NCBI RefSeq assembly: GCF_030643805.1 | Contig: NZ_CP094656.1 | Location: forward strand, 806,001-870,000 | Reading direction: 5' to 3' | DNA length: 64,000 nt | DNA from: Alkalihalobacillus sp. AL-G | GTDB lineage: Bacteria > Bacillota > Bacilli > Bacillales > Fictibacillaceae | Notes under the pieces: generated by a model | The model's database searches: none | What the model saw: the letters and a program-made list of their open reading frames with translations, nothing else | What the model was told of the DNA's origin: nothing | In this document: positions 1-64,000 of the stretch, piece after piece | Layout of the letters: each line of letters starts with the position of its first letter | Numbering within the stretch: the first letter of the stretch is position 1 | Made by a program: the position numbers and the translations under genes

Positions 1-164
1 TCGGACATAAAAGTAAGAGAGATCTCCTAGAGAAGAAGTTAGGTGAAAAGTTTCCAGGTATTCACTTAGTAGGTGCTTCCTTTGATGGTATCGGATTACC
101 CGATTGCGTACAATCAGGAGAAAAAGCGGCGAATAAAGTGATTGAAAAAATTAAAGCAATGTAG
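1..164 (+). CDS. hemY: Coproporphyrinogen III oxidase (HemY/CgoX), C-terminal end only
   Basis: Only the last 53 codons are in the window; the reading frame enters at position 3 and stops at TAG 162-164. The translated end contains GIHLVGASFDGIGLPDC followed by a short helix ending in KIKAM, which is the typical C-terminal FAD-side motif of Gram-positive HemY (now CgoX), the enzyme that oxidises coproporphyrinogen III to coproporphyrin III in heme synthesis. In Bacillus subtilis hemEHY lies beside a class A penicillin-binding protein gene, and a class A PBP also follows here, which supports the call. The 5' part lies outside the window. Confidence is good for the family and limited by the short fragment. 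Confidence 0.8.
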   Translation, partial: GHKSKRDLLEKKLGEKFPGIHLVGASFDGIGLPDCVQSGEKAANKVIEKIKAM

Positions 165-172
165 GTGGATAC

Positions 173-224
173 AAAAGGGACTGCTCATAAGGGGGATTTA
201 CACCTTCCTTCGACCAGTCCTTTT
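173..224 (+). terminator. Rho-independent terminator after hemY
   Basis: Imperfect stem AAAAGGGACTG / CAGTCCTTTT (one bulged G) with an inner AAGGGGGA/TTCCTT stem and a T run, starting 9 bases after the hemY stop. Confidence 0.65.
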
Positions 225-254
225 GTTGTGGAAACATGAGAGGCATTTTGGTGA

Positions 255-325
255 TTTCGCTGGAATCCAGGACCTCCGCGTCAAACAATAGGATATTCGC
301 GTGAAACACAGCATTTCCGCGTCAC
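255..325. repeat. Degenerate about 20-bp-phased repeat cluster (CGC core)
   Basis: Four short units, ATTTCGCTGG, CTCCGCGTCAA, ATTCGCGTGAA and TTCCGCGTCA, have their CGC triplets at 258, 277, 298 and 318, i.e. spacings of 19, 21 and 20 bases with unrelated spacers. The same 20-bp rhythm with other cores recurs at 33224-33343 and 33571-33660. It follows directly after a terminator and is non-coding. Function unknown. Confidence 0.55.
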
Positions 326-588
326 TCGATAGATAATGTGCTCCACAAGTTATCATCCACCGAGCAAATTTGAAGTAAGCACGCGTGCAATAGAGATTCT
401 TCTCGTCTAACCCAAAAACATCTTGAAGGTTAATCAGATTCGCATTTTTGAAACGGCACACTGTTTTCAGAATGACGAAATATGTCGAACGATGGTGAAA
501 ACGCAGGTTCATTTCTGCTATAATGAACGGGTGTGCAGGTTACTACCCGTTTATTGGTTACTATGTCTGGGATTGTTGAGGGATTTGT

Positions 589-1833
589 ATGGCTGAGTTG
601 ATCAAACCGATTGTCGTAAATATATCATTAATCGTTTCATTGGCTTTTTTAGCGAATATGGTTTTTCCATTTCGATCTAACGATTACTTAACCTTTAAGA
701 AGCAAGTTTTCTTTGGACTGATCAGTTCGATTGCGGCATTATTATGTATGCTTTATCCTGTTGATACATTTCGGTCAACAGTTTTCGATCTGCGTACGGT
801 CCCCCTTATGGTCGTAACCCTATATGCTGGGTTTGCTCCAGGGGCTATTTGTGCTCTCATTATCTGTATTGCCCGCCTTGGGATCGGTGGTGACTATGCT
901 TGGATCGGTGTAATGATTACAGTTATTGCATTATTGACTGCTTTCGGGTTTTCCAAGACATTTGCTGAATCAAATAAACGATGGAAGCCAAGCCTTGTTG
1001 CCGGTTTCCTCTATTTTCTGTTTTATATCTTGATTATAAATATTTACTTGGACTTTGTTCCGAATTATTTTTATTTGGTCTATTTTATCCCATTTTTTCT
1101 AACCTATTTTCTGATGGTCGTTTTGATTGATCGTCTTTTGAAAATTAATATGCAGCTTGACGAAACGATTTATCTTGGGAAGTTATCTGTCCTTGGACAA
1201 ATGGCTGCTTCAATCGCGCATGAAATTCGGAACCCACTCACTACGATACGTGGTATGATCCAATTCCTTGCTATTGATACGAAGGATGAACAATTAAAGC
1301 AATATAGCCCCCTCTTAATCGATGAACTTGATAGGAGCAACAAAATCATCACAGATTATTTAACACTTGTAAAACCAGGTGAATTAAAGCTCGAAAAGTT
1401 CGATTTACAGAAGGTAGTCCAGGATACAATAAATTTGCTGATGCCTCTCGGGGCTTTTCATAATGTTGAAATAAAAAGTAAAATAACAGGTTCCTATAAG
1501 GTCAAGGCAGATGAGCAGCAATTCAAGCAATGCCTGATCAATATTATTAAAAATGGAATCGAAGCTATTGACGGAAATGGTGTTATTCGTATTAAAGCAA
1601 ACTATAAGCATCCTGATCAGGTATTATTATTGATTGAGGATAACGGGAGTGGCATGACGAAAAATGAGCTTGAAAAAATAGGTTTACCTTATTATACAAC
1701 TAAAACGAAAGGAACTGGACTAGGTACGATGATCACTTTCCGTCTAATCCAGAATATGGGTGGATCAGTCCAGTACAAGAGTATTTTAGATAAGGGGACA
1801 GTGGTAATCATTAGCCTGCCTATTATCGATTGA
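589..1833 (+). CDS. Orphan membrane histidine kinase, KinB-like (5TM-5TMR_LYT)
   Basis: 414 residues. Residues about 1-185 form five or six hydrophobic segments resembling the 5TM-5TMR_LYT sensor module; then comes a HisKA dimerisation domain with the phospho-acceptor His211 in the H-box SIAHEIRNPLTTIRG, and a HATPase_c domain with N-box (IKNGIEAI), G1 box (EDNGSGM) and G2 box (GTGLGTMI). This is the architecture of the Bacillus sporulation kinase KinB, which feeds phosphate into the Spo0F/Spo0A phosphorelay. No response regulator gene is adjacent, as expected for a phosphorelay kinase. It is followed by a convergent PBP gene. The histidine kinase identity is clear; the sporulation role is inferred from architecture and its orphan status, and the signal is unknown. 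Confidence 0.88.
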   Translation: MAELIKPIVVNISLIVSLAFLANMVFPFRSNDYLTFKKQVFFGLISSIAALLCMLYPVDTFRSTVFDLRTVPLMVVTLYAGFAPGAICALIICIARLGIGGDYAWIGVMITVIALLTAFGFSKTFAESNKRWKPSLVAGFLYFLFYILIINIYLDFVPNYFYLVYFIPFFLTYFLMVVLIDRLLKINMQLDETIYLGKLSVLGQMAASIAHEIRNPLTTIRGMIQFLAIDTKDEQLKQYSPLLIDELDRSNKIITDYLTLVKPGELKLEKFDLQKVVQDTINLLMPLGAFHNVEIKSKITGSYKVKADEQQFKQCLINIIKNGIEAIDGNGVIRIKANYKHPDQVLLLIEDNGSGMTKNELEKIGLPYYTTKTKGTGLGTMITFRLIQNMGGSVQYKSILDKGTVVIISLPIID

Positions 1834-1840
1834 TTTAAAA

Positions 1841-1905
1841 GGGATGACCCTGTGCATGAAAATTAACCACGTTAAGTAATAGGTTATCGCCATGAAGGTC
1901 ATCCC
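1841..1905. terminator. Inverted repeat between convergent genes
   Basis: Perfect 9-base arms GGGATGACC (1841-1849) and GGTCATCCC (1897-1905) flank about 47 bases between the kinase stop and the stop of the convergent PBP gene. It probably acts as a shared 3' structure for both transcripts; there is no strong T run, so termination is a guess. Confidence 0.45.
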
Positions 1906-1925
1906 AGTTCGGTAGTATTTGGTGG

Positions 1926-4271
1926 TTACGTGCCTGTACCATTAGAATTTGTGCTTGTCGTACCCGTGTTGTCCCCGGTACCATCATCAGTACCCGTGTC
2001 AGAACCATCATCGCCATCGCCCGTACCGGTACCACCGTCAGAGCCATCGCCTCCAGCACCGCCGCCACCTGTCCCGTCATCCGTACCACCGTCAGTTCCA
2101 CCATCTCCAGTACCGTCATCAGAACCGCCGTTGTCACCATCATCCTCATTGTTACCATCGGAATTACCTTCATCATCCGATTCTGAGTCACCTTCATCTT
2201 TTTTCTTCTTTTTGTCATCCTTCTCTTTTTTCTTAACTTTATCCGGTTTTTGAGGTGCTGGTTTATATTCACTCGGAAAGTCAGTACCTTTTACAAACAA
2301 TTCTGTCGTAACGGCTGGCTCAGGAGTGTAGGCAGACGCCTTTTTACCGTTTCGCTCATCGATCTCTACCTCAACTACAGTAGAAGGCTTTTCAAAATCT
2401 TTTACTTCTTTACCAGCAGAGACATGTTCCATTACATTTTTAAAAATAAGCTGTGAGATGTCTGAATCCTTATCGGTCACATATTGGTCTTGTGTCGTTT
2501 TGTCGTACCCTGTCCAAACTGCAGCAGTATATTGAGTCGTGTAACCGACAAACCATGAATCAGTCGAACCATCTTCAACGCCTTTAGGCGGATTGGTGGT
2601 TCCTGTTTTTCCTGCAAGAGGAAGGCCGTCAATATTGGCTAAAGTCCCTGTACCATTACGAACAACATCCTTCAGCATGTCGGTAATCATATAGGCAGTA
2701 TATTGATTCATCGCTTTTTGGCTTTTCGATTCAAAGAATATCGTTTCACCGGTAGAGTAAACAACTTTTCGTACGGTGTAAGGCTGATTGTACTTGCCTT
2801 CGTTCCCGAACGTTGCATAGGCACCTGCCATTTGCATTGGAGAAACACCATGCTCGAAGCCGCCAATCGCATACGACGGATAGGTAACATCTAAAGAAAT
2901 TCCTAGCTTACTGGCAAACTCTCGTGCCCGGTCACTACCGACTTCCGAAAATGTCTTGATGGCAGGGATGTTGTAGGATTTGACCAACGCCTCCCGCATC
3001 GAGAGCATTCCATGGTATTCTTCATCCCAGTTTTGAAATGTTTTGCCATCAATTTCAAGTTCATCATCTAAAATCTGGTGGTATGTCGACCATTTTTCAA
3101 ACTCGATAGCAGGACCATAAGCAAGAATCGGTTTAATGGTGGATCCAGGCTGTCTGCGAGTATCGGTCGCATAATTGAAGCCTCTTTTTACATCGGCTTC
3201 ATTCGGATTCCGATTTCCGCCGATTGCACGGATAGCTCCTGAATTCGTATCTAAAAGGACGATTCCAGCCTTGAATTTTTCGTTAGGGAAAGGAATATGC
3301 CCGTCACCTGTCAGAATTTTTTCTGTGTGCTTCTGTGCATTCGGATCGAGCGTGGTGTAAATTTTCAACCCATTAGTATACAGGACATGTTCAGGTATAC
3401 CCTTTGCGGTTAATTCATTGATTACCTGGTCTATAAAGGATTCGAACTGAGGACCCTCTGGCTGTTTACGTAATAGATTTTCTAATTTAGTAGATTTCGC
3501 TTTTCCAGCTTCTGCACTCGTAATATACCGATGCTGTTCCATGAGTGAAAGAACGATATTTCTTCGCTCGAGCGCACGTTCGGGATGTTTGGTCGGATCA
3601 TAGCCGCTTGGCCGTTGGGGGAGACCTGCTAGTAGGGATGCCTCTGCTAGTGTCAAGTCCTCTACTTTTTTACCGAAATAGACATCTGCTGCGGCCCCAA
3701 TCCCATAAGCACCGTGACCGAAGTACACTTTATTCAAATACATTTCGAGAATCTGATCCTTTGTATATTTTTGTTCTAGTTTGATAGCAAGGTAGGCTTC
3801 CTTCACTTTCCGTTCAATCGTTTTTTCGGGGGAAAGGTAGGTATTTTTAATGATCTGCTGTGTGATTGTACTGCCACCTTCTGCACCCCAGCCTTCCTTT
3901 AAATTCGCGAGTGCAGCACCGGCAATACGTTTCAGATCGATACCAAAATGCTCACGAAACCGTGCATCTTCAGTTGCGATAAATGCTGCTTGGACATGTT
4001 TTGGTACATCTTCAATTTCAACTTTGATTCTATGCTTTTTCCCCGCAATGTCGACAATCTTATTTCCGTTCATATCATAAATGGCTGAGGATTGAGCATA
4101 CTTCAGCTCATCTGGATCAAGTGGAGGAGCATCCTGAATAAATGCAAAACCTGTCACACCGCCTGCGATAAGAAATAGCAAGAAGACGAGAAAGGTTGCT
4201 AGAAAAATCTTGATGTATCCTCGGTTGTTTTGTTGTTTAGAAGCTTTACGTATTGCAAAACGTGAAGGCAT
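1926..4271 (-). CDS. Class A penicillin-binding protein (PBP1A family) with acidic Gly/Asp/Thr tail
   Basis: Bifunctional peptidoglycan synthase. After a basic cytoplasmic N-terminus comes one membrane anchor (IFLATFLVFLLFLIAGG), a GT51 glycosyltransferase domain (ATEDARFREHFG, GGSTITQQIIKN, LEMYLNKVYFG) and a transpeptidase domain with active-site SxxK (PGSTIKP), SYN and KTG (AGKTGTT) motifs. The last ~90 residues are a low-complexity run of Lys/Glu then Gly, Asp, Thr and Ser. I chose ATG 4271 (781 residues) because a GAAAGG lies 10 bases upstream; ATG 4277 is also possible with a 4-base spacing. The longest frame (ATG 4343) has no ribosome binding site. The position beside hemY recalls pbpF of Bacillus subtilis, but I cannot separate pbpF from ponA type by motifs alone. 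Confidence 0.92.
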   Translation of the reverse strand: MPSRFAIRKASKQQNNRGYIKIFLATFLVFLLFLIAGGVTGFAFIQDAPPLDPDELKYAQSSAIYDMNGNKIVDIAGKKHRIKVEIEDVPKHVQAAFIATEDARFREHFGIDLKRIAGAALANLKEGWGAEGGSTITQQIIKNTYLSPEKTIERKVKEAYLAIKLEQKYTKDQILEMYLNKVYFGHGAYGIGAAADVYFGKKVEDLTLAEASLLAGLPQRPSGYDPTKHPERALERRNIVLSLMEQHRYITSAEAGKAKSTKLENLLRKQPEGPQFESFIDQVINELTAKGIPEHVLYTNGLKIYTTLDPNAQKHTEKILTGDGHIPFPNEKFKAGIVLLDTNSGAIRAIGGNRNPNEADVKRGFNYATDTRRQPGSTIKPILAYGPAIEFEKWSTYHQILDDELEIDGKTFQNWDEEYHGMLSMREALVKSYNIPAIKTFSEVGSDRAREFASKLGISLDVTYPSYAIGGFEHGVSPMQMAGAYATFGNEGKYNQPYTVRKVVYSTGETIFFESKSQKAMNQYTAYMITDMLKDVVRNGTGTLANIDGLPLAGKTGTTNPPKGVEDGSTDSWFVGYTTQYTAAVWTGYDKTTQDQYVTDKDSDISQLIFKNVMEHVSAGKEVKDFEKPSTVVEVEIDERNGKKASAYTPEPAVTTELFVKGTDFPSEYKPAPQKPDKVKKKEKDDKKKKKDEGDSESDDEGNSDGNNEDDGDNGGSDDGTGDGGTDGGTDDGTGGGGAGGDGSDGGTGTGDGDDGSDTGTDDGTGDNTGTTSTNSNGTGT

Positions 4272-4468
4272 AACCATCCAACCTTTCAAAAAATAGTATT
4301 TATTCTTTGGTTGGAATACCCACGGTTCTTCATTTTTAAACATTCATTTAAGCGATATTCATGAATCATGAACATAAACTATAGCCAACAATCATAAAAA
4401 TTGTTTAGTTGGACTATTTGAGGGTAAAGAAAAAATGGAGTACAACGAATAGAACAGGGGGGGAAAGA

Positions 4469-4791
4469 ATGATTGAATTCAATCAGGTGAAAAAAACGTA
4501 TCAGGATGGTTTTGAAGCCTTGAAAGAAATTAATCTCCACGTACATAAAGGCGAGCTATTGACCCTGATCGGACCAAGTGGCTGCGGGAAAACGACAACA
4601 ATGAAAATGATCAATCGACTACTAGAGCCGACAGGTGGAGATATTTTTGTCAATGGGAAAAATATTAAACAACAAAATCCTGTCGAGCTTCGGAAGAAAT
4701 GTTTGAAATGAATGCGAAGGTAGATATAGATGACATGGATCCTAAGGAGGTTGCGATCGAATTTTTGAAAAAGGAAGGATTGATCGATTAG
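4469..4791 (+). pseudogene. Deletion remnant of a glycine betaine/carnitine (Opu) ABC transporter operon
   Basis: ATG 4469 follows GGGGGGAAAG and opens the N-terminal ~75 residues of an OpuCA/OpuBA-type ATPase with an intact Walker A (GPSGCGKTT). After VELRKK the frame collapses and stops at 4711. Beginning at 4693 in another frame is the C-terminus of an Opu-type substrate-binding domain (EEMFEMNAKVDIDD...DPKEVAIEFLKKEGLID), stopping at 4789-4791. The two pieces meet at about 4693-4700 over the string GAAGAAAT, which fits the coding context of both sides. The simplest reading is one internal deletion through short homology that removed the rest of the ATPase, the permease and most of the binding protein. 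It cannot encode a working transporter. The 3' piece may derive from a fused permease-binding protein (OpuF type). Confidence 0.8.
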
Positions 4792-4958
4792 AAGAAGAAA
4801 GGGGCTGACGTTACGTTGGTCTCTTTTTATTTCATTGGGGAGTGTTTAAGGACTATGAAAAAGTGAGTCAACAATAATACTAAATATGTATAGGTATACC
4901 ATTAGTAGTAGAAAAATCACGATTGGACCTATTTAACGTTTATGTCCAATGCTCGATT

Positions 4959-5012
4959 GTCACCAACGGGTTTCTGTCTGAAAATAGAATTGTATGAAAA
5001 ATCCAAATAATT
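4959..5012 (+). promoter_or_regulatory. Conserved upstream element of protease gene 1
   Basis: The stretch around 4990-5010 (TTTCTGTCTGAAAATAGAAT then TGTATGAAAAAT) recurs almost unchanged upstream of the second protease gene (6503-6536), preceded in both cases by ATTGT. Non-coding conservation this high between diverged paralogues suggests a shared promoter or operator. I see no good SigA -35/-10 pair in it. Confidence 0.5.
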
Positions 5013-5024
5013 CGGAGGGGACCT

Positions 5025-6362
5025 ATGAAAAAAATAGTTGCTCTATTGCTCAGTTTAACATTACTTACAGGACTGTTACTTGCATCACAAACCTCAAATA
5101 ATGTACAAGCATCAACTACCCTGGAAGTCGATGAAGCCTTGACGAATGTACTCAACACCGCAGGAAATGCATTCTTGGTGGAAGCAGTGATAACCTACTC
5201 GCAAATGCCGACAGATCAACAGATTCAGGAATTAAAGGATTTTGGATTGTTGACGAAAACGTATAAGAACTTACCGATGGTTGCCGTTCAAGGTACGAAA
5301 CTGGAAATCGACTCTTTACTGAAGTCAGGTATAGACGCTCTATCTATTTTTTATAACAAAGACCTTGAATATAAATTGCGTGATAGCCGGAGATTGATTG
5401 GTGCAGAGAACGTATGGAATGACCTTGGTTATACTGGAGAAGGAACGACTGTAGCCGTAATTGACAGTGGTATTGATGCCACACATACGGACCTGCCGTA
5501 CGGTGATAAGGTCATCCAAAATGTGAAGTTCCTTGTCGGACAAAGCTTATTCTCAGATAGCTCGGATTCACTCTATTTAGAAAACGTCCAAAACACAGAT
5601 ACTAGCTCAGGACACGGAACACATGTGGCGGGTACAATTGCAGGGCTTGGTACGGCAAGTGATGGATTATACACTGGTATTGCACCGGGTGCAAAGTTAG
5701 TCGGACTCAGTACTGGTGAAGGAATCAATATTTTCTGGGCACTTGAAGCATTCGATTATGTACTTGGAAATCAAGATACCTATGGTATCGATGTAATCAG
5801 TAACAGCTGGGGAACAACAGGCGAATACTCTCCGAATGACCCGATCAATGTGGCGAGCAAAAAAGCGCACGATGCTGGAATGATCGTCACGTTTGCAGCA
5901 GGAAATGAAGGTCCCGATAATGACACGTTGAATCCGTATTCGGCTGCACCATGGGTCATTTCTGTTGCAGCAGGTACAAAGGATAAGCAGTTGGCGGATT
6001 TCTCATCACGAGGAATTCCAGGAGATGAACTTGTCCACCCAGATATAACTGCACCGGGCGTCGATATCGTTGCCACCAAATCCTCAACCGGGCTTGTGAT
6101 GAACACACTTGGAACAACAACAGATATAACATATATTTCTCCAGAATACTTACCTTATTATACAACAGCAAGCGGAACCAGTATGGCAACCCCTCATATT
6201 TCTGGAGTTGTAGCATTAATGCTTGAAGCCAACCCGGATTTGACACCGGACCAAGTGTTGAACGCACTACAATCAACAGCCGATCCAATGTCTGGATTTG
6301 ACTTGCATGAAGTTGGAGCCGGATATGTCAATGCGTATGAAGCAGTGAATTCTGTAAAATAA
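5025..6362 (+). CDS. Secreted subtilisin-like serine protease (S8), copy 1
   Basis: 445 residues. A Sec signal peptide (MKKIVALLLSLTLLTGLLLA...VQA) is followed by an I9-like propeptide (about residues 35-110) and an S8 catalytic domain with the Asp motif (VAVIDSGIDATH), His motif (SGHGTHVAGTIAG), oxyanion Asn (FAAGNEG) and Ser motif (ASGTSMATPHISG). It ends right after the catalytic domain. The ribosome binding site GGAGGGG sits 6 bases before the ATG. It lies in tandem with a longer paralogue 200 bases downstream; the two align through the whole catalytic domain, differing mainly at the C-terminus. Probably an extracellular scavenging protease. A terminator hairpin follows at 6382. Confidence 0.93.
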   Translation: MKKIVALLLSLTLLTGLLLASQTSNNVQASTTLEVDEALTNVLNTAGNAFLVEAVITYSQMPTDQQIQELKDFGLLTKTYKNLPMVAVQGTKLEIDSLLKSGIDALSIFYNKDLEYKLRDSRRLIGAENVWNDLGYTGEGTTVAVIDSGIDATHTDLPYGDKVIQNVKFLVGQSLFSDSSDSLYLENVQNTDTSSGHGTHVAGTIAGLGTASDGLYTGIAPGAKLVGLSTGEGINIFWALEAFDYVLGNQDTYGIDVISNSWGTTGEYSPNDPINVASKKAHDAGMIVTFAAGNEGPDNDTLNPYSAAPWVISVAAGTKDKQLADFSSRGIPGDELVHPDITAPGVDIVATKSSTGLVMNTLGTTTDITYISPEYLPYYTTASGTSMATPHISGVVALMLEANPDLTPDQVLNALQSTADPMSGFDLHEVGAGYVNAYEAVNSVK

Positions 6363-6381
6363 ACGTTATCACCAAAATACG

Positions 6382-6420
6382 AGACTGATTGGAATGTACC
6401 GTGTTCCAGTCAGTCTTTTA
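6382..6420 (+). terminator. Rho-independent terminator after protease 1
   Basis: AGACTGATTGGAA pairs with TTCCAGTCAGTCT (one mismatch) around a short loop, followed by TTTTA. It separates the two protease transcription units. Confidence 0.75.
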
Positions 6421-6502
6421 TCAATCTCTTAATCCATTAGTTGTACCTATTCTAGTATTAACCTAGTATATGCTTACACCCTTTGCATTATTGTGTTCGG
6501 TG

Positions 6503-6536
6503 GCTTTCTGTCCGAAAATAGAATTGTATGAAAAAT
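6503..6536 (+). promoter_or_regulatory. Conserved upstream element of protease gene 2
   Basis: Contains CTTTCTGTCCGAAAATAGAA followed by TTGTATGAAAAAT, matching the element before protease 1 with one or two changes, at a similar distance (about 25 bases) from the start codon. Confidence 0.5.
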
Positions 6537-6562
6537 AAAACAATTCTAACAGGAGGGAACAT

Positions 6563-8278
6563 ATGAAACGTATATTTGCAACATTACTCAGTTTATCCTT
6601 ACTCGTGGGTCTTTTTTTCGCCTCACAAACACCGAATCGTGTACAAGCATCTGCACTTGAGGTCGATGAAACTTTAACGGATATACTTAGTATTTCTGAT
6701 AAGGATTCAATCATCGAAGCTGTGGTCACTTACTCACAAATGCCAACGGATCAACAGGTGCAGGAATTGAATGAGTTTGGGATACGAACAAAAACGTATA
6801 AGCATTTACCGATGATTGCGGTTAAAGGAACGAAGCTGGAAATTGACGCCCTGCTTCAATCAGGTTTGGAAGCTTTATCTATTTATTACAATAAAGACCT
6901 TGAATATTTTCTTCGTGACAGTCGAAAATTAGTTGGTGCTGAAAAAGTTTGGAATGATCTTGGTTACACAGGAAAAGGGACTACTGTCGCGGTCATTGAT
7001 AGTGGTATTGATGCCACACATCCAGATCTTCCAATGGGTGAAAAAGTAGTGCAGAACGTTAAATTCCTGCTAGGAAATTTGTTTACGGATGAACCACTAT
7101 ATATGGAGAATGTTGTAAACACAGATACATCTTCAGGTCATGGTACCCATGTTGCTGGAACAATTGCAGGTCAAGGAACGGCAAGTGACGGATTATACAA
7201 GGGAATTGCTCCTGATGCAAAATTAGTGGGTCTTGGTACAGGGGAAGGGATCAATATCCTTTGGTCGCTAGAAGCCTTCGATTACGTTTTGGAAAACCAA
7301 GAGAAATATGGTATTGATGTAATCAGCAATAGCTGGGGTACAACAGGTGAATATTCTCCAAACAACCCTATTAATGTAGCAAGTAAAAAAGCACATGATG
7401 CAGGAATGGTTGTTACGTTTGCAGCGGGCAACGCGGGTCCAGATGATAACACCTTAAATCCTTACTCTGCAGCCCCTTGGGTCATTTCGGTTGCAGCAGG
7501 AACGAAAGATAAACAGTTAGCTGACTTTTCTTCAAGAGGGATTCCGGGAGATGAACTTGTTCATCCGGATATTACAGCCCCAGGGGTAGATATTGTTGCA
7601 ACAAAGTCATCTACTGGAGTAGTAATGAATTCACTTGGATCCACTACTGACGCAATATATATTGCTCCTGAACATCTTCCATATTATACAACAGCGAGCG
7701 GTACAAGTATGGCCACCCCTCATATTTCGGGAATCGTAGCATTAATGAGGGAATCTCAACCTGGTTTGCACCCTGATATCGTTCTAGATATTTTACAAAA
7801 AACAGCAGATCCGATGGAAGGGTATGAAGTTCATGAGGTTGGATCAGGTTATGTAAATGCGTACGAGGCTGTTCAGCTTGCCGAACGTACAAAACCGAAT
7901 CTTGGAAAATATAAAGACAAGGAAACAGGAAAAACCTATGAAACTTTTTTTGTAGAACAGACATGGGATGGTAGCATAGGGGTAGGTGCTTCGGAGGCAG
8001 GCGCTGCTTCACATGACTATTACAATATCGAACTTGGCCGTGATGCAGTTAGCTTAACGGTTCGAATTGATTGGACCTCTCCTACGAACGATCTCGACTT
8101 AGAAGTTCGTGATCCATCTGGTGATCTAGCAGGTTCATCTGGGAGTGCTGTTTCAACGACAGAGCAAACAACAATTTCTACTGTTACTGAAGGTACGTAT
8201 GCAGTTGATGTTGTGGGCTGGTTAAATACGGTTGAACAATATACAGGAACTTATATAGTTGAAAAAATCTTAAAGTAA
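6563..8278 (+). CDS. Secreted subtilisin-like serine protease (S8) with C-terminal PPC-like domain, copy 2
   Basis: 571 residues. Signal peptide (MKRIFATLLSLSLLVGLFFA...VQA), I9-like propeptide, and S8 catalytic domain with the same Asp, His, Asn and Ser motifs as the upstream paralogue (VAVIDSGIDATH, SGHGTHVAGTIAG, FAAGNAG, ASGTSMATPHISG). Unlike copy 1 it continues for about 130 residues: a linker, then a beta-rich segment with TVRIDWTSPTNDLDLEVRDP and GTYAVDVVGW, typical of bacterial pre-peptidase C-terminal (PPC) domains that are often removed after secretion. The start follows GGAGGG. The pair arose by tandem duplication with loss (copy 1) or gain (copy 2) of the PPC part. Substrate unknown. 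Confidence 0.93.
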   Translation: MKRIFATLLSLSLLVGLFFASQTPNRVQASALEVDETLTDILSISDKDSIIEAVVTYSQMPTDQQVQELNEFGIRTKTYKHLPMIAVKGTKLEIDALLQSGLEALSIYYNKDLEYFLRDSRKLVGAEKVWNDLGYTGKGTTVAVIDSGIDATHPDLPMGEKVVQNVKFLLGNLFTDEPLYMENVVNTDTSSGHGTHVAGTIAGQGTASDGLYKGIAPDAKLVGLGTGEGINILWSLEAFDYVLENQEKYGIDVISNSWGTTGEYSPNNPINVASKKAHDAGMVVTFAAGNAGPDDNTLNPYSAAPWVISVAAGTKDKQLADFSSRGIPGDELVHPDITAPGVDIVATKSSTGVVMNSLGSTTDAIYIAPEHLPYYTTASGTSMATPHISGIVALMRESQPGLHPDIVLDILQKTADPMEGYEVHEVGSGYVNAYEAVQLAERTKPNLGKYKDKETGKTYETFFVEQTWDGSIGVGASEAGAASHDYYNIELGRDAVSLTVRIDWTSPTNDLDLEVRDPSGDLAGSSGSAVSTTEQTTISTVTEGTYAVDVVGWLNTVEQYTGTYIVEKILK

Positions 8279-8284
8279 AAGACT

Positions 8285-8316
8285 ATGGGGCTGAGATAAT
8301 CAGCCCCATTTTTTTC
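8285..8316 (+). terminator. Rho-independent terminator after protease 2
   Basis: Perfect stem ATGGGGCTGA / TCAGCCCCAT with a 5-base loop and a run of T residues. Confidence 0.9.
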
Positions 8317-8428
8317 TATGCTGACAATTACTGATATCTGTCGCATAATTTGTAACCCTAGTAACGGACATAAATTGTTATAACGGATAGAAAAGTATAA
8401 TAGAAGCATAAGAAAGGGGGTGAAGTGT

Positions 8429-9283
8429 GTGCGAATTCAAAATCTGATCGTAAAAGGGATAATTGCGAGTGTATGTCTGCTTGTTCCAACCGAAGTGCTA
8501 GCTGATGGGGATGGGAACTCGGATGATCATCTGGCACCTCCTGTTGAAAAGCTCGACTTGTCAGATTCTCAGAATGATAAGGAGAATGGGAATTCCAATC
8601 AAGGGAATCCACCTGACAATCATGGGCAAGAGCAAAAAGCTGAAAATGCCAAACGCGAGCTTCCTGTTAATGCAAATGTAGAAGCTCATCTCCAGCAATC
8701 GAATGGTGAAGAGAAACGTTCACTCCATGTCGATGCAGGTAATGGAAAAGGGGCAGTTCATGCAAATGCTCAGTTTGAAAAGCAGCATGGTAAGGATCAG
8801 TCTCAGTCAGCTAGTGGCTCTCGTAAAAATGAGGCAACAGTACATAGCGATCGCAATAAGGTTAGAACGAATGGTAAGGAATCGTTACACTCTGAAGTGA
8901 AGAATGACGGGCAATACTTACAAGAAGATTCTAATCGAACCTTAAATCCTGAACAGAAAGACTCAAACGATCAGAAGTCATTTACTACCGACGGTAATGA
9001 AAAGGAACCAAAACCGTTACCAGCAAATTCCGATAATACACCTGTGCAAACTCCGGTCGCTATTCCGGTACAACAGGTGCTGCAAATATCGAAGGCTGGT
9101 GGACCTAATGGAGATGGGCAATCCTCTACTTCGGGTAATGGCTTCACATATTATGGGATCGCTTCGCTTGGGGACGGTCTATTGATTACACTGGTAAGTG
9201 ACTATTCTAATGAAATTAAAAGAAAGCACAATCAGTGGATCAATGCGCCGCCTTCACCACCACCGAAATCAAACCTTCTTTAA
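8429..9283 (+). CDS. Secreted or membrane-anchored low-complexity protein, function unknown
   Basis: About 284 residues from GTG 8429, chosen because AAAGGGGG lies 8 bases upstream (GTG 8420 is immediately adjacent to the site and less likely). A signal-peptide-like N-terminus (IVKGIIASVCLLVPTEVLA) leads into a hydrophilic region of ~190 residues rich in Asn, Gln, Glu, Lys, Ser and His with no fold I recognise. Near the C-terminus a hydrophobic segment (YYGIASLGDGLLITLVSDY) is followed by a basic stretch and a Pro-rich end, which may be a second membrane anchor. Short phrases such as VEAHL, LHVDA and VHANA echo the VHA/AHA repeats of the next gene, so the two may act together at the cell surface. 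A TATAAT at 8396-8401 may belong to its promoter. Confidence 0.65.
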   Translation: MRIQNLIVKGIIASVCLLVPTEVLADGDGNSDDHLAPPVEKLDLSDSQNDKENGNSNQGNPPDNHGQEQKAENAKRELPVNANVEAHLQQSNGEEKRSLHVDAGNGKGAVHANAQFEKQHGKDQSQSASGSRKNEATVHSDRNKVRTNGKESLHSEVKNDGQYLQEDSNRTLNPEQKDSNDQKSFTTDGNEKEPKPLPANSDNTPVQTPVAIPVQQVLQISKAGGPNGDGQSSTSGNGFTYYGIASLGDGLLITLVSDYSNEIKRKHNQWINAPPSPPPKSNLL

Positions 9284-9345
9284 ACAATACATGTTGTGAA
9301 ATAAGCTTTTAAAAAAACTAATTGTTGAAGAAGGAGAGATTTTTA

Positions 9346-10380
9346 ATGGTACGAGTAAACGGAAAAATGGTGGTAAAATCATTAGTATTCGCTGGAGCAC
9401 TTTCTTTAGGAGCACTTGTAGGTGTTGATTCTGCAGATGCAGCAGGTCACGGAAAAGCAGAAACAAAAGCAAAGGTACAAGCATTGCATACAGACATAAA
9501 AGTTGAGGTAAATACAAAATCTCAAGGACACGTACATGCAAGTGAAACCGCAAAGGCTCATGCATCTGCGAATTCCGCTGTACATGCTGGTGCTAAGGAA
9601 GATACAGAAGTATCAGTAGAGGAAGAAGATACAACTGTTGAAGTTGATACCGAAGTTGAAACTGAAGAAACTACTACAGACACTGATGTAGAAGCAGACA
9701 CTGATGTTGCTGTAGATGGAGATGTAGAAGCTGATACGGACGTCGAAGAAGAAACAGAAGCTGAAGTTAAGGTAAACCCATCTACAGAAAATAAAGCTAA
9801 CGCCATGGCTCATCTAAGAGCAAGCGAAACAGCAAAAGCACATGCTGCAGCAAACTCAGCTGTTCACGCTACTCCAGAAGTTGATGTAGATGTAGAAGCT
9901 GATACAGACACAGAAACAGAAACTGATGTAGAAGCAGACGTAGATGTAAAAACTGAAGATGACGATCTAGAAAACGATGGCGAAGAAACAGAAGAAGACA
10001 CTGATTCAGATGTAGATACAGATGCTGAAACTGATGTAACAACTGATGTTGACACAGATGTTGAAGAGAACGTAGAAACAGATGTAGAAACTAATGTAGA
10101 AACTAATGTTGAAGAAGATACTGCTACGGACGTAGAAACTGAAGAAAAAGTAAGTCCTTCTGTTGAAAACAAAGCAAATGCAATGGCTCATGTAAAAGCA
10201 AGTGAAACAGCGAAGGCACATGCAGCAGCAAACTCTGCTGTAATGGCTGGTACTACTGAAGAAGACACTACTGTGGAAGAGAACGTAGAAACAGATGTAG
10301 AAGCAGATACTGATGCAGAAACAAACACTGAAGTTGAAGCAGATGAAACAAATACAGTAGAACTTCCAGAACAACAATAA
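9346..10380 (+). CDS. Secreted acidic repeat protein, function unknown
   Basis: 344 residues from ATG 9346, 8-9 bases after AAGGAG. A signal peptide (VVKSLVFAGALSLGALVGVDSADA) precedes three copies of a module built on ASETAKAHAxANSAV (about residues 62-83, 157-178 and 283-304); copies two and three add ENKANAMAH just before it. The modules are separated by long acidic stretches of Asp, Glu, Thr and Val (DVEADTDVE-like), corresponding to near-tandem repeats in the DNA. There is no LPXTG motif, transmembrane anchor or enzyme motif. The composition suggests a highly charged secreted or wall-associated polymer, possibly cation-binding, but that is a guess. A good terminator follows. Repeat number may vary between strains. 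Confidence 0.75.
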   Translation: MVRVNGKMVVKSLVFAGALSLGALVGVDSADAAGHGKAETKAKVQALHTDIKVEVNTKSQGHVHASETAKAHASANSAVHAGAKEDTEVSVEEEDTTVEVDTEVETEETTTDTDVEADTDVAVDGDVEADTDVEEETEAEVKVNPSTENKANAMAHLRASETAKAHAAANSAVHATPEVDVDVEADTDTETETDVEADVDVKTEDDDLENDGEETEEDTDSDVDTDAETDVTTDVDTDVEENVETDVETNVETNVEEDTATDVETEEKVSPSVENKANAMAHVKASETAKAHAAANSAVMAGTTEEDTTVEENVETDVEADTDAETNTEVEADETNTVELPEQQ

Positions 10381-10394
10381 TTTCCGTTTTAAAC

Positions 10395-10432
10395 AAAGGA
10401 TTGACTCAAATATGGGTCAATCCTTTATTTTT
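10395..10432 (+). terminator. Rho-independent terminator after acidic repeat protein
   Basis: Perfect stem AAAGGATTGAC / GTCAATCCTTT with a 9-base loop and T run. Confidence 0.9.
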
Positions 10433-10476
10433 GCAAAATATTGTAATTAGAAATTTCTGAATGTTCTTAAATTGCC

Positions 10477-10506
10477 TTGACAGCGCTTTCGCAATTCTAT
10501 TAGTAT
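10477..10506 (+). promoter_or_regulatory. cstA promoter with overlapping cre-like site
   Basis: TTGACA (10477-10482), 18-base spacer, TAGTAT (10501-10506). Overlapping the -35 is TGACAGCGCTTTCG (10478-10491), which fits the CcpA consensus TGWNANCGNTNWCA except at the last base. CcpA bound here would block RNA polymerase, matching the expected carbon-catabolite control of cstA. Confidence 0.65.
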
Positions 10507-10537
10507 GAATAGTAATGAGACAAGGGAGGGATAGATA

Positions 10538-12280
10538 TTGAGTAGTTTACTTTTAGCAGCAATAGGAATTGTAGTCTTTTTGTTAGGGTATAGGTATTAT
10601 TCTAAATTCATATCCGAAAAGATTTATCAGCTTGACCCCAATTATGTAACACCAGCACATAAATACAAGGATGGTGTCGATTTCGTACCGACTAATAAGT
10701 TTGTTCTATGGGGACACCATTTCAGCTCAGTAGCAGGAGCTGCACCGATTCTTGGTCCAGCTATTGCAGTTTATTGGGGATGGTTGCCTGCAGTATTATG
10801 GGTAGTGTTAGGAACTGTATTTGCGGCAGGTGTCCATGATTTCGGAACACTTGTCCTATCAGTACGAAATAAAGGACAATCTGTTGGGACACTTACTGAT
10901 AAGTTAATTGGTAAACGTGCTAAAATCTTGTTTCTATTCATCATATTAATCCTTATGTTAATGGTTAATGCAGTATTCGCCTGGGTAATTGCAAATCTAT
11001 TTGTTTCATTTCCAGCATCGGTGCTTTCCATTTTCATTCAGATTCCATTAGCGGTTTGGATGGGCTATACTGTCTACAAAAAGAGTGGCAGCATGCTTCT
11101 ACCGTCTATCGTCGCTTTAGCAGTCATGTATGGTACGGCAGTAATTGCCTCGAGAGTAGAATTCCTCCAAATCGACTTGGTAAATTGGTTTGGCGGCGAG
11201 GCCAATACCGTAATGTTTGGATTGAACGGAGTAGCAATGGCATTCTTCGTTTGGATCATCGTATTAATGGTCTATGTATATTTTTCATCAACTTTACCGG
11301 TATGGAAGCTATTACAGCCAAGAGACTATATTAATTCACATCAGCTTGTACTAGGACTAGTCATTCTTTATTTAGGCGTCTTATTCATGAATCCTGAAAT
11401 TACCGCGCCTGCAGTCAATTCAGGAGTGTCTACGTCCATGTGGCCGTTACTCTTCATAACAATTGCTTGTGGAGCCATTTCCGGTTTTCACGGACTTGTT
11501 TCTTCTGGTACATCTTCAAAACAAATTGATAAAGAAACCGATGCACGCTTTGTAGGTTATCTCGGCGCAGTGGGTGAAGGAATGCTTGCCCTCTTAGCGA
11601 TTATTGCGGTAGCCACCTTCTTTACAACCGGAGCAGATTTTAAAGCTGCGTATAGTAGCTTTGCGGCAGCAAGCAGCGGGGGACTCGGTAACTTTATCGG
11701 TGGAGCAGCACAGCTTGCTACGGGCGTTGGGATCCCTGCAGATATTGCAGCAACGATCGTTTCAGTCATTGTGATCAGCTTTGCCGCTACATCTTTGGAT
11801 ACCGCGGTCCGATTAATGCGTTATATAATCTCAGAACTTGGAAGTGAGTATAATCTTCCATCACTGACAAAGGCTCATGTTGCAACAACAATCGCAGTTG
11901 TGTCAAGCGCAGCACTTGTATTGCTTCCAAAAGGTCCAAATGGTTTTGGGTCTGGCGGATTCTTACTATGGCCGTTATTTGGAACTGCCAACCAGCTTTT
12001 AGCTGGAATCAGTTTATTATTAATCTCCATTTGGCTTAAAAATCAGGGTCGGAACTTTATGCCGACATTCATTCCGATGGTATTCATATTGTTCATGACC
12101 ATCTGGGCTATGGGAAAACAGGTCATATTAGATTGGTCTGGAGCCGGTGCATCAGATCTCAATATCTTGTTGTTCGTGTTCGGATCCTTGATTCTCGGAT
12201 TTGCGATCTGGATCATTATAGAAGCAGCTTCTGTCCTTAAGAACAATCAAGGTCCAGCAGATATCGATAAATCAGCTTAG
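10538..12280 (+). CDS. cstA: Carbon starvation protein CstA (peptide/pyruvate transporter family)
   Basis: 580 residues from TTG 10538, 8 bases after GGGAGGG. A polytopic membrane protein with about 16 hydrophobic segments and the CstA signatures GHHFSSVAGAAPILGPAIA near the N-terminus, GTVFAAGVHDF, CGAISGFHGLVSSGT and FAATSLDTAVRLMRY. CstA-family proteins are induced on carbon depletion and transport peptides or pyruvate across the cytoplasmic membrane. Its promoter carries a cre-like site, consistent with glucose repression. It is a single-gene unit closed by a hairpin at about 12291. Confidence 0.95.
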   Translation: MSSLLLAAIGIVVFLLGYRYYSKFISEKIYQLDPNYVTPAHKYKDGVDFVPTNKFVLWGHHFSSVAGAAPILGPAIAVYWGWLPAVLWVVLGTVFAAGVHDFGTLVLSVRNKGQSVGTLTDKLIGKRAKILFLFIILILMLMVNAVFAWVIANLFVSFPASVLSIFIQIPLAVWMGYTVYKKSGSMLLPSIVALAVMYGTAVIASRVEFLQIDLVNWFGGEANTVMFGLNGVAMAFFVWIIVLMVYVYFSSTLPVWKLLQPRDYINSHQLVLGLVILYLGVLFMNPEITAPAVNSGVSTSMWPLLFITIACGAISGFHGLVSSGTSSKQIDKETDARFVGYLGAVGEGMLALLAIIAVATFFTTGADFKAAYSSFAAASSGGLGNFIGGAAQLATGVGIPADIAATIVSVIVISFAATSLDTAVRLMRYIISELGSEYNLPSLTKAHVATTIAVVSSAALVLLPKGPNGFGSGGFLLWPLFGTANQLLAGISLLLISIWLKNQGRNFMPTFIPMVFILFMTIWAMGKQVILDWSGAGASDLNILLFVFGSLILGFAIWIIIEAASVLKNNQGPADIDKSA

Positions 12281-12582
12281 TCGTATCTAGCGAGGGGGGC
12301 GGGATAAACTGCTCCCCTTTTTTGCATGTTGGAGACTGTATGTGAGCAAGAGGCACGTTGGGGCGGATGTTTTGACAATGAAAGCCGAACTATTAATTGT
12401 ACGTGTTTGGCCTGTAGTTGGCGGAGGCGTTTCTGATGACGGGTTCATCAGCTTGAGCGATGAATTTGCAGATGATTGACAGAAGATGAACAGATAGGTG
12501 CAATTTATCTGCAAATCACTGAGCGTTTTGGCGAAAAAGTTAACCTTACAACAACAATTGACAATACAAGGTGTTGATCCCA
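12281..12582. other. Intergenic region cstA to CC-star gene
   Basis: Holds the cstA terminator, a small hairpin CTGATGACGGGTTCATCAG (12433-12451), and a perfect 10-base inverted repeat ATTTGCAGAT (12464-12473) / ATCTGCAAAT (12507-12516). I see no coding potential; the minus-strand frame here is a shadow. Confidence 0.5.
12291..12322 (+). terminator. Probable terminator after cstA
   Basis: GAGGGGGGCGG ... CTGCTCCCCTTTTTT forms a GGGG/CCCC-based stem followed by six T residues. Confidence 0.6.
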
Positions 12583-12849
12583 TTGGATAAAAAGAATTGG
12601 TCACTAAAAAAATTGATGGAATTTTATGATGAAATAATCAGTCATCCACACAAAACAGAAATCAAGCGGGAGCTACGTGATGAGGACGATCTTTTCTTGT
12701 TGCTTTGCTTTTCAGAATTACTTGGTATTCCAAATCCGGTTTCCTATTATACGTTAGAACTTTATCCAACCATACTTGAACGCTTTCATGATTGGCACTT
12801 AAGAATGGGCATGGAAAAATCACCGTTAGAAGGCATCAGATGTTGTTAA
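12583..12849 (+). CDS. Small protein ending in Cys-Cys, cory-CC-star-like partner of ArsA-type ATPase
   Basis: About 88 residues. I prefer TTG 12583, nine bases after AAGGTG; GTG 12571 is an alternative. The protein is mostly helical and acidic/basic (EFYDEIISHPHKTEIKRE, then DDLFLLLCFSELLGIPNP, then SYYTLELYPTILERFHDWH) and ends exactly in a Cys-Cys pair. This agrees with my memory of the small family named cory-CC-star, found beside ArsA/Get3-like ATPases; the terminal Cys pair could bind a metal or thiol. It lies 23 bases before the ATPase gene, so the two are almost surely co-transcribed. Function is not established. Confidence 0.65.
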   Translation: MDKKNWSLKKLMEFYDEIISHPHKTEIKRELRDEDDLFLLLCFSELLGIPNPVSYYTLELYPTILERFHDWHLRMGMEKSPLEGIRCC

Positions 12850-12872
12850 TGCAGAAAAGGACGTGACTATAG

Positions 12873-13814
12873 ATGAAAAAAATCGTCAACAAACAAATCA
12901 TATTTTTCGGTGGTAAGGGCGGAGTTGGGAAATCAACCTCTTCTTCTGCTTATGCACTTGCGACTGCAAGGCAGGGAAAGCGAATCCTTCTCGTTTCCAC
13001 AGACCCAGCTCATAATCTAGGCGATCTATTCCATGCAAAGCTTTCTGGAAAACCTACAAAGTTGACCGAAAATCTATGGGGAATTGAAATTGATCCTGAT
13101 GAAGAAACGAAACGTTACCTTAAAGGGGTGAAACAAAATTTAAAAGGACTTGTTAAGCCGAAAATGATTGAAGAGGTCCACCGGCAGATCGACCTGGCCG
13201 GAAGTTCGCCAGGTGCTGATGAAGCCGCAATGTTTGAACGAATTGTTTCAATTATTTTAAATGAGAAGGATTCCTTCGATATGATCGTGTTCGACACAGC
13301 TCCGACCGGGCATACGATTCGACTTTTAACATTGCCAGAACTAATGGGCGCCTGGATTGATGGAATGCTTAAAAGACGAGAAAGTATGAACGAAAATTAT
13401 TCAGCCTGGATGGGGGACGGCGAACCTGTTGAGGATCCAATCTATGATATACTCCAAAAACGAAAGGAACGTTTTGCAGAAGTCCGTAAATTGTTACTGG
13501 ATTCTACTCAAACAGAATACGTCTTCGTGTTAAACGCTGAACGTCTTCCAATCTTGGAAACGGAAAAAGCAATAGGAACGCTGGCGAAGCATGATCTTAA
13601 CGTACGGACGATTGTCGTCAATAAACTGTTGCCGAGCGAAGAAACGAGTTCGTTTTTCCAAAGACGGAAGGCGCAGGAAAAGGAGTACTTAAGCTGGATC
13701 AATGAAACATTCGATCAGCAGGAAAAGATTCATTTACCTCTTTTGGATGGTGATATTTCAACATTGGATGCTCTTGTTCGGATCAGTGAAACGATGGAAA
13801 AAGAAATAATATAA
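12873..13814 (+). CDS. ArsA/Get3 (TRC40) family ATPase
   Basis: 313 residues. Deviant Walker A with signature lysine (FGGKGGVGKST), switch I region (STDPAHNLGDLF), switch II (FDTAPTGHTIRLL) and the A-loop-like VNKLLP are all present, placing it in the ArsA/TRC40 ATPases that drive arsenite export or deliver tail-anchored proteins. It is a single-ATPase-domain form, and no ArsB, ArsD or ArsR gene is nearby, so arsenic resistance is not supported by context. The partner is the small Cys-Cys protein just upstream. A terminator follows at 13838. Role in the cell is unknown. Confidence 0.85.
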   Translation: MKKIVNKQIIFFGGKGGVGKSTSSSAYALATARQGKRILLVSTDPAHNLGDLFHAKLSGKPTKLTENLWGIEIDPDEETKRYLKGVKQNLKGLVKPKMIEEVHRQIDLAGSSPGADEAAMFERIVSIILNEKDSFDMIVFDTAPTGHTIRLLTLPELMGAWIDGMLKRRESMNENYSAWMGDGEPVEDPIYDILQKRKERFAEVRKLLLDSTQTEYVFVLNAERLPILETEKAIGTLAKHDLNVRTIVVNKLLPSEETSSFFQRRKAQEKEYLSWINETFDQQEKIHLPLLDGDISTLDALVRISETMEKEII

Positions 13815-13837
13815 ATTATAAGATGGAACGGAATAAT

Positions 13838-13877
13838 TAACCTGAGCGGATAAACTGTTATCCCGCTCAGGTTTTCT
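13838..13877 (+). terminator. Rho-independent terminator after ArsA-like ATPase
   Basis: AACCTGAGCGG / CCGCTCAGGTT perfect stem with 14-base loop and T-rich tail. Confidence 0.88.
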
Positions 13878-14063
13878 ATTGGAACTATTTATGTTAACGG
13901 ATAAAAGACTTCGGATAACAAATCTTCATTTTGGTGGAAATCTACATTTTTGTAACACGGGGAGCGGGTGGTTTGGAAAAACCATTGCATTTCAAACCAA
14001 TTTTTAGTAAGATGAATTTCTGTCTGATTTTTCAGTCTAATAATACAAAGGAGGTAACTGAAC

Positions 14064-16187
14064 TTGAGTGAAAATAAGATTCAAAGTGCCTTTGCCACGG
14101 AGAAGCAGCAACTGGAAAAAATCGCTGCTGAGATCGACCACCAAATGGAACGATTAGAAAAAATCCCGAGGTATTTCGGGGATGATATTACTGAGCAGGT
14201 TCTTGATGACCGGCGAGAACAACACCGGAAAAATCTCATAATCGCAAGCCAAGAAGCGTTTTTCGGCCGTCTTGATTTTAAAGCAGATGAGAAAGATAAG
14301 CCTGAAGAGATTTACATAGGGAAGGTTGGGGTTTCAAAGGAATCAACTACCGAAATTCTTGTAGTCGATTGGCGTGCACCTGTTGCAAGTATGTTTTATA
14401 CGTTCACCGGTGGAGAGGATGAAGCCTTTTATAATTCACCAGAAGGAAAAGTGGAAGGCGATATCTATTTGAAACGAAATGTTGTCATACGTAATCGTGA
14501 ACTTCAACGTGTAGTCGATACATACGTTAAAGGTAGTGATGAAGCGGGAGGAACAGATGAGTTTTTGCTTTACCGGCTCGGTGATAAGAAAGACAACCGG
14601 CTCAGGGATATTGTCTCCACCATTCAAGCAGAGCAAAACCATATCATACGGGCTGAGAAAAATAAGCCATTGATCATTCAAGGAGTAGCCGGATCTGGAA
14701 AAACGACGGTTGCACTTCATCGCCTAGCTTACCTCCTCTATCATTATCGGGATTACCTGACTGCAAATCAGATGATCATTTTTGCTCCGAACAAAATGTT
14801 TTTAGATTATATATCAAATGTATTGCCTGAACTTGGAGTAGGGGGCATCCAACAAACGACATTCAATGATTGGGCGATTGAAGTCCTGGATGAATCAATC
14901 AAGGTACTGACAGACGCAACCGATCTTGAAGTACGATTTGCACCGACAAGTGACGAACTGGAAAAGGATGAGCTTCAATCAGGTCGACTAAAGGGATCAC
15001 TTAAATATAAAGAAATCATTGAAGCAACCCTCGTGGACTTTGAAAATACGATGGTTCCCATTGATGATTTTGAAATCTGGGACGGATGTTCGATACGAGC
15101 TTCGGCGATCCTCAACTGGGCCAACGAAAATCGCAGCTTCCCAATTTCATCACGCCGGAATCGTGTTGTGAAACGATTAAAGTCTTGGATTGAGCAGCAG
15201 GTTGAAGCTATAATGCCTCATGAACGAAAAGAGCGTAAGAAACAGGCGAATAATCAACTGCGGTCCTATTTAAAGTCCTGGCCAGATTACACCGCTTTTT
15301 CATTTTATCAAGATCTATTTAAAAAAAGTAACCGTGATAAGTTTGCCGAATTGCTGAACGATTACCTTCCTGAGAAAATGATCGATCATACTCGCCGTAA
15401 CCTATCAAAGAAAATCGTTTCGGCGGAGGATTTGCCAGCGATCTTATCGATCCATGCAAAGCTATTTGGGATTGATAAATCGTTTACGTATCAGCATATT
15501 GTCATTGACGAAGCGCAGGATTTTTCTCCTTTTCAAATTGAAGTATTGAAGTCCTATGCTAAAGAAAATTCGTTCACGATTTTAGGGGATATTTCTCAAG
15601 GGATCCATTCGTATAAAGGAATTGAACAGTGGCAGGAAATGATGGACGTGTTTGACGATAAACCGCCAGCCTATGTCCAGCTGAAACAAAGCTATCGTTC
15701 TACATTGGAAATCATCGAGTACGCAAACTGTATTTTACTCAATATGAAGCATACAGGTGGACTTGCCAAACCAGTCTTTCGTAGTGGTAAGCCTGTGAAG
15801 GAAATGAATCTCGACAAGAAGAATCGAGCTGCAACGATTGTCTCCATTTTAAAAGAAATTGAACGGTCTGACGTGAACAGCGTTGCAATTGTCGGGAGAA
15901 CATCACAAGGATGCGAGGGACTCTACCAGGAATTAAAGGATCTTGGAGTTGAAGCTACATTAATAACGGCCGAACAAAATGATTATCGTGGTGGAATTTC
16001 GATCATCCCCGTCTATTTAACAAAAGGGTTGGAATTTGATGCGGTCATCATGAGTGATGTTGATTCGACCAATTATCGCTTCAATGAACAAGACGCTAAG
16101 CTTCTTTATGTAGGCTGTACACGTGCTCTGCATCAACTTTGGATTTTGTATGCTGGGGATCCAACACCCTTACTGAAAACAAAATAG
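14064..16187 (+). CDS. HelD-like superfamily 1 helicase / RNA polymerase recycling ATPase
   Basis: 707 residues from TTG 14064, with AAAGGAGG 8 bases upstream. The N-terminal coiled coil (EKQQLEKIAAEIDHQMERLEKI) and the IGKVGV...DWRAPVASMFY block are typical of HelD, which inserts arms into RNA polymerase channels to release it from DNA. The UvrD-like core has Walker A (GVAGSGKTTVALHRLAYLLY, about residue 210), Walker B (IVIDEAQDFS), motif III (LGDISQGIHSYKG), motif IV (QLKQSYRST) and motifs V-VI (YLTKGLEFDAVI, LLYVGCTRALHQL). It is single-gene, closed by a terminator. An annotation as plain ATP-dependent DNA helicase is the alternative. Confidence 0.88.
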   Translation: MSENKIQSAFATEKQQLEKIAAEIDHQMERLEKIPRYFGDDITEQVLDDRREQHRKNLIIASQEAFFGRLDFKADEKDKPEEIYIGKVGVSKESTTEILVVDWRAPVASMFYTFTGGEDEAFYNSPEGKVEGDIYLKRNVVIRNRELQRVVDTYVKGSDEAGGTDEFLLYRLGDKKDNRLRDIVSTIQAEQNHIIRAEKNKPLIIQGVAGSGKTTVALHRLAYLLYHYRDYLTANQMIIFAPNKMFLDYISNVLPELGVGGIQQTTFNDWAIEVLDESIKVLTDATDLEVRFAPTSDELEKDELQSGRLKGSLKYKEIIEATLVDFENTMVPIDDFEIWDGCSIRASAILNWANENRSFPISSRRNRVVKRLKSWIEQQVEAIMPHERKERKKQANNQLRSYLKSWPDYTAFSFYQDLFKKSNRDKFAELLNDYLPEKMIDHTRRNLSKKIVSAEDLPAILSIHAKLFGIDKSFTYQHIVIDEAQDFSPFQIEVLKSYAKENSFTILGDISQGIHSYKGIEQWQEMMDVFDDKPPAYVQLKQSYRSTLEIIEYANCILLNMKHTGGLAKPVFRSGKPVKEMNLDKKNRAATIVSILKEIERSDVNSVAIVGRTSQGCEGLYQELKDLGVEATLITAEQNDYRGGISIIPVYLTKGLEFDAVIMSDVDSTNYRFNEQDAKLLYVGCTRALHQLWILYAGDPTPLLKTK

Positions 16188-16195
16188 CATTTAAT

Positions 16196-16240
16196 AAAAA
16201 ACCGTACTTCCGAGCTTAATTGCACTAGAGTACGGTTTTT
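16196..16240 (+). terminator. Rho-independent terminator after helD-like gene
   Basis: AAAAACCGTACT pairs with AGTACGGTTTTT across a 19-base loop; T run follows. Confidence 0.88.
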
Positions 16241-16349
16241 GTCCAAGGATGATTTTACTTTCCACTAGAAAATGATAAACGTTTGATGAAGAATTTTAAG
16301 AGTGTACATTGTCTTAACTCTCCTTTGTAAAAATACCCATAACCGAAAA

Positions 16350-16452
16350 TGAAAACGGCTTCAATACTGAAAATTCTAAAAATATTTTATTGTAACCGTT
16401 GTGTTTTTTCAAATAATTTCCTATAATCAAACTATGAAAACGATTTCATAGT
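16350..16452 (+). promoter_or_regulatory. lacI-type promoter with operators
   Basis: TTGTGT (16399-16404), 17-base spacer, TATAAT (16422-16427). A 22-base perfect inverted repeat, ACTATGAAA-ACGA-TTTCATAGT, covers 16431-16452 at the transcription start. Its core TGAAAACGATTTCA also fits the CcpA cre consensus exactly. A weaker copy, TGAAAACGGCTTCA, lies at 16350-16363. Either the LacI protein itself or CcpA may bind; autorepression is likely. Confidence 0.7.
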
Positions 16453-16490
16453 TTCATTGAAGGGAGGAGTCCTATAAGTAGGGAACAATA

Positions 16491-17477
16491 ATGGCGACGA
16501 TATCAGATGTAGCAAAAAAAGCAGGCTTATCTCGTGCAACAGTATCAAGAGTAATTAACGAGCATCCATATGTAACTGAAAAGAAGAAGCAGCTAGTTAA
16601 GCAAGCGATGCGTGAGCTGCAATATGTTCCGAATTCATCTGCTCAGAAACTTCGAACACAACGAACAGAGACGATAGCCGTCTACGTTCCGAGGTTGACG
16701 AATCCGTTCTTCAGTCATGTCGTCGAGAAGATGGAAGAGGTTGCTGCAAAACAAGGCTTTCAGCTTTTGTTATGTCAAACAAGATATAACAAGCAACAAG
16801 AACTGAACTATTTGCGGATATTGCGAGGAAAACAGATAGACGGACTCATCCTCACATCAATGGAAAATCCTTGGTCAGAAGTTGAGCCTTATCTTGCTCA
16901 AGGTCCTATTGTTCTCTGTAATGAATATGACTATGATGCAACGGTTCCGATGGTGCATCTTGATCAAATTAAAGGTGGATATATCGGAACGAAGCACCTG
17001 ATTGAGAAGGGCCACCGTTCTATCGTTTACTGTAGCTCCGAACCTGGTAAAAGCCGTGTTTCAACAGACAGGCAGCGAGGATACATACAAGCAATGAATG
17101 AAGCAGGAATAGCAATAAGACCGGAATGGATTTGTACAGATCAATTTACGATTGAGGGCGGGAAGCGTTTGTTTTACCAGATTAATCAACAAACAGATCG
17201 ACCGACTGCCGTATTTACGGGTAGTGATGAGGTAGCAGCAGGGCTGATCCATGAGGCAAGAAAGAATGGATTACGAGTACCGGAAGATTTGGCGGTAATC
17301 GGTTTCGACGACCAGCCTCTCGCTGAGTTGATCGGGCTCACAACCGTCAAACAACCGAGCCAGCAGCTTGGAGAAACAGCAATGCATCTCATGTTCGATA
17401 TGATCCGTCAAAAGAACAGGAAATCAGCAAAACGGATTGAATTAGAGTTTGAGTTGATTATACGTCGATCTACCTAA
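16491..17477 (+). CDS. LacI-family transcriptional regulator
   Basis: 328 residues. The N-terminal helix-turn-helix (TISDVAKKAGLSRATVSRVIN) and hinge helix (YVPNSSAQKLRT) are followed by a periplasmic-binding-protein-like effector domain (TIAVYVPRLTNPFFSHVVEKM, VFTGSDEVAAGL, AVIGFDDQPLAELI, TTVKQPSQQLGETA). It precedes a CUT1 sugar ABC transporter by 82 bases, so it probably controls that operon in response to the imported sugar. Matching 18-base palindromes sit in its own promoter (16433-16450) and before the binding-protein gene (17519-17536), agreeing at 15 of 18 positions. Confidence 0.92.
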   Translation: MATISDVAKKAGLSRATVSRVINEHPYVTEKKKQLVKQAMRELQYVPNSSAQKLRTQRTETIAVYVPRLTNPFFSHVVEKMEEVAAKQGFQLLLCQTRYNKQQELNYLRILRGKQIDGLILTSMENPWSEVEPYLAQGPIVLCNEYDYDATVPMVHLDQIKGGYIGTKHLIEKGHRSIVYCSSEPGKSRVSTDRQRGYIQAMNEAGIAIRPEWICTDQFTIEGGKRLFYQINQQTDRPTAVFTGSDEVAAGLIHEARKNGLRVPEDLAVIGFDDQPLAELIGLTTVKQPSQQLGETAMHLMFDMIRQKNRKSAKRIELEFELIIRRST

Positions 17478-17518
17478 AATTTAAAAAGCTTAAGTCAAAT
17501 TCTTTTATTTTTATAGGT

Positions 17519-17536
17519 TGTGAAATCGATATCATA
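17519..17536 (+). promoter_or_regulatory. Operator upstream of sugar-binding protein gene
   Basis: TGTGAAATCGATATCATA matches the operator in the lacI promoter at 15 of 18 positions and its 14-base core fits TGWNANCGNTNWCA. It lies just before the AAAGGAGG of the binding-protein gene, where a bound LacI or CcpA protein would block transcription. Confidence 0.6.
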
Positions 17537-17558
17537 ATCCTAAAGGAGGATATTTATA

Positions 17559-18875
17559 ATGAAAAAAGCAAAATGGATGAGTATTTTGTCATTATTGCTC
17601 GCTTTTACACTGATTCTATCAGCTTGTAATTCTGGTGGAGAAGAAGGAACTGAAAAGGAGAAAGAAGATACAGATACGAATAAAGAAGATACAGAAGAAG
17701 TTGTAACGATCACCTACGCGAAAGGTCAAGACGCGACAGGGGCAACACTGAAGATCATTGAAGCGTTTGAAAAAGAACATCCGAATATCAATGTGGAATT
17801 CAAGGAAATGCCGTCCGATTCCGGAGCACAGCATAATGCATATGTAACGGCTTTTAATGGAGAATCCGATGAAATTGACGTTGTGGACCTTGATGTCGTG
17901 TGGCCGGCAGAATTTGCACAGGCTGGATATGTTATGGCGCTTGACCGATTCATCCAAAAGGATGGGCTCGACATGAGCATGTATAACGAAGGGGCATTGA
18001 GTGCTGCTAACTTTAATGGAAAACAGTGGGCGCTGCCTAAATTCATCGATGCAGGAATGCTGTTTTACCGAACAGATCTAGTGAAGGAAGGCGAGGTTCC
18101 GAAGACGTGGGACGAGTTGGTCACGAAAGCTAAAGCACTTAAAGCGGAAGCAGGAACTGAGTTTGGATATTTGATGCAAGCGAAGCAATATGAAGGCCTT
18201 GTTTGTAACGCTGTTGAATTTATCGCTTCATACGGTGGTGCAATCGTCGATGAAAACGGGAAAGTGGTCGTCGATAGTGAGGATACGATTCAAGGGATCA
18301 CGAAGCTTGTCGAAATCGCGAACGCTGATTTTGTACCGGAAAACATTACGACGTTCACAGAACCAGAATCACACACAGCATTCCTTGAAGGCAATTCACC
18401 GTTTATCCGTAACTGGCCATATCAGTATTCCCTGGCGAATGATGAAGAGCAATCTGAGATTGTAGGTAAAGTCGGAGTTGCTCCGCTTCCAGCAGGAGAT
18501 GCTGGATCTGCTGCAACTCTTGGTGGATGGATGACCGCGATCAATGCAAATACCGATCAGCCAGAAGCAGCTTGGAAATTCTTGAAGTTCATGGCAGGTC
18601 CCGAAGGGCAAAAGATCAATGCAATCCACGGTAGTAAGGCTCCAACGATCCCATCACTATTTGAAGACGCGGAAGTCCTTGAAGCAAACCCGTTCTTTAA
18701 AGAAGAAGGGTTCGTAAATGCACTGAACAGCGCAGTTTCTCGTCCAGTAGTTCCGAACTATCCAGTAGTTTCTGAAGTGATTCAGATCCAAATTTCAAAA
18801 GCGATTGCTGGAGAAGTAACACCTGAACAGGCTGCGAAGAATATGCAAACGGAAATTGAAAAACTAATAAACTAA
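17559..18875 (+). CDS. CUT1 sugar ABC transporter, substrate-binding lipoprotein
   Basis: 438 residues. Lipoprotein signal with lipobox LILSAC (Cys about residue 24), an acidic Glu/Lys/Thr/Asp linker, then a family 1 solute-binding fold (ATLKIIEAFEKEHPNINVEFKEMP, IDVVDLDVVWPAEFAQAGYV, GGWMTAINANTDQPEAAWKF). This resembles trehalose/maltose-type binding proteins, but the ligand cannot be read from sequence. It is the first transporter gene after the LacI regulator. The two permease genes follow; no ATPase is encoded, so the system probably uses a shared MsmX-type ATPase. Confidence 0.9.
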   Translation: MKKAKWMSILSLLLAFTLILSACNSGGEEGTEKEKEDTDTNKEDTEEVVTITYAKGQDATGATLKIIEAFEKEHPNINVEFKEMPSDSGAQHNAYVTAFNGESDEIDVVDLDVVWPAEFAQAGYVMALDRFIQKDGLDMSMYNEGALSAANFNGKQWALPKFIDAGMLFYRTDLVKEGEVPKTWDELVTKAKALKAEAGTEFGYLMQAKQYEGLVCNAVEFIASYGGAIVDENGKVVVDSEDTIQGITKLVEIANADFVPENITTFTEPESHTAFLEGNSPFIRNWPYQYSLANDEEQSEIVGKVGVAPLPAGDAGSAATLGGWMTAINANTDQPEAAWKFLKFMAGPEGQKINAIHGSKAPTIPSLFEDAEVLEANPFFKEEGFVNALNSAVSRPVVPNYPVVSEVIQIQISKAIAGEVTPEQAAKNMQTEIEKLIN

Positions 18876-18891
18876 ACGAACAATAATCATA

Positions 18892-18967
18892 GAAGCTGAC
18901 TCGGACAAGTCGTTCAAGACCTCTCTTTCACTTTGGAGGACGTCGGGCATTGTGAAGAGTCAGCTTC
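18892..18967 (+). promoter_or_regulatory. Long-range hairpin between binding-protein and permease genes
   Basis: Perfect 11-base arms GAAGCTGACTC (18892-18902) and GAGTCAGCTTC (18957-18967), with a smaller GACCTC/GAGG pairing inside. There is no T run, so it more likely stabilises the binding-protein transcript or attenuates the permease genes than fully terminates. A comparable hairpin occupies the same place in the second CUT1 operon (26804-26850). Confidence 0.55.
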
Positions 18968-19015
18968 AATTATGATATAGGAAAGTAAGTTCTCTTTAGA
19001 AAGGTGTGTCGATTG

Positions 19016-20323
19016 ATGGAAGAGAACACAGCAAAAAAGAAAAAAAAGAAGCTTTCCGAACGGTCAGCTGCGTATTTGCTTATTGCTCCATCGCTCCTCT
19101 TGATACTCGTTATTGCGATTTGGCCTGTCCTTCAATCGTTTTACTTTTCTTTGTTTGATTTACGACTGAGCGATCCGACAAAATCGGAAGTTCATACATC
19201 TTATCAGATAGATTTAAAACGTTACTTGGATAATTATCCGTTTCTGCAAGGCTCGATCGATAAGGAGCTACGGAATACACAAGGGGAAACAGCTCAACAA
19301 TTGAATTCGATTAAGGAACAGCTCAATCAATTGGATTCGTCATTAAGAGAAGACGAAGAGATTCAGGAGCGATACGAATCAATCAATGAAAAATTGATAA
19401 ATATTGAACCGGTTTTAGATAAAGAATCACTGATCGAAATAGAACGGGATCGTGCGAAAGAGATTCAGGAAACAATCCAATCAATCTATCAAAATGTGAA
19501 GCAGTTAGAAGGTCTTGAGGATCCTGATGCTGTAAAGGGTTTAACCTCTGCACTCACAGATGTAGTCATCAAACCGAACTTCATCGGTTTAGATCATTAT
19601 GTGAAGAATTTCATGGATAAACGAATGTGGATGGCGATTTGGAACACAGTCGTCTTTACAGTCGTGTCGGTTGCGATCGAACTGGTATTAGGTTTACTTA
19701 TCGCACTGCTGATCAATAAAGCATTCTTTGGAAGAGGTTTAGTCCGTGCCTCAATCCTGATCCCATGGGCGATTCCTACCGTTGTTGCCGCAATGATGTG
19801 GAAATTCCTTTATGATGGCCAAAATGGGATTGTTGCTAAATTATTTGAAGAAATCGGGCTAGTGGATAGTATGGCAAGCTTATTGACGACGGATATAGGA
19901 GCGATGTTTTCTGTCATTTTTGCAGACGTCTGGAAAACAACGCCTTATATGGCATTGCTTCTGCTTGCAGGACTGCAGACGATTCCGAAAAGCCTTTATG
20001 AAGCAGCGGCGATCGACGGAGCAAACAAATGGAAACAATTTTTTACGATTACGCTTCCATTGTTGAAGTTAAGCATTTTAGTCGCATTATTGTTCCGGAC
20101 GCTCGACGCATTCAGGGTATTTGATTTGATTTTTGTATTGACAGGCGGAGGACCAGCAAACTCAACCGAAACGATTTCCTTACTTGCGTATAAAGTCTTG
20201 TTCGCACAAACGAATTTTGGTGAAGGCTCTGCATTATCAGTTGTTGTGTTCATCTGTGTAGCGATCATTTCGATGCTTTACATTTCATTATTGGGCAGAG
20301 ACCTTTTAGAGGACAAGAAATAG
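19016..20323 (+). CDS. CUT1 sugar ABC transporter permease, MalF type, with coiled-coil insertion
   Basis: About 435 residues from ATG 19016 (GAAAGG about 10 bases upstream). A basic N-terminus (AKKKKKKLSERSAAYLL) leads to TM1; then a ~140-residue extracytoplasmic loop rich in Gln, Glu, Lys and Asn (QQLNSIKEQLNQLDSSLRED and so on) predicted as coiled coil; then five more TM helices with the EAA loop (EAAAIDGANKWKQFFTITLP) that docks the ATPase. Usual Gram-positive MalF-like permeases have ~290-300 residues, so the insertion is the distinguishing feature. It is reminiscent in position, not sequence, of the MalF P2 loop, which contacts the binding protein. Confidence 0.88.
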   Translation: MEENTAKKKKKKLSERSAAYLLIAPSLLLILVIAIWPVLQSFYFSLFDLRLSDPTKSEVHTSYQIDLKRYLDNYPFLQGSIDKELRNTQGETAQQLNSIKEQLNQLDSSLREDEEIQERYESINEKLINIEPVLDKESLIEIERDRAKEIQETIQSIYQNVKQLEGLEDPDAVKGLTSALTDVVIKPNFIGLDHYVKNFMDKRMWMAIWNTVVFTVVSVAIELVLGLLIALLINKAFFGRGLVRASILIPWAIPTVVAAMMWKFLYDGQNGIVAKLFEEIGLVDSMASLLTTDIGAMFSVIFADVWKTTPYMALLLLAGLQTIPKSLYEAAAIDGANKWKQFFTITLPLLKLSILVALLFRTLDAFRVFDLIFVLTGGGPANSTETISLLAYKVLFAQTNFGEGSALSVVVFICVAIISMLYISLLGRDLLEDKK

Positions 20324-20346
20324 CGTGAGAAAGGATGTGAGTTGAG

Positions 20347-21174
20347 ATGCAGAAGAAAGCTGGACCATGGTTTTATGTTGGCTTGTTCGTCTTTGTTTTT
20401 GTTGTCATGTTTCCATTTCTATGGGTTCTAATCAGCTCATTCAAGCCTGTTTCAGAATTGTTTGGAGACAAAGCATTTATACCATATACGTCCGACCCCA
20501 CCTTCGATAATTACATGTCGGTCTTTGTAAACCATCCATTTATGACGTATTTGAAAAATAGTTTCATCGTGTCTGGTGCGACGACGATCTACACGGTGTT
20601 TATCGCAGCGTTTGCCGCTTATGCGATTGCCCGATTGCATTTCAGAGGGAAAACAGTGATTCTCGGACTGGTACTGTCCGTTTCGATGTTCCCGCAGGTT
20701 GCGACGATTTCACCAATCTACATTATTCTGAAAAACTTGGGGCTGACAAACAGCTATATTGGTCTGATCATTCCATATACGACAATAACATTGCCTTTGT
20801 CGATTTGGATCTTAGTGACCTTTTTCCGTAAAATTCCACACGATCTTGAAGAGGCTGCTAAAATTGACGGCGCATCTCTGATGCAAACGTATTGGCGTGT
20901 CATTTTTCCATTAGCGATACCTGGAATTTTTACGACAGCCATTCTCGTATTCATTGCGGCTTGGAATGAATTTCTGTTCGCTCTCGTTCTGAATACAGAG
21001 GAGGCGTATAAAACAGTGCCAGTAGGTATTGCGATGTTCCAGGGACAATTTACAATTCCTTGGGGGGAAATTTCAGCTGCGACTGTAGTTGTCACCGTTC
21101 CGCTAGTTATAATGGTCTTGTTCTTCCAGAAACGAATTGTTTCAGGTTTGACTTCGGGAGCAGTTAAGGAATAG
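20347..21174 (+). CDS. CUT1 sugar ABC transporter permease, MalG type
   Basis: 275 residues, six TM helices, with the EAA motif EEAAKIDGASLMQTYWRVIFP about residue 180 and a C-terminal GLTSGAVKE typical of MalG-like proteins. It follows the MalF-type gene by 23 bases and closes the operon; a strong terminator lies at 21236. No glycosidase or ATPase gene accompanies the operon. Confidence 0.92.
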   Translation: MQKKAGPWFYVGLFVFVFVVMFPFLWVLISSFKPVSELFGDKAFIPYTSDPTFDNYMSVFVNHPFMTYLKNSFIVSGATTIYTVFIAAFAAYAIARLHFRGKTVILGLVLSVSMFPQVATISPIYIILKNLGLTNSYIGLIIPYTTITLPLSIWILVTFFRKIPHDLEEAAKIDGASLMQTYWRVIFPLAIPGIFTTAILVFIAAWNEFLFALVLNTEEAYKTVPVGIAMFQGQFTIPWGEISAATVVVTVPLVIMVLFFQKRIVSGLTSGAVKE

Positions 21175-21235
21175 AAACAGACTCCATTTGAGAAATCGGT
21201 GTAGAAGTCGAAAAGTAGATATGTTTATAAAGGAT

Positions 21236-21280
21236 TAGGCTGACCCCATCATGTAGTACAGATGGGGTCAGCCTTTATGT
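21236..21280 (+). terminator. Rho-independent terminator after malG-like gene
   Basis: Perfect stem AGGCTGACCCCATC / GATGGGGTCAGCCT with 11-base loop and T-rich tail. Confidence 0.9.
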
Positions 21281-21414
21281 TTTAGAGTGTTTAAATCCCT
21301 TAGATGCAAATGAGGTCTCATTTTGGTAATTGGTTACCAATTATCGTCATTGTGTTTCACTTCCGTTGGAGGAACTAAGTTTATCTTCTATACGTTTAAT
21401 GAACATTTGAAAAA

Positions 21415-21594
21415 TTACTGTTCCATTAAACTGGTTACAGAAACACTTTGTTTATTATTTGGTGCATTAAGGGGATGAATTGTAGCTATTCCATTTTGTT
21501 GATCCACGTGCTCGATATAAACACCTTCCCCATTATAGGTTACGTTGGCCGTCGTTGACGAAGAAGAAATTTCTTGTGCTCGTTGTGCATCCAT
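21415..21594 (-). CDS. sspH: Small acid-soluble spore protein, H type
   Basis: 59 residues from ATG 21594, eight bases after GGAGG; a GTG at 21603 abuts the ribosome binding site and is unlikely. The pattern MDAQRAQEI, NVTYNGEGVYIEHVDQQNG, then ATIHPLNAP matches H-type SASPs of Bacillus (MDVQRAKEI and NVTYNG-VYIQHVDEENG). These small proteins are packed into the spore core and degraded at germination; H-type members are expressed in the forespore under SigG. A possible GTATA / CAAATAT pair lies upstream, too weak to call. This gene is direct evidence that the host forms endospores. Confidence 0.88.
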   Translation of the reverse strand: MDAQRAQEISSSSTTANVTYNGEGVYIEHVDQQNGIATIHPLNAPNNKQSVSVTSLMEQ

Positions 21595-21741
21595 TGAAGC
21601 CACCTCCTTTGAATTTCTACAGTACTAATATTTGTTCCGATTTACTCAGATATACTCTTTGTAATTAAACTTTTCTTAAGGTGAAGCAACTAGATAAATA
21701 TAAGGCATTCGTGAAAACAAAACGATTTTCTGAAAATGATG

Positions 21742-21786
21742 TTGACAATAATTAGTTTTGTCAATTACGAATGACGTTCATATTAT
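21742..21786 (+). promoter_or_regulatory. Promoter of small Pro/Tyr-tailed protein gene, with inverted repeat
   Basis: TTGTCA (21758-21763), 17-base spacer, TATTAT (21781-21786). The -35 forms the right arm of an inverted repeat TTGACA ... TGTCAA spanning 21742-21764, a possible operator. Confidence 0.55.
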
Positions 21787-21825
21787 AGAAAGGAAGTATC
21801 AAACGGATCTTAGGGAGGTCACCTT

Positions 21826-22095
21826 TTGAAGGAGTATTTTTATAACTTGTGTGTCCAACACATGGAAAAACCGGTTGTAGTAAAAACTCACGATTATAAA
21901 GTCTATGTAGGTGTGATTAAAAATGTAGATTCTGAGAATGTTTATTTACAACCTTTCCAGGAACGAGAAGGACGTTTCTTTCCGGTTTTGGGTGCTGGAC
22001 TCTTAGGTTTAGGTCTTGGAACGCTAGCTGGTGTAACGCTCTTTCGTCCATATCCATATTATCCTTACGGATACGGGTATGGATATGGATGGTAA
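21826..22095 (+). CDS. Small protein with Sm-like N-terminus and Pro/Tyr/Gly tail, function unknown
   Basis: 89 residues from TTG 21826, preceded by GGGAGGT. Residues 1-46 (YNLCVQHMEKPVVVKTHDYK, YVGVIKNVDSENVYLQPF) look like a short beta-barrel of the LSm type, then a hydrophobic Gly/Leu-rich segment (PVLGAGLLGLGLGTLAGVTLF) that could span a membrane, then RPYPYYPYGYGYGYGW. A paralogous layout occurs at 35798-36151. It sits beside sspH, so a spore-surface or membrane role is possible but unproven. The terminator overlaps the stop codon. Confidence 0.7.
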   Translation: MKEYFYNLCVQHMEKPVVVKTHDYKVYVGVIKNVDSENVYLQPFQEREGRFFPVLGAGLLGLGLGTLAGVTLFRPYPYYPYGYGYGYGW

Positions 22096-22121
22096 CCATT
22101 TTTGGTTACCATCTTTTTATT
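22089..22121 (+). terminator. Rho-independent terminator overlapping the stop codon
   Basis: ATGGTAACC / GGTTACCAT perfect stem with ATTTTT loop and T run; the left arm includes the TAA stop at 22093-22095. Confidence 0.88.
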
Positions 22122-22265
22122 TTAAGACAGAAGGGTCACTATCAATCGCATAGTTCTATTGGTTTTTAGAGTGAGAAACTACGATTTACAGGTGGATCTG
22201 ACGGAAGAAGCCGGATTGTCATGTAAACAATACTTACAATTGTAATGTTATTTTTCACCATCTTC

Positions 22266-23123
22266 TTAAATCCGCTTGATCGAGATGGCTTTTCTCATTT
22301 TCTTGATCGATTCCTGTGAAGTCTGTTTATTTTGCATCATCACATTAACATAGAGTGCATCAATGATACATAATTGAGCAATACGTGATGCGAGTGCCTC
22401 TGACCGGTAGTCGGTTTCCTCTGAGGTCGTATATAGTGGAACATCAACCTGTTGACTTAACGGTGATTTCGCCAGCGTCGTAATTCCGATCGTGTTCACG
22501 TTGTTTTCTTTTGCAACGTCGAGTACTTGTAAAATATCCTTGTTCGTCCCAGAATGGGAGATAAAAACAGCAGTATCATGCTCGGTCAGCTGTGATGCTG
22601 CCATTAGCTGCAGGTGAGAATCTGAATAGGCAGCTGTCTGAATCCCACTCCGTAAAAACTTATGGTGTGCATCCATCGCAATGACTCCAGAACCACCGTT
22701 ACCATAAAACTCCACTTTTCCAGCATTCATCAGCATGTTGACTGCACGACGATAAGGCTCTTTATCTAATAGGTGAATCGTTTCCTCCAACGTCCGGATA
22801 TTGGATTGGAACACTTTATGAGCTACTTCCTTTTCATTATCCATCTCACTGATCGTTTCATGAATGTCTTTCACAGGATTTACGATTTCAGATGCCAGAG
22901 CGATTTTCATCGCCTGATATCCTTTGAAACCGAGGCGTTTACAAAAGCGAAAAACTGTCGCCTCAGCAATATTCAAGTCATCAGCAATTTGGTTGATTGT
23001 TGAATGTATGATATGGTCCGGTTGATTCAAAATATAGTCTGCAATCTTCTTTTCTTTTTCACTGAATATTCCATAGGAAGAACGGATTCTTGATATACAG
23101 TGCATTGGTTTCGTTGATTTCAA
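22266..23123 (-). CDS. RpiR/MurR-family transcriptional regulator
   Basis: About 285 residues from TTG 23123, 8 bases after GAGGAG; TTG 23144 after AGGAG is an alternative. An N-terminal HTH (FSEKEKKIADYIL, INQIADDLNIAEATVFRFCKRLGFKGYQAMKIAL) is followed by a SIS domain (EFYGNGGSGVIAMDAHHKFLRSG, FISHSGTNKDILQVLDVAKEN) that binds phosphosugars or sugar acids. It is divergent from the gnd-uxuA-ABC-dgoD-kdgK-kdgA-gntK cluster and probably represses it. Two GAAA/TTTC-type palindromes (23176-23194, 23240-23252) lie in the shared intergenic region. Confidence 0.9.
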   Translation of the reverse strand: MKSTKPMHCISRIRSSYGIFSEKEKKIADYILNQPDHIIHSTINQIADDLNIAEATVFRFCKRLGFKGYQAMKIALASEIVNPVKDIHETISEMDNEKEVAHKVFQSNIRTLEETIHLLDKEPYRRAVNMLMNAGKVEFYGNGGSGVIAMDAHHKFLRSGIQTAAYSDSHLQLMAASQLTEHDTAVFISHSGTNKDILQVLDVAKENNVNTIGITTLAKSPLSQQVDVPLYTTSEETDYRSEALASRIAQLCIIDALYVNVMMQNKQTSQESIKKMRKAISIKRI

Positions 23124-23175
23124 TGTTGGTGCTCCTCTCAACAAATCTCCTATAAACAGTATATACCATTCTAGT

Positions 23176-23252
23176 TACGAAAAAAAGTTTCATAAAGGCA
23201 CTTGAAAAGAAAAAATATTTTTATATAATTAATGAAAAGGAAATAAAATTTC
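23176..23252 (+). promoter_or_regulatory. gnd operon promoter with two RpiR-type operator candidates
   Basis: TTGAAA (23202-23207), 16-base spacer, TATAAT (23224-23229). GAAATAAAATTTC (23240-23252) is a perfect 5-base-arm palindrome just downstream of the start region, and TACGAAAAAAAGTTTCATA (23176-23194) lies upstream. Their positions between the divergent regulator and the catabolic operon fit RpiR binding. Confidence 0.6.
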
Positions 23253-23270
23253 ATAAGTGGAGGTTATTTC

Positions 23271-24167
23271 ATGCAAATTGGTTTAGTTGGTCTCGGTAAA
23301 ATGGGGTACAACCTTGCCTTGAATTTACTAGATCATGGACACCACGTGCACGCATTCGATGTAAACCAATCGACCTTAGAAAAACTTGGAAAGAAAGGAG
23401 GAGAAGGATTTCACTCACTGAAAGATCTTGTAAATAGTCTTGAGAAACCGCGGACTGTATGGGTCATGGTTCCTGCTGGAGAGGTTACTGAGACCGTTAT
23501 TTCGGAATTAAAGGTATTACTGGACCCTGAAGACATCGTCATCGATGGGGGCAATACCAATTACAAAGAGTCAATGAAGCGATCAGCCAATTTTGAAGAA
23601 AATAACATTCATTTCTTGGATGTCGGTACAAGCGGCGGCATGAATGGTGCTCGAAACGGTGCCTGTATGATGATCGGTGGTAAGAAGGAAGCGTTTGAAA
23701 GACTTGAGATGGTTTTCCAAGATGTCAACGTTGAGAATGGTTACCTTTACACAGGTTCATCCGGAAGTGGTCACTTTTTAAAAATGATCCATAACGGAAT
23801 CGAATATGGGATGATGCAAGCCATTGCAGAAGGGTTCGATATTCTTGAAAAAAGTCCATTCGATTATGACTATCAAGCAGTATCCAAAGTTTTCAACAAC
23901 GGTTCTGTCATCCGCTCTTGGCTGATGGAGCTTACAGAGAACGCATTTGCGAAGGATCAACACCTGGATGAAATCAAAGGGATCATGCACTCATCAGGAG
24001 AGGGGAAATGGACGGTGGAGACGGCTCTTGAATTACAAGCTGCCGCGCCAGTCATAGCTTTATCCCTGATGATGAGGTACCGCTCGCTGGAGGAAGATAC
24101 GTTTGCTGGGAAAGTGGTCGCTGCACTGCGGAATGAGTTCGGCGGACATGATGTCGTAAAAAAGTAA
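23271..24167 (+). CDS. 6-phosphogluconate dehydrogenase, decarboxylating, short form (GndA/YqeC type)
   Basis: 298 residues. Rossmann motif GLVGLGKMGYNLALNL, the 6PGDH substrate motif IDGGNTNYKESMKR, LDVGTSGGMNGARNGACMMIGG with GTSGG, and the catalytic helix KMIHNGIEYGMMQAIAEGF (Lys, His, Asn, Glu) are all present. The length is that of the short, typically NAD-preferring 6PGDHs, about 170 residues shorter than Gnd of the pentose phosphate pathway. With the gluconokinase at the far end of the cluster it would convert 6-phosphogluconate to ribulose 5-phosphate. GTGGAGG precedes the ATG. First gene of the RpiR-controlled cluster. Confidence 0.9.
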   Translation: MQIGLVGLGKMGYNLALNLLDHGHHVHAFDVNQSTLEKLGKKGGEGFHSLKDLVNSLEKPRTVWVMVPAGEVTETVISELKVLLDPEDIVIDGGNTNYKESMKRSANFEENNIHFLDVGTSGGMNGARNGACMMIGGKKEAFERLEMVFQDVNVENGYLYTGSSGSGHFLKMIHNGIEYGMMQAIAEGFDILEKSPFDYDYQAVSKVFNNGSVIRSWLMELTENAFAKDQHLDEIKGIMHSSGEGKWTVETALELQAAAPVIALSLMMRYRSLEEDTFAGKVVAALRNEFGGHDVVKK

Positions 24168-24270
24168 TGGTTTAGGAAGAAATGGATATGTCAGGTGGAT
24201 GTTGAATTCTAGTTACCTAATTAGGGACCATCATGATGAATGACTAATCTCAAGCAGGAGTTGGAAAACC

Positions 24271-25326
24271 TTGAAAATGACTTTTCGCTGGTATGGACAG
24301 AAGGATTCCGTAACACTTTCCAATATTCGTCAGATCCCGGGAGTGAAAGGAATCGTCTCTGCTATTTACGATATCCCAGTAGGCGAAGCATGGCCATATG
24401 AGAAAATCCTTGTCCTCAAAGAACAAATTGAAGAACACGGTTTAACCCTTGATGTTATTGAAAGCGTACCTGTCCATGAAGATATTAAATTAGGTCTAGA
24501 AACTCGGGATCATTACATACAAAATTACAAAACGACAATTAAAAACTTAGGCAGAGCAAGTATTCCGGTCGTTTGTTATAACTTTATGCCGGTGTTTGAC
24601 TGGACCCGTTCGTCTCTGGATCATGAGCTTCCCGATGGATCGACCTGTTTAACCTTTGATGAGAAAATAGTAGAAAGAATGGACCCTCAATCCGGGGAAC
24701 TACCACTTCCTGGTTGGGATACGAGCTATAAAAAAGAGGATCTTATAAGGCTTTTTGGACAGTATGAATTGGTATCTGAAGAGGATCTATGGGGTAATTT
24801 GGAGTATTTTATCCGAGAAGTCCTACCCGTCGCTGAGAAGTCCAATGTCAAAATGGCCATACATCCGGATGACCCACCGTGGTCATTTTTCAGGCTGCCT
24901 CGCATTATTACGAATAAGCAAAATCTAGAACGATTTTTAAAGATCTATGATAGCCCGTATAACGGATTGTGTTTATGTAGTGGTTCCCTCGGTGCAAATC
25001 TGAAAAACAATTTTTCGGAAATGGTTCGCTCGTTCGGGAAAGTGGGACGAGTAAACTTCATACATGCCCGTAATGTAAAAATAATCGGTGAAAAATCTTT
25101 TCAGGAATCCTCACATTGCAGTGAGGACGGCTCCTTGGATATGTATGAAATTATTCGAGCGTTGCGTGATATCAATTATGACGGGCCAATTCGTCCAGAC
25201 CACGGACGTATGATATGGGGAGAAGAAGGAAAACCAGGGTATGGCTTATATGACCGAGCCCTCGGAGCCACTTACCTAAATGGCATGTGGGAGGCTTTGA
25301 CAAAAGAATTGAAGAGGGAAGACTAG
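24271..25326 (+). CDS. uxuA: Mannonate dehydratase
   Basis: 351 residues from TTG 24271; the N-terminus KMTFRWYG matches the Bacillus UxuA start, and AGGAG lies 10 bases upstream. Conserved blocks include IPGVKGIVSAIYDIPVGE, CYNFMPVFDWTRS, MAIHPDDPPW, GLCLCSGSLGAN, FIHARNVK and RPDHGRMIWGE, which carry the metal-binding His, Cys and Asp residues. It dehydrates D-mannonate to 2-keto-3-deoxygluconate. Glucuronate isomerase (UxaC) and mannonate oxidoreductase (UxuB) are absent here, so mannonate itself is the likely entry compound for this cluster. Confidence 0.93.
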   Translation: MKMTFRWYGQKDSVTLSNIRQIPGVKGIVSAIYDIPVGEAWPYEKILVLKEQIEEHGLTLDVIESVPVHEDIKLGLETRDHYIQNYKTTIKNLGRASIPVVCYNFMPVFDWTRSSLDHELPDGSTCLTFDEKIVERMDPQSGELPLPGWDTSYKKEDLIRLFGQYELVSEEDLWGNLEYFIREVLPVAEKSNVKMAIHPDDPPWSFFRLPRIITNKQNLERFLKIYDSPYNGLCLCSGSLGANLKNNFSEMVRSFGKVGRVNFIHARNVKIIGEKSFQESSHCSEDGSLDMYEIIRALRDINYDGPIRPDHGRMIWGEEGKPGYGLYDRALGATYLNGMWEALTKELKRED

Positions 25327-25391
25327 GTTACTTGATTACCAGGTATGAAAAAATAATTTTTCCTTAGTTGGCATTTAAGAAAAAATATTTA

Positions 25392-25420
25392 TTGTTATTT
25401 TGATGAAAATAGCATAAAAT
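25392..25420 (+). promoter_or_regulatory. Internal promoter before aldonate-type binding-protein gene
   Basis: TTGTTA (25392-25397), 17-base spacer, TAAAAT (25415-25420), 50 bases before the GTG start of the binding protein. It could boost expression of the transporter separately from gnd-uxuA. Confidence 0.5.
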
Positions 25421-25469
25421 GAAGGCGTTATCAGATAATTTTAATTTTTCAAAAAAGGAGGAAGTTGCT

Positions 25470-26774
25470 GTGAAAAAGGGTATTAAGGGTTTAATCAAAA
25501 TGGTTGGCCCCCTTGCGTTAGTTACAATTATGAGTTCTTTGCTGGTCGGCTGCTCGGACTCAGGTTCTTCAGGTGAAGGAGATGACAAGGTAACTGAAAT
25601 TCGGGTAGTGACTGCGAATCATCCATGGACAGAAGCCATTGAAAAGGAACTGTCAGCATTCGAAAAGGAAACCGGCATCAAGGTCAAGATCGACAGCTAT
25701 TTTGAGGATCAGCTTACACAAAAAACCTCTGTAGAATTCGCATCACATTCAGATGACATTGATGTTGTAATGTTCCGCCCCCTCCAGGATGGAAAAATGT
25801 TTCACAAAAATGGCTATTTTGCTAGTTTGAATGATTACGCTAAGAAAGACAATTTCACAGAAGACTTTATTCCAGCGGCTCTCGGAAGCGTGAAAGCTGG
25901 AGACGAATTATTCGGATTGCCGCTCGTTACTGAAACGGAAGTTTTATATTATCGGAAAGACCTGTTAGAAAAAGCCGGTTTAGATGTTCCGAAAACATTG
26001 GAAGAGCTTGAAGATGCTGCAAAAATACTCCATGATCCTGAAAATGGAATTGCTGGATTTGTTGCTCGCGGTAAGCGTGCTGCTGCAGTTACTCAGTTCT
26101 CCAGCTTCCTATACGGCTTTGGCGGAGATTTCATCGAAAACGATAAATCTGTCATTGCTACTCCTGAAGCCATTGAAGCGTTTGAATACTATGGTAACCT
26201 GCTCAAGAATTATGGACCCAAAGGAACACTCAATATGAGCTGGCCAGAAGCAATGGCTGTATTCACCCAAGGTAAAGCGGCCTTCTACACTGACGCTTCT
26301 TCCCTCTTTTCAAACGCTACTGACCCATCAAAATCGCAGGTAGCGGATAAAGTCGGTTTCGCTCCATTCCCGGCTGGGCCAGATGGAGCACATCCATATA
26401 ACGTCACATCTTGGGCGCTTGGTATCGGTGCTAACTCCAATAAGAAAGACGCTGCTTGGGAATTCATTCATTGGGCATTAAGTAAAGAAATGGTTGAAAA
26501 GCTTCAAGCTGAAGGGAATCCGGGCGCACGTATTTCTGTTTGGAATTCACCGGAAGGTACGGCAATGTTCCCTGAAGATCTAGCGGCTGCGATTGCGGCT
26601 AATGGTAAAGCAGATGGAAAGCCTTATGACCGTCCACTTGTCATTAACGTTGGTAAAGCTCGTGACACCATTGGTGATGTAATCATTGCTGCGCAACAAG
26701 GAAAAGACGTGAAAGCAGCTGCAGAAAAAGCGGACAAAGCGTTCCAGGAACTACTAGATAAAGAGAATAAGTAA
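25470..26774 (+). CDS. CUT1 ABC transporter, substrate-binding lipoprotein (sugar-acid cluster)
   Basis: 434 residues from GTG 25470, with AAAGGAGG upstream. Lipobox LLVGC at about residue 28, then a family 1 solute-binding fold (VVTANHPWTEAIEKELSAFEKETG, DIDVVMFRPLQDGKMF, GFAPFPAGPDGAHPYNVTSWAL). It is flanked by uxuA and by two permease genes and the KDG pathway, so it probably binds an aldonate or an aldonate-containing oligomer rather than a neutral sugar. The ligand is inferred only from context. The ATPase is missing, suggesting a shared MsmX-like subunit. Confidence 0.88.
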   Translation: MKKGIKGLIKMVGPLALVTIMSSLLVGCSDSGSSGEGDDKVTEIRVVTANHPWTEAIEKELSAFEKETGIKVKIDSYFEDQLTQKTSVEFASHSDDIDVVMFRPLQDGKMFHKNGYFASLNDYAKKDNFTEDFIPAALGSVKAGDELFGLPLVTETEVLYYRKDLLEKAGLDVPKTLEELEDAAKILHDPENGIAGFVARGKRAAAVTQFSSFLYGFGGDFIENDKSVIATPEAIEAFEYYGNLLKNYGPKGTLNMSWPEAMAVFTQGKAAFYTDASSLFSNATDPSKSQVADKVGFAPFPAGPDGAHPYNVTSWALGIGANSNKKDAAWEFIHWALSKEMVEKLQAEGNPGARISVWNSPEGTAMFPEDLAAAIAANGKADGKPYDRPLVINVGKARDTIGDVIIAAQQGKDVKAAAEKADKAFQELLDKENK

Positions 26775-26803
26775 TAGGTAGTCATCAATAGTTTTGATGA
26801 AAT

Positions 26804-26850
26804 CGGCTTTCGGTGTACCAGCTAAGTCCTTTTTTAGATGCCGAAAGCCG
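26804..26850 (+). promoter_or_regulatory. Hairpin between binding-protein and permease genes
   Basis: Perfect 10-base arms CGGCTTTCGG (26804-26813) and CCGAAAGCCG (26841-26850). It lies 30 bases after the binding-protein stop without a following T run; likely an mRNA-stabilising or partially terminating element that raises binding-protein levels over permeases. Confidence 0.6.
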
Positions 26851-26979
26851 GTTGCCTTTACATAGGTGTAAGTATTGATCATTTCTTGAATGTTGCTATG
26901 AATTTAATGCCTGACAGCCTGAATTTCACCTGGAACACATGCTTAAAGGAATATCACCGGGTTAGGAGGAAAAATAAGC

Positions 26980-27858
26980 ATGATAAACTGGATTGATCGG
27001 AACATCAAGTGGGTTTTTACGATGCCTGCTGTCATTTTTGTTGCGTTAATGATGGTCTTGCCTGTCGGTTATACATTTTGGCTAAGCTTCCACAACTGGA
27101 ATATGTCAAATATAGACCCGCCATTATGGGTAGCATTTAAAAACTATCAGGTTTTATTCAATGATCCTCTATTTATAAAATCACTGTGGCTTATGCTTTA
27201 TTTTACGGTTGCATCGGTACTTATTGAAACGATTTTAGGTATCGGCCTGGCAATCATGATGAATCAGCATTTTATTGGAAAGGGCCTGGTCAAGACATTA
27301 TTCTTGTTGCCGATGGTGGCGACACCCGTAGCGGTAGGTTTGGTTTGGGTCCTTATTTATGAACCGAATATCGGTATTGCAAACGTGTTTTTAAATAAGC
27401 TTGGATTGCCTGGTCTTGAGTGGTTGACCTCACCTGATCTTGTCATGCCTTCATTGATTTTGATCGATGTATGGGAATGGACACCGATGATTGCTTTGAT
27501 TGTTCTGGCGGGGCTTGTTTCTCTTCCAAGGGATCCCTTTGAAGCAGCGATGATTGATGGGGCGAATTCCTGGCAAACTTTCTGGAAAATTACGCTTCCT
27601 TTATTGAAGCCGACGATTTATTCCGCCGTCTTGTTGAGGATGATCGATGCATTGAAAACCTTCGATATCATCTATGCCACCACGCAGGGTGGTCCGGGTA
27701 CTGCATCACAGACGATCAACATCTATGGTTATGTCTTAGGCTTCCAATATTTCAAAATTGGTCAGGCTTCAGCTTTACTTATGGTGTTTTTCCTCATAGT
27801 CCTATCGATTAGTATCTTTACTATTCTCTTAAGAAAGAGAGCGGGGGTCAGTTTATGA
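26980..27858 (+). CDS. CUT1 ABC transporter permease, MalF type (sugar-acid cluster)
   Basis: 292 residues, six TM helices, with EAA loop FEAAMIDGANSWQTFWKITLP near residue 190. Ribosome binding site TTAGGAGG precedes the ATG. Its last codons overlap the next permease gene (ATGA-type overlap, 27855-27858). Normal size for the family, unlike the enlarged MalF-type protein at 19016. Confidence 0.92.
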   Translation: MINWIDRNIKWVFTMPAVIFVALMMVLPVGYTFWLSFHNWNMSNIDPPLWVAFKNYQVLFNDPLFIKSLWLMLYFTVASVLIETILGIGLAIMMNQHFIGKGLVKTLFLLPMVATPVAVGLVWVLIYEPNIGIANVFLNKLGLPGLEWLTSPDLVMPSLILIDVWEWTPMIALIVLAGLVSLPRDPFEAAMIDGANSWQTFWKITLPLLKPTIYSAVLLRMIDALKTFDIIYATTQGGPGTASQTINIYGYVLGFQYFKIGQASALLMVFFLIVLSISIFTILLRKRAGVSL

Positions 27859-28679
27859 GTGGAAGAAAACAAAAACCATTTAAAATCACAGTCACTCATA
27901 TTGGTGTCTATTTATCTTTAATACTATTCTTGCTGCCGTTTCTATGGATGATCTTAGCCTCCTTTAAAACACAAGTGCAAATCCTTAATACAGAAAACAT
28001 TTTTTCTATCACTGCAAATTTAGATAACTATATTAGTGTATTTGAAGAATACGCCTTCCTCAAATTTATTATCAACAGTTTTATCGTCGGCATATTATCA
28101 ACTTTTTTCGGTCTCGTGCTAGGCTTGCCTGCCGCTTATGCGATTGCAAAATACAAGCAGGAAGGACTTGGACTCTTAATCCTTGTCGCAAGAATTGTAC
28201 CAGGGATCTCGTTTCTGATCCCATGGTTTATCATCTTTTCAAGAATGCAGTTGATCGACACGTATACAGCACTGATTTTAAGTCATATGCTTGTGACCAT
28301 GCCGTTCATCGTATGGGTCATGATTCCATTTTTTGAAGGACTGCCGTCTGCACTTGAGGAATCTGCCCGTATTGACGGATGTACGATTCCATCAGCCTTT
28401 ATTCGAATCATTTTACCGATCTCCGGACCTGGCATCATTACATCCACCATTTTGGCTTTCATTTTCTCATGGAATAACTTTATGTTCTCCATCATTTTGG
28501 CTGGTGAGAAGACAAAGACTTTACCAATTGCTGTCTTTAATTTCCTATCTTATTCGGAAATCAACTGGGGAGGTTTGATGGCAGCTTCCGTGATCATTAC
28601 TGCGCCGGTTCTTATTTTGGCACTCTTTGCCCAGCGGTATATCATTGCTGGCTTGACGGGTGGTAGTGTTAAAGGTTAG
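27855..28679 (+). CDS. CUT1 ABC transporter permease, MalG type (sugar-acid cluster)
   Basis: 274 residues, six TM helices, EAA loop LEESARIDGCTIPSAFIRIILP, and the C-terminus GLTGGSVKG usual for MalG-like proteins. Translationally coupled to the preceding permease by a 4-base overlap. Followed after 94 bases by dgoD. Confidence 0.92.
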   Translation: MSGRKQKPFKITVTHIGVYLSLILFLLPFLWMILASFKTQVQILNTENIFSITANLDNYISVFEEYAFLKFIINSFIVGILSTFFGLVLGLPAAYAIAKYKQEGLGLLILVARIVPGISFLIPWFIIFSRMQLIDTYTALILSHMLVTMPFIVWVMIPFFEGLPSALEESARIDGCTIPSAFIRIILPISGPGIITSTILAFIFSWNNFMFSIILAGEKTKTLPIAVFNFLSYSEINWGGLMAASVIITAPVLILALFAQRYIIAGLTGGSVKG

Positions 28680-28773
28680 TCGTTTTCGTACTTAAAATAG
28701 ACTGTAGTCTACAAATCTATGTACAATTGAATAGTAAAAAAATAACGGAGATTCATGCGATAGGAGAGATACG

Positions 28774-29922
28774 ATGAAAATCACCAAGCTGACATTATAT
28801 AAAGTTCCTCCTCGCTGGTTGTTTCTTAAAATCGATACGGATAGCGGTATAACAGGATGGGGTGAACCCATTGTTGAAGGACGTGCAAGCACGGTAGAGG
28901 CATGTGTTCAAGAATTGAGCGATTATTTGATTGGGAAAGATCCGTTACGTATCGAGGATCACTTTCAGGTCCTTTACCGTGGAGGTTTCTACCGAGGGGG
29001 CCCGATTCTAACAAGTGCGATTTCTGGCATAGAGCAAGCATTATGGGATATTAAAGGGAAATACTATAATATGCCAGTTTACGAGATGCTTGGAGGTGCA
29101 GCTCGAGATAAAATTCGTGTATACTCCTGGATCGGCGGTGATCGTCCGAGCGATGTGGCACAGGCTGCAAAAGAAAAGCTAGACGCTGGTTTTACTGCGG
29201 TTAAAATGAATGCTACTGAAGAATTGGATTATATTGATACGGGTTCAAAAGTTGAAGCAGTGATTAACAGCGTCGCTTCAGTTCGGGAAGTTGTTGGAAA
29301 GGACTTTGGGATTGGCATTGATTTTCACGGCCGTGTACATAAAACAATGGCAAAAATTCTTGTGAGAGAGTTAGAGCCATACCGACCAATGTTTATCGAG
29401 GAACCAGTTCTGCCGGAAAATAATGAAGCTTTGCGCGAAATTGCCCGCTATACGACAACTCCAATCGCAACTGGTGAAAGACAGTACACGAGATGGGGGT
29501 TCAAGCAGATCTTGATGGACGGTTATGTTGATATCATTCAGCCTGATGTCTCCCATGCTGGTGGCATCTTGGAGCTGAAAAAAATCGCTGCGATGGCAGA
29601 AGCCTTTGATGTGTCGGTTGCACCTCATTGTCCGCTTGGACCCATTGCTTTAGCTTCATGTCTTCAGCTTGATGCATGTACCCCGAATTCGATCATTCAG
29701 GAACAAAGCCTCGGCATACATTATAATAAGGGAAAAGACTTGCTTGATTACCTCAAGAATCCAGGGGTGTTCAAATATAAGGATGGTTATGTCAACATAC
29801 CAGAAGGACCGGGGCTCGGTATAGAGGTTGATGAAGAACGCGTCAAAGAAATGGCGAAGATCGGGCATGATTGGAAAAACCCGATATGGCGCAATAAAGA
29901 TGGAAGCATTGCAGAATGGTAA
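28774..29922 (+). CDS. dgoD: D-galactonate dehydratase
   Basis: 382 residues, the same length as Escherichia coli DgoD and alike along its whole length: KITKLTLYKVPPRW at the start, YRGGFYRGGPILTSAISGIEQALWDIKG, YSWIGGDRP, then enolase-superfamily metal ligands in DFHGRV, FIEEPV and TGER, the catalytic His in DVSHAGGI and APHCPLGP, and WRNKDGSIAEW at the end. It converts D-galactonate to 2-keto-3-deoxygalactonate. Some close relatives also accept gluconate, which would fit the neighbouring gluconokinase; that cannot be judged by eye. The next genes supply the kinase and aldolase for the product. Confidence 0.92.
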   Translation: MKITKLTLYKVPPRWLFLKIDTDSGITGWGEPIVEGRASTVEACVQELSDYLIGKDPLRIEDHFQVLYRGGFYRGGPILTSAISGIEQALWDIKGKYYNMPVYEMLGGAARDKIRVYSWIGGDRPSDVAQAAKEKLDAGFTAVKMNATEELDYIDTGSKVEAVINSVASVREVVGKDFGIGIDFHGRVHKTMAKILVRELEPYRPMFIEEPVLPENNEALREIARYTTTPIATGERQYTRWGFKQILMDGYVDIIQPDVSHAGGILELKKIAAMAEAFDVSVAPHCPLGPIALASCLQLDACTPNSIIQEQSLGIHYNKGKDLLDYLKNPGVFKYKDGYVNIPEGPGLGIEVDEERVKEMAKIGHDWKNPIWRNKDGSIAEW

Positions 29923-29941
29923 TAAGATAAAGGTGGAATGA

Positions 29942-30886
29942 ATGATGGATGTCATCACTTTTGGAGAATCAATGGTACTGTTCAGTCCGATGAAGACAGG
30001 CCGACTAAGATACATTAGTCAGTTTGAAAAAACGATAGGAGGAGCAGAATCCAACGTGGCCATCGCTCTTGCAAGGCTTGGGTATCAGGTCAGTTGGGTC
30101 AGTCGATTGGGTGATGATGAGTTCGGTCTTTTCGTTCGTAATTTCATCCGGGGCGAAGGAGTGGACACAAGCTTAGTCACCTTTGATCCTGATCACCCCA
30201 CGGGTGTTTTTTTCAAAGAGCGGCATGAAGAAGGCGATCCAAAGGTTTATTATTATCGTACAGGATCGGCCGCCAGTTATATGAATCGTAGTCATTTAAG
30301 TGAAAGTGACATTGCGGGCGCTAAGATTCTGCACATCACAGGTATTACAGCTGCGCTCAGTCATTCCTGTCGAGAGTTGATTCATTATGCGATAGATATT
30401 GCGAAAGAGAATGATGTAACCGTTGTTTTTGACCCGAACATCCGGCTTAAGCTATGGTCCGAAAATGAGGCTCGTTCTGAACTGATGTCCATCGCAGGTA
30501 AGTGTGATATCGTATTACCAGGTCTGGAGGAAGGGCGCTTACTTACAGCGAAAACGGAACCTGAGGACATATCTGAAAGCCTTATATCTATTGGAGCAAA
30601 GGCTGTTGTTGTGAAGCTAGGGGCAAAGGGAGCCTATTACCATACATCGGATAGCTGCGAATTCATTGAAGGATGTAAGGTCGGTCATGTGGTAGATACC
30701 ATTGGGGCGGGGGATGGTTTTGCCGCTGGTTTCATATCTGGGGTTATTCGGAACTGGACCTATCGGGAGGCTGTGAAACTTGGTAACCGGGTGGGTGCTT
30801 CTGCTGTCACGGTGACCGGAGACGTAGAAGGCTATCCATATTGGTCAGAAATTGTTCCTGATCGTTCGAAGGACATTTTAAGATAA
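29942..30886 (+). CDS. kdgK: 2-keto-3-deoxygluconate/galactonate kinase (PfkB family)
   Basis: 314 residues. PfkB signatures: GGAESNVAIALARLGYQVSWVSRLGDDEFG near the N-terminus (read as GGAESNVAIALARLG), DPNIRLKLW, and the C-terminal DTIGAGDGFAAGF with the catalytic Asp. Sugar kinases of this type phosphorylate KDG made by UxuA and the galactonate epimer made by DgoD. The ATG follows AAAGGTGG and lies 19 bases after dgoD. Confidence 0.9.
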   Translation: MMDVITFGESMVLFSPMKTGRLRYISQFEKTIGGAESNVAIALARLGYQVSWVSRLGDDEFGLFVRNFIRGEGVDTSLVTFDPDHPTGVFFKERHEEGDPKVYYYRTGSAASYMNRSHLSESDIAGAKILHITGITAALSHSCRELIHYAIDIAKENDVTVVFDPNIRLKLWSENEARSELMSIAGKCDIVLPGLEEGRLLTAKTEPEDISESLISIGAKAVVVKLGAKGAYYHTSDSCEFIEGCKVGHVVDTIGAGDGFAAGFISGVIRNWTYREAVKLGNRVGASAVTVTGDVEGYPYWSEIVPDRSKDILR

Positions 30887-30915
30887 GAAGCACAGAGATG
30901 GGGGAAATGTAAGAA

Positions 30916-31572
30916 ATGCTGCCCAAAGTAGAATTACTGCAAAAAATAGAAGACGGAGGCATCATTGCGGTTGTTCGCCGGGTGCCGGAAAATGTCGTCC
31001 AACAAGTTGCAGAGAGTCTCATTGAAGGTGGGGTCACAGCACTTGAAGTGACTGTCGATTCACCGAATGTATACCGTTCCATCGAAAAGCTCGCAAACCG
31101 ATTGGGAGACCGAGCGCTCGTCGGAGCAGGGACTGTTTTGGATAGTGAGTCCGCCTGGCAAGCCATTAGTGCAGGAGCCGAATTTGTCTTTAGCCCAAGC
31201 CTTTCAGAGGATATCATTCGAACGGCTCTCCGGTATGGTAAAATCGCCATTCCGGGCGTCATGACGCCAACCGAAATGATTAGAGCAATGGAATGGGGAG
31301 CAGACATGGTCAAGCTGTTCCCTGCCGGTACTCTTGGGCCGAAGTATTTGAAGGATGTCAAGGGACCGTTTCCTCACATTCCTGTTATACCGACAGGAGG
31401 GGTGAACCTGGATAACATCGATTCCTTTATTGAGGCTGGCGCTGTTGCTGTAGGAATTGGCGTCAGCTTGGTTGATACAAAGGATATCGAATCAGGTAAC
31501 TTTAACAAGATTAGAACCAACGCTTCTTTATATGTTGAAGCAGTGAAAACGGCACGCGAGAGACATATATAG
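30916..31572 (+). CDS. kdgA: 2-keto-3-deoxy-6-phosphogluconate/galactonate aldolase
   Basis: 218 residues, single class I aldolase domain with the family landmarks IIAVVRRVPEN, GGVTALEVTVDSP (catalytic Glu), VGAGTVLD, EFVFSPSLSED, IPGVMTPTEM, VKLFPAGTLGPKYLK (Schiff-base Lys) and PTGGVNLDNI. It splits KDPG or KDPGal into pyruvate and glyceraldehyde 3-phosphate, finishing the Entner-Doudoroff-like route that starts with UxuA and DgoD. Confidence 0.92.
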   Translation: MLPKVELLQKIEDGGIIAVVRRVPENVVQQVAESLIEGGVTALEVTVDSPNVYRSIEKLANRLGDRALVGAGTVLDSESAWQAISAGAEFVFSPSLSEDIIRTALRYGKIAIPGVMTPTEMIRAMEWGADMVKLFPAGTLGPKYLKDVKGPFPHIPVIPTGGVNLDNIDSFIEAGAVAVGIGVSLVDTKDIESGNFNKIRTNASLYVEAVKTARERHI

Positions 31573-31633
31573 TAAATATGAGGTTCACACTCATAGATGA
31601 TAATGAAGTATTCGAGCTGAAAGGACGTTTTTC

Positions 31634-33175
31634 ATGCAACGAGAACGATATATTGGTGTGGATATCGGAACGACCAGTACGAAAGCTGCTATGTACGATG
31701 GAAGTGGCGCACTTCTTGCCCAGCATCATGTAGAGTACCCATTGTACAGGCCGGAAGTATCAGCAGCAGAACAAGATCCAGAGGAAATCTTCCAGTCGGT
31801 CGTCACCTCGGTACGTGCAACGATTGAAAAAAGCGGAGTATCAAATCGTCAGGTTGGATTTGTTTCTTTCAGTTCAGCGATGCATACGTTAATCGCCCTC
31901 GACGAAGAAGGATATCCGCTCACGAAATGCATAACGTGGGCAGATTCACGAAGTGCGAAATGGGCAGACCGATTAAGGGCTTCACCTGAAGGACACGAAA
32001 TTTACCGTAGAACAGGGACGCCTACCCATCCGATGTTGCCGCTGACAAAGTTGATGTGGCTACAGGAAGAATATCCGGAAACGTTTCAAAAAGCTGTCAA
32101 ATTCGTTTCCATAAAAGAGTACGTCTTTTATCGATTATTTGAAGAATACGTCATAGACTACTCCATTGCATCAGCGACAGGATTATTTGAGCTGGAAAAA
32201 TTGGCGTGGGATATGGAGGCACTTGTAACAGCTGGAATTACTGCGGATCAATTGTCAAAACCTGTACCGACTACAGCGATATTAACTGGGCTTTCTGAAA
32301 TGTATGCCGATGCAATGGGGTTGGCACCTGATACACCGTTTATCATCGGGGCGAGTGATGGGGTGCTGTCCAATCTGGGCGTCAATGCAATCGAACCTGG
32401 TACTGTCGCAGTAACGATCGGTACAAGCGGTGCAATCCGGACAGCAGCGGATCGCCCAATAACAGATCCTAAGGGCCGTACATTCTGCTATGTATTGACG
32501 GAAGACCTCTGGATCATCGGCGGGCCTGTCAACAATGGCGGCATGACATTCAAATGGCTGCGGGATCAATTGTGCTCGTCCGAGGCTGAATCTGCAATAA
32601 GGATCGGTGTCGACCCTTATAAAATGCTGACCGACATTGCTTCACGTGTCCGGCCTGGTTCTGATGGATTGTTGTTCCATCCGTATCTGAGTGGGGAGCG
32701 TGCCCCGTTATGGAATGCGAAGGCGAGGGGTTCTTTTTTCGGACTTGCGTTGCACCATCAGAAGGAGCATTTGATCCGTGCGGTTCTTGAAGGGGTTATT
32801 TTCAACCTGCATTCGGTCATGCTGACCCTGGAGGAATTGATCGGAAAGCCGAGTCGGATTCAAGCGACTGGCGGATTCGCACAATCTGGTTTGTGGAGGC
32901 AAATGTTAACGGACATTTTCAACCAGGAGGTGTACGTACCGGAAAGTCATGAAAGCTCGTGCTTAGGGGCTGTGATATTAGGGTTGTATGCACAAGGGAA
33001 GATTGATTCGTTGCAGCACGCTTCCTCGATGGTTGGCTCCGTACATCATCATACTCCGAACCCGGAAAATGTAAAGCTTTATAAGGAACTAATGTCGATT
33101 TTTATCCGGATTTCAAGGAAATTGGAAGAAGAATATACAGCAATTGCAGACTTTCAAAGGAAACACGTTCAATAA
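31634..33175 (+). CDS. gntK: Gluconokinase (FGGY family)
   Basis: 513 residues. N-terminal FGGY phosphate motif (YIGVDIGTTSTKAAMYD), FSSAMHTLIALD, ITWADSRSAKWAD, and the C-terminal ATP domain (IGASDGVLSNLG, TIGTSGAIRT, YLSGERAPLWNAKARGSFFG, ATGGFAQSGLWRQM). These are typical of Bacillus GntK, which makes 6-phosphogluconate. Together with the short 6PGDH at 23271 it forms the gluconate branch of the cluster. AAAGGA lies 9 bases before the ATG. End of the operon; terminator arm at 33182. Confidence 0.9.
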   Translation: MQRERYIGVDIGTTSTKAAMYDGSGALLAQHHVEYPLYRPEVSAAEQDPEEIFQSVVTSVRATIEKSGVSNRQVGFVSFSSAMHTLIALDEEGYPLTKCITWADSRSAKWADRLRASPEGHEIYRRTGTPTHPMLPLTKLMWLQEEYPETFQKAVKFVSIKEYVFYRLFEEYVIDYSIASATGLFELEKLAWDMEALVTAGITADQLSKPVPTTAILTGLSEMYADAMGLAPDTPFIIGASDGVLSNLGVNAIEPGTVAVTIGTSGAIRTAADRPITDPKGRTFCYVLTEDLWIIGGPVNNGGMTFKWLRDQLCSSEAESAIRIGVDPYKMLTDIASRVRPGSDGLLFHPYLSGERAPLWNAKARGSFFGLALHHQKEHLIRAVLEGVIFNLHSVMLTLEELIGKPSRIQATGGFAQSGLWRQMLTDIFNQEVYVPESHESSCLGAVILGLYAQGKIDSLQHASSMVGSVHHHTPNPENVKLYKELMSIFIRISRKLEEEYTAIADFQRKHVQ

Positions 33176-33181
33176 AAAAGT

Positions 33182-33212
33182 AAAAGGGGCTGAAACTCGT
33201 CAGTTCCTCTTT
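33182..33212 (+). terminator. Terminator-like hairpin after gntK
   Basis: AAAGGGGCTGA / TCAGTTCCTCTTT local stem. Its left arm AAAAGGGGCTGA also pairs perfectly with TCAGCCCCTTTT at 33473-33484, 280 bases away, just before a T run. Confidence 0.6.
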
Positions 33213-33223
33213 AATCGTTCAAG

Positions 33224-33343
33224 TTACACGTCAAAAATATGTGTTACACGAGAAAAAAACGGATTACACGAGAAAAATCCGAGTTACGCGAGAAAAATCT
33301 GAGTTACACGAGAAAAATCCGAGTTACGCGAGAAACCTCCATT
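33224..33343. repeat. Six-copy 20-bp tandem array, TTACRCGAGAAAAATCCGAG
   Basis: TTACACG or TTACGCG begins at 33224, 33244, 33264, 33284, 33304 and 33324, an exact 20-base period. The middle copies are nearly identical (TTACACGAGAAAAATCCGAG alternating with TTACGCGAGAAAAATCTGAG), the outer ones degenerate. It lies between the two arms of an inverted repeat (33182-33193, 33473-33484). Confidence 0.85.
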
Positions 33344-33570
33344 TTCCCTCTAAATTAAAGGCCGTAAACACTTCCACAATAAATAAGAATTTGCACTTAC
33401 AACTTGAATTTTTCATCAATTATATAAAACTTCAAGAAGACTGAAATAATTTGAAGAGATTTCTCTTTTGAGTCAGCCCCTTTTTTTAGCAGAAAGGAAT
33501 GGAGTGTGCCACAAAAATGTGACTTCCAGCACCCAGCCACTCAGGCCACTTCAGATCCACATATATTCAT

Positions 33571-33660
33571 TTCGCAGATTATTTTGCTGTTTCGCAGATG
33601 ATTTCCTCATTTCGCAGTTATTTTCAGATTTTAGCAGTTAAATCTCAAATTTCGCAGTAA
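33571..33660. repeat. Five-copy 20-bp-phased array with TTCGCAG core
   Basis: TTCGCAG (TTAGCAG in the fourth copy) starts at 33571, 33591, 33611, 33631 and 33651, again exactly every 20 bases. About 10-13 bases per unit are conserved (CATTTCGCAGTTAT-like) and the rest vary freely, unlike an ordinary slippage repeat. Confidence 0.8.
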
Positions 33661-33879
33661 TCTAAAAGCGCCATACCAACAAAAAGGAGATTCGGCGCCT
33701 TTAAAACCGTTTTTATTTATGAAATGAGCTAAAATCCACAAGTTGGGCTTTATAAAGGTAATACTTCAGCACTCAAAGGTAAACTTCGGCACACTAAAGT
33801 AAACCGATGCTGTGTTAGTAGAACTTGATGTGGGAATTCTATACAATGGAGGAAAGCGTAAATGGAAAGGGTGAAACCA

Positions 33880-34620
33880 ATGAAAGTAACGGTTGTCGGA
33901 TGCTGGGGTGGTTTCCCAAAGGTAAAAGAAGCGACATCTGGATACCTCATCCAAGAAGAAGGCTTTAATTTACTTGTGGACTGTGGAAGTGGTGTGCTTT
34001 CACAGCTTCAATCTTACATAGGGATAGATAGCATCGATGCGGTACTACTCTCTCATTATCATCATGACCACATTGCCGATATCGGTCCACTTCAATTTGC
34101 AAGACTCGTGAAATCGCAGACGGGTGAAGAGCAGCTTCCTGAGCTACCGGTTTATGGACATCGCTTTAATGAAACAGAATTTCAACGTCTTACCTATAAA
34201 ACCTACACGAAAGGTGAGGAGTACAATCCGGCCTTATCGATCATGGTCGGTCCATTTAAGGTCTCCTTTTTACAAACGAAGCACCCGGTTCCTTGCTATG
34301 CAATGTTAATAGAAGGAAAGGAAAGTAAAGTAGTTTATACAGCGGATTCTGCCTATCAAGATTCGTTCGTCTCATTTTGCCATGGGTCAGATCTTCTCTT
34401 ATGTGAGTGTAATTTGTACAAGGGAATGGACGGAACAAGCATCGGCCACATGACGAGTGAAGATGCTGGCCGGCTAGCTAGTGAAGCCAACGTTGGGAAA
34501 CTCATTCTAACGCACCTCCCACACTTTGGTGAAGTCGAACAATTGGTAGTCCAAGCCAAAGAACACTATAATGGGGATGTCGAACTAGCATCATCTGGTC
34601 TCGTCTGGGAAAAAGAATGA
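33880..34620 (+). CDS. yhfI: Metallo-beta-lactamase-fold hydrolase, YhfI type
   Basis: About 246 residues from ATG 33880, chosen because MKVTVVGCWGGFP matches the start of YhfI and GAAAGGG lies 8 bases upstream; ATG 33862 after GGAGG is equally well placed and would add six residues. The zinc-binding motif HYHHDHIADIGPLQF, a distal Asp in YTADSAYQDS and a His in ILTHLPHFG identify an RNase Z-like MBL fold. In Bacillus subtilis yhfI is next to the lipoate ligase gene lplJ, as here (36-base gap). Substrate unknown. Confidence 0.88.
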   Translation: MKVTVVGCWGGFPKVKEATSGYLIQEEGFNLLVDCGSGVLSQLQSYIGIDSIDAVLLSHYHHDHIADIGPLQFARLVKSQTGEEQLPELPVYGHRFNETEFQRLTYKTYTKGEEYNPALSIMVGPFKVSFLQTKHPVPCYAMLIEGKESKVVYTADSAYQDSFVSFCHGSDLLLCECNLYKGMDGTSIGHMTSEDAGRLASEANVGKLILTHLPHFGEVEQLVVQAKEHYNGDVELASSGLVWEKE

Positions 34621-34656
34621 TGCAATTGATATTTTTTAAATGGGAGGAAAAAGTAC

Positions 34657-35652
34657 GTGTTGCTATTTATCGATAATGTGAATATAACCGACCCAAGGAT
34701 CAACCTAGCCATCGAGGAATACGCGTTGAAGCATTTGGACATCAACGAAACGTATCTTTTGTTTTATATTAATGAGCCGTCGATCATTATTGGAAAGAAC
34801 CAGAATACAGTAGAAGAGATCAATTCCCCATATGTGAAGGAAAATGATATCCATGTAGTACGTCGTCTGTCTGGAGGCGGTGCCGTTTATCATGATCTTG
34901 GGAACTTGAACTTCAGCTTCATTACTCGTGATGATGGGAACAGCTTTCATGACTTTAAAAAGTTTACTGAGCCTGTTATTAAGGCGTTGAACAAGCTTGG
35001 TGTCCCTGCGGAGTTGAGTGGACGAAATGACATTCTCGTTGAAGGGAAAAAGATATCTGGAAATGCTCAATTTTCGACGAAGGGGAGAATGTTCAGCCAC
35101 GGGACGTTAATGTTCGATTCCCAGATTGAAAATGTCGTATCAGCCCTAAACGTGAGTATGGACAAGATCAAGTCGAAAGGAATCAAATCAATTCGGAGCC
35201 GTGTTACCAACATTCGCGAGCATCTTCACTCTGATATGACGATCAAGGAATTCAAGAGAACGTTGCTTCACTATCTTTTCGAGGAAAATGAAGATATTCC
35301 GCAATACCGGTTAACTGAGGAAGATTGGAAGAACATTCGAAACATATCGGAAGAACGCTACCAAAACTGGGTTTGGAACTATGGGAAATCACCGAAGTTC
35401 AATGTTCATCATTCCCATCGGTTTGAAGGTGCTGGGCAACTGGATGTACGTCTTGATGTTGTCCAAAATACAATCCAGCATTGTAAAATTTATGGAGACT
35501 TTTTCGGTGTCGGGGATGTTGAGGACATTGAAAACCGCTTGATCGGAGTCCGCTTTGACCGGGAAGAAATTGAACAAGCCATAGAAGGAATGGATATCCA
35601 CCATTATCTCGGAAAAATTACAAAGGATCAGTTCTTAGAGTTGATTCATTAA
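34657..35652 (+). CDS. lplJ: Lipoate-protein ligase A (LplJ)
   Basis: 331 residues from GTG 34657, 10 bases after GGGAGG. Catalytic domain motifs: NEPSIIIGKNQNTVEEIN, VRRLSGGGAVYHDLGNLNFSF, GRNDILVEGKKISGNAQ and HGTLMF, followed by the C-terminal accessory domain. It activates free lipoate with ATP and attaches it to E2 and GcvH proteins. The 2-oxoacid dehydrogenase E2 at 60351 would be one of its targets. A terminator follows at 35676. Confidence 0.94.
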   Translation: MLLFIDNVNITDPRINLAIEEYALKHLDINETYLLFYINEPSIIIGKNQNTVEEINSPYVKENDIHVVRRLSGGGAVYHDLGNLNFSFITRDDGNSFHDFKKFTEPVIKALNKLGVPAELSGRNDILVEGKKISGNAQFSTKGRMFSHGTLMFDSQIENVVSALNVSMDKIKSKGIKSIRSRVTNIREHLHSDMTIKEFKRTLLHYLFEENEDIPQYRLTEEDWKNIRNISEERYQNWVWNYGKSPKFNVHHSHRFEGAGQLDVRLDVVQNTIQHCKIYGDFFGVGDVEDIENRLIGVRFDREEIEQAIEGMDIHHYLGKITKDQFLELIH

Positions 35653-35675
35653 AAAGTATATAAATGGAATGTCTG

Positions 35676-35706
35676 AAAAGAAACGGGTTTACTCGTTTCT
35701 TTTTTT
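35676..35706 (+). terminator. Rho-independent terminator after lplJ
   Basis: AAAAGAAACG / CGTTTCTTTT stem with 8-base loop and a run of T. Confidence 0.85.
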
Positions 35707-35797
35707 AATCTCAAATATGAAATGTTTAACGAAAAAAATAGGCACATCAAATGGGTGGGTGAATATCATGTAATTGTGAGAAAGGAGCTGATAGATA

Positions 35798-36151
35798 TTG
35801 ACTGATGAACGTAATCGAGAAGAGGTCAAGGACGATGAACGTGCACACTACATGAAAGACAAATGTAAGCAATATATGAACTATCATGTTTTAGTTGAAA
35901 CGAACGACGGGAAAAAGTTTGATGCGATCTTAACGGGGCATAAGGGTGATCAGGTTGAAATGCTCGTTCCTGAAATGATGGAGCCAGAGTCCTATGAACG
36001 CAGCGATTCAAGACAATATGGGCCACGGTTCAGGAGGTTCGGCAGATTCTTGTTGCCACTAGCAGCACTGACAGCACTTTCGTTAATTCCTTACCGACCG
36101 TATCCTTATTATCCATATTACCCGCCGTACCCTTACTACCCATACTACTAA
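35798..36151 (+). CDS. Small protein with Sm-like segment and Pro/Tyr tail, function unknown
   Basis: 117 residues from TTG 35798 after AAAGGAGCTG. Acidic/basic N-terminus (~25 residues), then a probable beta-rich LSm-like segment (QYMNYHVLVETNDGKKFDAI, GHKGDQVEMLVPEM), a basic stretch, a hydrophobic segment (FLLPLAALTALSLI) and a tail made only of Pro, Tyr and one Arg (PYRPYPYYPYYPPYPYYPYY). The order of parts equals that of the 89-residue protein at 21826, so they are paralogues. The tail could be a membrane-proximal or surface adhesive element. The terminator starts at the stop codon. Confidence 0.7.
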   Translation: MTDERNREEVKDDERAHYMKDKCKQYMNYHVLVETNDGKKFDAILTGHKGDQVEMLVPEMMEPESYERSDSRQYGPRFRRFGRFLLPLAALTALSLIPYRPYPYYPYYPPYPYYPYY

Positions 36152-36176
36152 ACTCCCTTACTAAGGGAGTTTTTTT
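36150..36176 (+). terminator. Rho-independent terminator at the stop codon
   Basis: AAACTCCCTTA / TAAGGGAGTTT perfect stem with almost no loop, then a T run. Confidence 0.9.
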
Positions 36177-36517
36177 GCGTATAGGTGTAACAAGTAACCG
36201 ACTACAACAAGGGGCTGACCCAAATAATATTGGTTTGTGAATTACACGGCAAAACACATGTTGGTTCAGCCTGCTTTTTCAATTCAGCCTGAAATTTTCT
36301 AGTCAGCAAGACAAGTTTCCATTGTGGTAATATCGCCTTAATTACGGGAATATTCTGACGAATAATTGACAAGAAAGCGCTTTCTCGTTACTATTTTTAT
36401 ATACCGATATAATGATAGTTCGAATTTTTTACGTTATATAGGATATTAAAAAAGGAATTGTGAATGTATTTCACATTCAACGATGTTAAAAGCGTACTTA
36501 AATTGGGAGGGGACACA
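36152..36517. other. Intergenic region before paaK
   Basis: 366 bases. After the terminator there is a weak GGCTGACC ... GGTTCAGCC inverted repeat (about 36213-36272) ending in GCTTTTTC, then the paaK promoter with its cre-like palindrome. An upstream in-frame ATG at 36464 has no ribosome binding site. Confidence 0.5.
36366..36394 (+). promoter_or_regulatory. paaK promoter with cre-like palindrome in the spacer
   Basis: TTGACA (36366-36371), 17-base spacer, TACTAT (36389-36394). The spacer contains AGAAAGCGCTTTCT (36372-36385), a perfect 14-base palindrome with the AAGCGCTT heart of CcpA cre sites (only the outermost bases differ from TGWNANCGNTNWCA). CcpA would repress by blocking RNA polymerase. 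A second TATAAT at 36408 lacks a good -35. Confidence 0.7.
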
Positions 36518-37846
36518 ATGATTTTCAATGTCGAAATGGAAACGATGAATACCAGACAGAAAGAACATCTCCAGCTAGCACGACTTCAAAAAACCACAAA
36601 ATCCACCTATGAAAACGTACCTTTCTACAAGAATAAGTTTGACTCGCATAGTGTAAAACCCGAGGATATCCAGAGTCTTGATGATTTAAGGAAATTACCA
36701 TTCACCGTGAAACAGGACTTGCGCGATCATTATCCATTCGGGCTATTTGCTGTTCCGCAGAATGAGGTTATCCGGTTGCACGCATCATCTGGGACGAGCG
36801 GAAAACCAACGGTAGTCGGCTATTCACGGAACGACATCGACGTATGGAGTGAAATCATTTCTCGTTCGATTGCAGCTGCTGGTGGAGAACCTGGAAAAGT
36901 ACTTCACAATGCTTACGGTTATGGTCTGTTCACAGGCGGATTAGGACTCCACTATGGTTCTGAAAAGCTCGGAATGACAACGGTCCCGATTTCAGGCGGG
37001 AACACGACACGGCAAATACTACTTATTGATGATTTTAAACCGCAAGTGATTTGTGGAACTCCTTCGTACGTTCTAAACATCGCTGAGACGATGGAAAAGA
37101 TGGGTAAGGACCCTGCCGCTACAAGTCTTCAATATGGAATATTCGGGGCTGAACCATGGTCAGAGGAAATGAGACAAACACTTGAAACTAAGCTAGGTAT
37201 TAAAGCGGTTGATATTTATGGGCTGAGTGAAGTAATGGGGCCAGGAGTTTCGATTGAATGTCATGAGGCACAAGATGGACTTCATATAGCGGATGATCAT
37301 TTCATTGTTGAGGTCATCAATCCAAAAACAAATGAGCATGTTCCAGATGGGGAGTATGGGGAGCTTGTTTTTACGAGTCTGACTAAGGAAGCGTTTCCGA
37401 TTATCCGATACCGTACAGGGGATATAGCAGCAATCAACCGGTCGAAATGTCAGTGTGGAAGAACTTCAGTCAGAATGTGCAGAGTAAAAGGCCGAATAGA
37501 CGATATGATGATTATTCGGGGAGTTAATGTATTTCCTTCTGAGATCGAAAATTATTTACTGCAAGTTTCCGAGATTATGCCGCACTACCAAATACAGTTA
37601 CAGAAAAAAGGGACATTGGATCATGTTGAGCTGCATGTAGAAGTGAACGAAGAATATTTTAAGCAATGTGAGGATAACTTAGAACACGCTAATATAATGG
37701 TATTGACGGAAAAAATCAAGCACATTATCAAATCGAATTGCTTAGTCACCATAAACGTTCGGATTTTTGCTCCGGATTCGATCCCGCGCTCAGAGGGTAA
37801 GGCAATTCGAGTTGTTGATCTTCGGAAAGAGACCGTCATGCAGTAG
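36518..37846 (+). CDS. paaK: Phenylacetate-CoA ligase
   Basis: 442 residues from ATG 36518, with GGGAGG 5 bases upstream (the ATG at 36464 is rejected). Motifs of the PaaK branch of adenylate-forming enzymes: YENVPFYKNKFD, FTVKQDLRDHYPFGLFAVP, ASSGTSGKPTVVGYS (P-loop), YGLFTGGLGLHYG, DIYGLSEVMGPGVS, YRTGDIAAI and RIDDMMIIRGVNVFPSEIE. It makes phenylacetyl-CoA from phenylacetate, CoA and ATP, feeding the paa operon that begins 160 bases downstream under its own promoter. A CcpA-type site overlies its promoter. Confidence 0.94.
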   Translation: MIFNVEMETMNTRQKEHLQLARLQKTTKSTYENVPFYKNKFDSHSVKPEDIQSLDDLRKLPFTVKQDLRDHYPFGLFAVPQNEVIRLHASSGTSGKPTVVGYSRNDIDVWSEIISRSIAAAGGEPGKVLHNAYGYGLFTGGLGLHYGSEKLGMTTVPISGGNTTRQILLIDDFKPQVICGTPSYVLNIAETMEKMGKDPAATSLQYGIFGAEPWSEEMRQTLETKLGIKAVDIYGLSEVMGPGVSIECHEAQDGLHIADDHFIVEVINPKTNEHVPDGEYGELVFTSLTKEAFPIIRYRTGDIAAINRSKCQCGRTSVRMCRVKGRIDDMMIIRGVNVFPSEIENYLLQVSEIMPHYQIQLQKKGTLDHVELHVEVNEEYFKQCEDNLEHANIMVLTEKIKHIIKSNCLVTINVRIFAPDSIPRSEGKAIRVVDLRKETVMQ

Positions 37847-37851
37847 GGCTG

Positions 37852-37877
37852 ACAGGATGTGAGTCAGTTCAACGTTG
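37852..37877. repeat. 26-base direct repeat, copy A (partner at 47539)
   Basis: Begins ACAGGATG and ends AGTCAGTTCAACGTTG; identical to 47539-47564 at 24 of 26 positions. The copy lies between paaK and paaA, the partner upstream of paaX. AGTTCAAC within it also pairs with GTTGAACT about 30 bases downstream (37864-37904 region). Confidence 0.65.
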
Positions 37878-37939
37878 TTATAGGACGTAACACAATTAGT
37901 TGAACTTCATTACACATATTTTAAAATTAAGCAAAACCA

Positions 37940-37984
37940 TTGAAAATATTATAACGATAATTTATAATGACGTTAAATAAACGT
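37940..37984 (+). promoter_or_regulatory. paaA operon promoter and operator
   Basis: TTGAAA (37940-37945), 17-base spacer, TATAAT (37963-37968), then two bases later the element CGTTAAATAAACGT (37971-37984). The identical 14-mer sits two bases after the -10 of the thioesterase-phenylalanine dehydrogenase operon (56609-56622). Position over the transcription start implies repression; the PaaX-type protein encoded at 47648 is the candidate. Confidence 0.8.
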
Positions 37985-38006
37985 AATATCCGGAAGGTGA
38001 TACTTA

Positions 38007-38975
38007 ATGACTATCGATACTTCGTTTGATCGGTTAACAGAGGAAGAGAAGTACGAACACTTCTTGAACCGAATAGATGCCGGTGAAAAAATCGAGCCGA
38101 ATGACTGGATGCCTGATGATTACCGTCAATCCCTGATTCGTTTGATTTCTATGCATGGAATCAGCGAAATCATGGGAGCGCTTCCAGAAAAGGAATGGGT
38201 CCCAAAAGCGCCGTCATTACACAGAAAATTGGCGATAATGGCAAAGGTCCAGGATGAAATGGGACACGGTCAGCTCTTGTTGCGTGTTGCTGAGGATCTC
38301 ATGGAACCGCTTGGGAGAAATAGAGAAGACATAATGCAGGATCTGTTCTCTGGTAGATTGAAGTTCCATAATGTGTTTCATATGAAAGCGCCTACATGGG
38401 GAGATGCTGGAATCATCGCTTGGCTTGTAGACGGGGCAGCGATCATTTCACAAAGTATGATGCTGAATTCTTCATACGGCCCATATGCGAGAGCATTGAA
38501 GCGTATTTGTGCCGAGGAGGTTTTTCACGCTCAGCATGGGGAAAGTATCATTATGGCATTGGCAGAAGGAACACCTGAACAACGCGAATTACTACAGGAT
38601 GCATTGAATCGTTGGTGGACCGCTCTATTGATGTTCTTCGGACCGAAAAGTAAAGAAAATGCATCTACCTCTCATGTCGATAAAAATATGAGGTATAAGA
38701 TTCGAGAAAAGACAAATGAAGAGCTTCGACAGGAATTCTTTACAAAATATGTACCAAGAATTTGGTCACTTGGATTAACAATTCCAGATGAAACGATTCA
38801 TTTTGATGAGGAAAAAGAGGAATGGGTTTACCAGGATCCGGATTGGAGCGAATTTAAACAAATCGTAACCGGAAATGGACCACAATCGAAAGAACGTTTA
38901 GAGCTTCGACAAGTATCCTATGAAAATAATCGCTGGGTACGTGAAGCATTGAATCCGACAGCAAAAGTGGTATAA
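38007..38975 (+). CDS. paaA: Phenylacetyl-CoA 1,2-epoxidase, catalytic subunit PaaA
   Basis: 322 residues. Ferritin-like di-iron fold with ligand motifs KVQDEMGHGQ (ExxH) and CAEEVFHAQHG (ExxH), and family phrases RLISMHGISEIMGALPE, KFHNVFHMKAPTWGD and RWWTALLMFFGP. PaaA carries the di-iron centre that epoxidises the aromatic ring of phenylacetyl-CoA; it works with PaaB, PaaC and an electron donor. First gene of a long co-directional paa operon with its own promoter at 37940. Confidence 0.95.
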   Translation: MTIDTSFDRLTEEEKYEHFLNRIDAGEKIEPNDWMPDDYRQSLIRLISMHGISEIMGALPEKEWVPKAPSLHRKLAIMAKVQDEMGHGQLLLRVAEDLMEPLGRNREDIMQDLFSGRLKFHNVFHMKAPTWGDAGIIAWLVDGAAIISQSMMLNSSYGPYARALKRICAEEVFHAQHGESIIMALAEGTPEQRELLQDALNRWWTALLMFFGPKSKENASTSHVDKNMRYKIREKTNEELRQEFFTKYVPRIWSLGLTIPDETIHFDEEKEEWVYQDPDWSEFKQIVTGNGPQSKERLELRQVSYENNRWVREALNPTAKVV

Positions 38976-38999
38976 GCCGTGTGGGCAGGAGGGGAAACG

Positions 39000-39350
39000 A
39001 TGAGCGATAATGGATTTTACAGCGTATATGAAGTATTCAGCAAGAAAACAGATAAAGCTCCGTTGCAGCATCAATTCAGTCTTTTAGCACCAAATAAAGA
39101 AATGGCGCTGATCATGGCAAGAGAAAACTTCTTCCGCCGCGAGCCTGTTGCTGACATTTGGGTTGTTAAAAGAGAGGATATCCGTACAATGACCCAAGAA
39201 GAGCGAGAGATGTTAAAGCGCTTGAATGATAAAGACTATAGGGAAACAAAAGGCTATGGATATTTGAAGAAGAAATGGCGCAACTATCAACAGGAGCAAT
39301 TCACTGAGGAGAATTTACTCAGCGACAGCAAGGGAGGGAAGGCGAAATGA
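39000..39350 (+). CDS. paaB: Phenylacetyl-CoA epoxidase subunit PaaB
   Basis: 116 residues from ATG 39000, five bases after GGAGGGG (a GTG at 38979 is rejected). PaaB family features: YSVYEVFSKKTDKAPLQHQ and LAPNKEMALIMARENFFRREPVADIWVVKR. The small subunit bridges PaaAC heterodimers. Its stop overlaps the start of paaC by four bases, indicating coupling. Confidence 0.92.
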   Translation: MSDNGFYSVYEVFSKKTDKAPLQHQFSLLAPNKEMALIMARENFFRREPVADIWVVKREDIRTMTQEEREMLKRLNDKDYRETKGYGYLKKKWRNYQQEQFTEENLLSDSKGGKAK

Positions 39351-40132
39351 CACAGGATAAGGCACTCGTTGAACTACTCTATTCACTTGCAGATGATGAT
39401 TTTATCCTTGCATACCGAGGCTCCGAATGGCTAGGGCTGGCTCCGCATATTGAGGAGGACGTTGCCTACTCCTCAATCAATCAGGACATGATGGGGCACG
39501 CAGCAAGGTTTTATAGCATCTTAGAGGAGTTAGGGGAAGGGAAAGCTGACGAACTCTCCCATCTAAGAAAGCCGGAGCAATTCCGTAATGCGATTCTTTT
39601 AGAAGAGAAAAACGGAGAGGGAACGTATTTGGAACAGCCGCAATTCGATTGGGCATTTGCAGTCGTTCGAAACTATTTCTACACTGTCCATAAAAAAATT
39701 CGTATGGAATCTCTTAGAAAATCAAGCTATGAACCTCTTAAAGACACCGCATCTAAGGTAAGAATCGAGCTTCAATATCACCTGATGCATTGGGAAACAT
39801 GGTTCAAGCAATTAATGACGAGCACAGACGAAGCGAACCAAAGAATGACCGCAGCCGTTGAACGTTGCTGGAAGGAAATGAACGGAGTGCTTTCCCTCGG
39901 ACCACATGGAGATGAAATGGCAAGCAAGGGGTATGTAACGAGTGAGGAAGAGATGCGGAACAAATGGTCCTCTTATATGAAGAAGACGTTCGAGGAAATC
40001 AATGCTCCAATTCCAGGAGATATGGCAATGTCGAGAGGAAACGGACGTCAAGGCGAACATACGGAAGATCTTAAGATTGCACTTCAAACGCTTTCTGAGG
40101 TTTACGAAACGAATCCGACTACGGGATGGTAA
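39347..40132 (+). CDS. paaC: Phenylacetyl-CoA epoxidase structural subunit PaaC
   Basis: 261 residues, ferritin-like fold related to PaaA but structural. Typical blocks: LLYSLADDDFILAYRGSEWLG, EEDVAYSSINQDMMGHA, FAVVRNYFYTVHKKIR, RIELQYHLMHWETWFKQLM. PaaC stabilises PaaA in the epoxidase complex. Four-base overlap with paaB upstream; a ~200-base gap follows before paaD. Confidence 0.93.
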   Translation: MTQDKALVELLYSLADDDFILAYRGSEWLGLAPHIEEDVAYSSINQDMMGHAARFYSILEELGEGKADELSHLRKPEQFRNAILLEEKNGEGTYLEQPQFDWAFAVVRNYFYTVHKKIRMESLRKSSYEPLKDTASKVRIELQYHLMHWETWFKQLMTSTDEANQRMTAAVERCWKEMNGVLSLGPHGDEMASKGYVTSEEEMRNKWSSYMKKTFEEINAPIPGDMAMSRGNGRQGEHTEDLKIALQTLSEVYETNPTTGW

Positions 40133-40333
40133 TCGGCTGATGTATCCAATAGCCGCAAGCGTAAATAGAAGGAAATCTAGCAATCTGGTATAAAAAAAGC
40201 ATATAGTGACCGCATGAGGAAAAATATAGATATAGCGGTCGGTGACTAAAGAGAGCTTTTAGCAACCTGGGTCAAGAATTATGGTTATGCCGTACACATT
40301 TGAGCATCTTCTAAAAGCGAGAGGAGGGTTACC

Positions 40334-40843
40334 ATGACCGGAATAGAACATAAGAGTTTGATAGATAGTACTTATGACGTACTGAAAAATGTCACCGACC
40401 CGGAGATTGATTCGGTCAGTATCCTTGACCTTGGCATGGTGGAGAAGGTAGAGGCAAAAGGCAACTCAGTTACGGTATCCGTATTACCAACGTTTACGGG
40501 CTGTCCTGCACTTGATATCATTCAGCGTGATATCGTCAATGCTGTCATCGAGGTCGAGGGAGTTGAAGAGGTTGCTGTCGATTTCTTGACGAATCCGATC
40601 TGGACGACAGACCGAATAACGGACCTCGGCAAATCAAGGTTAAAGGAATTTGGGATCGCACCTCCTCCGGCTGACCATGAACCAGGAGAACCGTGGGAGA
40701 TTCCTTGTCCATATTGCGGCTCGGTCTTTACGACCATGGAAAACCTGTTTGGGCCAACCGCGTGTCGTTGTATTCTTTATTGTAAAAGCTGCAAAAATCC
40801 ATTTGAGGCAATGAAACCCGTCGCCAACATAGGGGACGAATAA
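40334..40843 (+). CDS. paaD: PaaD (DUF59/MIP18-type) epoxidase maturation protein
   Basis: 169 residues. The N-terminal DUF59 domain (VTDPEIDSVSILDLGMVEKVE, TFTGCPALDIIQRDI) is followed by a C-terminal cysteine cluster (CPYCGS, TACRCILYCKSCKNPFEAMKP) characteristic of PaaD, needed for assembling the metal centre of the epoxidase. GGAGGG precedes the ATG. No PaaE reductase gene follows, unlike proteobacterial paaABCDE. Confidence 0.92.
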   Translation: MTGIEHKSLIDSTYDVLKNVTDPEIDSVSILDLGMVEKVEAKGNSVTVSVLPTFTGCPALDIIQRDIVNAVIEVEGVEEVAVDFLTNPIWTTDRITDLGKSRLKEFGIAPPPADHEPGEPWEIPCPYCGSVFTTMENLFGPTACRCILYCKSCKNPFEAMKPVANIGDE

Positions 40844-40862
40844 GGAAGGGTGTTTTTATATT

Positions 40863-41171
40863 ATGGTAAAACTAATTGCATTGTACAAAAATCCGGAAAA
40901 CAAAGAACAATTCGATGAGCATTATTTCAACACACACGGACCAATTACTGCAAAGATACCTGGACTACGAAAGATGGAAGTAACAAAGATTGTCGGTTCA
41001 CCAATGGGAAAAAGTGATTACCACATCCTTTGTGAGATGTACTACGATAGCCATGATGCAATGAAAGAAGCAATGAAAACAGATGAAGCAAAAGCTTCCG
41101 GGAAGGACCTTATGGGATTTGCTGGTGACTTGGTAACACTGATGATCGGTGAGGAAGTCGATGGTGAATAA
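40863..41171 (+). CDS. EthD-family small protein in paa operon
   Basis: 102 residues; ferredoxin-like dimeric alpha-beta barrel of the EthD type (MVKLIALYKNPENKEQFDEHYFNTHGPI, then a C-terminal DLMGFAGDLVTLMIGE). EthD proteins accompany many oxygenase pathways but their reaction is usually unclear. Location directly after paaD and overlapping the next gene suggests a role in handling the epoxide, oxepin or a by-product. Start after AAGGAAGGGTG. Confidence 0.85.
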   Translation: MVKLIALYKNPENKEQFDEHYFNTHGPITAKIPGLRKMEVTKIVGSPMGKSDYHILCEMYYDSHDAMKEAMKTDEAKASGKDLMGFAGDLVTLMIGEEVDGE

Positions 41172-41937
41172 GGAAACAATCAAAACCTGGACAGAGGATC
41201 GCGTTGGTGTCATTCAACTTGACCGGTCTAAAGTGCTCAACGCACTGAACCGCAGGATGGTCACAGAAATTCTTCAGACGCTTGAAGAGTGGGATCGTGA
41301 CGATAAGATTTCTGTCATGGTCGTTACAGGGAATGATAAGCTGTTTGCAGCCGGCGCTGACATTGATGAGATGGCAGAAGACGATTCCATTTCACTTGAA
41401 CTCCTCAACCAGTTCGCCGAGTGGGATCGGATTGCATGGGTGAAGAAGCCCATCATCGCTGCTGTCAATGGCTATTGCCTTGGCGGAGCGTTCGAGCTTG
41501 CTCTCAGCTGTGACCTGATCGTTGCAGCAGAGGATGCCCAGTTCGGTTTTCCTGAAATCAACCTCGGCGTGATGCCTGGGGCTGGGGGAACAGTTCGATT
41601 AACGAAATTGATGGGGCGGACAAAAGCACTTGAGTGGCTCTGGCTAGGAGAATATATGACAGCGAAAACGGCGTGTGAGAATGGTGTGGTCAACCGTACA
41701 GTTGCGCCTGAACTTGTATTTGAGGAAACGATGAAGCTTGCTCGTAAAATTGCAAGACAAGCACCGCTATCTGTCAGAATGATCAAAGAAACCGTCAACA
41801 AGTCAGTTGATCACTCCGTTTATGAAGCGATGCAGTTTGAACGGAAGAACTTTTACATGCTATTTTCTTCAGAGGATCAGAAGGAAGGTATGAACGCATT
41901 CGTGAAAAAGCGAAAACCCCGGTTTAAAGGGAAATAA
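41161..41937 (+). CDS. paaF: Enoyl-CoA hydratase, PaaF-like
   Basis: 258 residues from ATG 41161, which overlaps the EthD stop; GGTGAGGAAG serves as the ribosome binding site. Crotonase fold with oxyanion-hole segments (FAAGADIDEMAE, GYCLGGAFELALSCD) and both catalytic Glu positions filled (FPEINLG and ALEWLWLG). Likely hydrates 2,3-dehydroadipyl-CoA in the lower paa pathway. The other crotonase genes could share this job. Confidence 0.82.
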   Translation: MVNKETIKTWTEDRVGVIQLDRSKVLNALNRRMVTEILQTLEEWDRDDKISVMVVTGNDKLFAAGADIDEMAEDDSISLELLNQFAEWDRIAWVKKPIIAAVNGYCLGGAFELALSCDLIVAAEDAQFGFPEINLGVMPGAGGTVRLTKLMGRTKALEWLWLGEYMTAKTACENGVVNRTVAPELVFEETMKLARKIARQAPLSVRMIKETVNKSVDHSVYEAMQFERKNFYMLFSSEDQKEGMNAFVKKRKPRFKGK

Positions 41938-41951
41938 GGAGCGGTTTTGCC

Positions 41952-42725
41952 ATGTATGAAACGATTCAATACGAAATGAAGAACAACGTTGCCTGGATTA
42001 AACTGAACCGCCCTGAAAAGTTTAATGCCTTCACAGAACAGATGAATTCAGAAATCACAAAAGCGTTGAAAGAGGCAGACCGAGATAAAGAGGTTCGGTG
42101 TCTCGTCATTACAGGGAACGGACGAGCATTTTCCTCAGGGGAAGATTTGGCGGGGGTCAAACAGGATACGGATCATGCCGAGATTTTACGTAAACGATAC
42201 AACCCGATGGTAAAAAAACTCGCAAGTGTCGAGAAACCGGTTATTGCTGCTGTTAATGGCGTAGCAGCAGGAGCCGGAATGAGCATAGCGCTTGCCTGCG
42301 ATTTCCGTGTATTATCAGAGAAAGCGAGTTTTATAGAAGCGTTCATCAACGTAGGGCTCGTGCCTGATTCAGGGAATTTGTACTACCTGCCTAGATTAGT
42401 AGGGCATGCGAAAGCACTTGAACTCGCAGTCATGGGTGAAAAGATTACAGCGGAAGAGGCGAAGGACCTTGGACTAGCGACAAAGGTGATCCCGCTCGAT
42501 CAGTGGGAGGAAGACGTCGCAGCATTTGCAGAACATCTGGCTCAAAAGCCGACCAAAGCGATCGGCTTGATCAAGCGATACTTACAAAAAAGCTGGGACA
42601 GTGACTTGAATGAAATGCTAGAGAACGAAGCATATGCCCAGCGTACAGCAGGGCAAACACAAGACCATGCGGAAGGTGTACAGGCCTTCATGGAAAAACG
42701 AAAGCCCGAATTCAAAGGCTTTTAA
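41952..42725 (+). CDS. paaG: 1,2-epoxyphenylacetyl-CoA isomerase, PaaG-like
   Basis: 257 residues. Crotonase fold in which the first catalytic Glu position is replaced (FIEAFINVGLVPDSG instead of FPEI) while the VPDSG Asp typical of PaaG isomerases is present. PaaG converts the ring epoxide to oxepin-CoA and isomerises later intermediates. It follows the preceding gene by 14 bases. Confidence 0.85.
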   Translation: MYETIQYEMKNNVAWIKLNRPEKFNAFTEQMNSEITKALKEADRDKEVRCLVITGNGRAFSSGEDLAGVKQDTDHAEILRKRYNPMVKKLASVEKPVIAAVNGVAAGAGMSIALACDFRVLSEKASFIEAFINVGLVPDSGNLYYLPRLVGHAKALELAVMGEKITAEEAKDLGLATKVIPLDQWEEDVAAFAEHLAQKPTKAIGLIKRYLQKSWDSDLNEMLENEAYAQRTAGQTQDHAEGVQAFMEKRKPEFKGF

Positions 42726-42824
42726 ACTAGAGGAAAAGCGGAAGCAGCCTCGAGCACAAGGGCTCAGGAGTTAAACATTTATTTATGGAGCAAATTTTAC
42801 TAAAAAAAAAGGAGTGTCAGATAT

Positions 42825-44342
42825 ATGAGTACAACTAAAGAACAACAGCAGGTGGCGACAGAAATGAAACGTGACGCTTATAAGATGATGATCAACGGAC
42901 AACAAGTAGACAGTGTTTCAGGTGAAACGTTTACGACTTACAATCCGTCAACAGGGGAAGCTTTAGCACAAGTAGCTAAGGCTGGAACAGCGGATGTCGA
43001 TCAAGCGGTAGAAGCAGCTCGTAATGCTTTTGAAAAAGGGAAATGGCCGAAATATCCGGTTGGAAAGCGTGCACGCGTATTGAACAAAATTGCTTCAATC
43101 ATGCGTAGCCGATTCAACGAACTTGTAGAATTAGAAGTGTTGAACAGCGGGAAATCCCTTTCTGCAGCACAAGGTCAAGTGATGCAGGCAGTTGAAAACT
43201 TCGAATTTTACGCGGGTGCAATTGTAGGTCACCGTGGTCATGTGAACAACATGCCAGGTCCATTCACGAACCATACGATGAATGAGCCAGTAGGAGTATG
43301 TGCACAGATCATTCCATGGAACTATCCGATGATGATGGCTTCTTGGAAAGTGGCACCAGCGATTGCTGCAGGTAACTCGATCGTGTTGAAGCCAGCAAGC
43401 CTAACACCGCTGACTGCAATTATTTTAACGGAAATCTGTCATGAAGCAGGGGTTCCTGAAGGTGTTGTAAACATCGTAACAGGACCTGGTTCAACAGTTG
43501 GAGCTCATCTTGTTGAACATTCTGGTGTCGATAAAGTTGCCTTTACTGGTGAAACGAACACAGGTAAAGACATCATGGCAAAAGCTTCTGAAACATTGAA
43601 GCGAGTTACACTCGAGCTTGGCGGAAAATCTCCTAACCTCGTATTCGAAGACACAAACCTTGATGCAGCGGTAGATGGTTCATTGTTCGGTATTTTCTAC
43701 AACACAGGACAGTCTTGTGAAGCACGCTCTCGTCTATTTGTTCATGAAGACATTTACGATGCATTCATGGAAAAGTTTGTGGAAAAGACGAAGAAGCTTA
43801 CGCTTGGCAACCCGCTTGACCAAGGAACTCACATTGGTTCGATCATTAGTGAAAGCCAGGTTAATGTAATCGATGGCTATGTAAAGGAAGCTGAAAAAGA
43901 AGGCGCTAAAGTAGTCGTCGGCGGTGGCCGTGCGAAGGTAGAAGGTTTTGAAAATGGGCACTGGTACTTGCCGACTGTCATTACAGATGTAACGAACGAC
44001 ATGAAGGTCGCCCAAGAGGAAATCTTCGGACCTGTAGTGGTTGTCATGAAGTTCAGCGATGAGCGAGAAGTGATCAAGCTTGCAAACGATACAGAATTCG
44101 GTCTTGCAGCTGCGATCTGGACGACGGATCACGCTCGTGCAAATCGTGTAGCGGCCAAGCTGAGAGCTGGAACGATCATGATCAATTCGCCATTCTCTGC
44201 ATTCCCAGGTACACCATTCGGCGGATATAAGCAATCTGGATTTGGTAGAGAGCTATGTATCGAGACACTTGACCTCTATACAGAAACGAAGAGTGTCATT
44301 TCATATGTTGGCGGGAAGCCTTTAAATCCGTTCGGAATCTAA
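42825..44342 (+). CDS. NAD(P)-dependent aldehyde dehydrogenase, stand-alone PaaZ-type candidate
   Basis: 505 residues. ALDH fold with IIPWNYPMMMASWK, catalytic Glu in LELGGKSPNL, catalytic Cys in NTGQSCEARSRLFV, and EIFGPVV. There is no C-terminal MaoC hydratase domain, so it is not a classic fused PaaZ. Its position inside the paa operon suggests it oxidises 3-oxo-5,6-dehydrosuberyl-CoA semialdehyde after ring opening; oxidation of phenylacetaldehyde is an alternative. The ring-opening hydrolase activity would then come from another protein. Confidence 0.85.
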   Translation: MSTTKEQQQVATEMKRDAYKMMINGQQVDSVSGETFTTYNPSTGEALAQVAKAGTADVDQAVEAARNAFEKGKWPKYPVGKRARVLNKIASIMRSRFNELVELEVLNSGKSLSAAQGQVMQAVENFEFYAGAIVGHRGHVNNMPGPFTNHTMNEPVGVCAQIIPWNYPMMMASWKVAPAIAAGNSIVLKPASLTPLTAIILTEICHEAGVPEGVVNIVTGPGSTVGAHLVEHSGVDKVAFTGETNTGKDIMAKASETLKRVTLELGGKSPNLVFEDTNLDAAVDGSLFGIFYNTGQSCEARSRLFVHEDIYDAFMEKFVEKTKKLTLGNPLDQGTHIGSIISESQVNVIDGYVKEAEKEGAKVVVGGGRAKVEGFENGHWYLPTVITDVTNDMKVAQEEIFGPVVVVMKFSDEREVIKLANDTEFGLAAAIWTTDHARANRVAAKLRAGTIMINSPFSAFPGTPFGGYKQSGFGRELCIETLDLYTETKSVISYVGGKPLNPFGI

Positions 44343-44536
44343 ATTTTAACGCACATTAAGAACAATATCGGGGCTGACCCAATTGGGCGTCAGACTCCTC
44401 CGTAATTAAAACGAGTGCTAATTTGTACGGATCAGCCCATCTATGGAACTGACTCCTTACTTTTAGACCACTCATATGGAGGCTGCCTGACTTCCTTTTT
44501 GGAGCAGTCCCCTTCTAATTGAGAGGGAGTGGAAAA
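44343..44536. other. Structured spacer between aldehyde dehydrogenase and paaH genes
   Basis: About 190 bases containing imperfect inverted repeats built on GGGGCTGACCCA (44371) and GATCAGCCC (44430). It may act as a partial terminator or processing site inside the paa gene series. No small gene seen. Confidence 0.4.
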
Positions 44537-45415
44537 GTGATTAAACATATTACAGTCATCGGATCAGGAGTAATGGGGCGCGGGATTGCATACGTTGCTG
44601 CGGTTGGTGGATACAAAACGTCGCTTGTTGATATTTCTGAAAAAGCATTGGAAAATGCTCAAACAGAGATCAATGCCATTTTCGCAAAAGGGGTTCAACG
44701 TAATAAGCTGACAGAAGAGGAAGCGAGTGCTGGCATGGAACGAATGTCATACTCTTCGAATCTACAAGCTATTGTTTCAAATACCGATATGGTCATTGAA
44801 GCGGTCCCTGAGAACCTAGAGATAAAGAAAAATATCTTTGAGACGATCGATCAACATGCTCCAGAGCACTGCTATTTTGCTACGAATACGTCTACAATGA
44901 GTCCAACTGAAATTGCATCGTTCACCGATCGTCCAGGTAAGGTCATTGCCATGCACTTTTTTAATCCTGTCCATAAGATGCCGCTCGTTGAAATCATCAA
45001 AGGGCTTGATACAGCGGAAGAAACGGTCAAGCTAGCGAATGAAGTCGCAGCGAAAATGGGAAAGGAAACCGTAACCGTCAATGAGTTTCCTGGTTTTGTC
45101 ACAAGTAGAATCAGTGCACTTGTTGGGAATGAGGCGTTTTATATGCTTCAGGAAGGTGTCGGTTCACCTGAGGAGATAGATAAAGCAATCAAGCTTGGGT
45201 TGAATTATCCGATGGGCCCGTTTGAACTTGGTGACCTTGTCGGCTTGGATACAAGATTGAACAATCTGAAGTATTTACACGAAACGCTTGGTGAAAAATA
45301 CCGTCCATGCCCGCTGCTCGTAAAATATGTAAAGGCAGGACGTTTCGGACGGAAATCCGGAATGGGCGTTTACGATTATACAGATGGAGAAAAAGGAGGG
45401 AAAAATCATGCGTGA
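44537..45415 (+). CDS. paaH: 3-hydroxyacyl-CoA dehydrogenase, PaaH-like
   Basis: 292 residues from GTG 44537 with GAGAGGGAG upstream. N-terminal Rossmann fold (ITVIGSGVMGRGIAYVAAVGG, NAD-binding GxGxxG), catalytic His in AMHFFNPVHKMPLVEII, and C-terminal dimerisation domain (NEFPGFVTSRI, KLGLNYPMGPFELGDLVGLD). It oxidises 3-hydroxyadipyl-CoA to 3-oxoadipyl-CoA in the paa pathway. Its stop overlaps the start of paaJ by eight bases. Confidence 0.9.
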   Translation: MIKHITVIGSGVMGRGIAYVAAVGGYKTSLVDISEKALENAQTEINAIFAKGVQRNKLTEEEASAGMERMSYSSNLQAIVSNTDMVIEAVPENLEIKKNIFETIDQHAPEHCYFATNTSTMSPTEIASFTDRPGKVIAMHFFNPVHKMPLVEIIKGLDTAEETVKLANEVAAKMGKETVTVNEFPGFVTSRISALVGNEAFYMLQEGVGSPEEIDKAIKLGLNYPMGPFELGDLVGLDTRLNNLKYLHETLGEKYRPCPLLVKYVKAGRFGRKSGMGVYDYTDGEKGGKNHA

Positions 45416-46613
45416 AGTCGTTATAGTTGATGCGGTCCGGACACCGATTGGACGCTATAAAGGTACATTAAAAAGCATTCGTCCTGATGACCTTGGAAGT
45501 GTCGTCATCAAATCGTTAATGGAACGAAACCCAAACCTATCTGCTAATGAAATCGAGGAAGTCGTGTTTGGAAATGCTAATGGAGCGGGTGAAGAAAACC
45601 GAAACGTTGCTCGTATGTCCGCACTTCTTGCTGATCTCCCAGTTGAGGTCGGTGGTACGACAATCAACCGTCTCTGCGGGTCTGGCCTTGATGCAGTGAG
45701 TTACGCTGCACGCGCAATCATGGCAGGCGAAGGGGACGTCTTCATCGCAGGTGGAACAGAAAGCATGACAAGGGCGCCATATGTGATGGGCAAGCCCGAG
45801 CAGGAATTCGCCCGTGGGAACCAGGAAATGTTTGATACGACTATTGGTTGGCGCTTTGTGAATCCACTTTTAGATGAAAAGTACGGAACTGACAGTATGC
45901 CAGAGACGGCAGAAAATGTCGCAAGGGACTTCCAAGTATCACGTGATCAACAGGATCAATTCGCGTATGATAGTCAGCAGAAGGCTAAAAAGGCGATGGA
46001 TTCCGGCCGATTAAAGGATGAAATCGTCCCTGTCTCATATACGGATCGGAAAGGGAATGAAATCGTTGTTGATACAGATGAACATCCGAGGCCGACAACT
46101 TCACTCGAAAAACTGTCCTCTTTACGTTCCATTTTTCCGAACGGAACGATAACAGCAGGGAATGCATCCGGTATTAACGACGGTGCCTCGGCATTATTAC
46201 TGATGAGTAAAGAGAAGGCTGAAGCAGTAGGTTTGAAACCGATGGCGAAATACATTACATCAGCGACGGCTGGCCTTGAGCCGCGTGTGATGGGACTTGG
46301 ACCAATATACGCATCCCGTAAAGTGCTGAAGCGAGCAGGATTGAGTATAGATGATCTCGGTCTTATCGAACTAAATGAGGCGTTCGCTTCACAGTCTCTA
46401 GAGTGTATCCGACAGCTTGAGTTGAACGCTGAAAAGGTAAATGTCAACGGTGGTGCGATTGCGTATGGACATCCGCTTGGGGCTAGTGGCGCTCGTATTT
46501 TAACCACTCTTTTGCACGAAATGAAAAAACAAAATACTCGCTATGGTCTAGCCACGATGTGTATTGGTGTCGGACAGGGAATTGCCGCGATTGTTGAAGG
46601 TTACAACAACTGA
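45408..46613 (+). CDS. paaJ: Beta-ketoadipyl-CoA thiolase, PaaJ-like
   Basis: 401 residues from ATG 45408 after AGGAGGG. Thiolase motifs: nucleophilic Cys in NRLCGSGLDAVSYAARAI, GGTESMTRAPYVM, NEAFASQSLECIRQLEL, VNVNGGAIAYGHPLGASGAR and general-base Cys in TMCIGVGQGIA. GTDSMPETAENVARDFQVSR is usual for PaaJ/PcaF. It cleaves 3-oxoadipyl-CoA to acetyl-CoA and succinyl-CoA, and the dehydrosuberyl intermediate earlier in the pathway. Confidence 0.9.
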   Translation: MREVVIVDAVRTPIGRYKGTLKSIRPDDLGSVVIKSLMERNPNLSANEIEEVVFGNANGAGEENRNVARMSALLADLPVEVGGTTINRLCGSGLDAVSYAARAIMAGEGDVFIAGGTESMTRAPYVMGKPEQEFARGNQEMFDTTIGWRFVNPLLDEKYGTDSMPETAENVARDFQVSRDQQDQFAYDSQQKAKKAMDSGRLKDEIVPVSYTDRKGNEIVVDTDEHPRPTTSLEKLSSLRSIFPNGTITAGNASGINDGASALLLMSKEKAEAVGLKPMAKYITSATAGLEPRVMGLGPIYASRKVLKRAGLSIDDLGLIELNEAFASQSLECIRQLELNAEKVNVNGGAIAYGHPLGASGARILTTLLHEMKKQNTRYGLATMCIGVGQGIAAIVEGYNN

Positions 46614-46636
46614 CCTTAAGGAGGAGAATGATTGAC

Positions 46637-47413
46637 ATGTCATCTATTTTATATGAAGTGAAAAATCATATTGCTTACGTCACCATTAATCGACCTGAGG
46701 TTCTTAACTGCTTTAATTTAGATACGTTAAAGCAGCTTGGTGACGTCGTTGAACAAATTCATCATAACCCTGAGGTTCGTGTAGCCATTTTCACAGGGGC
46801 TGGAGATAAATCATTCAGTGCTGGAGCAGATTTGAAAGAACGAAAATCGTTGACCGAGCATGAGGTACGAAGAAACGTGACAAAGATACGCGAGGTGTTC
46901 ACTGCTGTTGATAAGCTTCCGCAGCCAACGATCGCAGCGGTGAACGGTTATGCGTTTGGCGGAGGCTTCGAGCTTGCACTTTCATGTGATTTCCGAATTG
47001 CTGTAGAGGGTGCGAAAATGGGACTGACGGAGCTAGGCTGGGCAATCATCCCTGGGGCAGGTGGCACACAACGCCTTCCGAGATTGATTGGACAAGCTAA
47101 AGCGATGGAACTCATTCTTACCGCTAAAAAACTAAGCTCAGAGGAAGCATTAGGTTATGGAATTGTAAACGAAGTCGTTTCTGGTGACAGTTTGATTCAA
47201 ACGGCTGAACAATGGGCGGAAAGAATGCTTCAAAATGGACCGATTGCACTTAAGCAAGCGAAATATGCAATCAAACAAGGAATGAATGTTGACCTTGAGA
47301 CAGGTCTTAACCTTGAAGCAAAAGCCTATGAGGTAACGATTCCGACAAAGGATCGCGTAGAAGCACTTGTCGCTTTCGGTGAAAAACGTCCACCGCAATT
47401 TAAAGGAGAATAA
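46637..47413 (+). CDS. Enoyl-CoA hydratase
   Basis: 258 residues from ATG 46637 with AAGGAGGAG upstream; ATG 46628 sits too close to the ribosome binding site. Crotonase fold with FSAGADLKERK and YAFGGGFELALSCDFR, and both catalytic Glu positions (LTELGWAIIPGAGG, AMELILTA). Third crotonase of the cluster; together with the 41161 gene it covers the hydratase steps of the pathway. Which does which cannot be told from sequence. Confidence 0.85.
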   Translation: MSSILYEVKNHIAYVTINRPEVLNCFNLDTLKQLGDVVEQIHHNPEVRVAIFTGAGDKSFSAGADLKERKSLTEHEVRRNVTKIREVFTAVDKLPQPTIAAVNGYAFGGGFELALSCDFRIAVEGAKMGLTELGWAIIPGAGGTQRLPRLIGQAKAMELILTAKKLSSEEALGYGIVNEVVSGDSLIQTAEQWAERMLQNGPIALKQAKYAIKQGMNVDLETGLNLEAKAYEVTIPTKDRVEALVAFGEKRPPQFKGE

Positions 47414-47538
47414 ACACTTCGAAATCGCTTGAGACGAGATCGACATCCTTTTTGCGGTTCAACGGCTTTAACCTTGGGCACGATTATAGTATGATGATGT
47501 AATAATTTTAATTGGAGGTTTAAAAGGCCCGGAGGCTT

Positions 47539-47564
47539 ACAGGATGCTAGTCAGTTCAACGTTG
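47539..47564. repeat. 26-base direct repeat, copy B (partner at 37852)
   Basis: Matches 37852-37877 at 24 of 26 positions. In this copy the ATG within ACAGGATG opens a short Phe-rich frame; in copy A the corresponding ATG is followed at once by TGA. Confidence 0.65.
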
Positions 47565-47621
47565 ATACAAGATTACTTCGGCTCTTTTCCTCCTCCTTTT
47601 GAACATACATTTGCATTTTGA
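47544..47621 (+). CDS. Candidate 25-residue Phe-rich leader peptide upstream of paaX
   Basis: ATG 47544 with GGAGG at 47531-47535 (8-base spacing) opens a 25-codon frame ending TGA 47619-47621, 26 bases before the paaX start. The C-terminal part, DYFGSFPPPFEHTFAF, has five Phe and one Tyr in 16 residues. That composition and its place before the regulator of an aromatic pathway suggest a leader peptide, but no clear attenuator hairpin was seen and the frame may be chance. Confidence 0.35.
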   Translation: MLVSSTLIQDYFGSFPPPFEHTFAF

Positions 47622-47647
47622 GATTGAATCGGAAAAGGATGAGCAAC

Positions 47648-48544
47648 ATGGAAAATAGTTTGAACACACGGTCAATGATTTTTACATTATACGGCGATTA
47701 TATCCGTCATTACGGAAACGATATATGGATTGGCAGCTTAATTCGGCTGCTGAAGGAATTCGGGCATAATGAACAATCTGTTCGAGCGGCAATTTCAAGA
47801 ATGAACAAACAGGGCTGGGTAACCGCTGAGCGAAAAGGGAACAAAAGCTACTATCAATTGACGAAACAAGGTGTCAAGCGGATGGAAGAAGCCGCAGACC
47901 GGATTTTTAAATTTCAACCTGTCTCATGGGATGGAAAGTGGCGGATGTTTACGTACACCATTCCTGAAGAACAACGAAATATCCGGGATGAACTGAGGAA
48001 AGAGCTTGTTTGGAGTGGATTTGGACTTCTTTCGAATAGCTTTTGGATATCCCCAAACAATCAGGAAGTACAGATTGAGCAAATGATTGAAAAGTACGAT
48101 ATTCGGGAGTTTGTACACTTTTTTGCATCCGAGTATAAAGGGCCACATTCGAGCAGGAAACTTGTAGATGAGTGTTGGGACCTTAACGATATCAACGATC
48201 GATATGATGATTTTATTAAAACGTATAGCCAAAAGTATGTAATTGACAAACATAAAATCGAAAAAAGTGAAATGACTGATGGGGAATGCTTTGTTGAGCG
48301 AACGAAGCTTGTCCATGAATACCGGAAGTTTCTGTTCGTCGACCCTGGTCTTCCACAAGAGCTGTTGCCTGCAAAATGGCTCGGTGACCATGCTGCAAGC
48401 TTGTTTAGTGAATATTATAAAGCACTTGCTCAGCCTGCAAGCCGATTTTTTGAGGATGTATTCAGTGAAGGAAATGAAGTCAAAAATAAAGATAAGAAGT
48501 ATGATGTGTTGAATCACCCGTTGATGATCGATCCGAACCAATGA
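47648..48544 (+). CDS. paaX: PaaX-family transcriptional regulator
   Basis: 298 residues from ATG 47648, 8-9 bases after AAAAGGA. The N-terminal winged helix (SMIFTLYGDYIRHYGNDIWIG, SVRAAISRMNKQGWVTAERKG) and the PaaX-type central and C-terminal domains (WRMFTYTIPEEQRNIRDEL, HEYRKFLFVDPGLPQELLP) are clear. PaaX represses phenylacetate genes and is released by phenylacetyl-CoA. It follows the paa enzymes and is the best candidate to bind CGTTAAATAAACGT in front of paaA and in front of the thioesterase operon. That assignment is inference. Confidence 0.92.
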   Translation: MENSLNTRSMIFTLYGDYIRHYGNDIWIGSLIRLLKEFGHNEQSVRAAISRMNKQGWVTAERKGNKSYYQLTKQGVKRMEEAADRIFKFQPVSWDGKWRMFTYTIPEEQRNIRDELRKELVWSGFGLLSNSFWISPNNQEVQIEQMIEKYDIREFVHFFASEYKGPHSSRKLVDECWDLNDINDRYDDFIKTYSQKYVIDKHKIEKSEMTDGECFVERTKLVHEYRKFLFVDPGLPQELLPAKWLGDHAASLFSEYYKALAQPASRFFEDVFSEGNEVKNKDKKYDVLNHPLMIDPNQ

Positions 48545-48659
48545 TGAATATCTGTCTGGTTCGCCAAGGTGCTCGAGGTCGTTTCTACAAAGACATATAC
48601 CGATGGCTGAGACAATAATCAACCAATAAAGAACCTTTTATCGAACAGTTACATGCAAA

Positions 48660-48692
48660 TGGAGCCTGATCATTGATCGACCTGGCTCCACG
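48660..48692 (-). terminator. Hairpin between convergent paaX and gamma-CA-like genes
   Basis: TGGAGCC (48660-48666) pairs with GGCTCCA (48684-48690); on the minus strand it is followed by TTTG, a weak terminator for the gene at 48697. Confidence 0.5.
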
Positions 48693-48696
48693 ATTG

Positions 48697-49218
48697 TTAT
48701 TTTCCTTTATTAATCTGTTCGCGAAATTCTTGTCCTTTTTTCTCATACGTGTCGATTGTGAGTTGGATGAGTTGAAGGTCCTTGTCGGTAAGTTCCCGAA
48801 TGACCTTCCCAGGTGATCCCATGACCATCGTACGAGGAGGAATCTTTTTCCCTGGTGGAATGAGCGTGTTGGCACCAATAAAGGCTGATTCGCCAATCTC
48901 TGCCCCGTCCAGAATGGTCGCACCCATTCCGATTAAGGCACCTTTACGGATTGTGCAGCCATGTAGAATGACATTATGCCCAACAGACACTTCATCTTCA
49001 AGTATAAGAGGGTATTCCTCGTATAGATGACATGTACAATTGTCTTGGATGTTACAACGCTTACCGATAATAATCGGAGCTTCGTCACCGCGAATAACAG
49101 TGTTAAACCAAATGCTTGAATTTTTGCCGATCGAAACATCACCGATTATATGTACACCCGGAGCAATAAAGACAGTATCATCTACTTTCGGGTAGTGGTC
49201 GTTATAAGGATATAACAT
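48697..49218 (-). CDS. Gamma-carbonic anhydrase / PaaY-like hexapeptide-repeat protein
   Basis: 173 residues from ATG 49218, eight bases after AAGGAGG. Left-handed beta-helix hexapeptide repeats with zinc-ligand histidines at CTCHLY and SVGHNVILHGC, then LIGMGATILDGAEIGESAFIGA. It resembles both YtoA-type gamma-CAs and PaaY, the thioesterase that rescues CoA from dead-end paa intermediates and in Escherichia coli is encoded next to paaX. Being convergent with the paaX-type gene favours PaaY, but motifs alone do not separate the two. Confidence 0.85.
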   Translation of the reverse strand: MLYPYNDHYPKVDDTVFIAPGVHIIGDVSIGKNSSIWFNTVIRGDEAPIIIGKRCNIQDNCTCHLYEEYPLILEDEVSVGHNVILHGCTIRKGALIGMGATILDGAEIGESAFIGANTLIPPGKKIPPRTMVMGSPGKVIRELTDKDLQLIQLTIDTYEKKGQEFREQINKGK

Positions 49219-49300
49219 GTACAATACCTCCTTGAAAACGTTAGATGTTTAAAAAGAACGTATTGTAAGTATATCATACGAACAGAAAGGATCAGTCGTT

Positions 49301-50248
49301 ATGAACCCAGTTTGTCAGTTATTGAACATCCGATATCCGATACTTCAAGGTGGGATGGGAAACGTCTCAAATGCTCCTTTATCAGCAGCGATTTCAGAGG
49401 CAGGCGGATTGGGTACGATTGGGATTGGCACTCTTTCCCCAGTGGAAATTGAACAACTGATAATCGATACGAAAAAACGAACGGGCAATCCATTTGCAGT
49501 CAATATCCCATTAAGTGTGACACCATTCGTTAAGGAAGCAGTTCAATCGATGTTCCAATATGAAGTCCCGGTTGTCGTTTTATCTGCTGGAAACCCCGCT
49601 CCATATATTCCTAAGTTTAAGGAAAATGGACTTACTGTAATCTGTGTTGTCGCTTCTGTAAAGCATGCTCAAAAAGCAGAGAAAGCTGGTGCGGATATCA
49701 TTGTGGCAGAAGGTTATGAAGCAGCGGGAATCAATGCGACTGAAGAGTCGACAACGATGACGTTGATTCCACAGGTTACCGATGCGGTGAAAATCCCTGT
49801 AGTCGCTGCCGGTGGGATAGGAGATGGTCGTGGACTGGCAGCAGCACTATCGCTTGGTGCGACAGGAGTACAAATGGGTACACGCTTTATTGCAACCCAA
49901 GAAGGTGTATTCCATGAAAGCTATAAACAGAAGCTAGTTGAGGCAAATGATACAGATACAACCATCGTTGGTAGAAAGTACGGGAAGATTCGTCGGTTGC
50001 TGAAAACAGCCTATGCTGAACAGTTACAAAAAGATGAAGCAGCTGGAGTTGACCAACAAACCTTTATCGATAAAACAACAGAAGAATTTCACTTAAGAGG
50101 AGCGGTGCAAGGGAATTTTGCTGAAGGATTCATCAATTCAGGTCAAATTGCAGGGCTGGTTGGTGATGTTCCTACTGTCGATGGGTTAATCCAACGAATG
50201 GTGAAAGAAGCTGAACAACAATTGAAAGTAATCGAACGATTATTGTAA
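49301..50248 (+). CDS. FMN-dependent nitronate monooxygenase / FabK-like oxidoreductase
   Basis: 315 residues. TIM-barrel flavoprotein with YPILQGGMGNVSNAPLSAA, SEAGGLGTIGIGT, AEGYEAAG, VAAGGIGDGRGLAAALSLGATGVQMGTRF, the FMN phosphate loop. Family members oxidise nitroalkane anions or act as enoyl-ACP reductase II; the sequence cannot decide. GAAAGGA precedes the ATG. It is divergent from the gamma-CA-like gene with an 82-base shared intergenic stretch. A link to the paa pathway is not evident. Confidence 0.85.
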   Translation: MNPVCQLLNIRYPILQGGMGNVSNAPLSAAISEAGGLGTIGIGTLSPVEIEQLIIDTKKRTGNPFAVNIPLSVTPFVKEAVQSMFQYEVPVVVLSAGNPAPYIPKFKENGLTVICVVASVKHAQKAEKAGADIIVAEGYEAAGINATEESTTMTLIPQVTDAVKIPVVAAGGIGDGRGLAAALSLGATGVQMGTRFIATQEGVFHESYKQKLVEANDTDTTIVGRKYGKIRRLLKTAYAEQLQKDEAAGVDQQTFIDKTTEEFHLRGAVQGNFAEGFINSGQIAGLVGDVPTVDGLIQRMVKEAEQQLKVIERLL

Positions 50249-50307
50249 AACGTTGTTTTGTAATAATTTCTTAAATCAGCTAATTTTTTAAATTGTTTGA
50301 CGATTTA

Positions 50308-50356
50308 TTGACATAATGTTTTACCCTTTGATACTATTACGATAAATTCGCGAATT
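50308..50356 (+). promoter_or_regulatory. Promoter and palindrome before the TrpXYZ-like transporter
   Basis: TTGACA (50308-50313), 18-base spacer, TACTAT (50332-50337), followed at 50345-50356 by the perfect palindrome AATTCGCGAATT, placed where a repressor would act. A second palindrome AATTGCAATT lies at 50401-50410. I saw no T-box features. Confidence 0.55.
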
Positions 50357-50431
50357 GTAACTTCACTAAAATATCCTTGAAAGATAAAGAATATTTTGTT
50401 AATTGCAATTCATATTTAAGGGGGAAACAAT

Positions 50432-51457
50432 GTGAAAAGGCTTTGGAAATCACTAGTTGGAGTTTCGTTGGCAAGCGTATTAGTTCTCGGAGGCTGTGGA
50501 TCTACAGAGGATACTCAAGGTGGTGGAGAAGGTGGCGATGATACTGAAAAAACAGTAACGGTTGCGATCAACCAATTTGTAGAACATCCATCACTAGATG
50601 CAGCAACGGAAGGATTTAAGAAGGCACTAGCAGAGAATGGCTTTACAGAAGGTGAAAACCTTGAATACGTTATCGATAACGCTCAGGCTGATATGAACAA
50701 CATTCATACGATCGCCAACAAACATGTATCGGATGAAGTCGATTTGATATTTGCCAATGCAACACCAAGTGCACAGGCGAGTGTCCAGGCTGTAAAGAAA
50801 GCTAATGCAGAAATTCCAGTTCTTTTCACATCAGTAACAGATCCGGTTGGAGCCGAATTGATTGAAGCGATGGATCAACCAGGCGAATGGGTTACTGGTA
50901 CGAGTGATACCCACCCGGAAGCAATACCAAATACGATCAAATTTATCGCAGAACAAACCGATGCGAAAACAGTAGGACTTATTTATAATCCTGGCGAACA
51001 AAATTCCGTTGCACAGGTTGAAATCGTTAAAAAAGCAATGGAAGGAACAGGTTTGAAAGCTGCGGAAGCAAGTGTTGCGACAACTGCTGACGTTAAACAA
51101 GCGGCAGAATCATTAGTCGATGAAGCGGACGTATTATACATCATCACGGACAACACCGTCGTGTCTGCATTAGAATCAGTCATTAAAGTAGCCCAAGATG
51201 AAGATATTCCGATGTTTGCTGGAGAGCTTGATTCAGTTAATCGTGGTGCGATGGCAGCATACGGCTTCGATTACGCTGACCTAGGCTACGAAACTGGTCT
51301 AATGGCAGCTGCAATTTTAAAAGGGGAAAAGAAACCATCTGATTTTGAAGCGCAATACCCTCAAAACCTGAAGCTTGTGATCAATAAGACAGCAGCAGAG
51401 GAAATGGGAGTCGAAATCAAATCAGAATGGGATGACATGGCAGAATACATCGAATAG
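50432..51457 (+). CDS. ABC transporter substrate-binding lipoprotein, TrpX-like
   Basis: 341 residues from GTG 50432, with AAGGGGG upstream. Lipobox VLGGC (Cys about residue 22), a Gly/Asp/Glu linker, then the COG2984 fold (QFVEHPSLDAATEGFKKAL, NIHTIANKHVSDEVDLIFANATPSAQA, LFTSVTDPVGAELIEA, AAYGFDYADLGYETGLMAA). Members of this family include the tryptophan/tyrosine-type TrpX proteins. Followed by its permease and ATPase; in this window a role in phenylalanine or other aromatic uptake is attractive but unproven. Confidence 0.87.
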   Translation: MKRLWKSLVGVSLASVLVLGGCGSTEDTQGGGEGGDDTEKTVTVAINQFVEHPSLDAATEGFKKALAENGFTEGENLEYVIDNAQADMNNIHTIANKHVSDEVDLIFANATPSAQASVQAVKKANAEIPVLFTSVTDPVGAELIEAMDQPGEWVTGTSDTHPEAIPNTIKFIAEQTDAKTVGLIYNPGEQNSVAQVEIVKKAMEGTGLKAAEASVATTADVKQAAESLVDEADVLYIITDNTVVSALESVIKVAQDEDIPMFAGELDSVNRGAMAAYGFDYADLGYETGLMAAAILKGEKKPSDFEAQYPQNLKLVINKTAAEEMGVEIKSEWDDMAEYIE

Positions 51458-51519
51458 CAAACCGCTAGAGGAGAAAGGTATGCTCTGATTCAATCAAATA
51501 TTAGGAAGGAGCAGGTAAC

Positions 51520-52551
51520 ATGTTCTCAATTTTGTTCCCGGCTGTTGAATCGGGTATCATCTACGCGATCATGGCGCTCGGTGTTTACCTCTCCTTTCGT
51601 ATTCTTGATTTCCCCGACTTAACCGTTGATGGTAGCTTTGTCACCGGTGCTGGTGTTGCTGCCATTATGCTTGTAAACGGACAATCACCTGTGTTGGCGA
51701 CGTTAGCTGGAATGGGTGCAGGGTTTATTGCAGGCTGCATCACAGGGATTTTGCATACGAAAGGAAAAGTTAATCCATTACTTGCCGGGATTCTCATGAT
51801 GATTGCACTTTATTCCATTAATCTTCGAATTATGGATGATCGGCCAAACATCCCATTACTTGGGCAAGATACTCTTTTCTCAATGTTTCGTTCTTTCTGG
51901 GAAGGCTTCGGGATTGATAAGACACTAAATTCAGTGTTTACAGGTATTGGGCTCGATCCATCTACTTGGTCCATCTTATTCTTAATGATTCTCGTTACAT
52001 TTGCGATTAAATTTTTCACCGATTGGTTTTTGCGAACGGAAATTGGATTGGCATTGCGGGCGACAGGTGATAACAAACAGATGATCCGTAGTTTTTCTGC
52101 AGATACGAATAAGCTGACGGTTCTCGGCCTGGGTGTTTCCAATGCATTTGTAGCTTTATCAGGGGCGCTGATTGCGCAATACAATTCATTTGCAGATATC
52201 GGAATGGGAATCGGGATGATAATTATCGGTCTTGCCTCTGTCATTATAGGTGAAGCTTTATTCGGAATCAAAACGATCATGCGGACGACCCTTGCAGTCA
52301 TAGGAGGAGCAATCATTTACCGACTCGTCATCGGTTTGGCGCTTGAGGTTGGTTTTAAGGCAGGAGATTTGAAGCTCATTACAGCGATTCTTGTGGTCAT
52401 TGCTCTTGTCCTTCCGAAGATACTTGAAAACCAAAAGGAACGGACACGTAAAAAGCGAAAGCGGGCAGAATTAGAAAAGATGTACGCAGTCGGCCCTGAA
52501 AAGGAGGGTGAAGACGTTGCTTCAACTAAATCAGATTCACAAAGTGTTTAA
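51520..52551 (+). CDS. ABC transporter permease, TrpY-like
   Basis: 343 residues. About eight TM helices of the branched-chain-amino-acid/LivH-like permease fold (GIIYAIMALGVYLSFRILDFPDLTVDGSF, GLALRATGDNKQMIRSFSADTNKLTVLGLGVSNAF), with a charged cytoplasmic C-terminus (KERTRKKRKRAELEKM). Partner of the binding protein upstream and the ATPase downstream; its end overlaps the ATPase gene by about 35 bases. Confidence 0.9.
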   Translation: MFSILFPAVESGIIYAIMALGVYLSFRILDFPDLTVDGSFVTGAGVAAIMLVNGQSPVLATLAGMGAGFIAGCITGILHTKGKVNPLLAGILMMIALYSINLRIMDDRPNIPLLGQDTLFSMFRSFWEGFGIDKTLNSVFTGIGLDPSTWSILFLMILVTFAIKFFTDWFLRTEIGLALRATGDNKQMIRSFSADTNKLTVLGLGVSNAFVALSGALIAQYNSFADIGMGIGMIIIGLASVIIGEALFGIKTIMRTTLAVIGGAIIYRLVIGLALEVGFKAGDLKLITAILVVIALVLPKILENQKERTRKKRKRAELEKMYAVGPEKEGEDVASTKSDSQSV

Positions 52552-53311
52552 CGAAGGAACGTTGGATGAGAAAATTGCCCTTTCTCATATCAACTATTCG
52601 CTCGAACCGGGTGATTTCGTTACGGTAATCGGAAGTAATGGTGCAGGTAAATCAACGTTAATGAACGTGGTCGCCGGTGTTCTGAGTCCGGATGTTGGAG
52701 ATGTGGTCATTGAAGGAAGAACGGTTACCAATCTCCCTGAACATAAGCGTGCTGCCTATATCGGCCGGGTGTTTCAAAATCCTTTGGCAGGTACAGCACC
52801 ATCGATGACGATTGAAGAAAATATGGCGATGGCATATGCACGAAATAAAAACAGGGGCCTGCGAGCAGGAGTGACGAAAAAGCTTAGGATGTTTTTCAAG
52901 GAGTCCTTAGAAACGTTGCATCTTGGGCTCGAGGATCGCTTGAATGCTAAGGTAGGGATGCTTTCAGGTGGTGAACGTCAAGCACTTTCACTTCTGATGG
53001 CTACGTTTACCGAACCGAAAATTTTACTGTTAGATGAACATACGGCTGCCCTTGACCCATCTAGAGCAGAACTTATTACAACTTTGACAAAACAAATCGT
53101 GCAGCAGCATCAATTGACAACGCTGATGGTAACCCACAACATGCAACAGGCATTAGATTTGGGCAATCGATTGATCATGATGGATAAAGGACAAATTATC
53201 CTGGAAGTCAGTGGAACTGAGAAACAAGAACTGACAATCGAGCAATTACTCCAAGAATTTCAGCGTATACGCGGCTCGAAAATGACGAGTGACCGCGCAT
53301 TGTTAAGTTAG
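52517..53311 (+). CDS. ABC transporter ATPase, TrpZ-like
   Basis: 264 residues from TTG 52517, nine bases after AAGGAGGG (GTG 52508 abuts the site). Walker A (GSNGAGKST), signature (LSGGERQALSLLMA), Walker B (ILLLDEHTAALDP) and H-loop (VTHN) are intact. It energises the TrpXYZ-like importer and its gene overlaps that of the permease. A terminator follows at 53318. Confidence 0.92.
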   Translation: MLQLNQIHKVFNEGTLDEKIALSHINYSLEPGDFVTVIGSNGAGKSTLMNVVAGVLSPDVGDVVIEGRTVTNLPEHKRAAYIGRVFQNPLAGTAPSMTIEENMAMAYARNKNRGLRAGVTKKLRMFFKESLETLHLGLEDRLNAKVGMLSGGERQALSLLMATFTEPKILLLDEHTAALDPSRAELITTLTKQIVQQHQLTTLMVTHNMQQALDLGNRLIMMDKGQIILEVSGTEKQELTIEQLLQEFQRIRGSKMTSDRALLS

Positions 53312-53317
53312 GTGTAA

Positions 53318-53363
53318 GAAGGATAGGTGCAGCTGCGAATACTAACAGTTACCTATCCTTTTT
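53318..53363 (+). terminator. Rho-independent terminator after the ABC operon
   Basis: AAGGATAGGT / ACCTATCCTT perfect stem, ~20-base loop, T run. Confidence 0.85.
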
Positions 53364-53477
53364 AATTTACCTTTTAGAAACGATTGAAATGCTTTAGTAT
53401 AGGGACAGGGCTCAGTATAGTTTTTTAATTGAATTAAAATAGATATACAATCAGGAGAAGAGAAACTGGAGGTACTT

Positions 53478-54827
53478 ATGGCACAGCATGAGCAATGGGG
53501 TTCAAAATTATCATTCATTTTAGCAGCAGCAGGTTCTGCAATCGGTCTAGGGGCTATTTGGAAGTTCCCATATGTAGCGGGATCAAGCGGAGGAGGAGCC
53601 TTTTTCCTCGTATTCTTACTTTTTACATTTCTAGTAGGTTTTCCGTTATTGTTAGCAGAATTTGTTATCGGGCGAAGTTCACAGAAGGAAGCTATATCGG
53701 CTTATCGTTCAATTGCACCCCGTTGGACATTTATCGGTCGAATGGGTGTGTTTACTGCTTTCATACTACTATCATTCTATAGTGTCATCGGTGGTTGGAT
53801 TCTACTTTATTTTGGGGCAACGCTTACCGGTTACACGATGGGCGTGGAAAATTATGAGCAATTGTTTGGAACGATCATTTCCAATCCATGGACAGCGGTC
53901 GGCGCTCAGCTCGCTTTCATGTTCCTGACGATCATCGTAGTTGCGAAAGGCGTCAAGGATGGTATTGAAAAAGCATCGAAGTGGATGATGCCTGCTTTAT
54001 TCATTCTTTTTATCGTATTGATTGCACGTTCACTGACACTCGATGGGGCGATGGAAGGGGTTAAATACTTCCTGCAACCAGACTTCAGCAGGTTGACTTC
54101 TGAAGGTGTCCTTTTCGCACTTGGACAATCCTTCTTCTCGTTAAGCCTTGGGGTATCCGTCATGGTAACATACAGCTCCTATTTATCGAAAAAGGAAAGC
54201 CTTGTTAAGTCTGCAACCTCTATCGTCATGATGAACATATTTATTACGATCCTAGCAGGTCTTGCAATATTCCCAGCGGTATTTTCATTTGGATTTGAAC
54301 CCGAACAAGGGCCTGGACTGCTTTTTGTGGTGCTCCCTTCTGTGTTTGCCCAAATGCCTGGCGGCGTTATCTTTTTCGCAATCTTCCTGGCCCTTTTCTT
54401 GTTCGCAACATTGACATCTGCGTTCTCGATGCTAGAAATCATTGTCGCTTCAGTTGCGAAGGACTCTGGAAAAGAAGCACGTTCGAAAGCTTCATGGTGG
54501 ATTGGACTCGCGATTTTCGTAGTAGGTATTCCAGCTGCCTTATCGTTTGGAATTTTAGGCGATTACAAGTGGATGGACAAGACGATCTTCGATTTGATGG
54601 ATTACCTTGTCAGTAATATTATGCTTCCAGTCGGAGCATTGTTGATTTCAATCTTTGTTTCCTGGAGGATGCCTCGTAAAACATTGGTGGAAGAGCTTAC
54701 GGATGGTAGCAGCTTCGGTAAAAAATTACTAGCCTTGTGGGTGTTGATTTTAAAATTTGTGGTACCTATTGTCATCATCATTGTGTTCCTCGATGCATTA
54801 GGTGTACTCGACATGTTGTTTGGCTAA
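53478..54827 (+). CDS. Sodium-dependent transporter, NSS (SNF) family
   Basis: 449 residues, about 11-12 TM helices. N-terminal NSS signature WGSKLSFILAAAGSAIGLGAIWKFPYVAGSSGGGAFF (here quoted in parts: GSAIGLGAIWKFPY, SSGGGAFF) forms the sodium and substrate site in TM1; LGQSFFSLSLGVSVMVTYSSYL is TM6. Bacterial NSS members such as TnaT and Tyt1 import tryptophan or tyrosine with sodium. Together with the TrpXYZ-like system next door it suggests aromatic amino acid uptake. GGAGG precedes the ATG; terminator at 54844. Confidence 0.9.
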   Translation: MAQHEQWGSKLSFILAAAGSAIGLGAIWKFPYVAGSSGGGAFFLVFLLFTFLVGFPLLLAEFVIGRSSQKEAISAYRSIAPRWTFIGRMGVFTAFILLSFYSVIGGWILLYFGATLTGYTMGVENYEQLFGTIISNPWTAVGAQLAFMFLTIIVVAKGVKDGIEKASKWMMPALFILFIVLIARSLTLDGAMEGVKYFLQPDFSRLTSEGVLFALGQSFFSLSLGVSVMVTYSSYLSKKESLVKSATSIVMMNIFITILAGLAIFPAVFSFGFEPEQGPGLLFVVLPSVFAQMPGGVIFFAIFLALFLFATLTSAFSMLEIIVASVAKDSGKEARSKASWWIGLAIFVVGIPAALSFGILGDYKWMDKTIFDLMDYLVSNIMLPVGALLISIFVSWRMPRKTLVEELTDGSSFGKKLLALWVLILKFVVPIVIIIVFLDALGVLDMLFG

Positions 54828-55177
54828 TAAGGATAGGAAAAATGAGCAGCTACTCTGGTGGCTGCTCTTTCTGTTTGCTTTACATAAAGTCGATTTGCTT
54901 CCGCAGATCTTCATTATAAATTCCTCTAGGTGGCTTCATGGGGAGTGTATGGTTCGCGTTCCGTGCACAAATGCAGCTGACGGGCACGGAAGACGAAGAC
55001 GGGTTTGCATTCCCTTCTCATGCATAAAATCCAGCTGGCAGGCATCATGAGTGTGCCAATCGAAAGTATGGCTTAAGCTAGACGCTATCACCCCATGTTT
55101 AGGATTCGATTCCTTGGTGGATTATATAGTACAATGGGACACGTCAACATGAGTGAAACAACGAAAGGGGAAGTACT
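54828..55177. other. Intergenic region NSS transporter to SDR gene
   Basis: 350 bases. Besides the terminator it has a hairpin TTCCGTGC / GCACGGAA (about 54959-54991) and a 29-codon frame (ATG 54938 to TAA 55027, with AGGTGG 5 bases upstream) whose product shows no family resemblance; it may be a remnant. No other feature seen. Confidence 0.4.
54844..54873 (+). terminator. Rho-independent terminator after NSS transporter
   Basis: GAGCAGC / GCTGCTC stem with short loop and TTTCT. Confidence 0.8.
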
Positions 55178-55897
55178 ATGTTAAACCAAAAAGTGGCGAT
55201 TGTAACGGGTGGCTCAAGAGGAGCAGGCAAAGCGATCGCAGGCAGACTTGCTGCTGAAGGTACAAAATTAGCTATCATAGGATCATCTGAACAAATTCAT
55301 GAATCAGCAAAAGAGCTGACTGAAAACGGTGCGGAGGTACTAAGCATTCAAGCAGATGTCTCTAATGAACAACAAGTGAAAAATGCATTTAAACAAGCAA
55401 TCGATCATTACGGTCAAATCGACCTTTTAGTCAATAATGCTGGGCTCGGATTTTTCAAGCCGACAGAAGAGACAACGCTTGAAGAGTGGCAGAAGGTTTT
55501 CGCCGTTAATGTCCAAGGTGTTTTCTTATGCACAAAGGAAATCCTACCATTTATGAAGGAGAAAAAGTCGGGGACAATCATTACGATTTCTTCCGATGTC
55601 GGCCGACGTACGATTGCGAATGGTGCAGCATATACTGCTACAAAATATGCGGTACAAGGATTCATCGGTTCGGTCGCACAGGAGGTTCAAGAATATGGCA
55701 TTCGCATCGGAACGATCAATCCAGGAGCGATTGACACCTATTTTGCTGATAGCAAGCAAGGCGAAACACATAAAGAAGACTGGCTGAAGGTCAATGATAT
55801 CGCTGAAGCGGTTTGTTATATGGCATCTGCACCAAAACATATGGTTGTGGATGAAATCATGCTCCACCCGCTCTCTCAGGAATACCCGAGAATTTAA
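55178..55897 (+). CDS. Short-chain dehydrogenase/reductase
   Basis: 239 residues. Classic SDR: cofactor motif VTGGSRGAGKAIA, NNAG motif (LLVNNAGLGF), catalytic Ser in TISSDVG, YTATK (YxxxK) and NPGAIDT. FabG-like, probably NADP(H)-dependent. The substrate is unknown; neighbours are an amino acid transporter and a small membrane protein, so context does not help. GAAAGGGG precedes the ATG, terminator at 55909. Confidence 0.88.
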   Translation: MLNQKVAIVTGGSRGAGKAIAGRLAAEGTKLAIIGSSEQIHESAKELTENGAEVLSIQADVSNEQQVKNAFKQAIDHYGQIDLLVNNAGLGFFKPTEETTLEEWQKVFAVNVQGVFLCTKEILPFMKEKKSGTIITISSDVGRRTIANGAAYTATKYAVQGFIGSVAQEVQEYGIRIGTINPGAIDTYFADSKQGETHKEDWLKVNDIAEAVCYMASAPKHMVVDEIMLHPLSQEYPRI

Positions 55898-55908
55898 TAA
55901 GTACTTTT

Positions 55909-55945
55909 CAAAAAGAAAAACAGCCGAGTGTTGTTTTTCTTTTTG
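55909..55945 (+). terminator. Rho-independent terminator after SDR gene
   Basis: AAAAAGAAAAACA / TGTTTTTCTTTTT perfect A/T-rich stem with a 7-base loop. Confidence 0.8.
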
Positions 55946-56106
55946 GCTATTTTCATATAGACTGCGTTCAGGATAGAAGATTCAGCATGTGATAAATGTG
56001 TAAAACGAATGCTTACTTTATCGTTTCAAAAGTATAATTATACAACAGTTGAAATGTTGGGAAGTGCATAGAAAAAACGTAATAAAAGAGGTTGACTTTC
56101 AGCATT

Positions 56107-56400
56107 TTATTTTAATGAAATTCTTTTTCTTCTATTCATAATATCTATTACAACTGCTACCAACAAGGAAACCCCCAATGCAAATGACAGAAAAATGATA
56201 ACAACTATATCCGTAATTGCTTCATATCCTTGTGAAATAAATGACATTTTTAAATAAACCAAAGCAATGCTTAATGCAGATACAATAGAAGGAATATATT
56301 TCATAAGTTTATTTGATGTATTTTTGCTAAATCTATAAAGCAAAACCGATATAAAAGTAATAATAACTATTCCAACCGGAATGGCGAAATTAACACTCAT
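56107..56400 (-). CDS. Small membrane protein, possibly YesK-like
   Basis: 97 residues from ATG 56400 after AAAGGAGGG (a TTG at 56409 is too close). Three hydrophobic segments (VGIVIITFISVLLY, IPSIVSALSIALVYL, IVVIIFLSFALGVSLLVAVVIDI) and a basic C-terminus. Size and layout recall the YesK family of Bacillus, function unknown. It is distinctly A/T-rich compared with its neighbours and on the opposite strand from everything around it, so it may be a later insertion. Confidence 0.65.
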   Translation of the reverse strand: MSVNFAIPVGIVIITFISVLLYRFSKNTSNKLMKYIPSIVSALSIALVYLKMSFISQGYEAITDIVVIIFLSFALGVSLLVAVVIDIMNRRKRISLK

Positions 56401-56577
56401 ATTATACAATCCCTCCTTTAGCTTAATTTTATCAGAAAATTCACATATTGTAATTTTATAAAAAAAATAATCTTTGACAAAGCAGGCTTGTTTTTTTATA
56501 CATACATTTAATATGCAAGCTTTACTATAACCTTTAATGTTAGCGACTTCATCACTGTAGTGCTTTTGTTCGGTTCA

Positions 56578-56622
56578 TTGATTTTCATTTAACAAAATGT
56601 TATTATATCGTTAAATAAACGT
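56578..56622 (+). promoter_or_regulatory. Promoter and operator of the thioesterase-phenylalanine dehydrogenase operon
   Basis: TTGATT (56578-56583), 17-base spacer, TATTAT (56601-56606), then two bases later CGTTAAATAAACGT (56609-56622), the same 14-mer with the same spacing as at paaA. Flanks also agree (TTAT before, ATAT after). This ties the operon to the paa regulon. Confidence 0.8.
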
Positions 56623-56686
56623 CATATGTATTATCGATAATATTATAGATATACGTCAATCAGTGGATGCAAAGGAGGCGCTATTT

Positions 56687-57082
56687 TTGAAGCCAGGCAT
56701 GGAAGTTGGACAAAAGGCTGCCATTACAGCCCAAGTTACACCAGATATGTATGCACAATTCGAAGGAAACCTTGTTCATCCAGCTTATTCCACCGTATCG
56801 ATGGTTTATCATATGGAGTGGGCTGCACGCCAGATTATTCTTCCGTATCTAGAAGACCATGAAGAAGGAATCGGCGGAGGAGTTACAGCCAAGCACTTGA
56901 ATCCTACTCCAGCAGGTAGCACCGTAACGATTACTGCAACCCTTCGTGAAGTAAAAGGAAAAGCGGTTATTTGCGACTTGGAAGTCCATAATGAGAAGGA
57001 AATGATCGGTGAAGGAGAAGTGACACAATACATTCTTCCTAAAGAAATGATTGAACAGAAAATAAAATCGATGAAGGTTTGA
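56687..57082 (+). CDS. FlK-like hot-dog thioesterase
   Basis: 131 residues from TTG 56687, seven bases after AAAGGAGGC (a GTG at 56663 is upstream of the ribosome binding site). Hot-dog fold resembling fluoroacetyl-CoA thioesterase-type proteins: VHPAYSTVSMVYHMEWAARQII, GGVTAKHLNPTPAGSTVTITATL, ICDLEVHNEKEMIGEGEVTQYIL. In this operon it probably hydrolyses an aryl-acyl-CoA such as phenylacetyl-CoA, or a dead-end paa intermediate, to free CoA, the task PaaI or PaaY does elsewhere. First gene after the paaA-like operator. Confidence 0.8.
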   Translation: MKPGMEVGQKAAITAQVTPDMYAQFEGNLVHPAYSTVSMVYHMEWAARQIILPYLEDHEEGIGGGVTAKHLNPTPAGSTVTITATLREVKGKAVICDLEVHNEKEMIGEGEVTQYILPKEMIEQKIKSMKV

Positions 57083-57098
57083 TTTTTTTAAATGAAAA

Positions 57099-57112
57099 TG
57101 TAAGCGGTTACG
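57099..57112 (+). promoter_or_regulatory. cre-like site before phenylalanine dehydrogenase gene
   Basis: TGTAAGCGGTTACG fits the CcpA consensus TGWNANCGNTNWCA except for the last base. In the 74-base gap between the thioesterase and phenylalanine dehydrogenase genes it could act as a roadblock under glucose. Confidence 0.55.
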
Positions 57113-57156
57113 AGTCTTAAAGTTTAGAAGATTATTAGAATTGGGGGACTTACATC

Positions 57157-58257
57157 ATGTTTGAACGTATAAATGGACACGAACAAGTTTTATTTTGTAA
57201 CGATCCGGATACAGGGTTGAAGGCGATTATCGCCATACATAATACGACTTTGGGCCCAGCGCTGGGTGGTTGTCGTATGAGACCATATGCTTCAACAGAT
57301 GAGGCAATTGAAGACGTACTCCGCCTGTCGAAAGGCATGACGTATAAATGTGCCGCTGCAGATGTGGATTTTGGCGGAGGGAAGTCTGTCATCATAGGTG
57401 ATCCGCTCAAGGATCGTACCCCAGAATTATTCCGTGCTTTCGGTCAATTTGTAGAATCGTTGAATGGTCGTTTTTATACAGGGACTGATATGGGGACTAC
57501 CCCAGGAGATTTTGTCCATGCGTTAAAAGAGACGAATTGTATCGTCGGAGTTCCAGAAGAGTACGGCGGTAGTGGTGATTCTTCGGTTCCGACTGCACAA
57601 GGCGTTTTATACGGATTAAAGGCATCTAACAATGTTATGTATGGTTCGGATGAACTCAGCGGAAAAGTTTACTCCATACAAGGCCTCGGTAAAGTTGGTT
57701 TTAAGGTAGCCGAAAAGCTTCTTGAAGTAGGAGCGGATATTTACGTAACGGATATCAATGAAAAAGCGATTAAAAACCTTGTTCAAGTCGCTGAAGGATT
57801 AAAAGGGAACGTAAAATTCGTAGAAGGAAACGAAATCTATAGTGTTCCTGCAGATGTATTTGTTCCTTGTGCACTCGGTGGAATCATTAACGATGAAACT
57901 ATTGAACAGCTAAAGGTGAAGGCTGTCGTCGGTTCTGCGAACAATCAGCTTTTAAAGGATGAGCACGGCACCTATTTACAGCAAAAAGGTATCCTGTACG
58001 CACCAGATTATATTGTCAATGCTGGTGGACTTATTCAAGTGTCAGATGAGCTTTATAACCCGAACAAAGCCCGTGTGCTTGCGAAAACGAGAGCCATTTA
58101 CGATACACTGATGGAAATTTACCAGAATTCAAAGGCACAGTCGATTTCTACAGCGGAGGCAGCCAATCTGTTCTGCGATTCTCGAATCGAAAGCCGTAAG
58201 AAGAGAAACAGCTTCTTTAGTCACAAAAAGCGTCAGAAATGGGCTGTACGTAATTAA
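57157..58257 (+). CDS. pdh: Phenylalanine dehydrogenase
   Basis: 366 residues. Glu/Leu/Phe/Val dehydrogenase superfamily with catalytic lysines in [18 protein letters not shown] and a Rossmann motif ([15 protein letters not shown]). The distinguishing stretches match Bacillus-type phenylalanine dehydrogenase rather than leucine dehydrogenase: [20 protein letters not shown] (leucine enzymes have GGSGNPSPVTAYGV), [17 protein letters not shown], and the C-terminal end [13 protein letters not shown]. It deaminates L-phenylalanine to phenylpyruvate with NAD. The operon then supplies a 2-oxoacid dehydrogenase complex. I recognise this from memory of the family; an alignment would settle it. Confidence 0.87.
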
Positions 58258-58268
58258 GGAGGAATCTT

Positions 58269-59336
58269 ATGGAAACGCAATTCCCAACAAAACAAATTTT
58301 AAATGAAGATGGAATCGTCGTTAATTCAGAATTTGAAAATGAGATGACGGAATCGTTAACGAAAGAACTCTATACGAAAATGCTGCGAGCTCGTATGTTC
58401 GACCGAAAAGGGGTTAACTTGCAACGCCAAGGAAGAATCGGGACCTATGTACCTTTTGAGGGTCAAGAAGCGGCGCAAATTGGAAGCGCTCTCGTTTTAG
58501 AAGAAGGCGATTGGATGTTTCCGACATACCGTGACCATGCTGCAACATTGACGTACGGACACTCTCTTCGCAATCTCTTTTTATATTGGAAGGGATATCC
58601 GATGGGTTGTGTGCCACCTGAAGGGAAAAACATCTTTCCACCAGCAGTGCCGATAGCCTCACAGCTATTACATGCGACCGGTGCCGCTTGGGCAGAGAAA
58701 ATGAAGGGGACAGACCGCGGTTCAATCGTATACTTCGGAGATGGCGCAACCTCAGAGGGAGACTTCCATGAGGGTCTGAACTTTGCAAGTGTTTTTGATG
58801 TACCAGTTGTTTTCTTTAACCAGAACAACGGATTTGCCATTTCTGTTCCGATCGAAAAGCAAATGAAATCGAAAACAATCGCTCAAAAAGCGGTTGGTTA
58901 TGACATTCCTGGAATACGACTTGATGGGAATGACGTGTTTGCGGTTTATTTTGAAACAAGACTAGCGATGGATAATGCACGTAAGGGGAACGGTCCGACG
59001 TTGATTGAGGCGGTTACCTATCGTTATGGTGCACATACAACTGCAGATGATCCGAGCAAATATCGTGATCAATCGGAAGCGAAGCGTCGCCGCGAGCAAA
59101 CCGACCCGATCGTGAGACTTGAGCGTTATATGCAGCACAAAGGCATTTGGGAAGACTCCTGGAAAACAAAAGTAGAAGAAGAAATCACTGCTGAAATCGA
59201 AAAAGCAGTTGAAGAGATGGAAGCATTCGGTGCAGCTGATTCTAAAGATATGTTCACTCACGTTTTTGCGAAGCCGACGTGGACAATCCAGGAGCAGTTG
59301 GATGAGTTCAATGGCCGGGCAAAGGAGGAAGTGTAG
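58269..59336 (+). CDS. 2-oxoacid dehydrogenase complex E1 alpha, probably phenylpyruvate-specific
   Basis: 355 residues. Thiamine-diphosphate motif GDGATSEGDFHEGLNFASV...VVFFNQNN, substrate-channel block YVPFEGQEAAQIGSALVLEEGDWMFPTYRDHAATL, and the phosphorylation-loop region YRYGAHTTADDPSKYRDQSE. It belongs to the pyruvate/branched-chain E1 alpha group. Starts 11 bases after phenylalanine dehydrogenase with AAGGAGG. The location makes phenylpyruvate (product phenylacetyl-CoA) the likely substrate, but sequence alone does not exclude pyruvate or branched 2-oxoacids. Confidence 0.88.
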   Translation: METQFPTKQILNEDGIVVNSEFENEMTESLTKELYTKMLRARMFDRKGVNLQRQGRIGTYVPFEGQEAAQIGSALVLEEGDWMFPTYRDHAATLTYGHSLRNLFLYWKGYPMGCVPPEGKNIFPPAVPIASQLLHATGAAWAEKMKGTDRGSIVYFGDGATSEGDFHEGLNFASVFDVPVVFFNQNNGFAISVPIEKQMKSKTIAQKAVGYDIPGIRLDGNDVFAVYFETRLAMDNARKGNGPTLIEAVTYRYGAHTTADDPSKYRDQSEAKRRREQTDPIVRLERYMQHKGIWEDSWKTKVEEEITAEIEKAVEEMEAFGAADSKDMFTHVFAKPTWTIQEQLDEFNGRAKEEV

Positions 59337-60335
59337 ATGAGTACAGCAGTTAAAACGCAAAAACTTACGATGGTTCAAGCAATCACCGATGGCATGAGAA
59401 CAATGATGCGAGAACATGATGATGTCATTGTGCTTGGAGAAGATGTCGGTCGAAACGGCGGAGTATTCCGGGCAACGGACGGGCTGATCGAGGAGTTCAG
59501 CGACAAACGGATCATTGATACACCTCTTGCTGAATCAGGAATCATCGGAACATCGATCGGTCTTGCAATGAACGGTTTTCGTCCGATCGCAGAAATGCAG
59601 TTCCTTGGATTCATTTATCCTGCCTACAATCAAATCATGACGCATGCCTCTCGAATTCGGTCACGTACACTCGGCCATTTCACAGTGCCTTTAGTGATTC
59701 GGGCACCATACGGAGCAGGAGTTCGTGCACCTGAAATTCACTCAGATAGTGTAGAGGCTCTTTTTACCCATATGCCTGGCATCAAGGTAGTCGTTCCGTC
59801 CAATGCCTATGACGCAAAAGGACTGTTGATTGCGAGTATAGAAGACCCTGATCCGGTTATTTTTCTTGAGCCGATGCGCTGTTATCGTTCGCATAAACTC
59901 GAAATTCCTGAAGAGAAATATACGGTTGAAATTGGAAAAGGAGCGCGCCTTCAAGAAGGGGAAGACATAACGTTGATCGCTTGGGGCGCAATGGTCGATG
60001 TGGTTAAAAAAGCAGCTAAAGAAGTTGAAGAGAGTGAAGGTATTACATGTGATGTCCTTGACTTGAGAACCTTGTACCCATTTGACCGCGAATTAATAAC
60101 AGAATCGGTTAAGAAGACAGGACGTGCTGTCATCGTACACGAAGCGCCAGGAACAGGTGGAGTTGGAAACGATGTCGTATCACTGATAAATGATACGTCC
60201 TTCCTTTATTTGCGCTCACCGATTAAGCGCGTAACAGGACATGATACGCCAGTTCCAATGTTTGCGATTGAGGATGATTACCTGCCAAATTCAGACCGTG
60301 TAAAACAAGCAATAATCGATACAGTACGGTTTTAA
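59337..60335 (+). CDS. 2-oxoacid dehydrogenase complex E1 beta
   Basis: 332 residues. Transketolase-like pyrimidine domain (VIVLGEDVGRNGGVFRATDGL, DTPLAESGIIGTSIGLAMNG, AEMQFLGFIYPAYNQIMTHA) and C-terminal domain (LITESVKKTGRAVIVHEAP, GNDVVSLI). Begins directly after the E1 alpha stop codon, with AAAGGAGGAAG inside the end of that gene, so the two are translated together to form the alpha2-beta2 E1 that decarboxylates the 2-oxoacid and acylates E2. Confidence 0.9.
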   Translation: MSTAVKTQKLTMVQAITDGMRTMMREHDDVIVLGEDVGRNGGVFRATDGLIEEFSDKRIIDTPLAESGIIGTSIGLAMNGFRPIAEMQFLGFIYPAYNQIMTHASRIRSRTLGHFTVPLVIRAPYGAGVRAPEIHSDSVEALFTHMPGIKVVVPSNAYDAKGLLIASIEDPDPVIFLEPMRCYRSHKLEIPEEKYTVEIGKGARLQEGEDITLIAWGAMVDVVKKAAKEVEESEGITCDVLDLRTLYPFDRELITESVKKTGRAVIVHEAPGTGGVGNDVVSLINDTSFLYLRSPIKRVTGHDTPVPMFAIEDDYLPNSDRVKQAIIDTVRF

Positions 60336-60350
60336 GATAGGAGGAGTATG

Positions 60351-61616
60351 ATGATCGAGGTTAAGCTTCATGATATTGGCGAAGGAATTACAGAGGGGGA
60401 GATCATCCATTTTCACGTTTCTCCTGGAGACACTGTTAAGATTGACCAGCCACTCGTTGAGGTTCAAACAGATAAAGTTACTGCAGAGCTCCCATCTCCA
60501 GTAGCAGGTAAAGTAAAAGAAATCAAAGCATCAGAAGGGGACGTTGTAACGGTCGGCACTACGCTTGTTTTAATCGAAAAAGAAGGAAGCGAGCCTTCTA
60601 ACGCACCACCGAAAGAAGAGCCGGCGAAAGAAAAGGTAGTTGCGGAAACCTCTTCATCTATTTCATCAGCGGCAGTAAGCTCGTCTGACCCGATGACCCG
60701 GTTAACGAAAAGAGTGCTGGCTGCACCTTATACTCGAAAAATTGCTCGGGAGAAAAATGTTGATATCGAACTGGTTAACGGAAGTGGGCCGTCTGGAAGA
60801 GTAACGGAAGAAGATGTTTTCCGTTTCGTAAATAGCGGGCAGCAACAACAAAGTACGGATCCGATTGAAACTTCGGCTTCCCCAGTGCACACGGTTAAGC
60901 CGACAATCGAAGCGAAGGAAATTCCATTTAAGGGCAGAAGAAAACAAATTGCCCAAAAGATGACGCAGTCACTTTACACAATCCCGCACGTTACACACTT
61001 CGATGAGGTTGACCTAACCAACCTCCTAGAATTGAAAAAGTCATTAAAACAAGCGGATCCAGATGGAACTAAAGGGATGAACGTATCTCTTGCTGCATTC
61101 TTCGTAAAAGCGATACAGCTCTCATTAAGAGACTACCCGATTTTCAATGCCAAGCTTGATGAGAAAAATGAAGTGATTCGCCTTGAAGGTGAAGTCAATA
61201 TGGGTCTGGCAACGGATGCAGATGACGGATTAATCGTACCAGTTGTAAAAAATATCGAGCAAAAGTCGATCTCTACAATTAACCGTGAAATGAAAGAAAT
61301 GATCGGAAAGGCGAAATCGAAGAAATTGAAGCCATCAGAAATGAAGGATGGTACATTTACGATCAGCAATGTTGGCCCTCTAGGCAGTACAGGTGCAACA
61401 CCGATCATCAACCATCCAGAAGTTGGGTTGATGGCGTTTCATAAAACAAAGAAAATGCCTGTTGTCATCCATGATGAGATCGTCATCCGATCGATGATGA
61501 ATGTATCAATGACGTTCGACCATCGAGTTGCAGACGGTGCAACGGCAGTCGCTTTTACGAACGGTTTTATTCACTATATCGAAAATCCAGCAGCGATGAC
61601 ATTGGAGCTGATATAA
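60351..61616 (+). CDS. 2-oxoacid dehydrogenase complex E2, dihydrolipoyl acyltransferase
   Basis: 421 residues (ATG 60351, six bases after AGGAGG; ATG 60348 gives one more residue). One N-terminal lipoyl domain with the lipoylated Lys in VQTDKVTAELPSPVAGKV (about residue 42), an Ala/Ser/Glu linker, a peripheral-subunit-binding domain (APYTRKIAREKNVDIELV, GSGPSGRVTEEDV), and the catalytic domain ending with the DHRVADGATA active site. It transfers the acyl group from lipoamide to CoA. Likely product in this setting is phenylacetyl-CoA. Lipoylation would depend on LplJ or LipA. Confidence 0.92.
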   Translation: MIEVKLHDIGEGITEGEIIHFHVSPGDTVKIDQPLVEVQTDKVTAELPSPVAGKVKEIKASEGDVVTVGTTLVLIEKEGSEPSNAPPKEEPAKEKVVAETSSSISSAAVSSSDPMTRLTKRVLAAPYTRKIAREKNVDIELVNGSGPSGRVTEEDVFRFVNSGQQQQSTDPIETSASPVHTVKPTIEAKEIPFKGRRKQIAQKMTQSLYTIPHVTHFDEVDLTNLLELKKSLKQADPDGTKGMNVSLAAFFVKAIQLSLRDYPIFNAKLDEKNEVIRLEGEVNMGLATDADDGLIVPVVKNIEQKSISTINREMKEMIGKAKSKKLKPSEMKDGTFTISNVGPLGSTGATPIINHPEVGLMAFHKTKKMPVVIHDEIVIRSMMNVSMTFDHRVADGATAVAFTNGFIHYIENPAAMTLELI

Positions 61617-61617
61617 C

Positions 61618-63084
61618 ATGGTAGTCGGTGAAGTGATTCAAGAACGAGAACTCATCATTGTCGGTGGCGGGCCAGGTGGCTACAATGCTGCGATTCGCGC
61701 AGCACAGCTCGGGGTCGAGGTTACCCTGATCGAAAAAGGTGAACTTGGCGGAATCTGTTTAAGTAAAGGCTGCATACCGTCTAAACTATCTGCACATACT
61801 GCCAGCAAACTATCAGACTATAAACATCTGCAGCAGATTGGTATTGATACGGGTGAGCCATCTTTTAACCTAGATCAGCATCGTAAATATATGGAGCAAA
61901 CCGTTTCAGCCCTACAAAAAGGGGTTGAAAGCCTCTGCAAGGCAAACAAGGTTGAAGTGATCAACGGTACCGCTTCCTTTATGACGGGCAGTCGAATCGG
62001 AGTCGAAATTGGCGACACATTTGAGATGTACAAATATGAAAAGGTCATCATTGCGTCTGGAGTGAGTTCCTCAGTTCCCGATGTGTTTAAAATGGACTCG
62101 GAATCCGATCGGATTTTCACCGCTCAAACGATTTACGAAATTGAAGAGGTACCTGAACACCTTCTCATATATGGAACGGACTACATCGCACTTGAAGCGG
62201 CAACAAGCTTCCGTGCTCTTGGGTCCAGCGTAACGATCATTATGGATGAAACAGATGGATACGGTTTTGACGCTGACATTGAGAAAGAGCTTAGTAGAGT
62301 GCTCAAGAAATCCAAGATTAAAGTAATGAAAAATAGTGTTGTAGATTCTGTAGAAGCGAATGATGAGCAAGTCTTCATTCACCTCACAAAGGGAGAAGAT
62401 GAAAAACTCTCTGTTGAAGGCACTCATCTACTCGTTTCAGCAGGCTTTACCCCGAACACGAAGGAGATCGGCATCGATGCACTTTCCATCGAAATCGATG
62501 AAAGTGGCTTTATCGTGATCAATGAACATAGTGAAACGTCGGTAAAAGGGGTTTATGCTGTCGGTGATGTTACGTTCGGTCCATCCCTTGCTGTAAAAGC
62601 AATCAAACAGGGGAAAGTTGCGGCAGAACATTGTGCTGGCCGTAAAAGCGAGCTGAATCTACGTTATATTCCGACGATCGTGCATACCGCGCCGCCAATT
62701 GCAACGGTTGGATTAACAGAGGCAGTAGCTGTTGGGGAAGGCTTTTCTGTGACAACTGGACAGTTTTCCATGTCTGGTAATGGGTATGCTGGGATCACTG
62801 GGAAAAAGGAAGGTGTCGTAAAAGTCATCAAGGATTCTGAAACCAACCTGCTACTGGGTGTCCATATGATCGGCCACGGTGCGGTAGAAATGATTACATC
62901 CGGAGTCACCGCTCTTGAGATGGCTGCTCGTGACGAGGATCTCATGTATGGATTCTTCCCACACCCCAGCTTTAACGAAGGCTGGCTTGAAGCCTTGGAA
63001 AGTCTGACAGGAGAAGCCATTCACGTAACTCCAGGTAAACAACAGAAAAAAAGCGCCGCAGAACCAGTCGGGAGCCGAGATTAA
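61618..63084 (+). CDS. 2-oxoacid dehydrogenase complex E3, dihydrolipoamide dehydrogenase
   Basis: 488 residues. FAD motif LIIVGGGPGGYNAAIRAAQLG, redox disulfide GGICLSKGCIPSK, central NAD domain (an EEVPEHLLIYGTDYIALEAA segment in which the usual GGG of the dinucleotide fold reads GTD), and C-terminal catalytic HPSFNEGWLEALE (the common pattern is HPHPTLSE, so the region is divergent). It reoxidises E2 lipoamide. The altered GxGxxG and His-Glu region make it a diverged E3; activity needs testing. It starts at the base after the E2 stop and ends the operon; terminator at 63085. Confidence 0.88.
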   Translation: MVVGEVIQERELIIVGGGPGGYNAAIRAAQLGVEVTLIEKGELGGICLSKGCIPSKLSAHTASKLSDYKHLQQIGIDTGEPSFNLDQHRKYMEQTVSALQKGVESLCKANKVEVINGTASFMTGSRIGVEIGDTFEMYKYEKVIIASGVSSSVPDVFKMDSESDRIFTAQTIYEIEEVPEHLLIYGTDYIALEAATSFRALGSSVTIIMDETDGYGFDADIEKELSRVLKKSKIKVMKNSVVDSVEANDEQVFIHLTKGEDEKLSVEGTHLLVSAGFTPNTKEIGIDALSIEIDESGFIVINEHSETSVKGVYAVGDVTFGPSLAVKAIKQGKVAAEHCAGRKSELNLRYIPTIVHTAPPIATVGLTEAVAVGEGFSVTTGQFSMSGNGYAGITGKKEGVVKVIKDSETNLLLGVHMIGHGAVEMITSGVTALEMAARDEDLMYGFFPHPSFNEGWLEALESLTGEAIHVTPGKQQKKSAAEPVGSRD

Positions 63085-63120
63085 AAACTACCACAGCATG
63101 TTGGATGCTGTGGTAGTTTT
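63085..63120 (+). terminator. Rho-independent terminator after the E3 gene
   Basis: AACTACCACAGCAT / ATGCTGTGGTAGTT perfect stem with 5-base loop and T run, right at the stop codon. Confidence 0.92.
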
Positions 63121-63190
63121 ATGGTTGGAAAAAACGTAAAATGATGCATTTTATTTATTCGTGTAATGAAAGTGTATGAAGAGCAGAAAA

Positions 63191-63376
63191 AGGGTACGAA
63201 TAGCGTCTATTCGTACCATCAAATTGGAAAAAGTGGACGTAAAGGGAACGAATAGCGTCTATTCGTACCATCAAATTGGAAAAAGTGGACGTAGAGGGAA
63301 CGAATAGCGTCTATTCGTACTATCAAATTGGAAAAAGTGGACGTAAAGGGAACGAATAGCGTCTATTCGTTCCCTT
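63191..63376. repeat. 52-bp tandem repeat with an embedded palindrome, 3.6 copies
   Basis: Units begin AGGGWACGAATAG at 63191, 63243, 63295 and 63347, an exact 52-base period; the fourth stops after 30 bases. Each unit contains an inverted repeat around CGT: GGTACGAATAG/CTATTCGTACC perfect in copy 1, one mismatch in copies 2 and 3, and a longer perfect AAGGGAACGAATAG/CTATTCGTTCCCTT in copy 4. The rest of each unit (CATCAAATTGGAAAAAGTGG) is nearly invariant. Confidence 0.88.
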
Positions 63377-63474
63377 GATCTGCTTGTAAAATGAAAAAAG
63401 AACGATACGTAGTCTTATGCGAACTCAATTTGTACGTTCCCATGCTGATGAAACGAGCCGGGCTCGTTTCTACA

Positions 63475-64000
63475 TTATGGGTAATAAATGACCATCAAGA
63501 GGGTGCAACGTTCATCGGTAGTATTTTCATAAATGTGCTCATAGTTGGCAGAAAAGTGAAAAGCTTCATTTTCCCGTAGTCTGTGTGTTTCTCCAGCAAC
63601 AGTCAGTGTCATCTCGCCTTCATGCACGAATAAATACTCTTCAACCCCGTCTCCGTGTGCAGAACTAGTATAGATGCAGTCAGGTTCCAGCGTAACTGAA
63701 TATGCTTCAAATCGTCTTTTCGCCTCTGTCGGAAATAAGGTACGGACTTGGTATCGACCCTCATCCTCTAATAATGGTTCCACATTATCAATCTCAACCT
63801 TCGAAAATTTTGGTTTTTCTTCCTCGACAAATGAAGAAAAAGAAACCCCAAGGCCAGATGCGACTTTCCATAAGGTGCTTACGGTCGGACTGGAAACACC
63901 TCGTTCAATTTGTCCGAGCATCGCCTTGCTCACGTCGGTTAATCGTGACATCTCTTCAAGACTTAAATTCCGTTGCCTACGTATGGTTCTTATTTTATCA
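63475..64000 (-). CDS. XRE-family regulator with C-terminal cupin domain, 5' end outside window
   Basis: At least 174 codons; the frame stays open through position 64000 (reading DKIRTIRRQRNLSLEE before the first Met at 63951), so the true start lies beyond the window. N-terminal HTH_3/XRE domain (SLEEMSRLTDVSKAMLGQIERG, PTVSTLWKVASGLGV) and a C-terminal small cupin (SAHGDGVEEYLFVHEGEMTLTVAGE, HRLRENEAFHFSANYEHIYENT). Such regulators usually respond to a small metabolite bound by the cupin, often in amino acid or polyamine metabolism. Convergent with the E3 gene; target unknown. Confidence 0.9.
   Translation of the reverse strand, partial: DKIRTIRRQRNLSLEEMSRLTDVSKAMLGQIERGVSSPTVSTLWKVASGLGVSFSSFVEEEKPKFSKVEIDNVEPLLEDEGRYQVRTLFPTEAKRRFEAYSVTLEPDCIYTSSAHGDGVEEYLFVHEGEMTLTVAGETHRLRENEAFHFSANYEHIYENTTDERCTLLMVIYYP

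What the first reader, a model, noticed from the sequence alone, without database searches (positions are those of the whole stretch)
56578..63084. Dedicated phenylalanine-to-phenylacetyl-CoA operon: thioesterase, phenylalanine dehydrogenase and a complete 2-oxoacid dehydrogenase complex
Seen: six co-directional, tightly packed genes, FlK-like thioesterase, phenylalanine dehydrogenase ([13 protein letters not shown] and RNSFFSHKK signatures), E1alpha, E1beta, E2, E3, ending in one strong terminator. Known: phenylalanine dehydrogenase makes phenylpyruvate, and 2-oxoacid dehydrogenase complexes turn 2-oxoacids into acyl-CoA. Inference: the complex converts phenylpyruvate directly to phenylacetyl-CoA, which enters the paaABCD pathway encoded 18 kb away in the same window, without free phenylacetate or PaaK. 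The usual route via phenylacetaldehyde or phenylacetate would be bypassed, saving ATP and yielding NADH. A complex specific for aromatic 2-oxoacids is little described.
Basis: partly seen in the sequence, partly recalled or inferred. Interest (0 to 1): 0.86.

Follow-up and report, generated by a model that had tools for sequence, protein, structure and literature searches.

The report
Phenylalanine-to-phenylacetyl-CoA dehydrogenase operon
A six-gene bacterial operon appears to turn the amino acid phenylalanine directly into phenylacetyl-CoA with a specialised relative of pyruvate dehydrogenase, and the same kind of complex recurs in many bacilli, often next to genes that break down aromatic rings.

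Summary
The operon is real: FlK-type thioesterase, phenylalanine dehydrogenase (PheDH), E1alpha, E1beta, E2, E3, hairpin. The genome has separate pyruvate, branched-chain and 2-oxoglutarate E1 genes. This E1 falls in its own clade near PDH. Outside one subclade (B), 41 of 43 survey loci have PheDH and 43 of 43 have PheDH, paa, hpa or homogentisate genes; 0 of 56 control E1 loci do. PaaA occurs in 72 of 72 genomes with this E1 and 76 of 326 without. PheDH keeps all 14 site residues named for a characterised PheDH. New: of 13 loci lacking PheDH outside B, 7 carry a HisC-like aminotransferase plus 4-hydroxyphenylacetate (hpa) genes and one hpa genes alone, suggesting an arylpyruvate dehydrogenase family with two forms. 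Against: NCBIfam names E1alpha PDH; 24 of 28 subclade B loci lack aromatic neighbours; PaaK is present here, and its loss is not commoner with the complex (10/72 vs 11/76). No activity is shown. PDH-like phenylpyruvate complexes are precedented in antibiotic biosynthesis; my searches found no catabolic one.

The parts
56687..57082 (+). FlK-type hot-dog acyl-CoA thioesterase (TTG start behind AAAGGAGG; mechanical ORF starts at GTG 56663)
   Evidence: Pfam PF22636 123 bits; FlK T42/E50/H76 conserved in the alignment to 3kv7 (the catalytic role of these residues is recalled); start read from sequence
57098..57112 (+). cre-like (CcpA) box, one mismatch to WTGNAANCGNWNNCW (consensus recalled)
   Evidence: exact consensus upstream of 58 of 89 PheDH genes (majority in 13 of 32 protein clusters) vs 3 of 23 LeuDH and 0 of 26 PDH E1alpha genes
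57157..58257 (+). phenylalanine dehydrogenase
   Evidence: Pfam ELFV domains; 14 of 14 substrate-site residues named for B. badius PheDH (PMC8543943 passages) identical at offset 14; G109 in 90 of 90 PheDH-type vs Ala in 24 of 24 LeuDH-type proteins, types set by best match
58269..59336 (+). E1 alpha of the proposed arylpyruvate dehydrogenase; motif TYVPFE at residues 59-64
   Evidence: Pfam E1_dh; clade; motif
59337..60335 (+). E1 beta
   Evidence: Pfam; H103, A127, A131 differ from PDH and BKD
60348..61616 (+). E2 acyltransferase: lipoyl domain (TDK, K43), E3-binding domain, catalytic domain (DHRVADG)
   Evidence: Pfam; motifs read
61618..63084 (+). E3 dihydrolipoyl dehydrogenase (CLSKGC disulfide)
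   Evidence: TIGR01350 415.9 bits over cut-off 408.8; motif
63083..63124 (+). strong hairpin, probable terminator
   Evidence: -25.2 kcal/mol, z -7.08; not listed by the scan
63475..63951 (-). XRE-cupin regulator, downstream neighbour also in some related loci; role unknown
50432..53311 (+). TrpX-like ABC importer (substrate binding, permease, ATPase), candidate aromatic amino-acid uptake
   Evidence: TrpX model 251 bits, under its cut-off 390; Pfam; a similar binding-protein gene in 16 of 58 and 15 of 71 related loci
53478..54827 (+). SNF-family Na+-dependent transporter, candidate uptake
36464..48544 (+). paa cluster: PaaK, A, B, C, D, hydratases, aldehyde dehydrogenase, 3-hydroxyacyl-CoA dehydrogenase, thiolase, PaaX; would receive phenylacetyl-CoA
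   Evidence: PaaK/A/B/C/D/X over NCBIfam cut-offs; ORFs; the other names by eye

Best explanation
The operon encodes an arylpyruvate (mainly phenylpyruvate) dehydrogenase complex joined to its amino-acid dehydrogenase. PheDH oxidatively deaminates phenylalanine to phenylpyruvate (NADH made). E1 decarboxylates phenylpyruvate on thiamine diphosphate and passes the phenylacetyl group to the lipoyl arm of E2. E2 transfers it to CoA, and E3 reoxidises the lipoyl group, giving a second NADH. Phenylacetyl-CoA enters the PaaABCD ring-epoxidation pathway encoded nearby, without ATP or PaaK. The thioesterase probably acts as a relief valve, as PaaI does elsewhere, or releases a free arylacetate for other routes; PaaK can re-activate phenylacetate. 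The plan parallels the branched-chain operon of the same genome (Ptb, LeuDH, Buk, E3, E1, E2). Shown here: gene identity, order, clade, conserved context and residue patterns. Inferred: substrate, product, flux and the thioesterase's role.
For: Separate PDH, BKD and OGDH E1 genes in the genome. E1alpha+E1beta clade of 66 rows, SH-aLRT 99, distinct from the PDH and BKD rows. Context: PheDH in 47 of 58 named loci and in 41 of 43 survey loci outside subclade B; PheDH, paa, hpa or homogentisate genes in 55 of 58 and 43 of 43; in 0 of 56 control E1 loci; LeuDH in 23 of 23 BKD controls. PaaA in 72 of 72 genomes with this E1 vs 76 of 326 without; genera 25 of 25 vs 42 of 121. PheDH site residues 14 of 14 as in B. 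badius PheDH. E1alpha residue 59 is Thr in every aligned aryl-clade sequence with a letter there and Phe in 25 of 25 PDH and 23 of 23 BKD; E1beta A131 replaces the Thr that lines the catalytic-His nest in G. stearothermophilus PDH. Own genome: no IOR alpha or HPPD over cut-off; the TPP-enzyme N-domain proteins over cut-off are two acetolactate synthases and MenD.
Against: No biochemical data. E1alpha passes the NCBIfam model for PDH E1 alpha (467.3 vs cut-off 411.35). In subclade B 24 of 28 loci have no aromatic marker within about 8 kb, though those genomes all carry PaaA. PaaK is present, and the operon's thioesterase would undo the ATP saving. PaaK loss is not enriched with the complex (10/72 vs 11/76). 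The co-occurrence is not corrected for shared ancestry beyond genus counting. A KorA-like oxidoreductase and an aromatic amino-acid hydroxylase are also in the genome.
Confidence: 0.85

Rival explanations
1. The complex is a broad arylpyruvate dehydrogenase whose main or equal role is 4-hydroxyphenylpyruvate from tyrosine. FlK would release 4-hydroxyphenylacetate for the hpa operon located elsewhere in this genome.
For: Own genome has an HpaI-HpaG-HpaE-HpaB-HpaD operon, HpaI and HpaB over NCBIfam cut-offs. Related complexes sit with hpa genes: L059 E1a-E1b-E2-E3-HpaI-HpaE-HpaB-HpaD-HpaC-HpaG and L081 aminotransferase-FlK-E1a-E1b-E2 beside HpaF/G/C/E. HPPD not found over cut-off.
Against: The window operon has a PheDH and lies near paa; its E1alpha motif is TYVPFE, not the TYVQYE of 6 of the 8 PheDH-free hpa loci. 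Genomes of one genus (f31 g65) have FlK in the operon but no HpaB match at E<=1e-50.
Confidence: 0.3
2. It is a second pyruvate dehydrogenase; the PheDH and paa neighbours are incidental or reflect co-regulation only.
For: E1alpha over the PDH model cut-off; PDH rows form the neighbouring branch.
Against: A complete PDH operon exists elsewhere. Active-site motif differs (FYAP[VTM][AS] vs TY[AV]PFE). PheDH/paa/hpa neighbours recur in the aryl clade and occur in 0 of 25 PDH controls.
Confidence: 0.06
3. It is a branched-chain 2-oxoacid dehydrogenase paired with a leucine/valine dehydrogenase.
For: The BKD operon has the same logic. The best-scoring solved structures of the dehydrogenase are LeuDHs; the only PheDH-named chains matched were 1bxg, 1bw9, 1c1d and 1c1x (Rhodococcus enzymes, recalled).
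Against: Own BKD operon with LeuDH is elsewhere. The dehydrogenase has G109, not Ala; E1 lies outside the BKD clade.
Confidence: 0.04
4. The complex works in parallel with, and is minor to, other phenylalanine routes: the KorA-like 2-oxoacid:acceptor oxidoreductase, or hydroxylation of Phe to Tyr.
For: TIGR03710 protein and aromatic amino-acid hydroxylase present in the genome.
Against: Neither is in this gene cluster; the IOR alpha cut-off is not reached; it would not explain the PheDH-E1-paa linkage.
Confidence: 0.12

Closest known systems
PglB/PglC PDH-like complex of pristinamycin phenylglycine biosynthesis (PMC7089894, passages seen)
   Same: Described as converting phenylpyruvate to phenylacetyl-CoA with PDH-type alpha and beta subunits; a thioesterase gene (pglD) in the same operon
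   Different: Biosynthetic, in Streptomyces; the passages give an aminotransferase (PglE), no PheDH and no E2/E3 in the operon; phenylacetyl-CoA goes to phenylglycine. Sequences were not compared here.
PDH-like complex of ripostatin biosynthesis (one passage of PMC5490192 citing Fu 2017)
   Same: PDH-like complex decarboxylates phenylpyruvate and keeps the acyl group
   Different: Product is a phenylacetyl carrier-protein thioester; not catabolic. Fu 2017 itself was not seen; sequences not compared.
Branched-chain 2-oxoacid dehydrogenase operon of the same genome (L140)
   Same: Amino-acid dehydrogenase gene with its cognate E1-E2-E3 complex
   Different: LeuDH, phosphate butyryltransferase and butyrate kinase; different E1 clade and motif
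Pyruvate dehydrogenase of Gram-positive bacteria (TIGR03181; 1W85, 3DUF)
   Same: Neighbouring branch; best solved-structure matches of E1alpha and E1beta; same E1/E2/E3 plan
   Different: 40% E1alpha and 51% E1beta identity to own PDH; Phe59 to Thr and other active-site changes
Bacterial phenylacetate pathway with PaaK (PMC9493321, passages seen)
   Same: Same phenylacetyl-CoA intermediate and PaaABC epoxidase; PaaI thioesterase as safety valve
   Different: There PaaK is the entry enzyme; 'phenylpyruvate' and 'dehydrogenase complex' have no hits in that review's main text

Membership tests
2-oxoacid dehydrogenase multienzyme complex | E1 alpha and beta, lipoyl-bearing E2 with E3-binding and catalytic domains, and E3 | tested here: met
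   Pfam domains of all four proteins; TDK, DHRxxDG and CxxxxC motifs read
2-oxoacid dehydrogenase multienzyme complex | assembly and NAD+/CoA-dependent 2-oxoacid oxidation | not testable with these tools
   needs purified proteins
Pyruvate dehydrogenase | curated model for PDH E1 alpha | tested here: met
   TIGR03181 467.3 bits vs 411.35; E1beta and E2 reach no PDH cut-off
Pyruvate dehydrogenase | falls in the clade of the house-keeping PDH E1 | tested here: not met
   separate 66-row clade, SH-aLRT 99
Pyruvate dehydrogenase | PDH active-site motif FYAP[VTM][AS] and E1beta Thr near the catalytic His | tested here: not met
   TYVPFE and A131
Branched-chain 2-oxoacid dehydrogenase | linked LeuDH, BKD clade, F[VL][IV]SCQ motif | tested here: not met
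Phenylalanine dehydrogenase | substrate-site residues of a characterised PheDH | tested here: met
   14 of 14 residues listed for B. badius PheDH; Gly109 vs Ala in LeuDH-type proteins
Phenylalanine dehydrogenase | preference for phenylalanine over leucine | not testable with these tools
   kinetics needed; NCBIfam gives no model over cut-off for this protein
FlK-type thioesterase | FlK domain with Thr/Glu/His triad | tested here: met
   PF22636; T42, E50, H76 aligned (roles recalled)
FlK-type thioesterase | fluoroacetyl-CoA selectivity | not tested
   no claim made
PglB/PglC phenylpyruvate complex | homology closer to PglB/C than to PDH | not tested
   PglB/C sequences were not fetched

The most novel reading that the evidence does not exclude
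A previously unnamed family of catabolic arylpyruvate dehydrogenase complexes, now matched by a PDH model, occurs across Bacilli (19 families in the survey, 14 of them with members outside the weakly supported subclade B). It has split into a phenylpyruvate form linked to PheDH and paa and a 4-hydroxyphenylpyruvate form linked to an aminotransferase and hpa. E1alpha Phe59 to Thr opens the pocket and residues 62-63 (PF vs QY) sense the para-hydroxyl. It gives an ATP-free, PaaK-free entry to ring cleavage.
Probability: 0.5. Interest if true: 0.78.

Novelty: new variant of a known kind. Interest (0 to 1): 0.68.

Why it matters
If true, a widespread enzyme complex is being named pyruvate dehydrogenase by automatic models. 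Phenylalanine breakdown then has an entry to the phenylacetyl-CoA pathway that avoids free phenylacetaldehyde, phenylacetate and PaaK, saves ATP and yields NADH. It supplies a third substrate class, with clear residue predictions, for understanding how 2-oxoacid dehydrogenase E1 enzymes choose substrates, and a possible biocatalyst for arylacetyl-CoA.

Tried and rejected
Second PDH or BKD: judged unlikely on own-genome paralogs, tree and controls.

PaaK loss as proof of a PaaK bypass: tried, and not supported as an association. PaaK (TIGR02155, E<=1e-110) is unmatched in 10 of 72 genomes with the complex and in 11 of 76 PaaA genomes without it; one of the 11 is 79% complete. One of the ten (G184) has a partial PaaK-like ORF at the locus; G256, counted as having PaaK, has only a partial match.

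FlK as purely a 4-HPA-branch enzyme: weakened, because a genus with FlK in the operon (f31 g65) has no HpaB match at E<=1e-50.

E1alpha 62-63 as a clean substrate code: only partly. Of 8 PheDH-free loci with hpa genes, 6 have TYVQYE, L033 has TYVPYE and L059, with the fullest hpa operon, has TYVPFA. The '10-row hpa group' also holds L035 and L060, placed there by tree position; no hpa gene passed my thresholds in them. Most of the six are related to each other, so this is few independent events.

The aminotransferase beside the hpa-linked complexes passes the NCBIfam HisC model (L052 361.6, L081 348.2, L073 324.2; cut-off 276.55), so its aromatic role is inferred.

Structure prediction was not run: single subunits would not show the shared E1 pocket. 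That E1alpha 59 aligns with T. thermophilus Phe66 follows from the alignment; that Phe66 lines the substrate pocket is recalled, not read. The G. stearothermophilus nest residues were seen in passages.

Paper searches for an aromatic 2-oxoacid or phenylpyruvate dehydrogenase complex in catabolism (open-licence PMC papers only, listings capped) showed none that I recognised; subscription papers are not covered.

Rows dropped: the tree uses 111 of 181 E1alpha/E1beta pairs (88% identity filter); L039, L065, L066, L079 and L106 had no usable pair. Some stretches are short because contigs end (controls L165, L180, L191; survey L069, L070, L106, L108, L119, L124, L132). The loci are seeded on the window protein; the survey is the less biased set.
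Full report
What is there. The window lies at 806001-870000 of a 4.16 Mb single-contig genome. Six co-directional genes run from 56687 (or 56663) to 63084: a FlK-type thioesterase, PheDH, E1alpha, E1beta, E2 and E3. From PheDH to E3 the gaps are 11, 0, 12 and 1 bases; FlK and PheDH are 74 bases apart. A hairpin of -25.2 kcal/mol follows E3. Upstream lie a TrpX-like ABC importer (251 bits, under its cut-off of 390) and a sodium symporter of the SNF family; further upstream lies a paa cluster with PaaK, PaaA, PaaB, PaaC, PaaD and PaaX over their NCBIfam cut-offs.

The dehydrogenase is PheDH-like. A paper on Bacillus badius PheDH (PMC8543943, passages seen) lists four catalytic residues (K78, K90, D125, N276) and ten hydrophobic pocket residues (L50, G51, G52, M75, F86, G123, V144, L306, V309, L313). 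All 14 are identical in the window protein at a constant offset of 14. G109 (B. badius G123) is Gly in 90 of 90 PheDH-type proteins (the window and 89 from the fetched loci) and Ala in 24 of 24 LeuDH-type proteins; the types were set by best match to the window PheDH or the genome's own LeuDH. That LeuDH is elsewhere, in the BKD operon. No NCBIfam model reaches its cut-off for the window PheDH.

The complex is an extra one. The genome has four E1_dh proteins: PDH, BKD, OGDH and this one. In a tree of concatenated E1alpha and E1beta (111 rows, quick IQ-TREE, LG+G4, SH-aLRT only, midpoint root) this E1 falls in a 66-row clade (99), next to a 24-row branch holding PDH (90) and apart from BKD. Long branches were flagged (L193, L192, L172, L185, L108, L184, L182); of these only L108 is in the aryl clade.

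Context test. Two sets of loci were used. Set 1 is 58 named loci found with the window's E1alpha. Set 2 is 71 loci, one from each other genome among the 72 of 398 Bacilli genomes with a match at E<=1e-120. PheDH lies in 47 of 58 and 41 of 71 loci; PaaA/B/C/D/K/X in 39 of 58 and 30 of 71; hpa genes in 10 of 58 and 4 of 71; PheDH, paa, hpa or homogentisate genes in 55 of 58 and 47 of 71. The 24 survey loci with none of these are all in one subclade, here called B (28 loci, 4 with a marker); outside B it is 43 of 43, with PheDH in 41. As control I took every full-length E1 paralog, other than OGDH and this E1, that one search listed for 24 genomes: 25 PDH, 23 BKD, 8 other. None of the 56 has any such marker, while 23 of 23 BKD loci have LeuDH. 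Thus the aryl operon follows the BKD operon's plan (phosphate butyryltransferase, LeuDH, butyrate kinase, E3, E1, E2) with an aromatic amino-acid dehydrogenase in place of LeuDH.

Co-occurrence. PaaA (TIGR02156, E<=1e-50) is in 72 of 72 genomes with this E1 and 76 of 326 without; by genus, 25 of 25 versus 42 of 121, Fisher p 1.8e-10. Subclade B genomes are among the 72, so their complexes may serve the same pathway from a distance. Shared ancestry above genus is not removed.

A second flavour. Outside B, 13 loci lack PheDH (11 of 58 in set 1, 2 of 43 in set 2). Seven carry a HisC-like aminotransferase and hpa genes (L033, L034, L036, L038, L043, L052, L081), L059 has hpa genes only, L035 and L066 the aminotransferase only, L044 and L088 paa genes, and L060 none of these. 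In L059 (Virgibacillus oceani) E1alpha-E1beta-E2-E3 is followed by HpaI, HpaE, HpaB, HpaD, HpaC and HpaG; HpaI, HpaE, HpaB and HpaD are over NCBIfam cut-offs, HpaC and the cut HpaG are not. In L081 the order is aminotransferase, FlK, E1alpha, E1beta, E2, beside HpaF, HpaG, HpaC- and HpaE-like genes. L033 and L052 also have an alpha/beta hydrolase. HpaB needs free 4-hydroxyphenylacetate (established knowledge), so a thioesterase or hydrolase makes sense there. The aminotransferase passes the HisC model, so its aromatic role is inferred from context. L073 joins FlK-PheDH-E1-E2 to HPPD (over cut-off), a HisC-like aminotransferase, a FAH-family protein and a homogentisate-dioxygenase-like protein (Pfam HgmA_N 53 bits; no NCBIfam model). 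L135 (in B) has the aminotransferase with E1-E2, paaABCD and paaK.

Active site. E1alpha residue 59 is Thr in PheDH-linked (84 of 84 with a letter), hpa-group (10 of 10) and subclade B (28 of 28) sequences, and Phe in 25 of 25 PDH and 23 of 23 BKD. The motif at 59-64 is TY[AV]PFE in 75 of 85 PheDH-linked rows, TYVQYE in 8 of 10 hpa-group rows (6 of the 8 with hpa genes seen), FYAP[VTM][AS] in PDH and F[VL][IV]SCQ in BKD; subclade B has TYAPF[ES]. E1beta H103, A127 and A131 are also typical of the clade, with Gly at 131 in B. A131 aligns with T124beta of G. stearothermophilus PDH, one of the residues around H128beta, which contacts pyruvate in the crystal (PMC2663715, passages; mapping). These patterns fit a changed pocket but do not prove the substrate.

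Other routes in this genome. No IOR alpha and no HPPD reached its cut-off. TPP-enzyme N-domain proteins over cut-off are two acetolactate synthases and MenD. An aromatic amino-acid hydroxylase and a KorA-like oxidoreductase are present. An hpa operon lies at about 1.553-1.559 Mb; my reference set recognised no arylpyruvate-converting enzyme in the 19 kb around it, so the window's complex might also feed it.

PaaK. The window has PaaK. Ten of 72 genomes with the complex have no PaaK match at E<=1e-110, but neither do 11 of 76 PaaA genomes without it. Bypass of PaaK is therefore a property of the proposed chemistry, not shown by gene loss.

Regulation. A cre-like box with one mismatch lies between FlK and PheDH. 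The exact consensus occurs upstream of 58 of 89 PheDH genes (majority in 13 of 32 protein clusters) against 3 of 23 LeuDH and 0 of 26 PDH E1alpha genes, which suggests carbon catabolite repression in many, not all, lineages.

Known relatives. PglB/PglC in Streptomyces is described as a PDH-like complex making phenylacetyl-CoA from phenylpyruvate (PMC7089894, passages); a PDH-like complex does the equivalent step in ripostatin biosynthesis (one passage of PMC5490192). An Exiguobacterium paper that describes its paa cluster has no hit for 'pyruvate dehydrogenase' (PMC9416434, passages). My searches showed no description of the catabolic complex. I rate it a new variant of a known kind.

Noticed in passing
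window 63189-63370: Three and a half tandem copies of a 52-bp unit holding the palindrome GGTACGAATAGACGCTATTCGTACC lie just after the operon's hairpin. Function unknown.
   Followed up: partly
L095, L101, L112-L119, L121-L123, L125, L126, L128-L134, L136, L137 (subclade B): 24 E1alpha-E1beta loci of the same clade without an aromatic marker nearby, although each of these genomes carries PaaA. Their substrate is open.
   Followed up: partly
G000 about 1.553-1.559 Mb (L199:4877-11390): GntR-type regulator followed by an HpaI-HpaG-HpaE-HpaB-HpaD operon; the enzyme that would supply 4-hydroxyphenylacetate was not recognised nearby.
   Followed up: partly
L076, L077: Two PheDH genes flank FlK before the E1 genes (order PheDH-FlK-PheDH-E1alpha). 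The reason for the duplication is unknown.
   Followed up: no
L102 and L110 (genomes G184, G256): paaK gives only partial matches beside an otherwise PaaABCD- and PheDH-E1-bearing cluster; sequencing error not excluded.
   Followed up: no
window 63475-63951: XRE-cupin regulator on the opposite strand, also found next to the operon in several Pseudalkalibacillus and Fictibacillus loci; could be the local regulator.
   Followed up: no
window 16491-33175: Sugar-acid type catabolic cluster: two ABC sugar importers, LacI- and RpiR-like regulators, dehydratases, a sugar-acid kinase-like gene and an aldolase (by eye). Unrelated to the finding.
   Followed up: no
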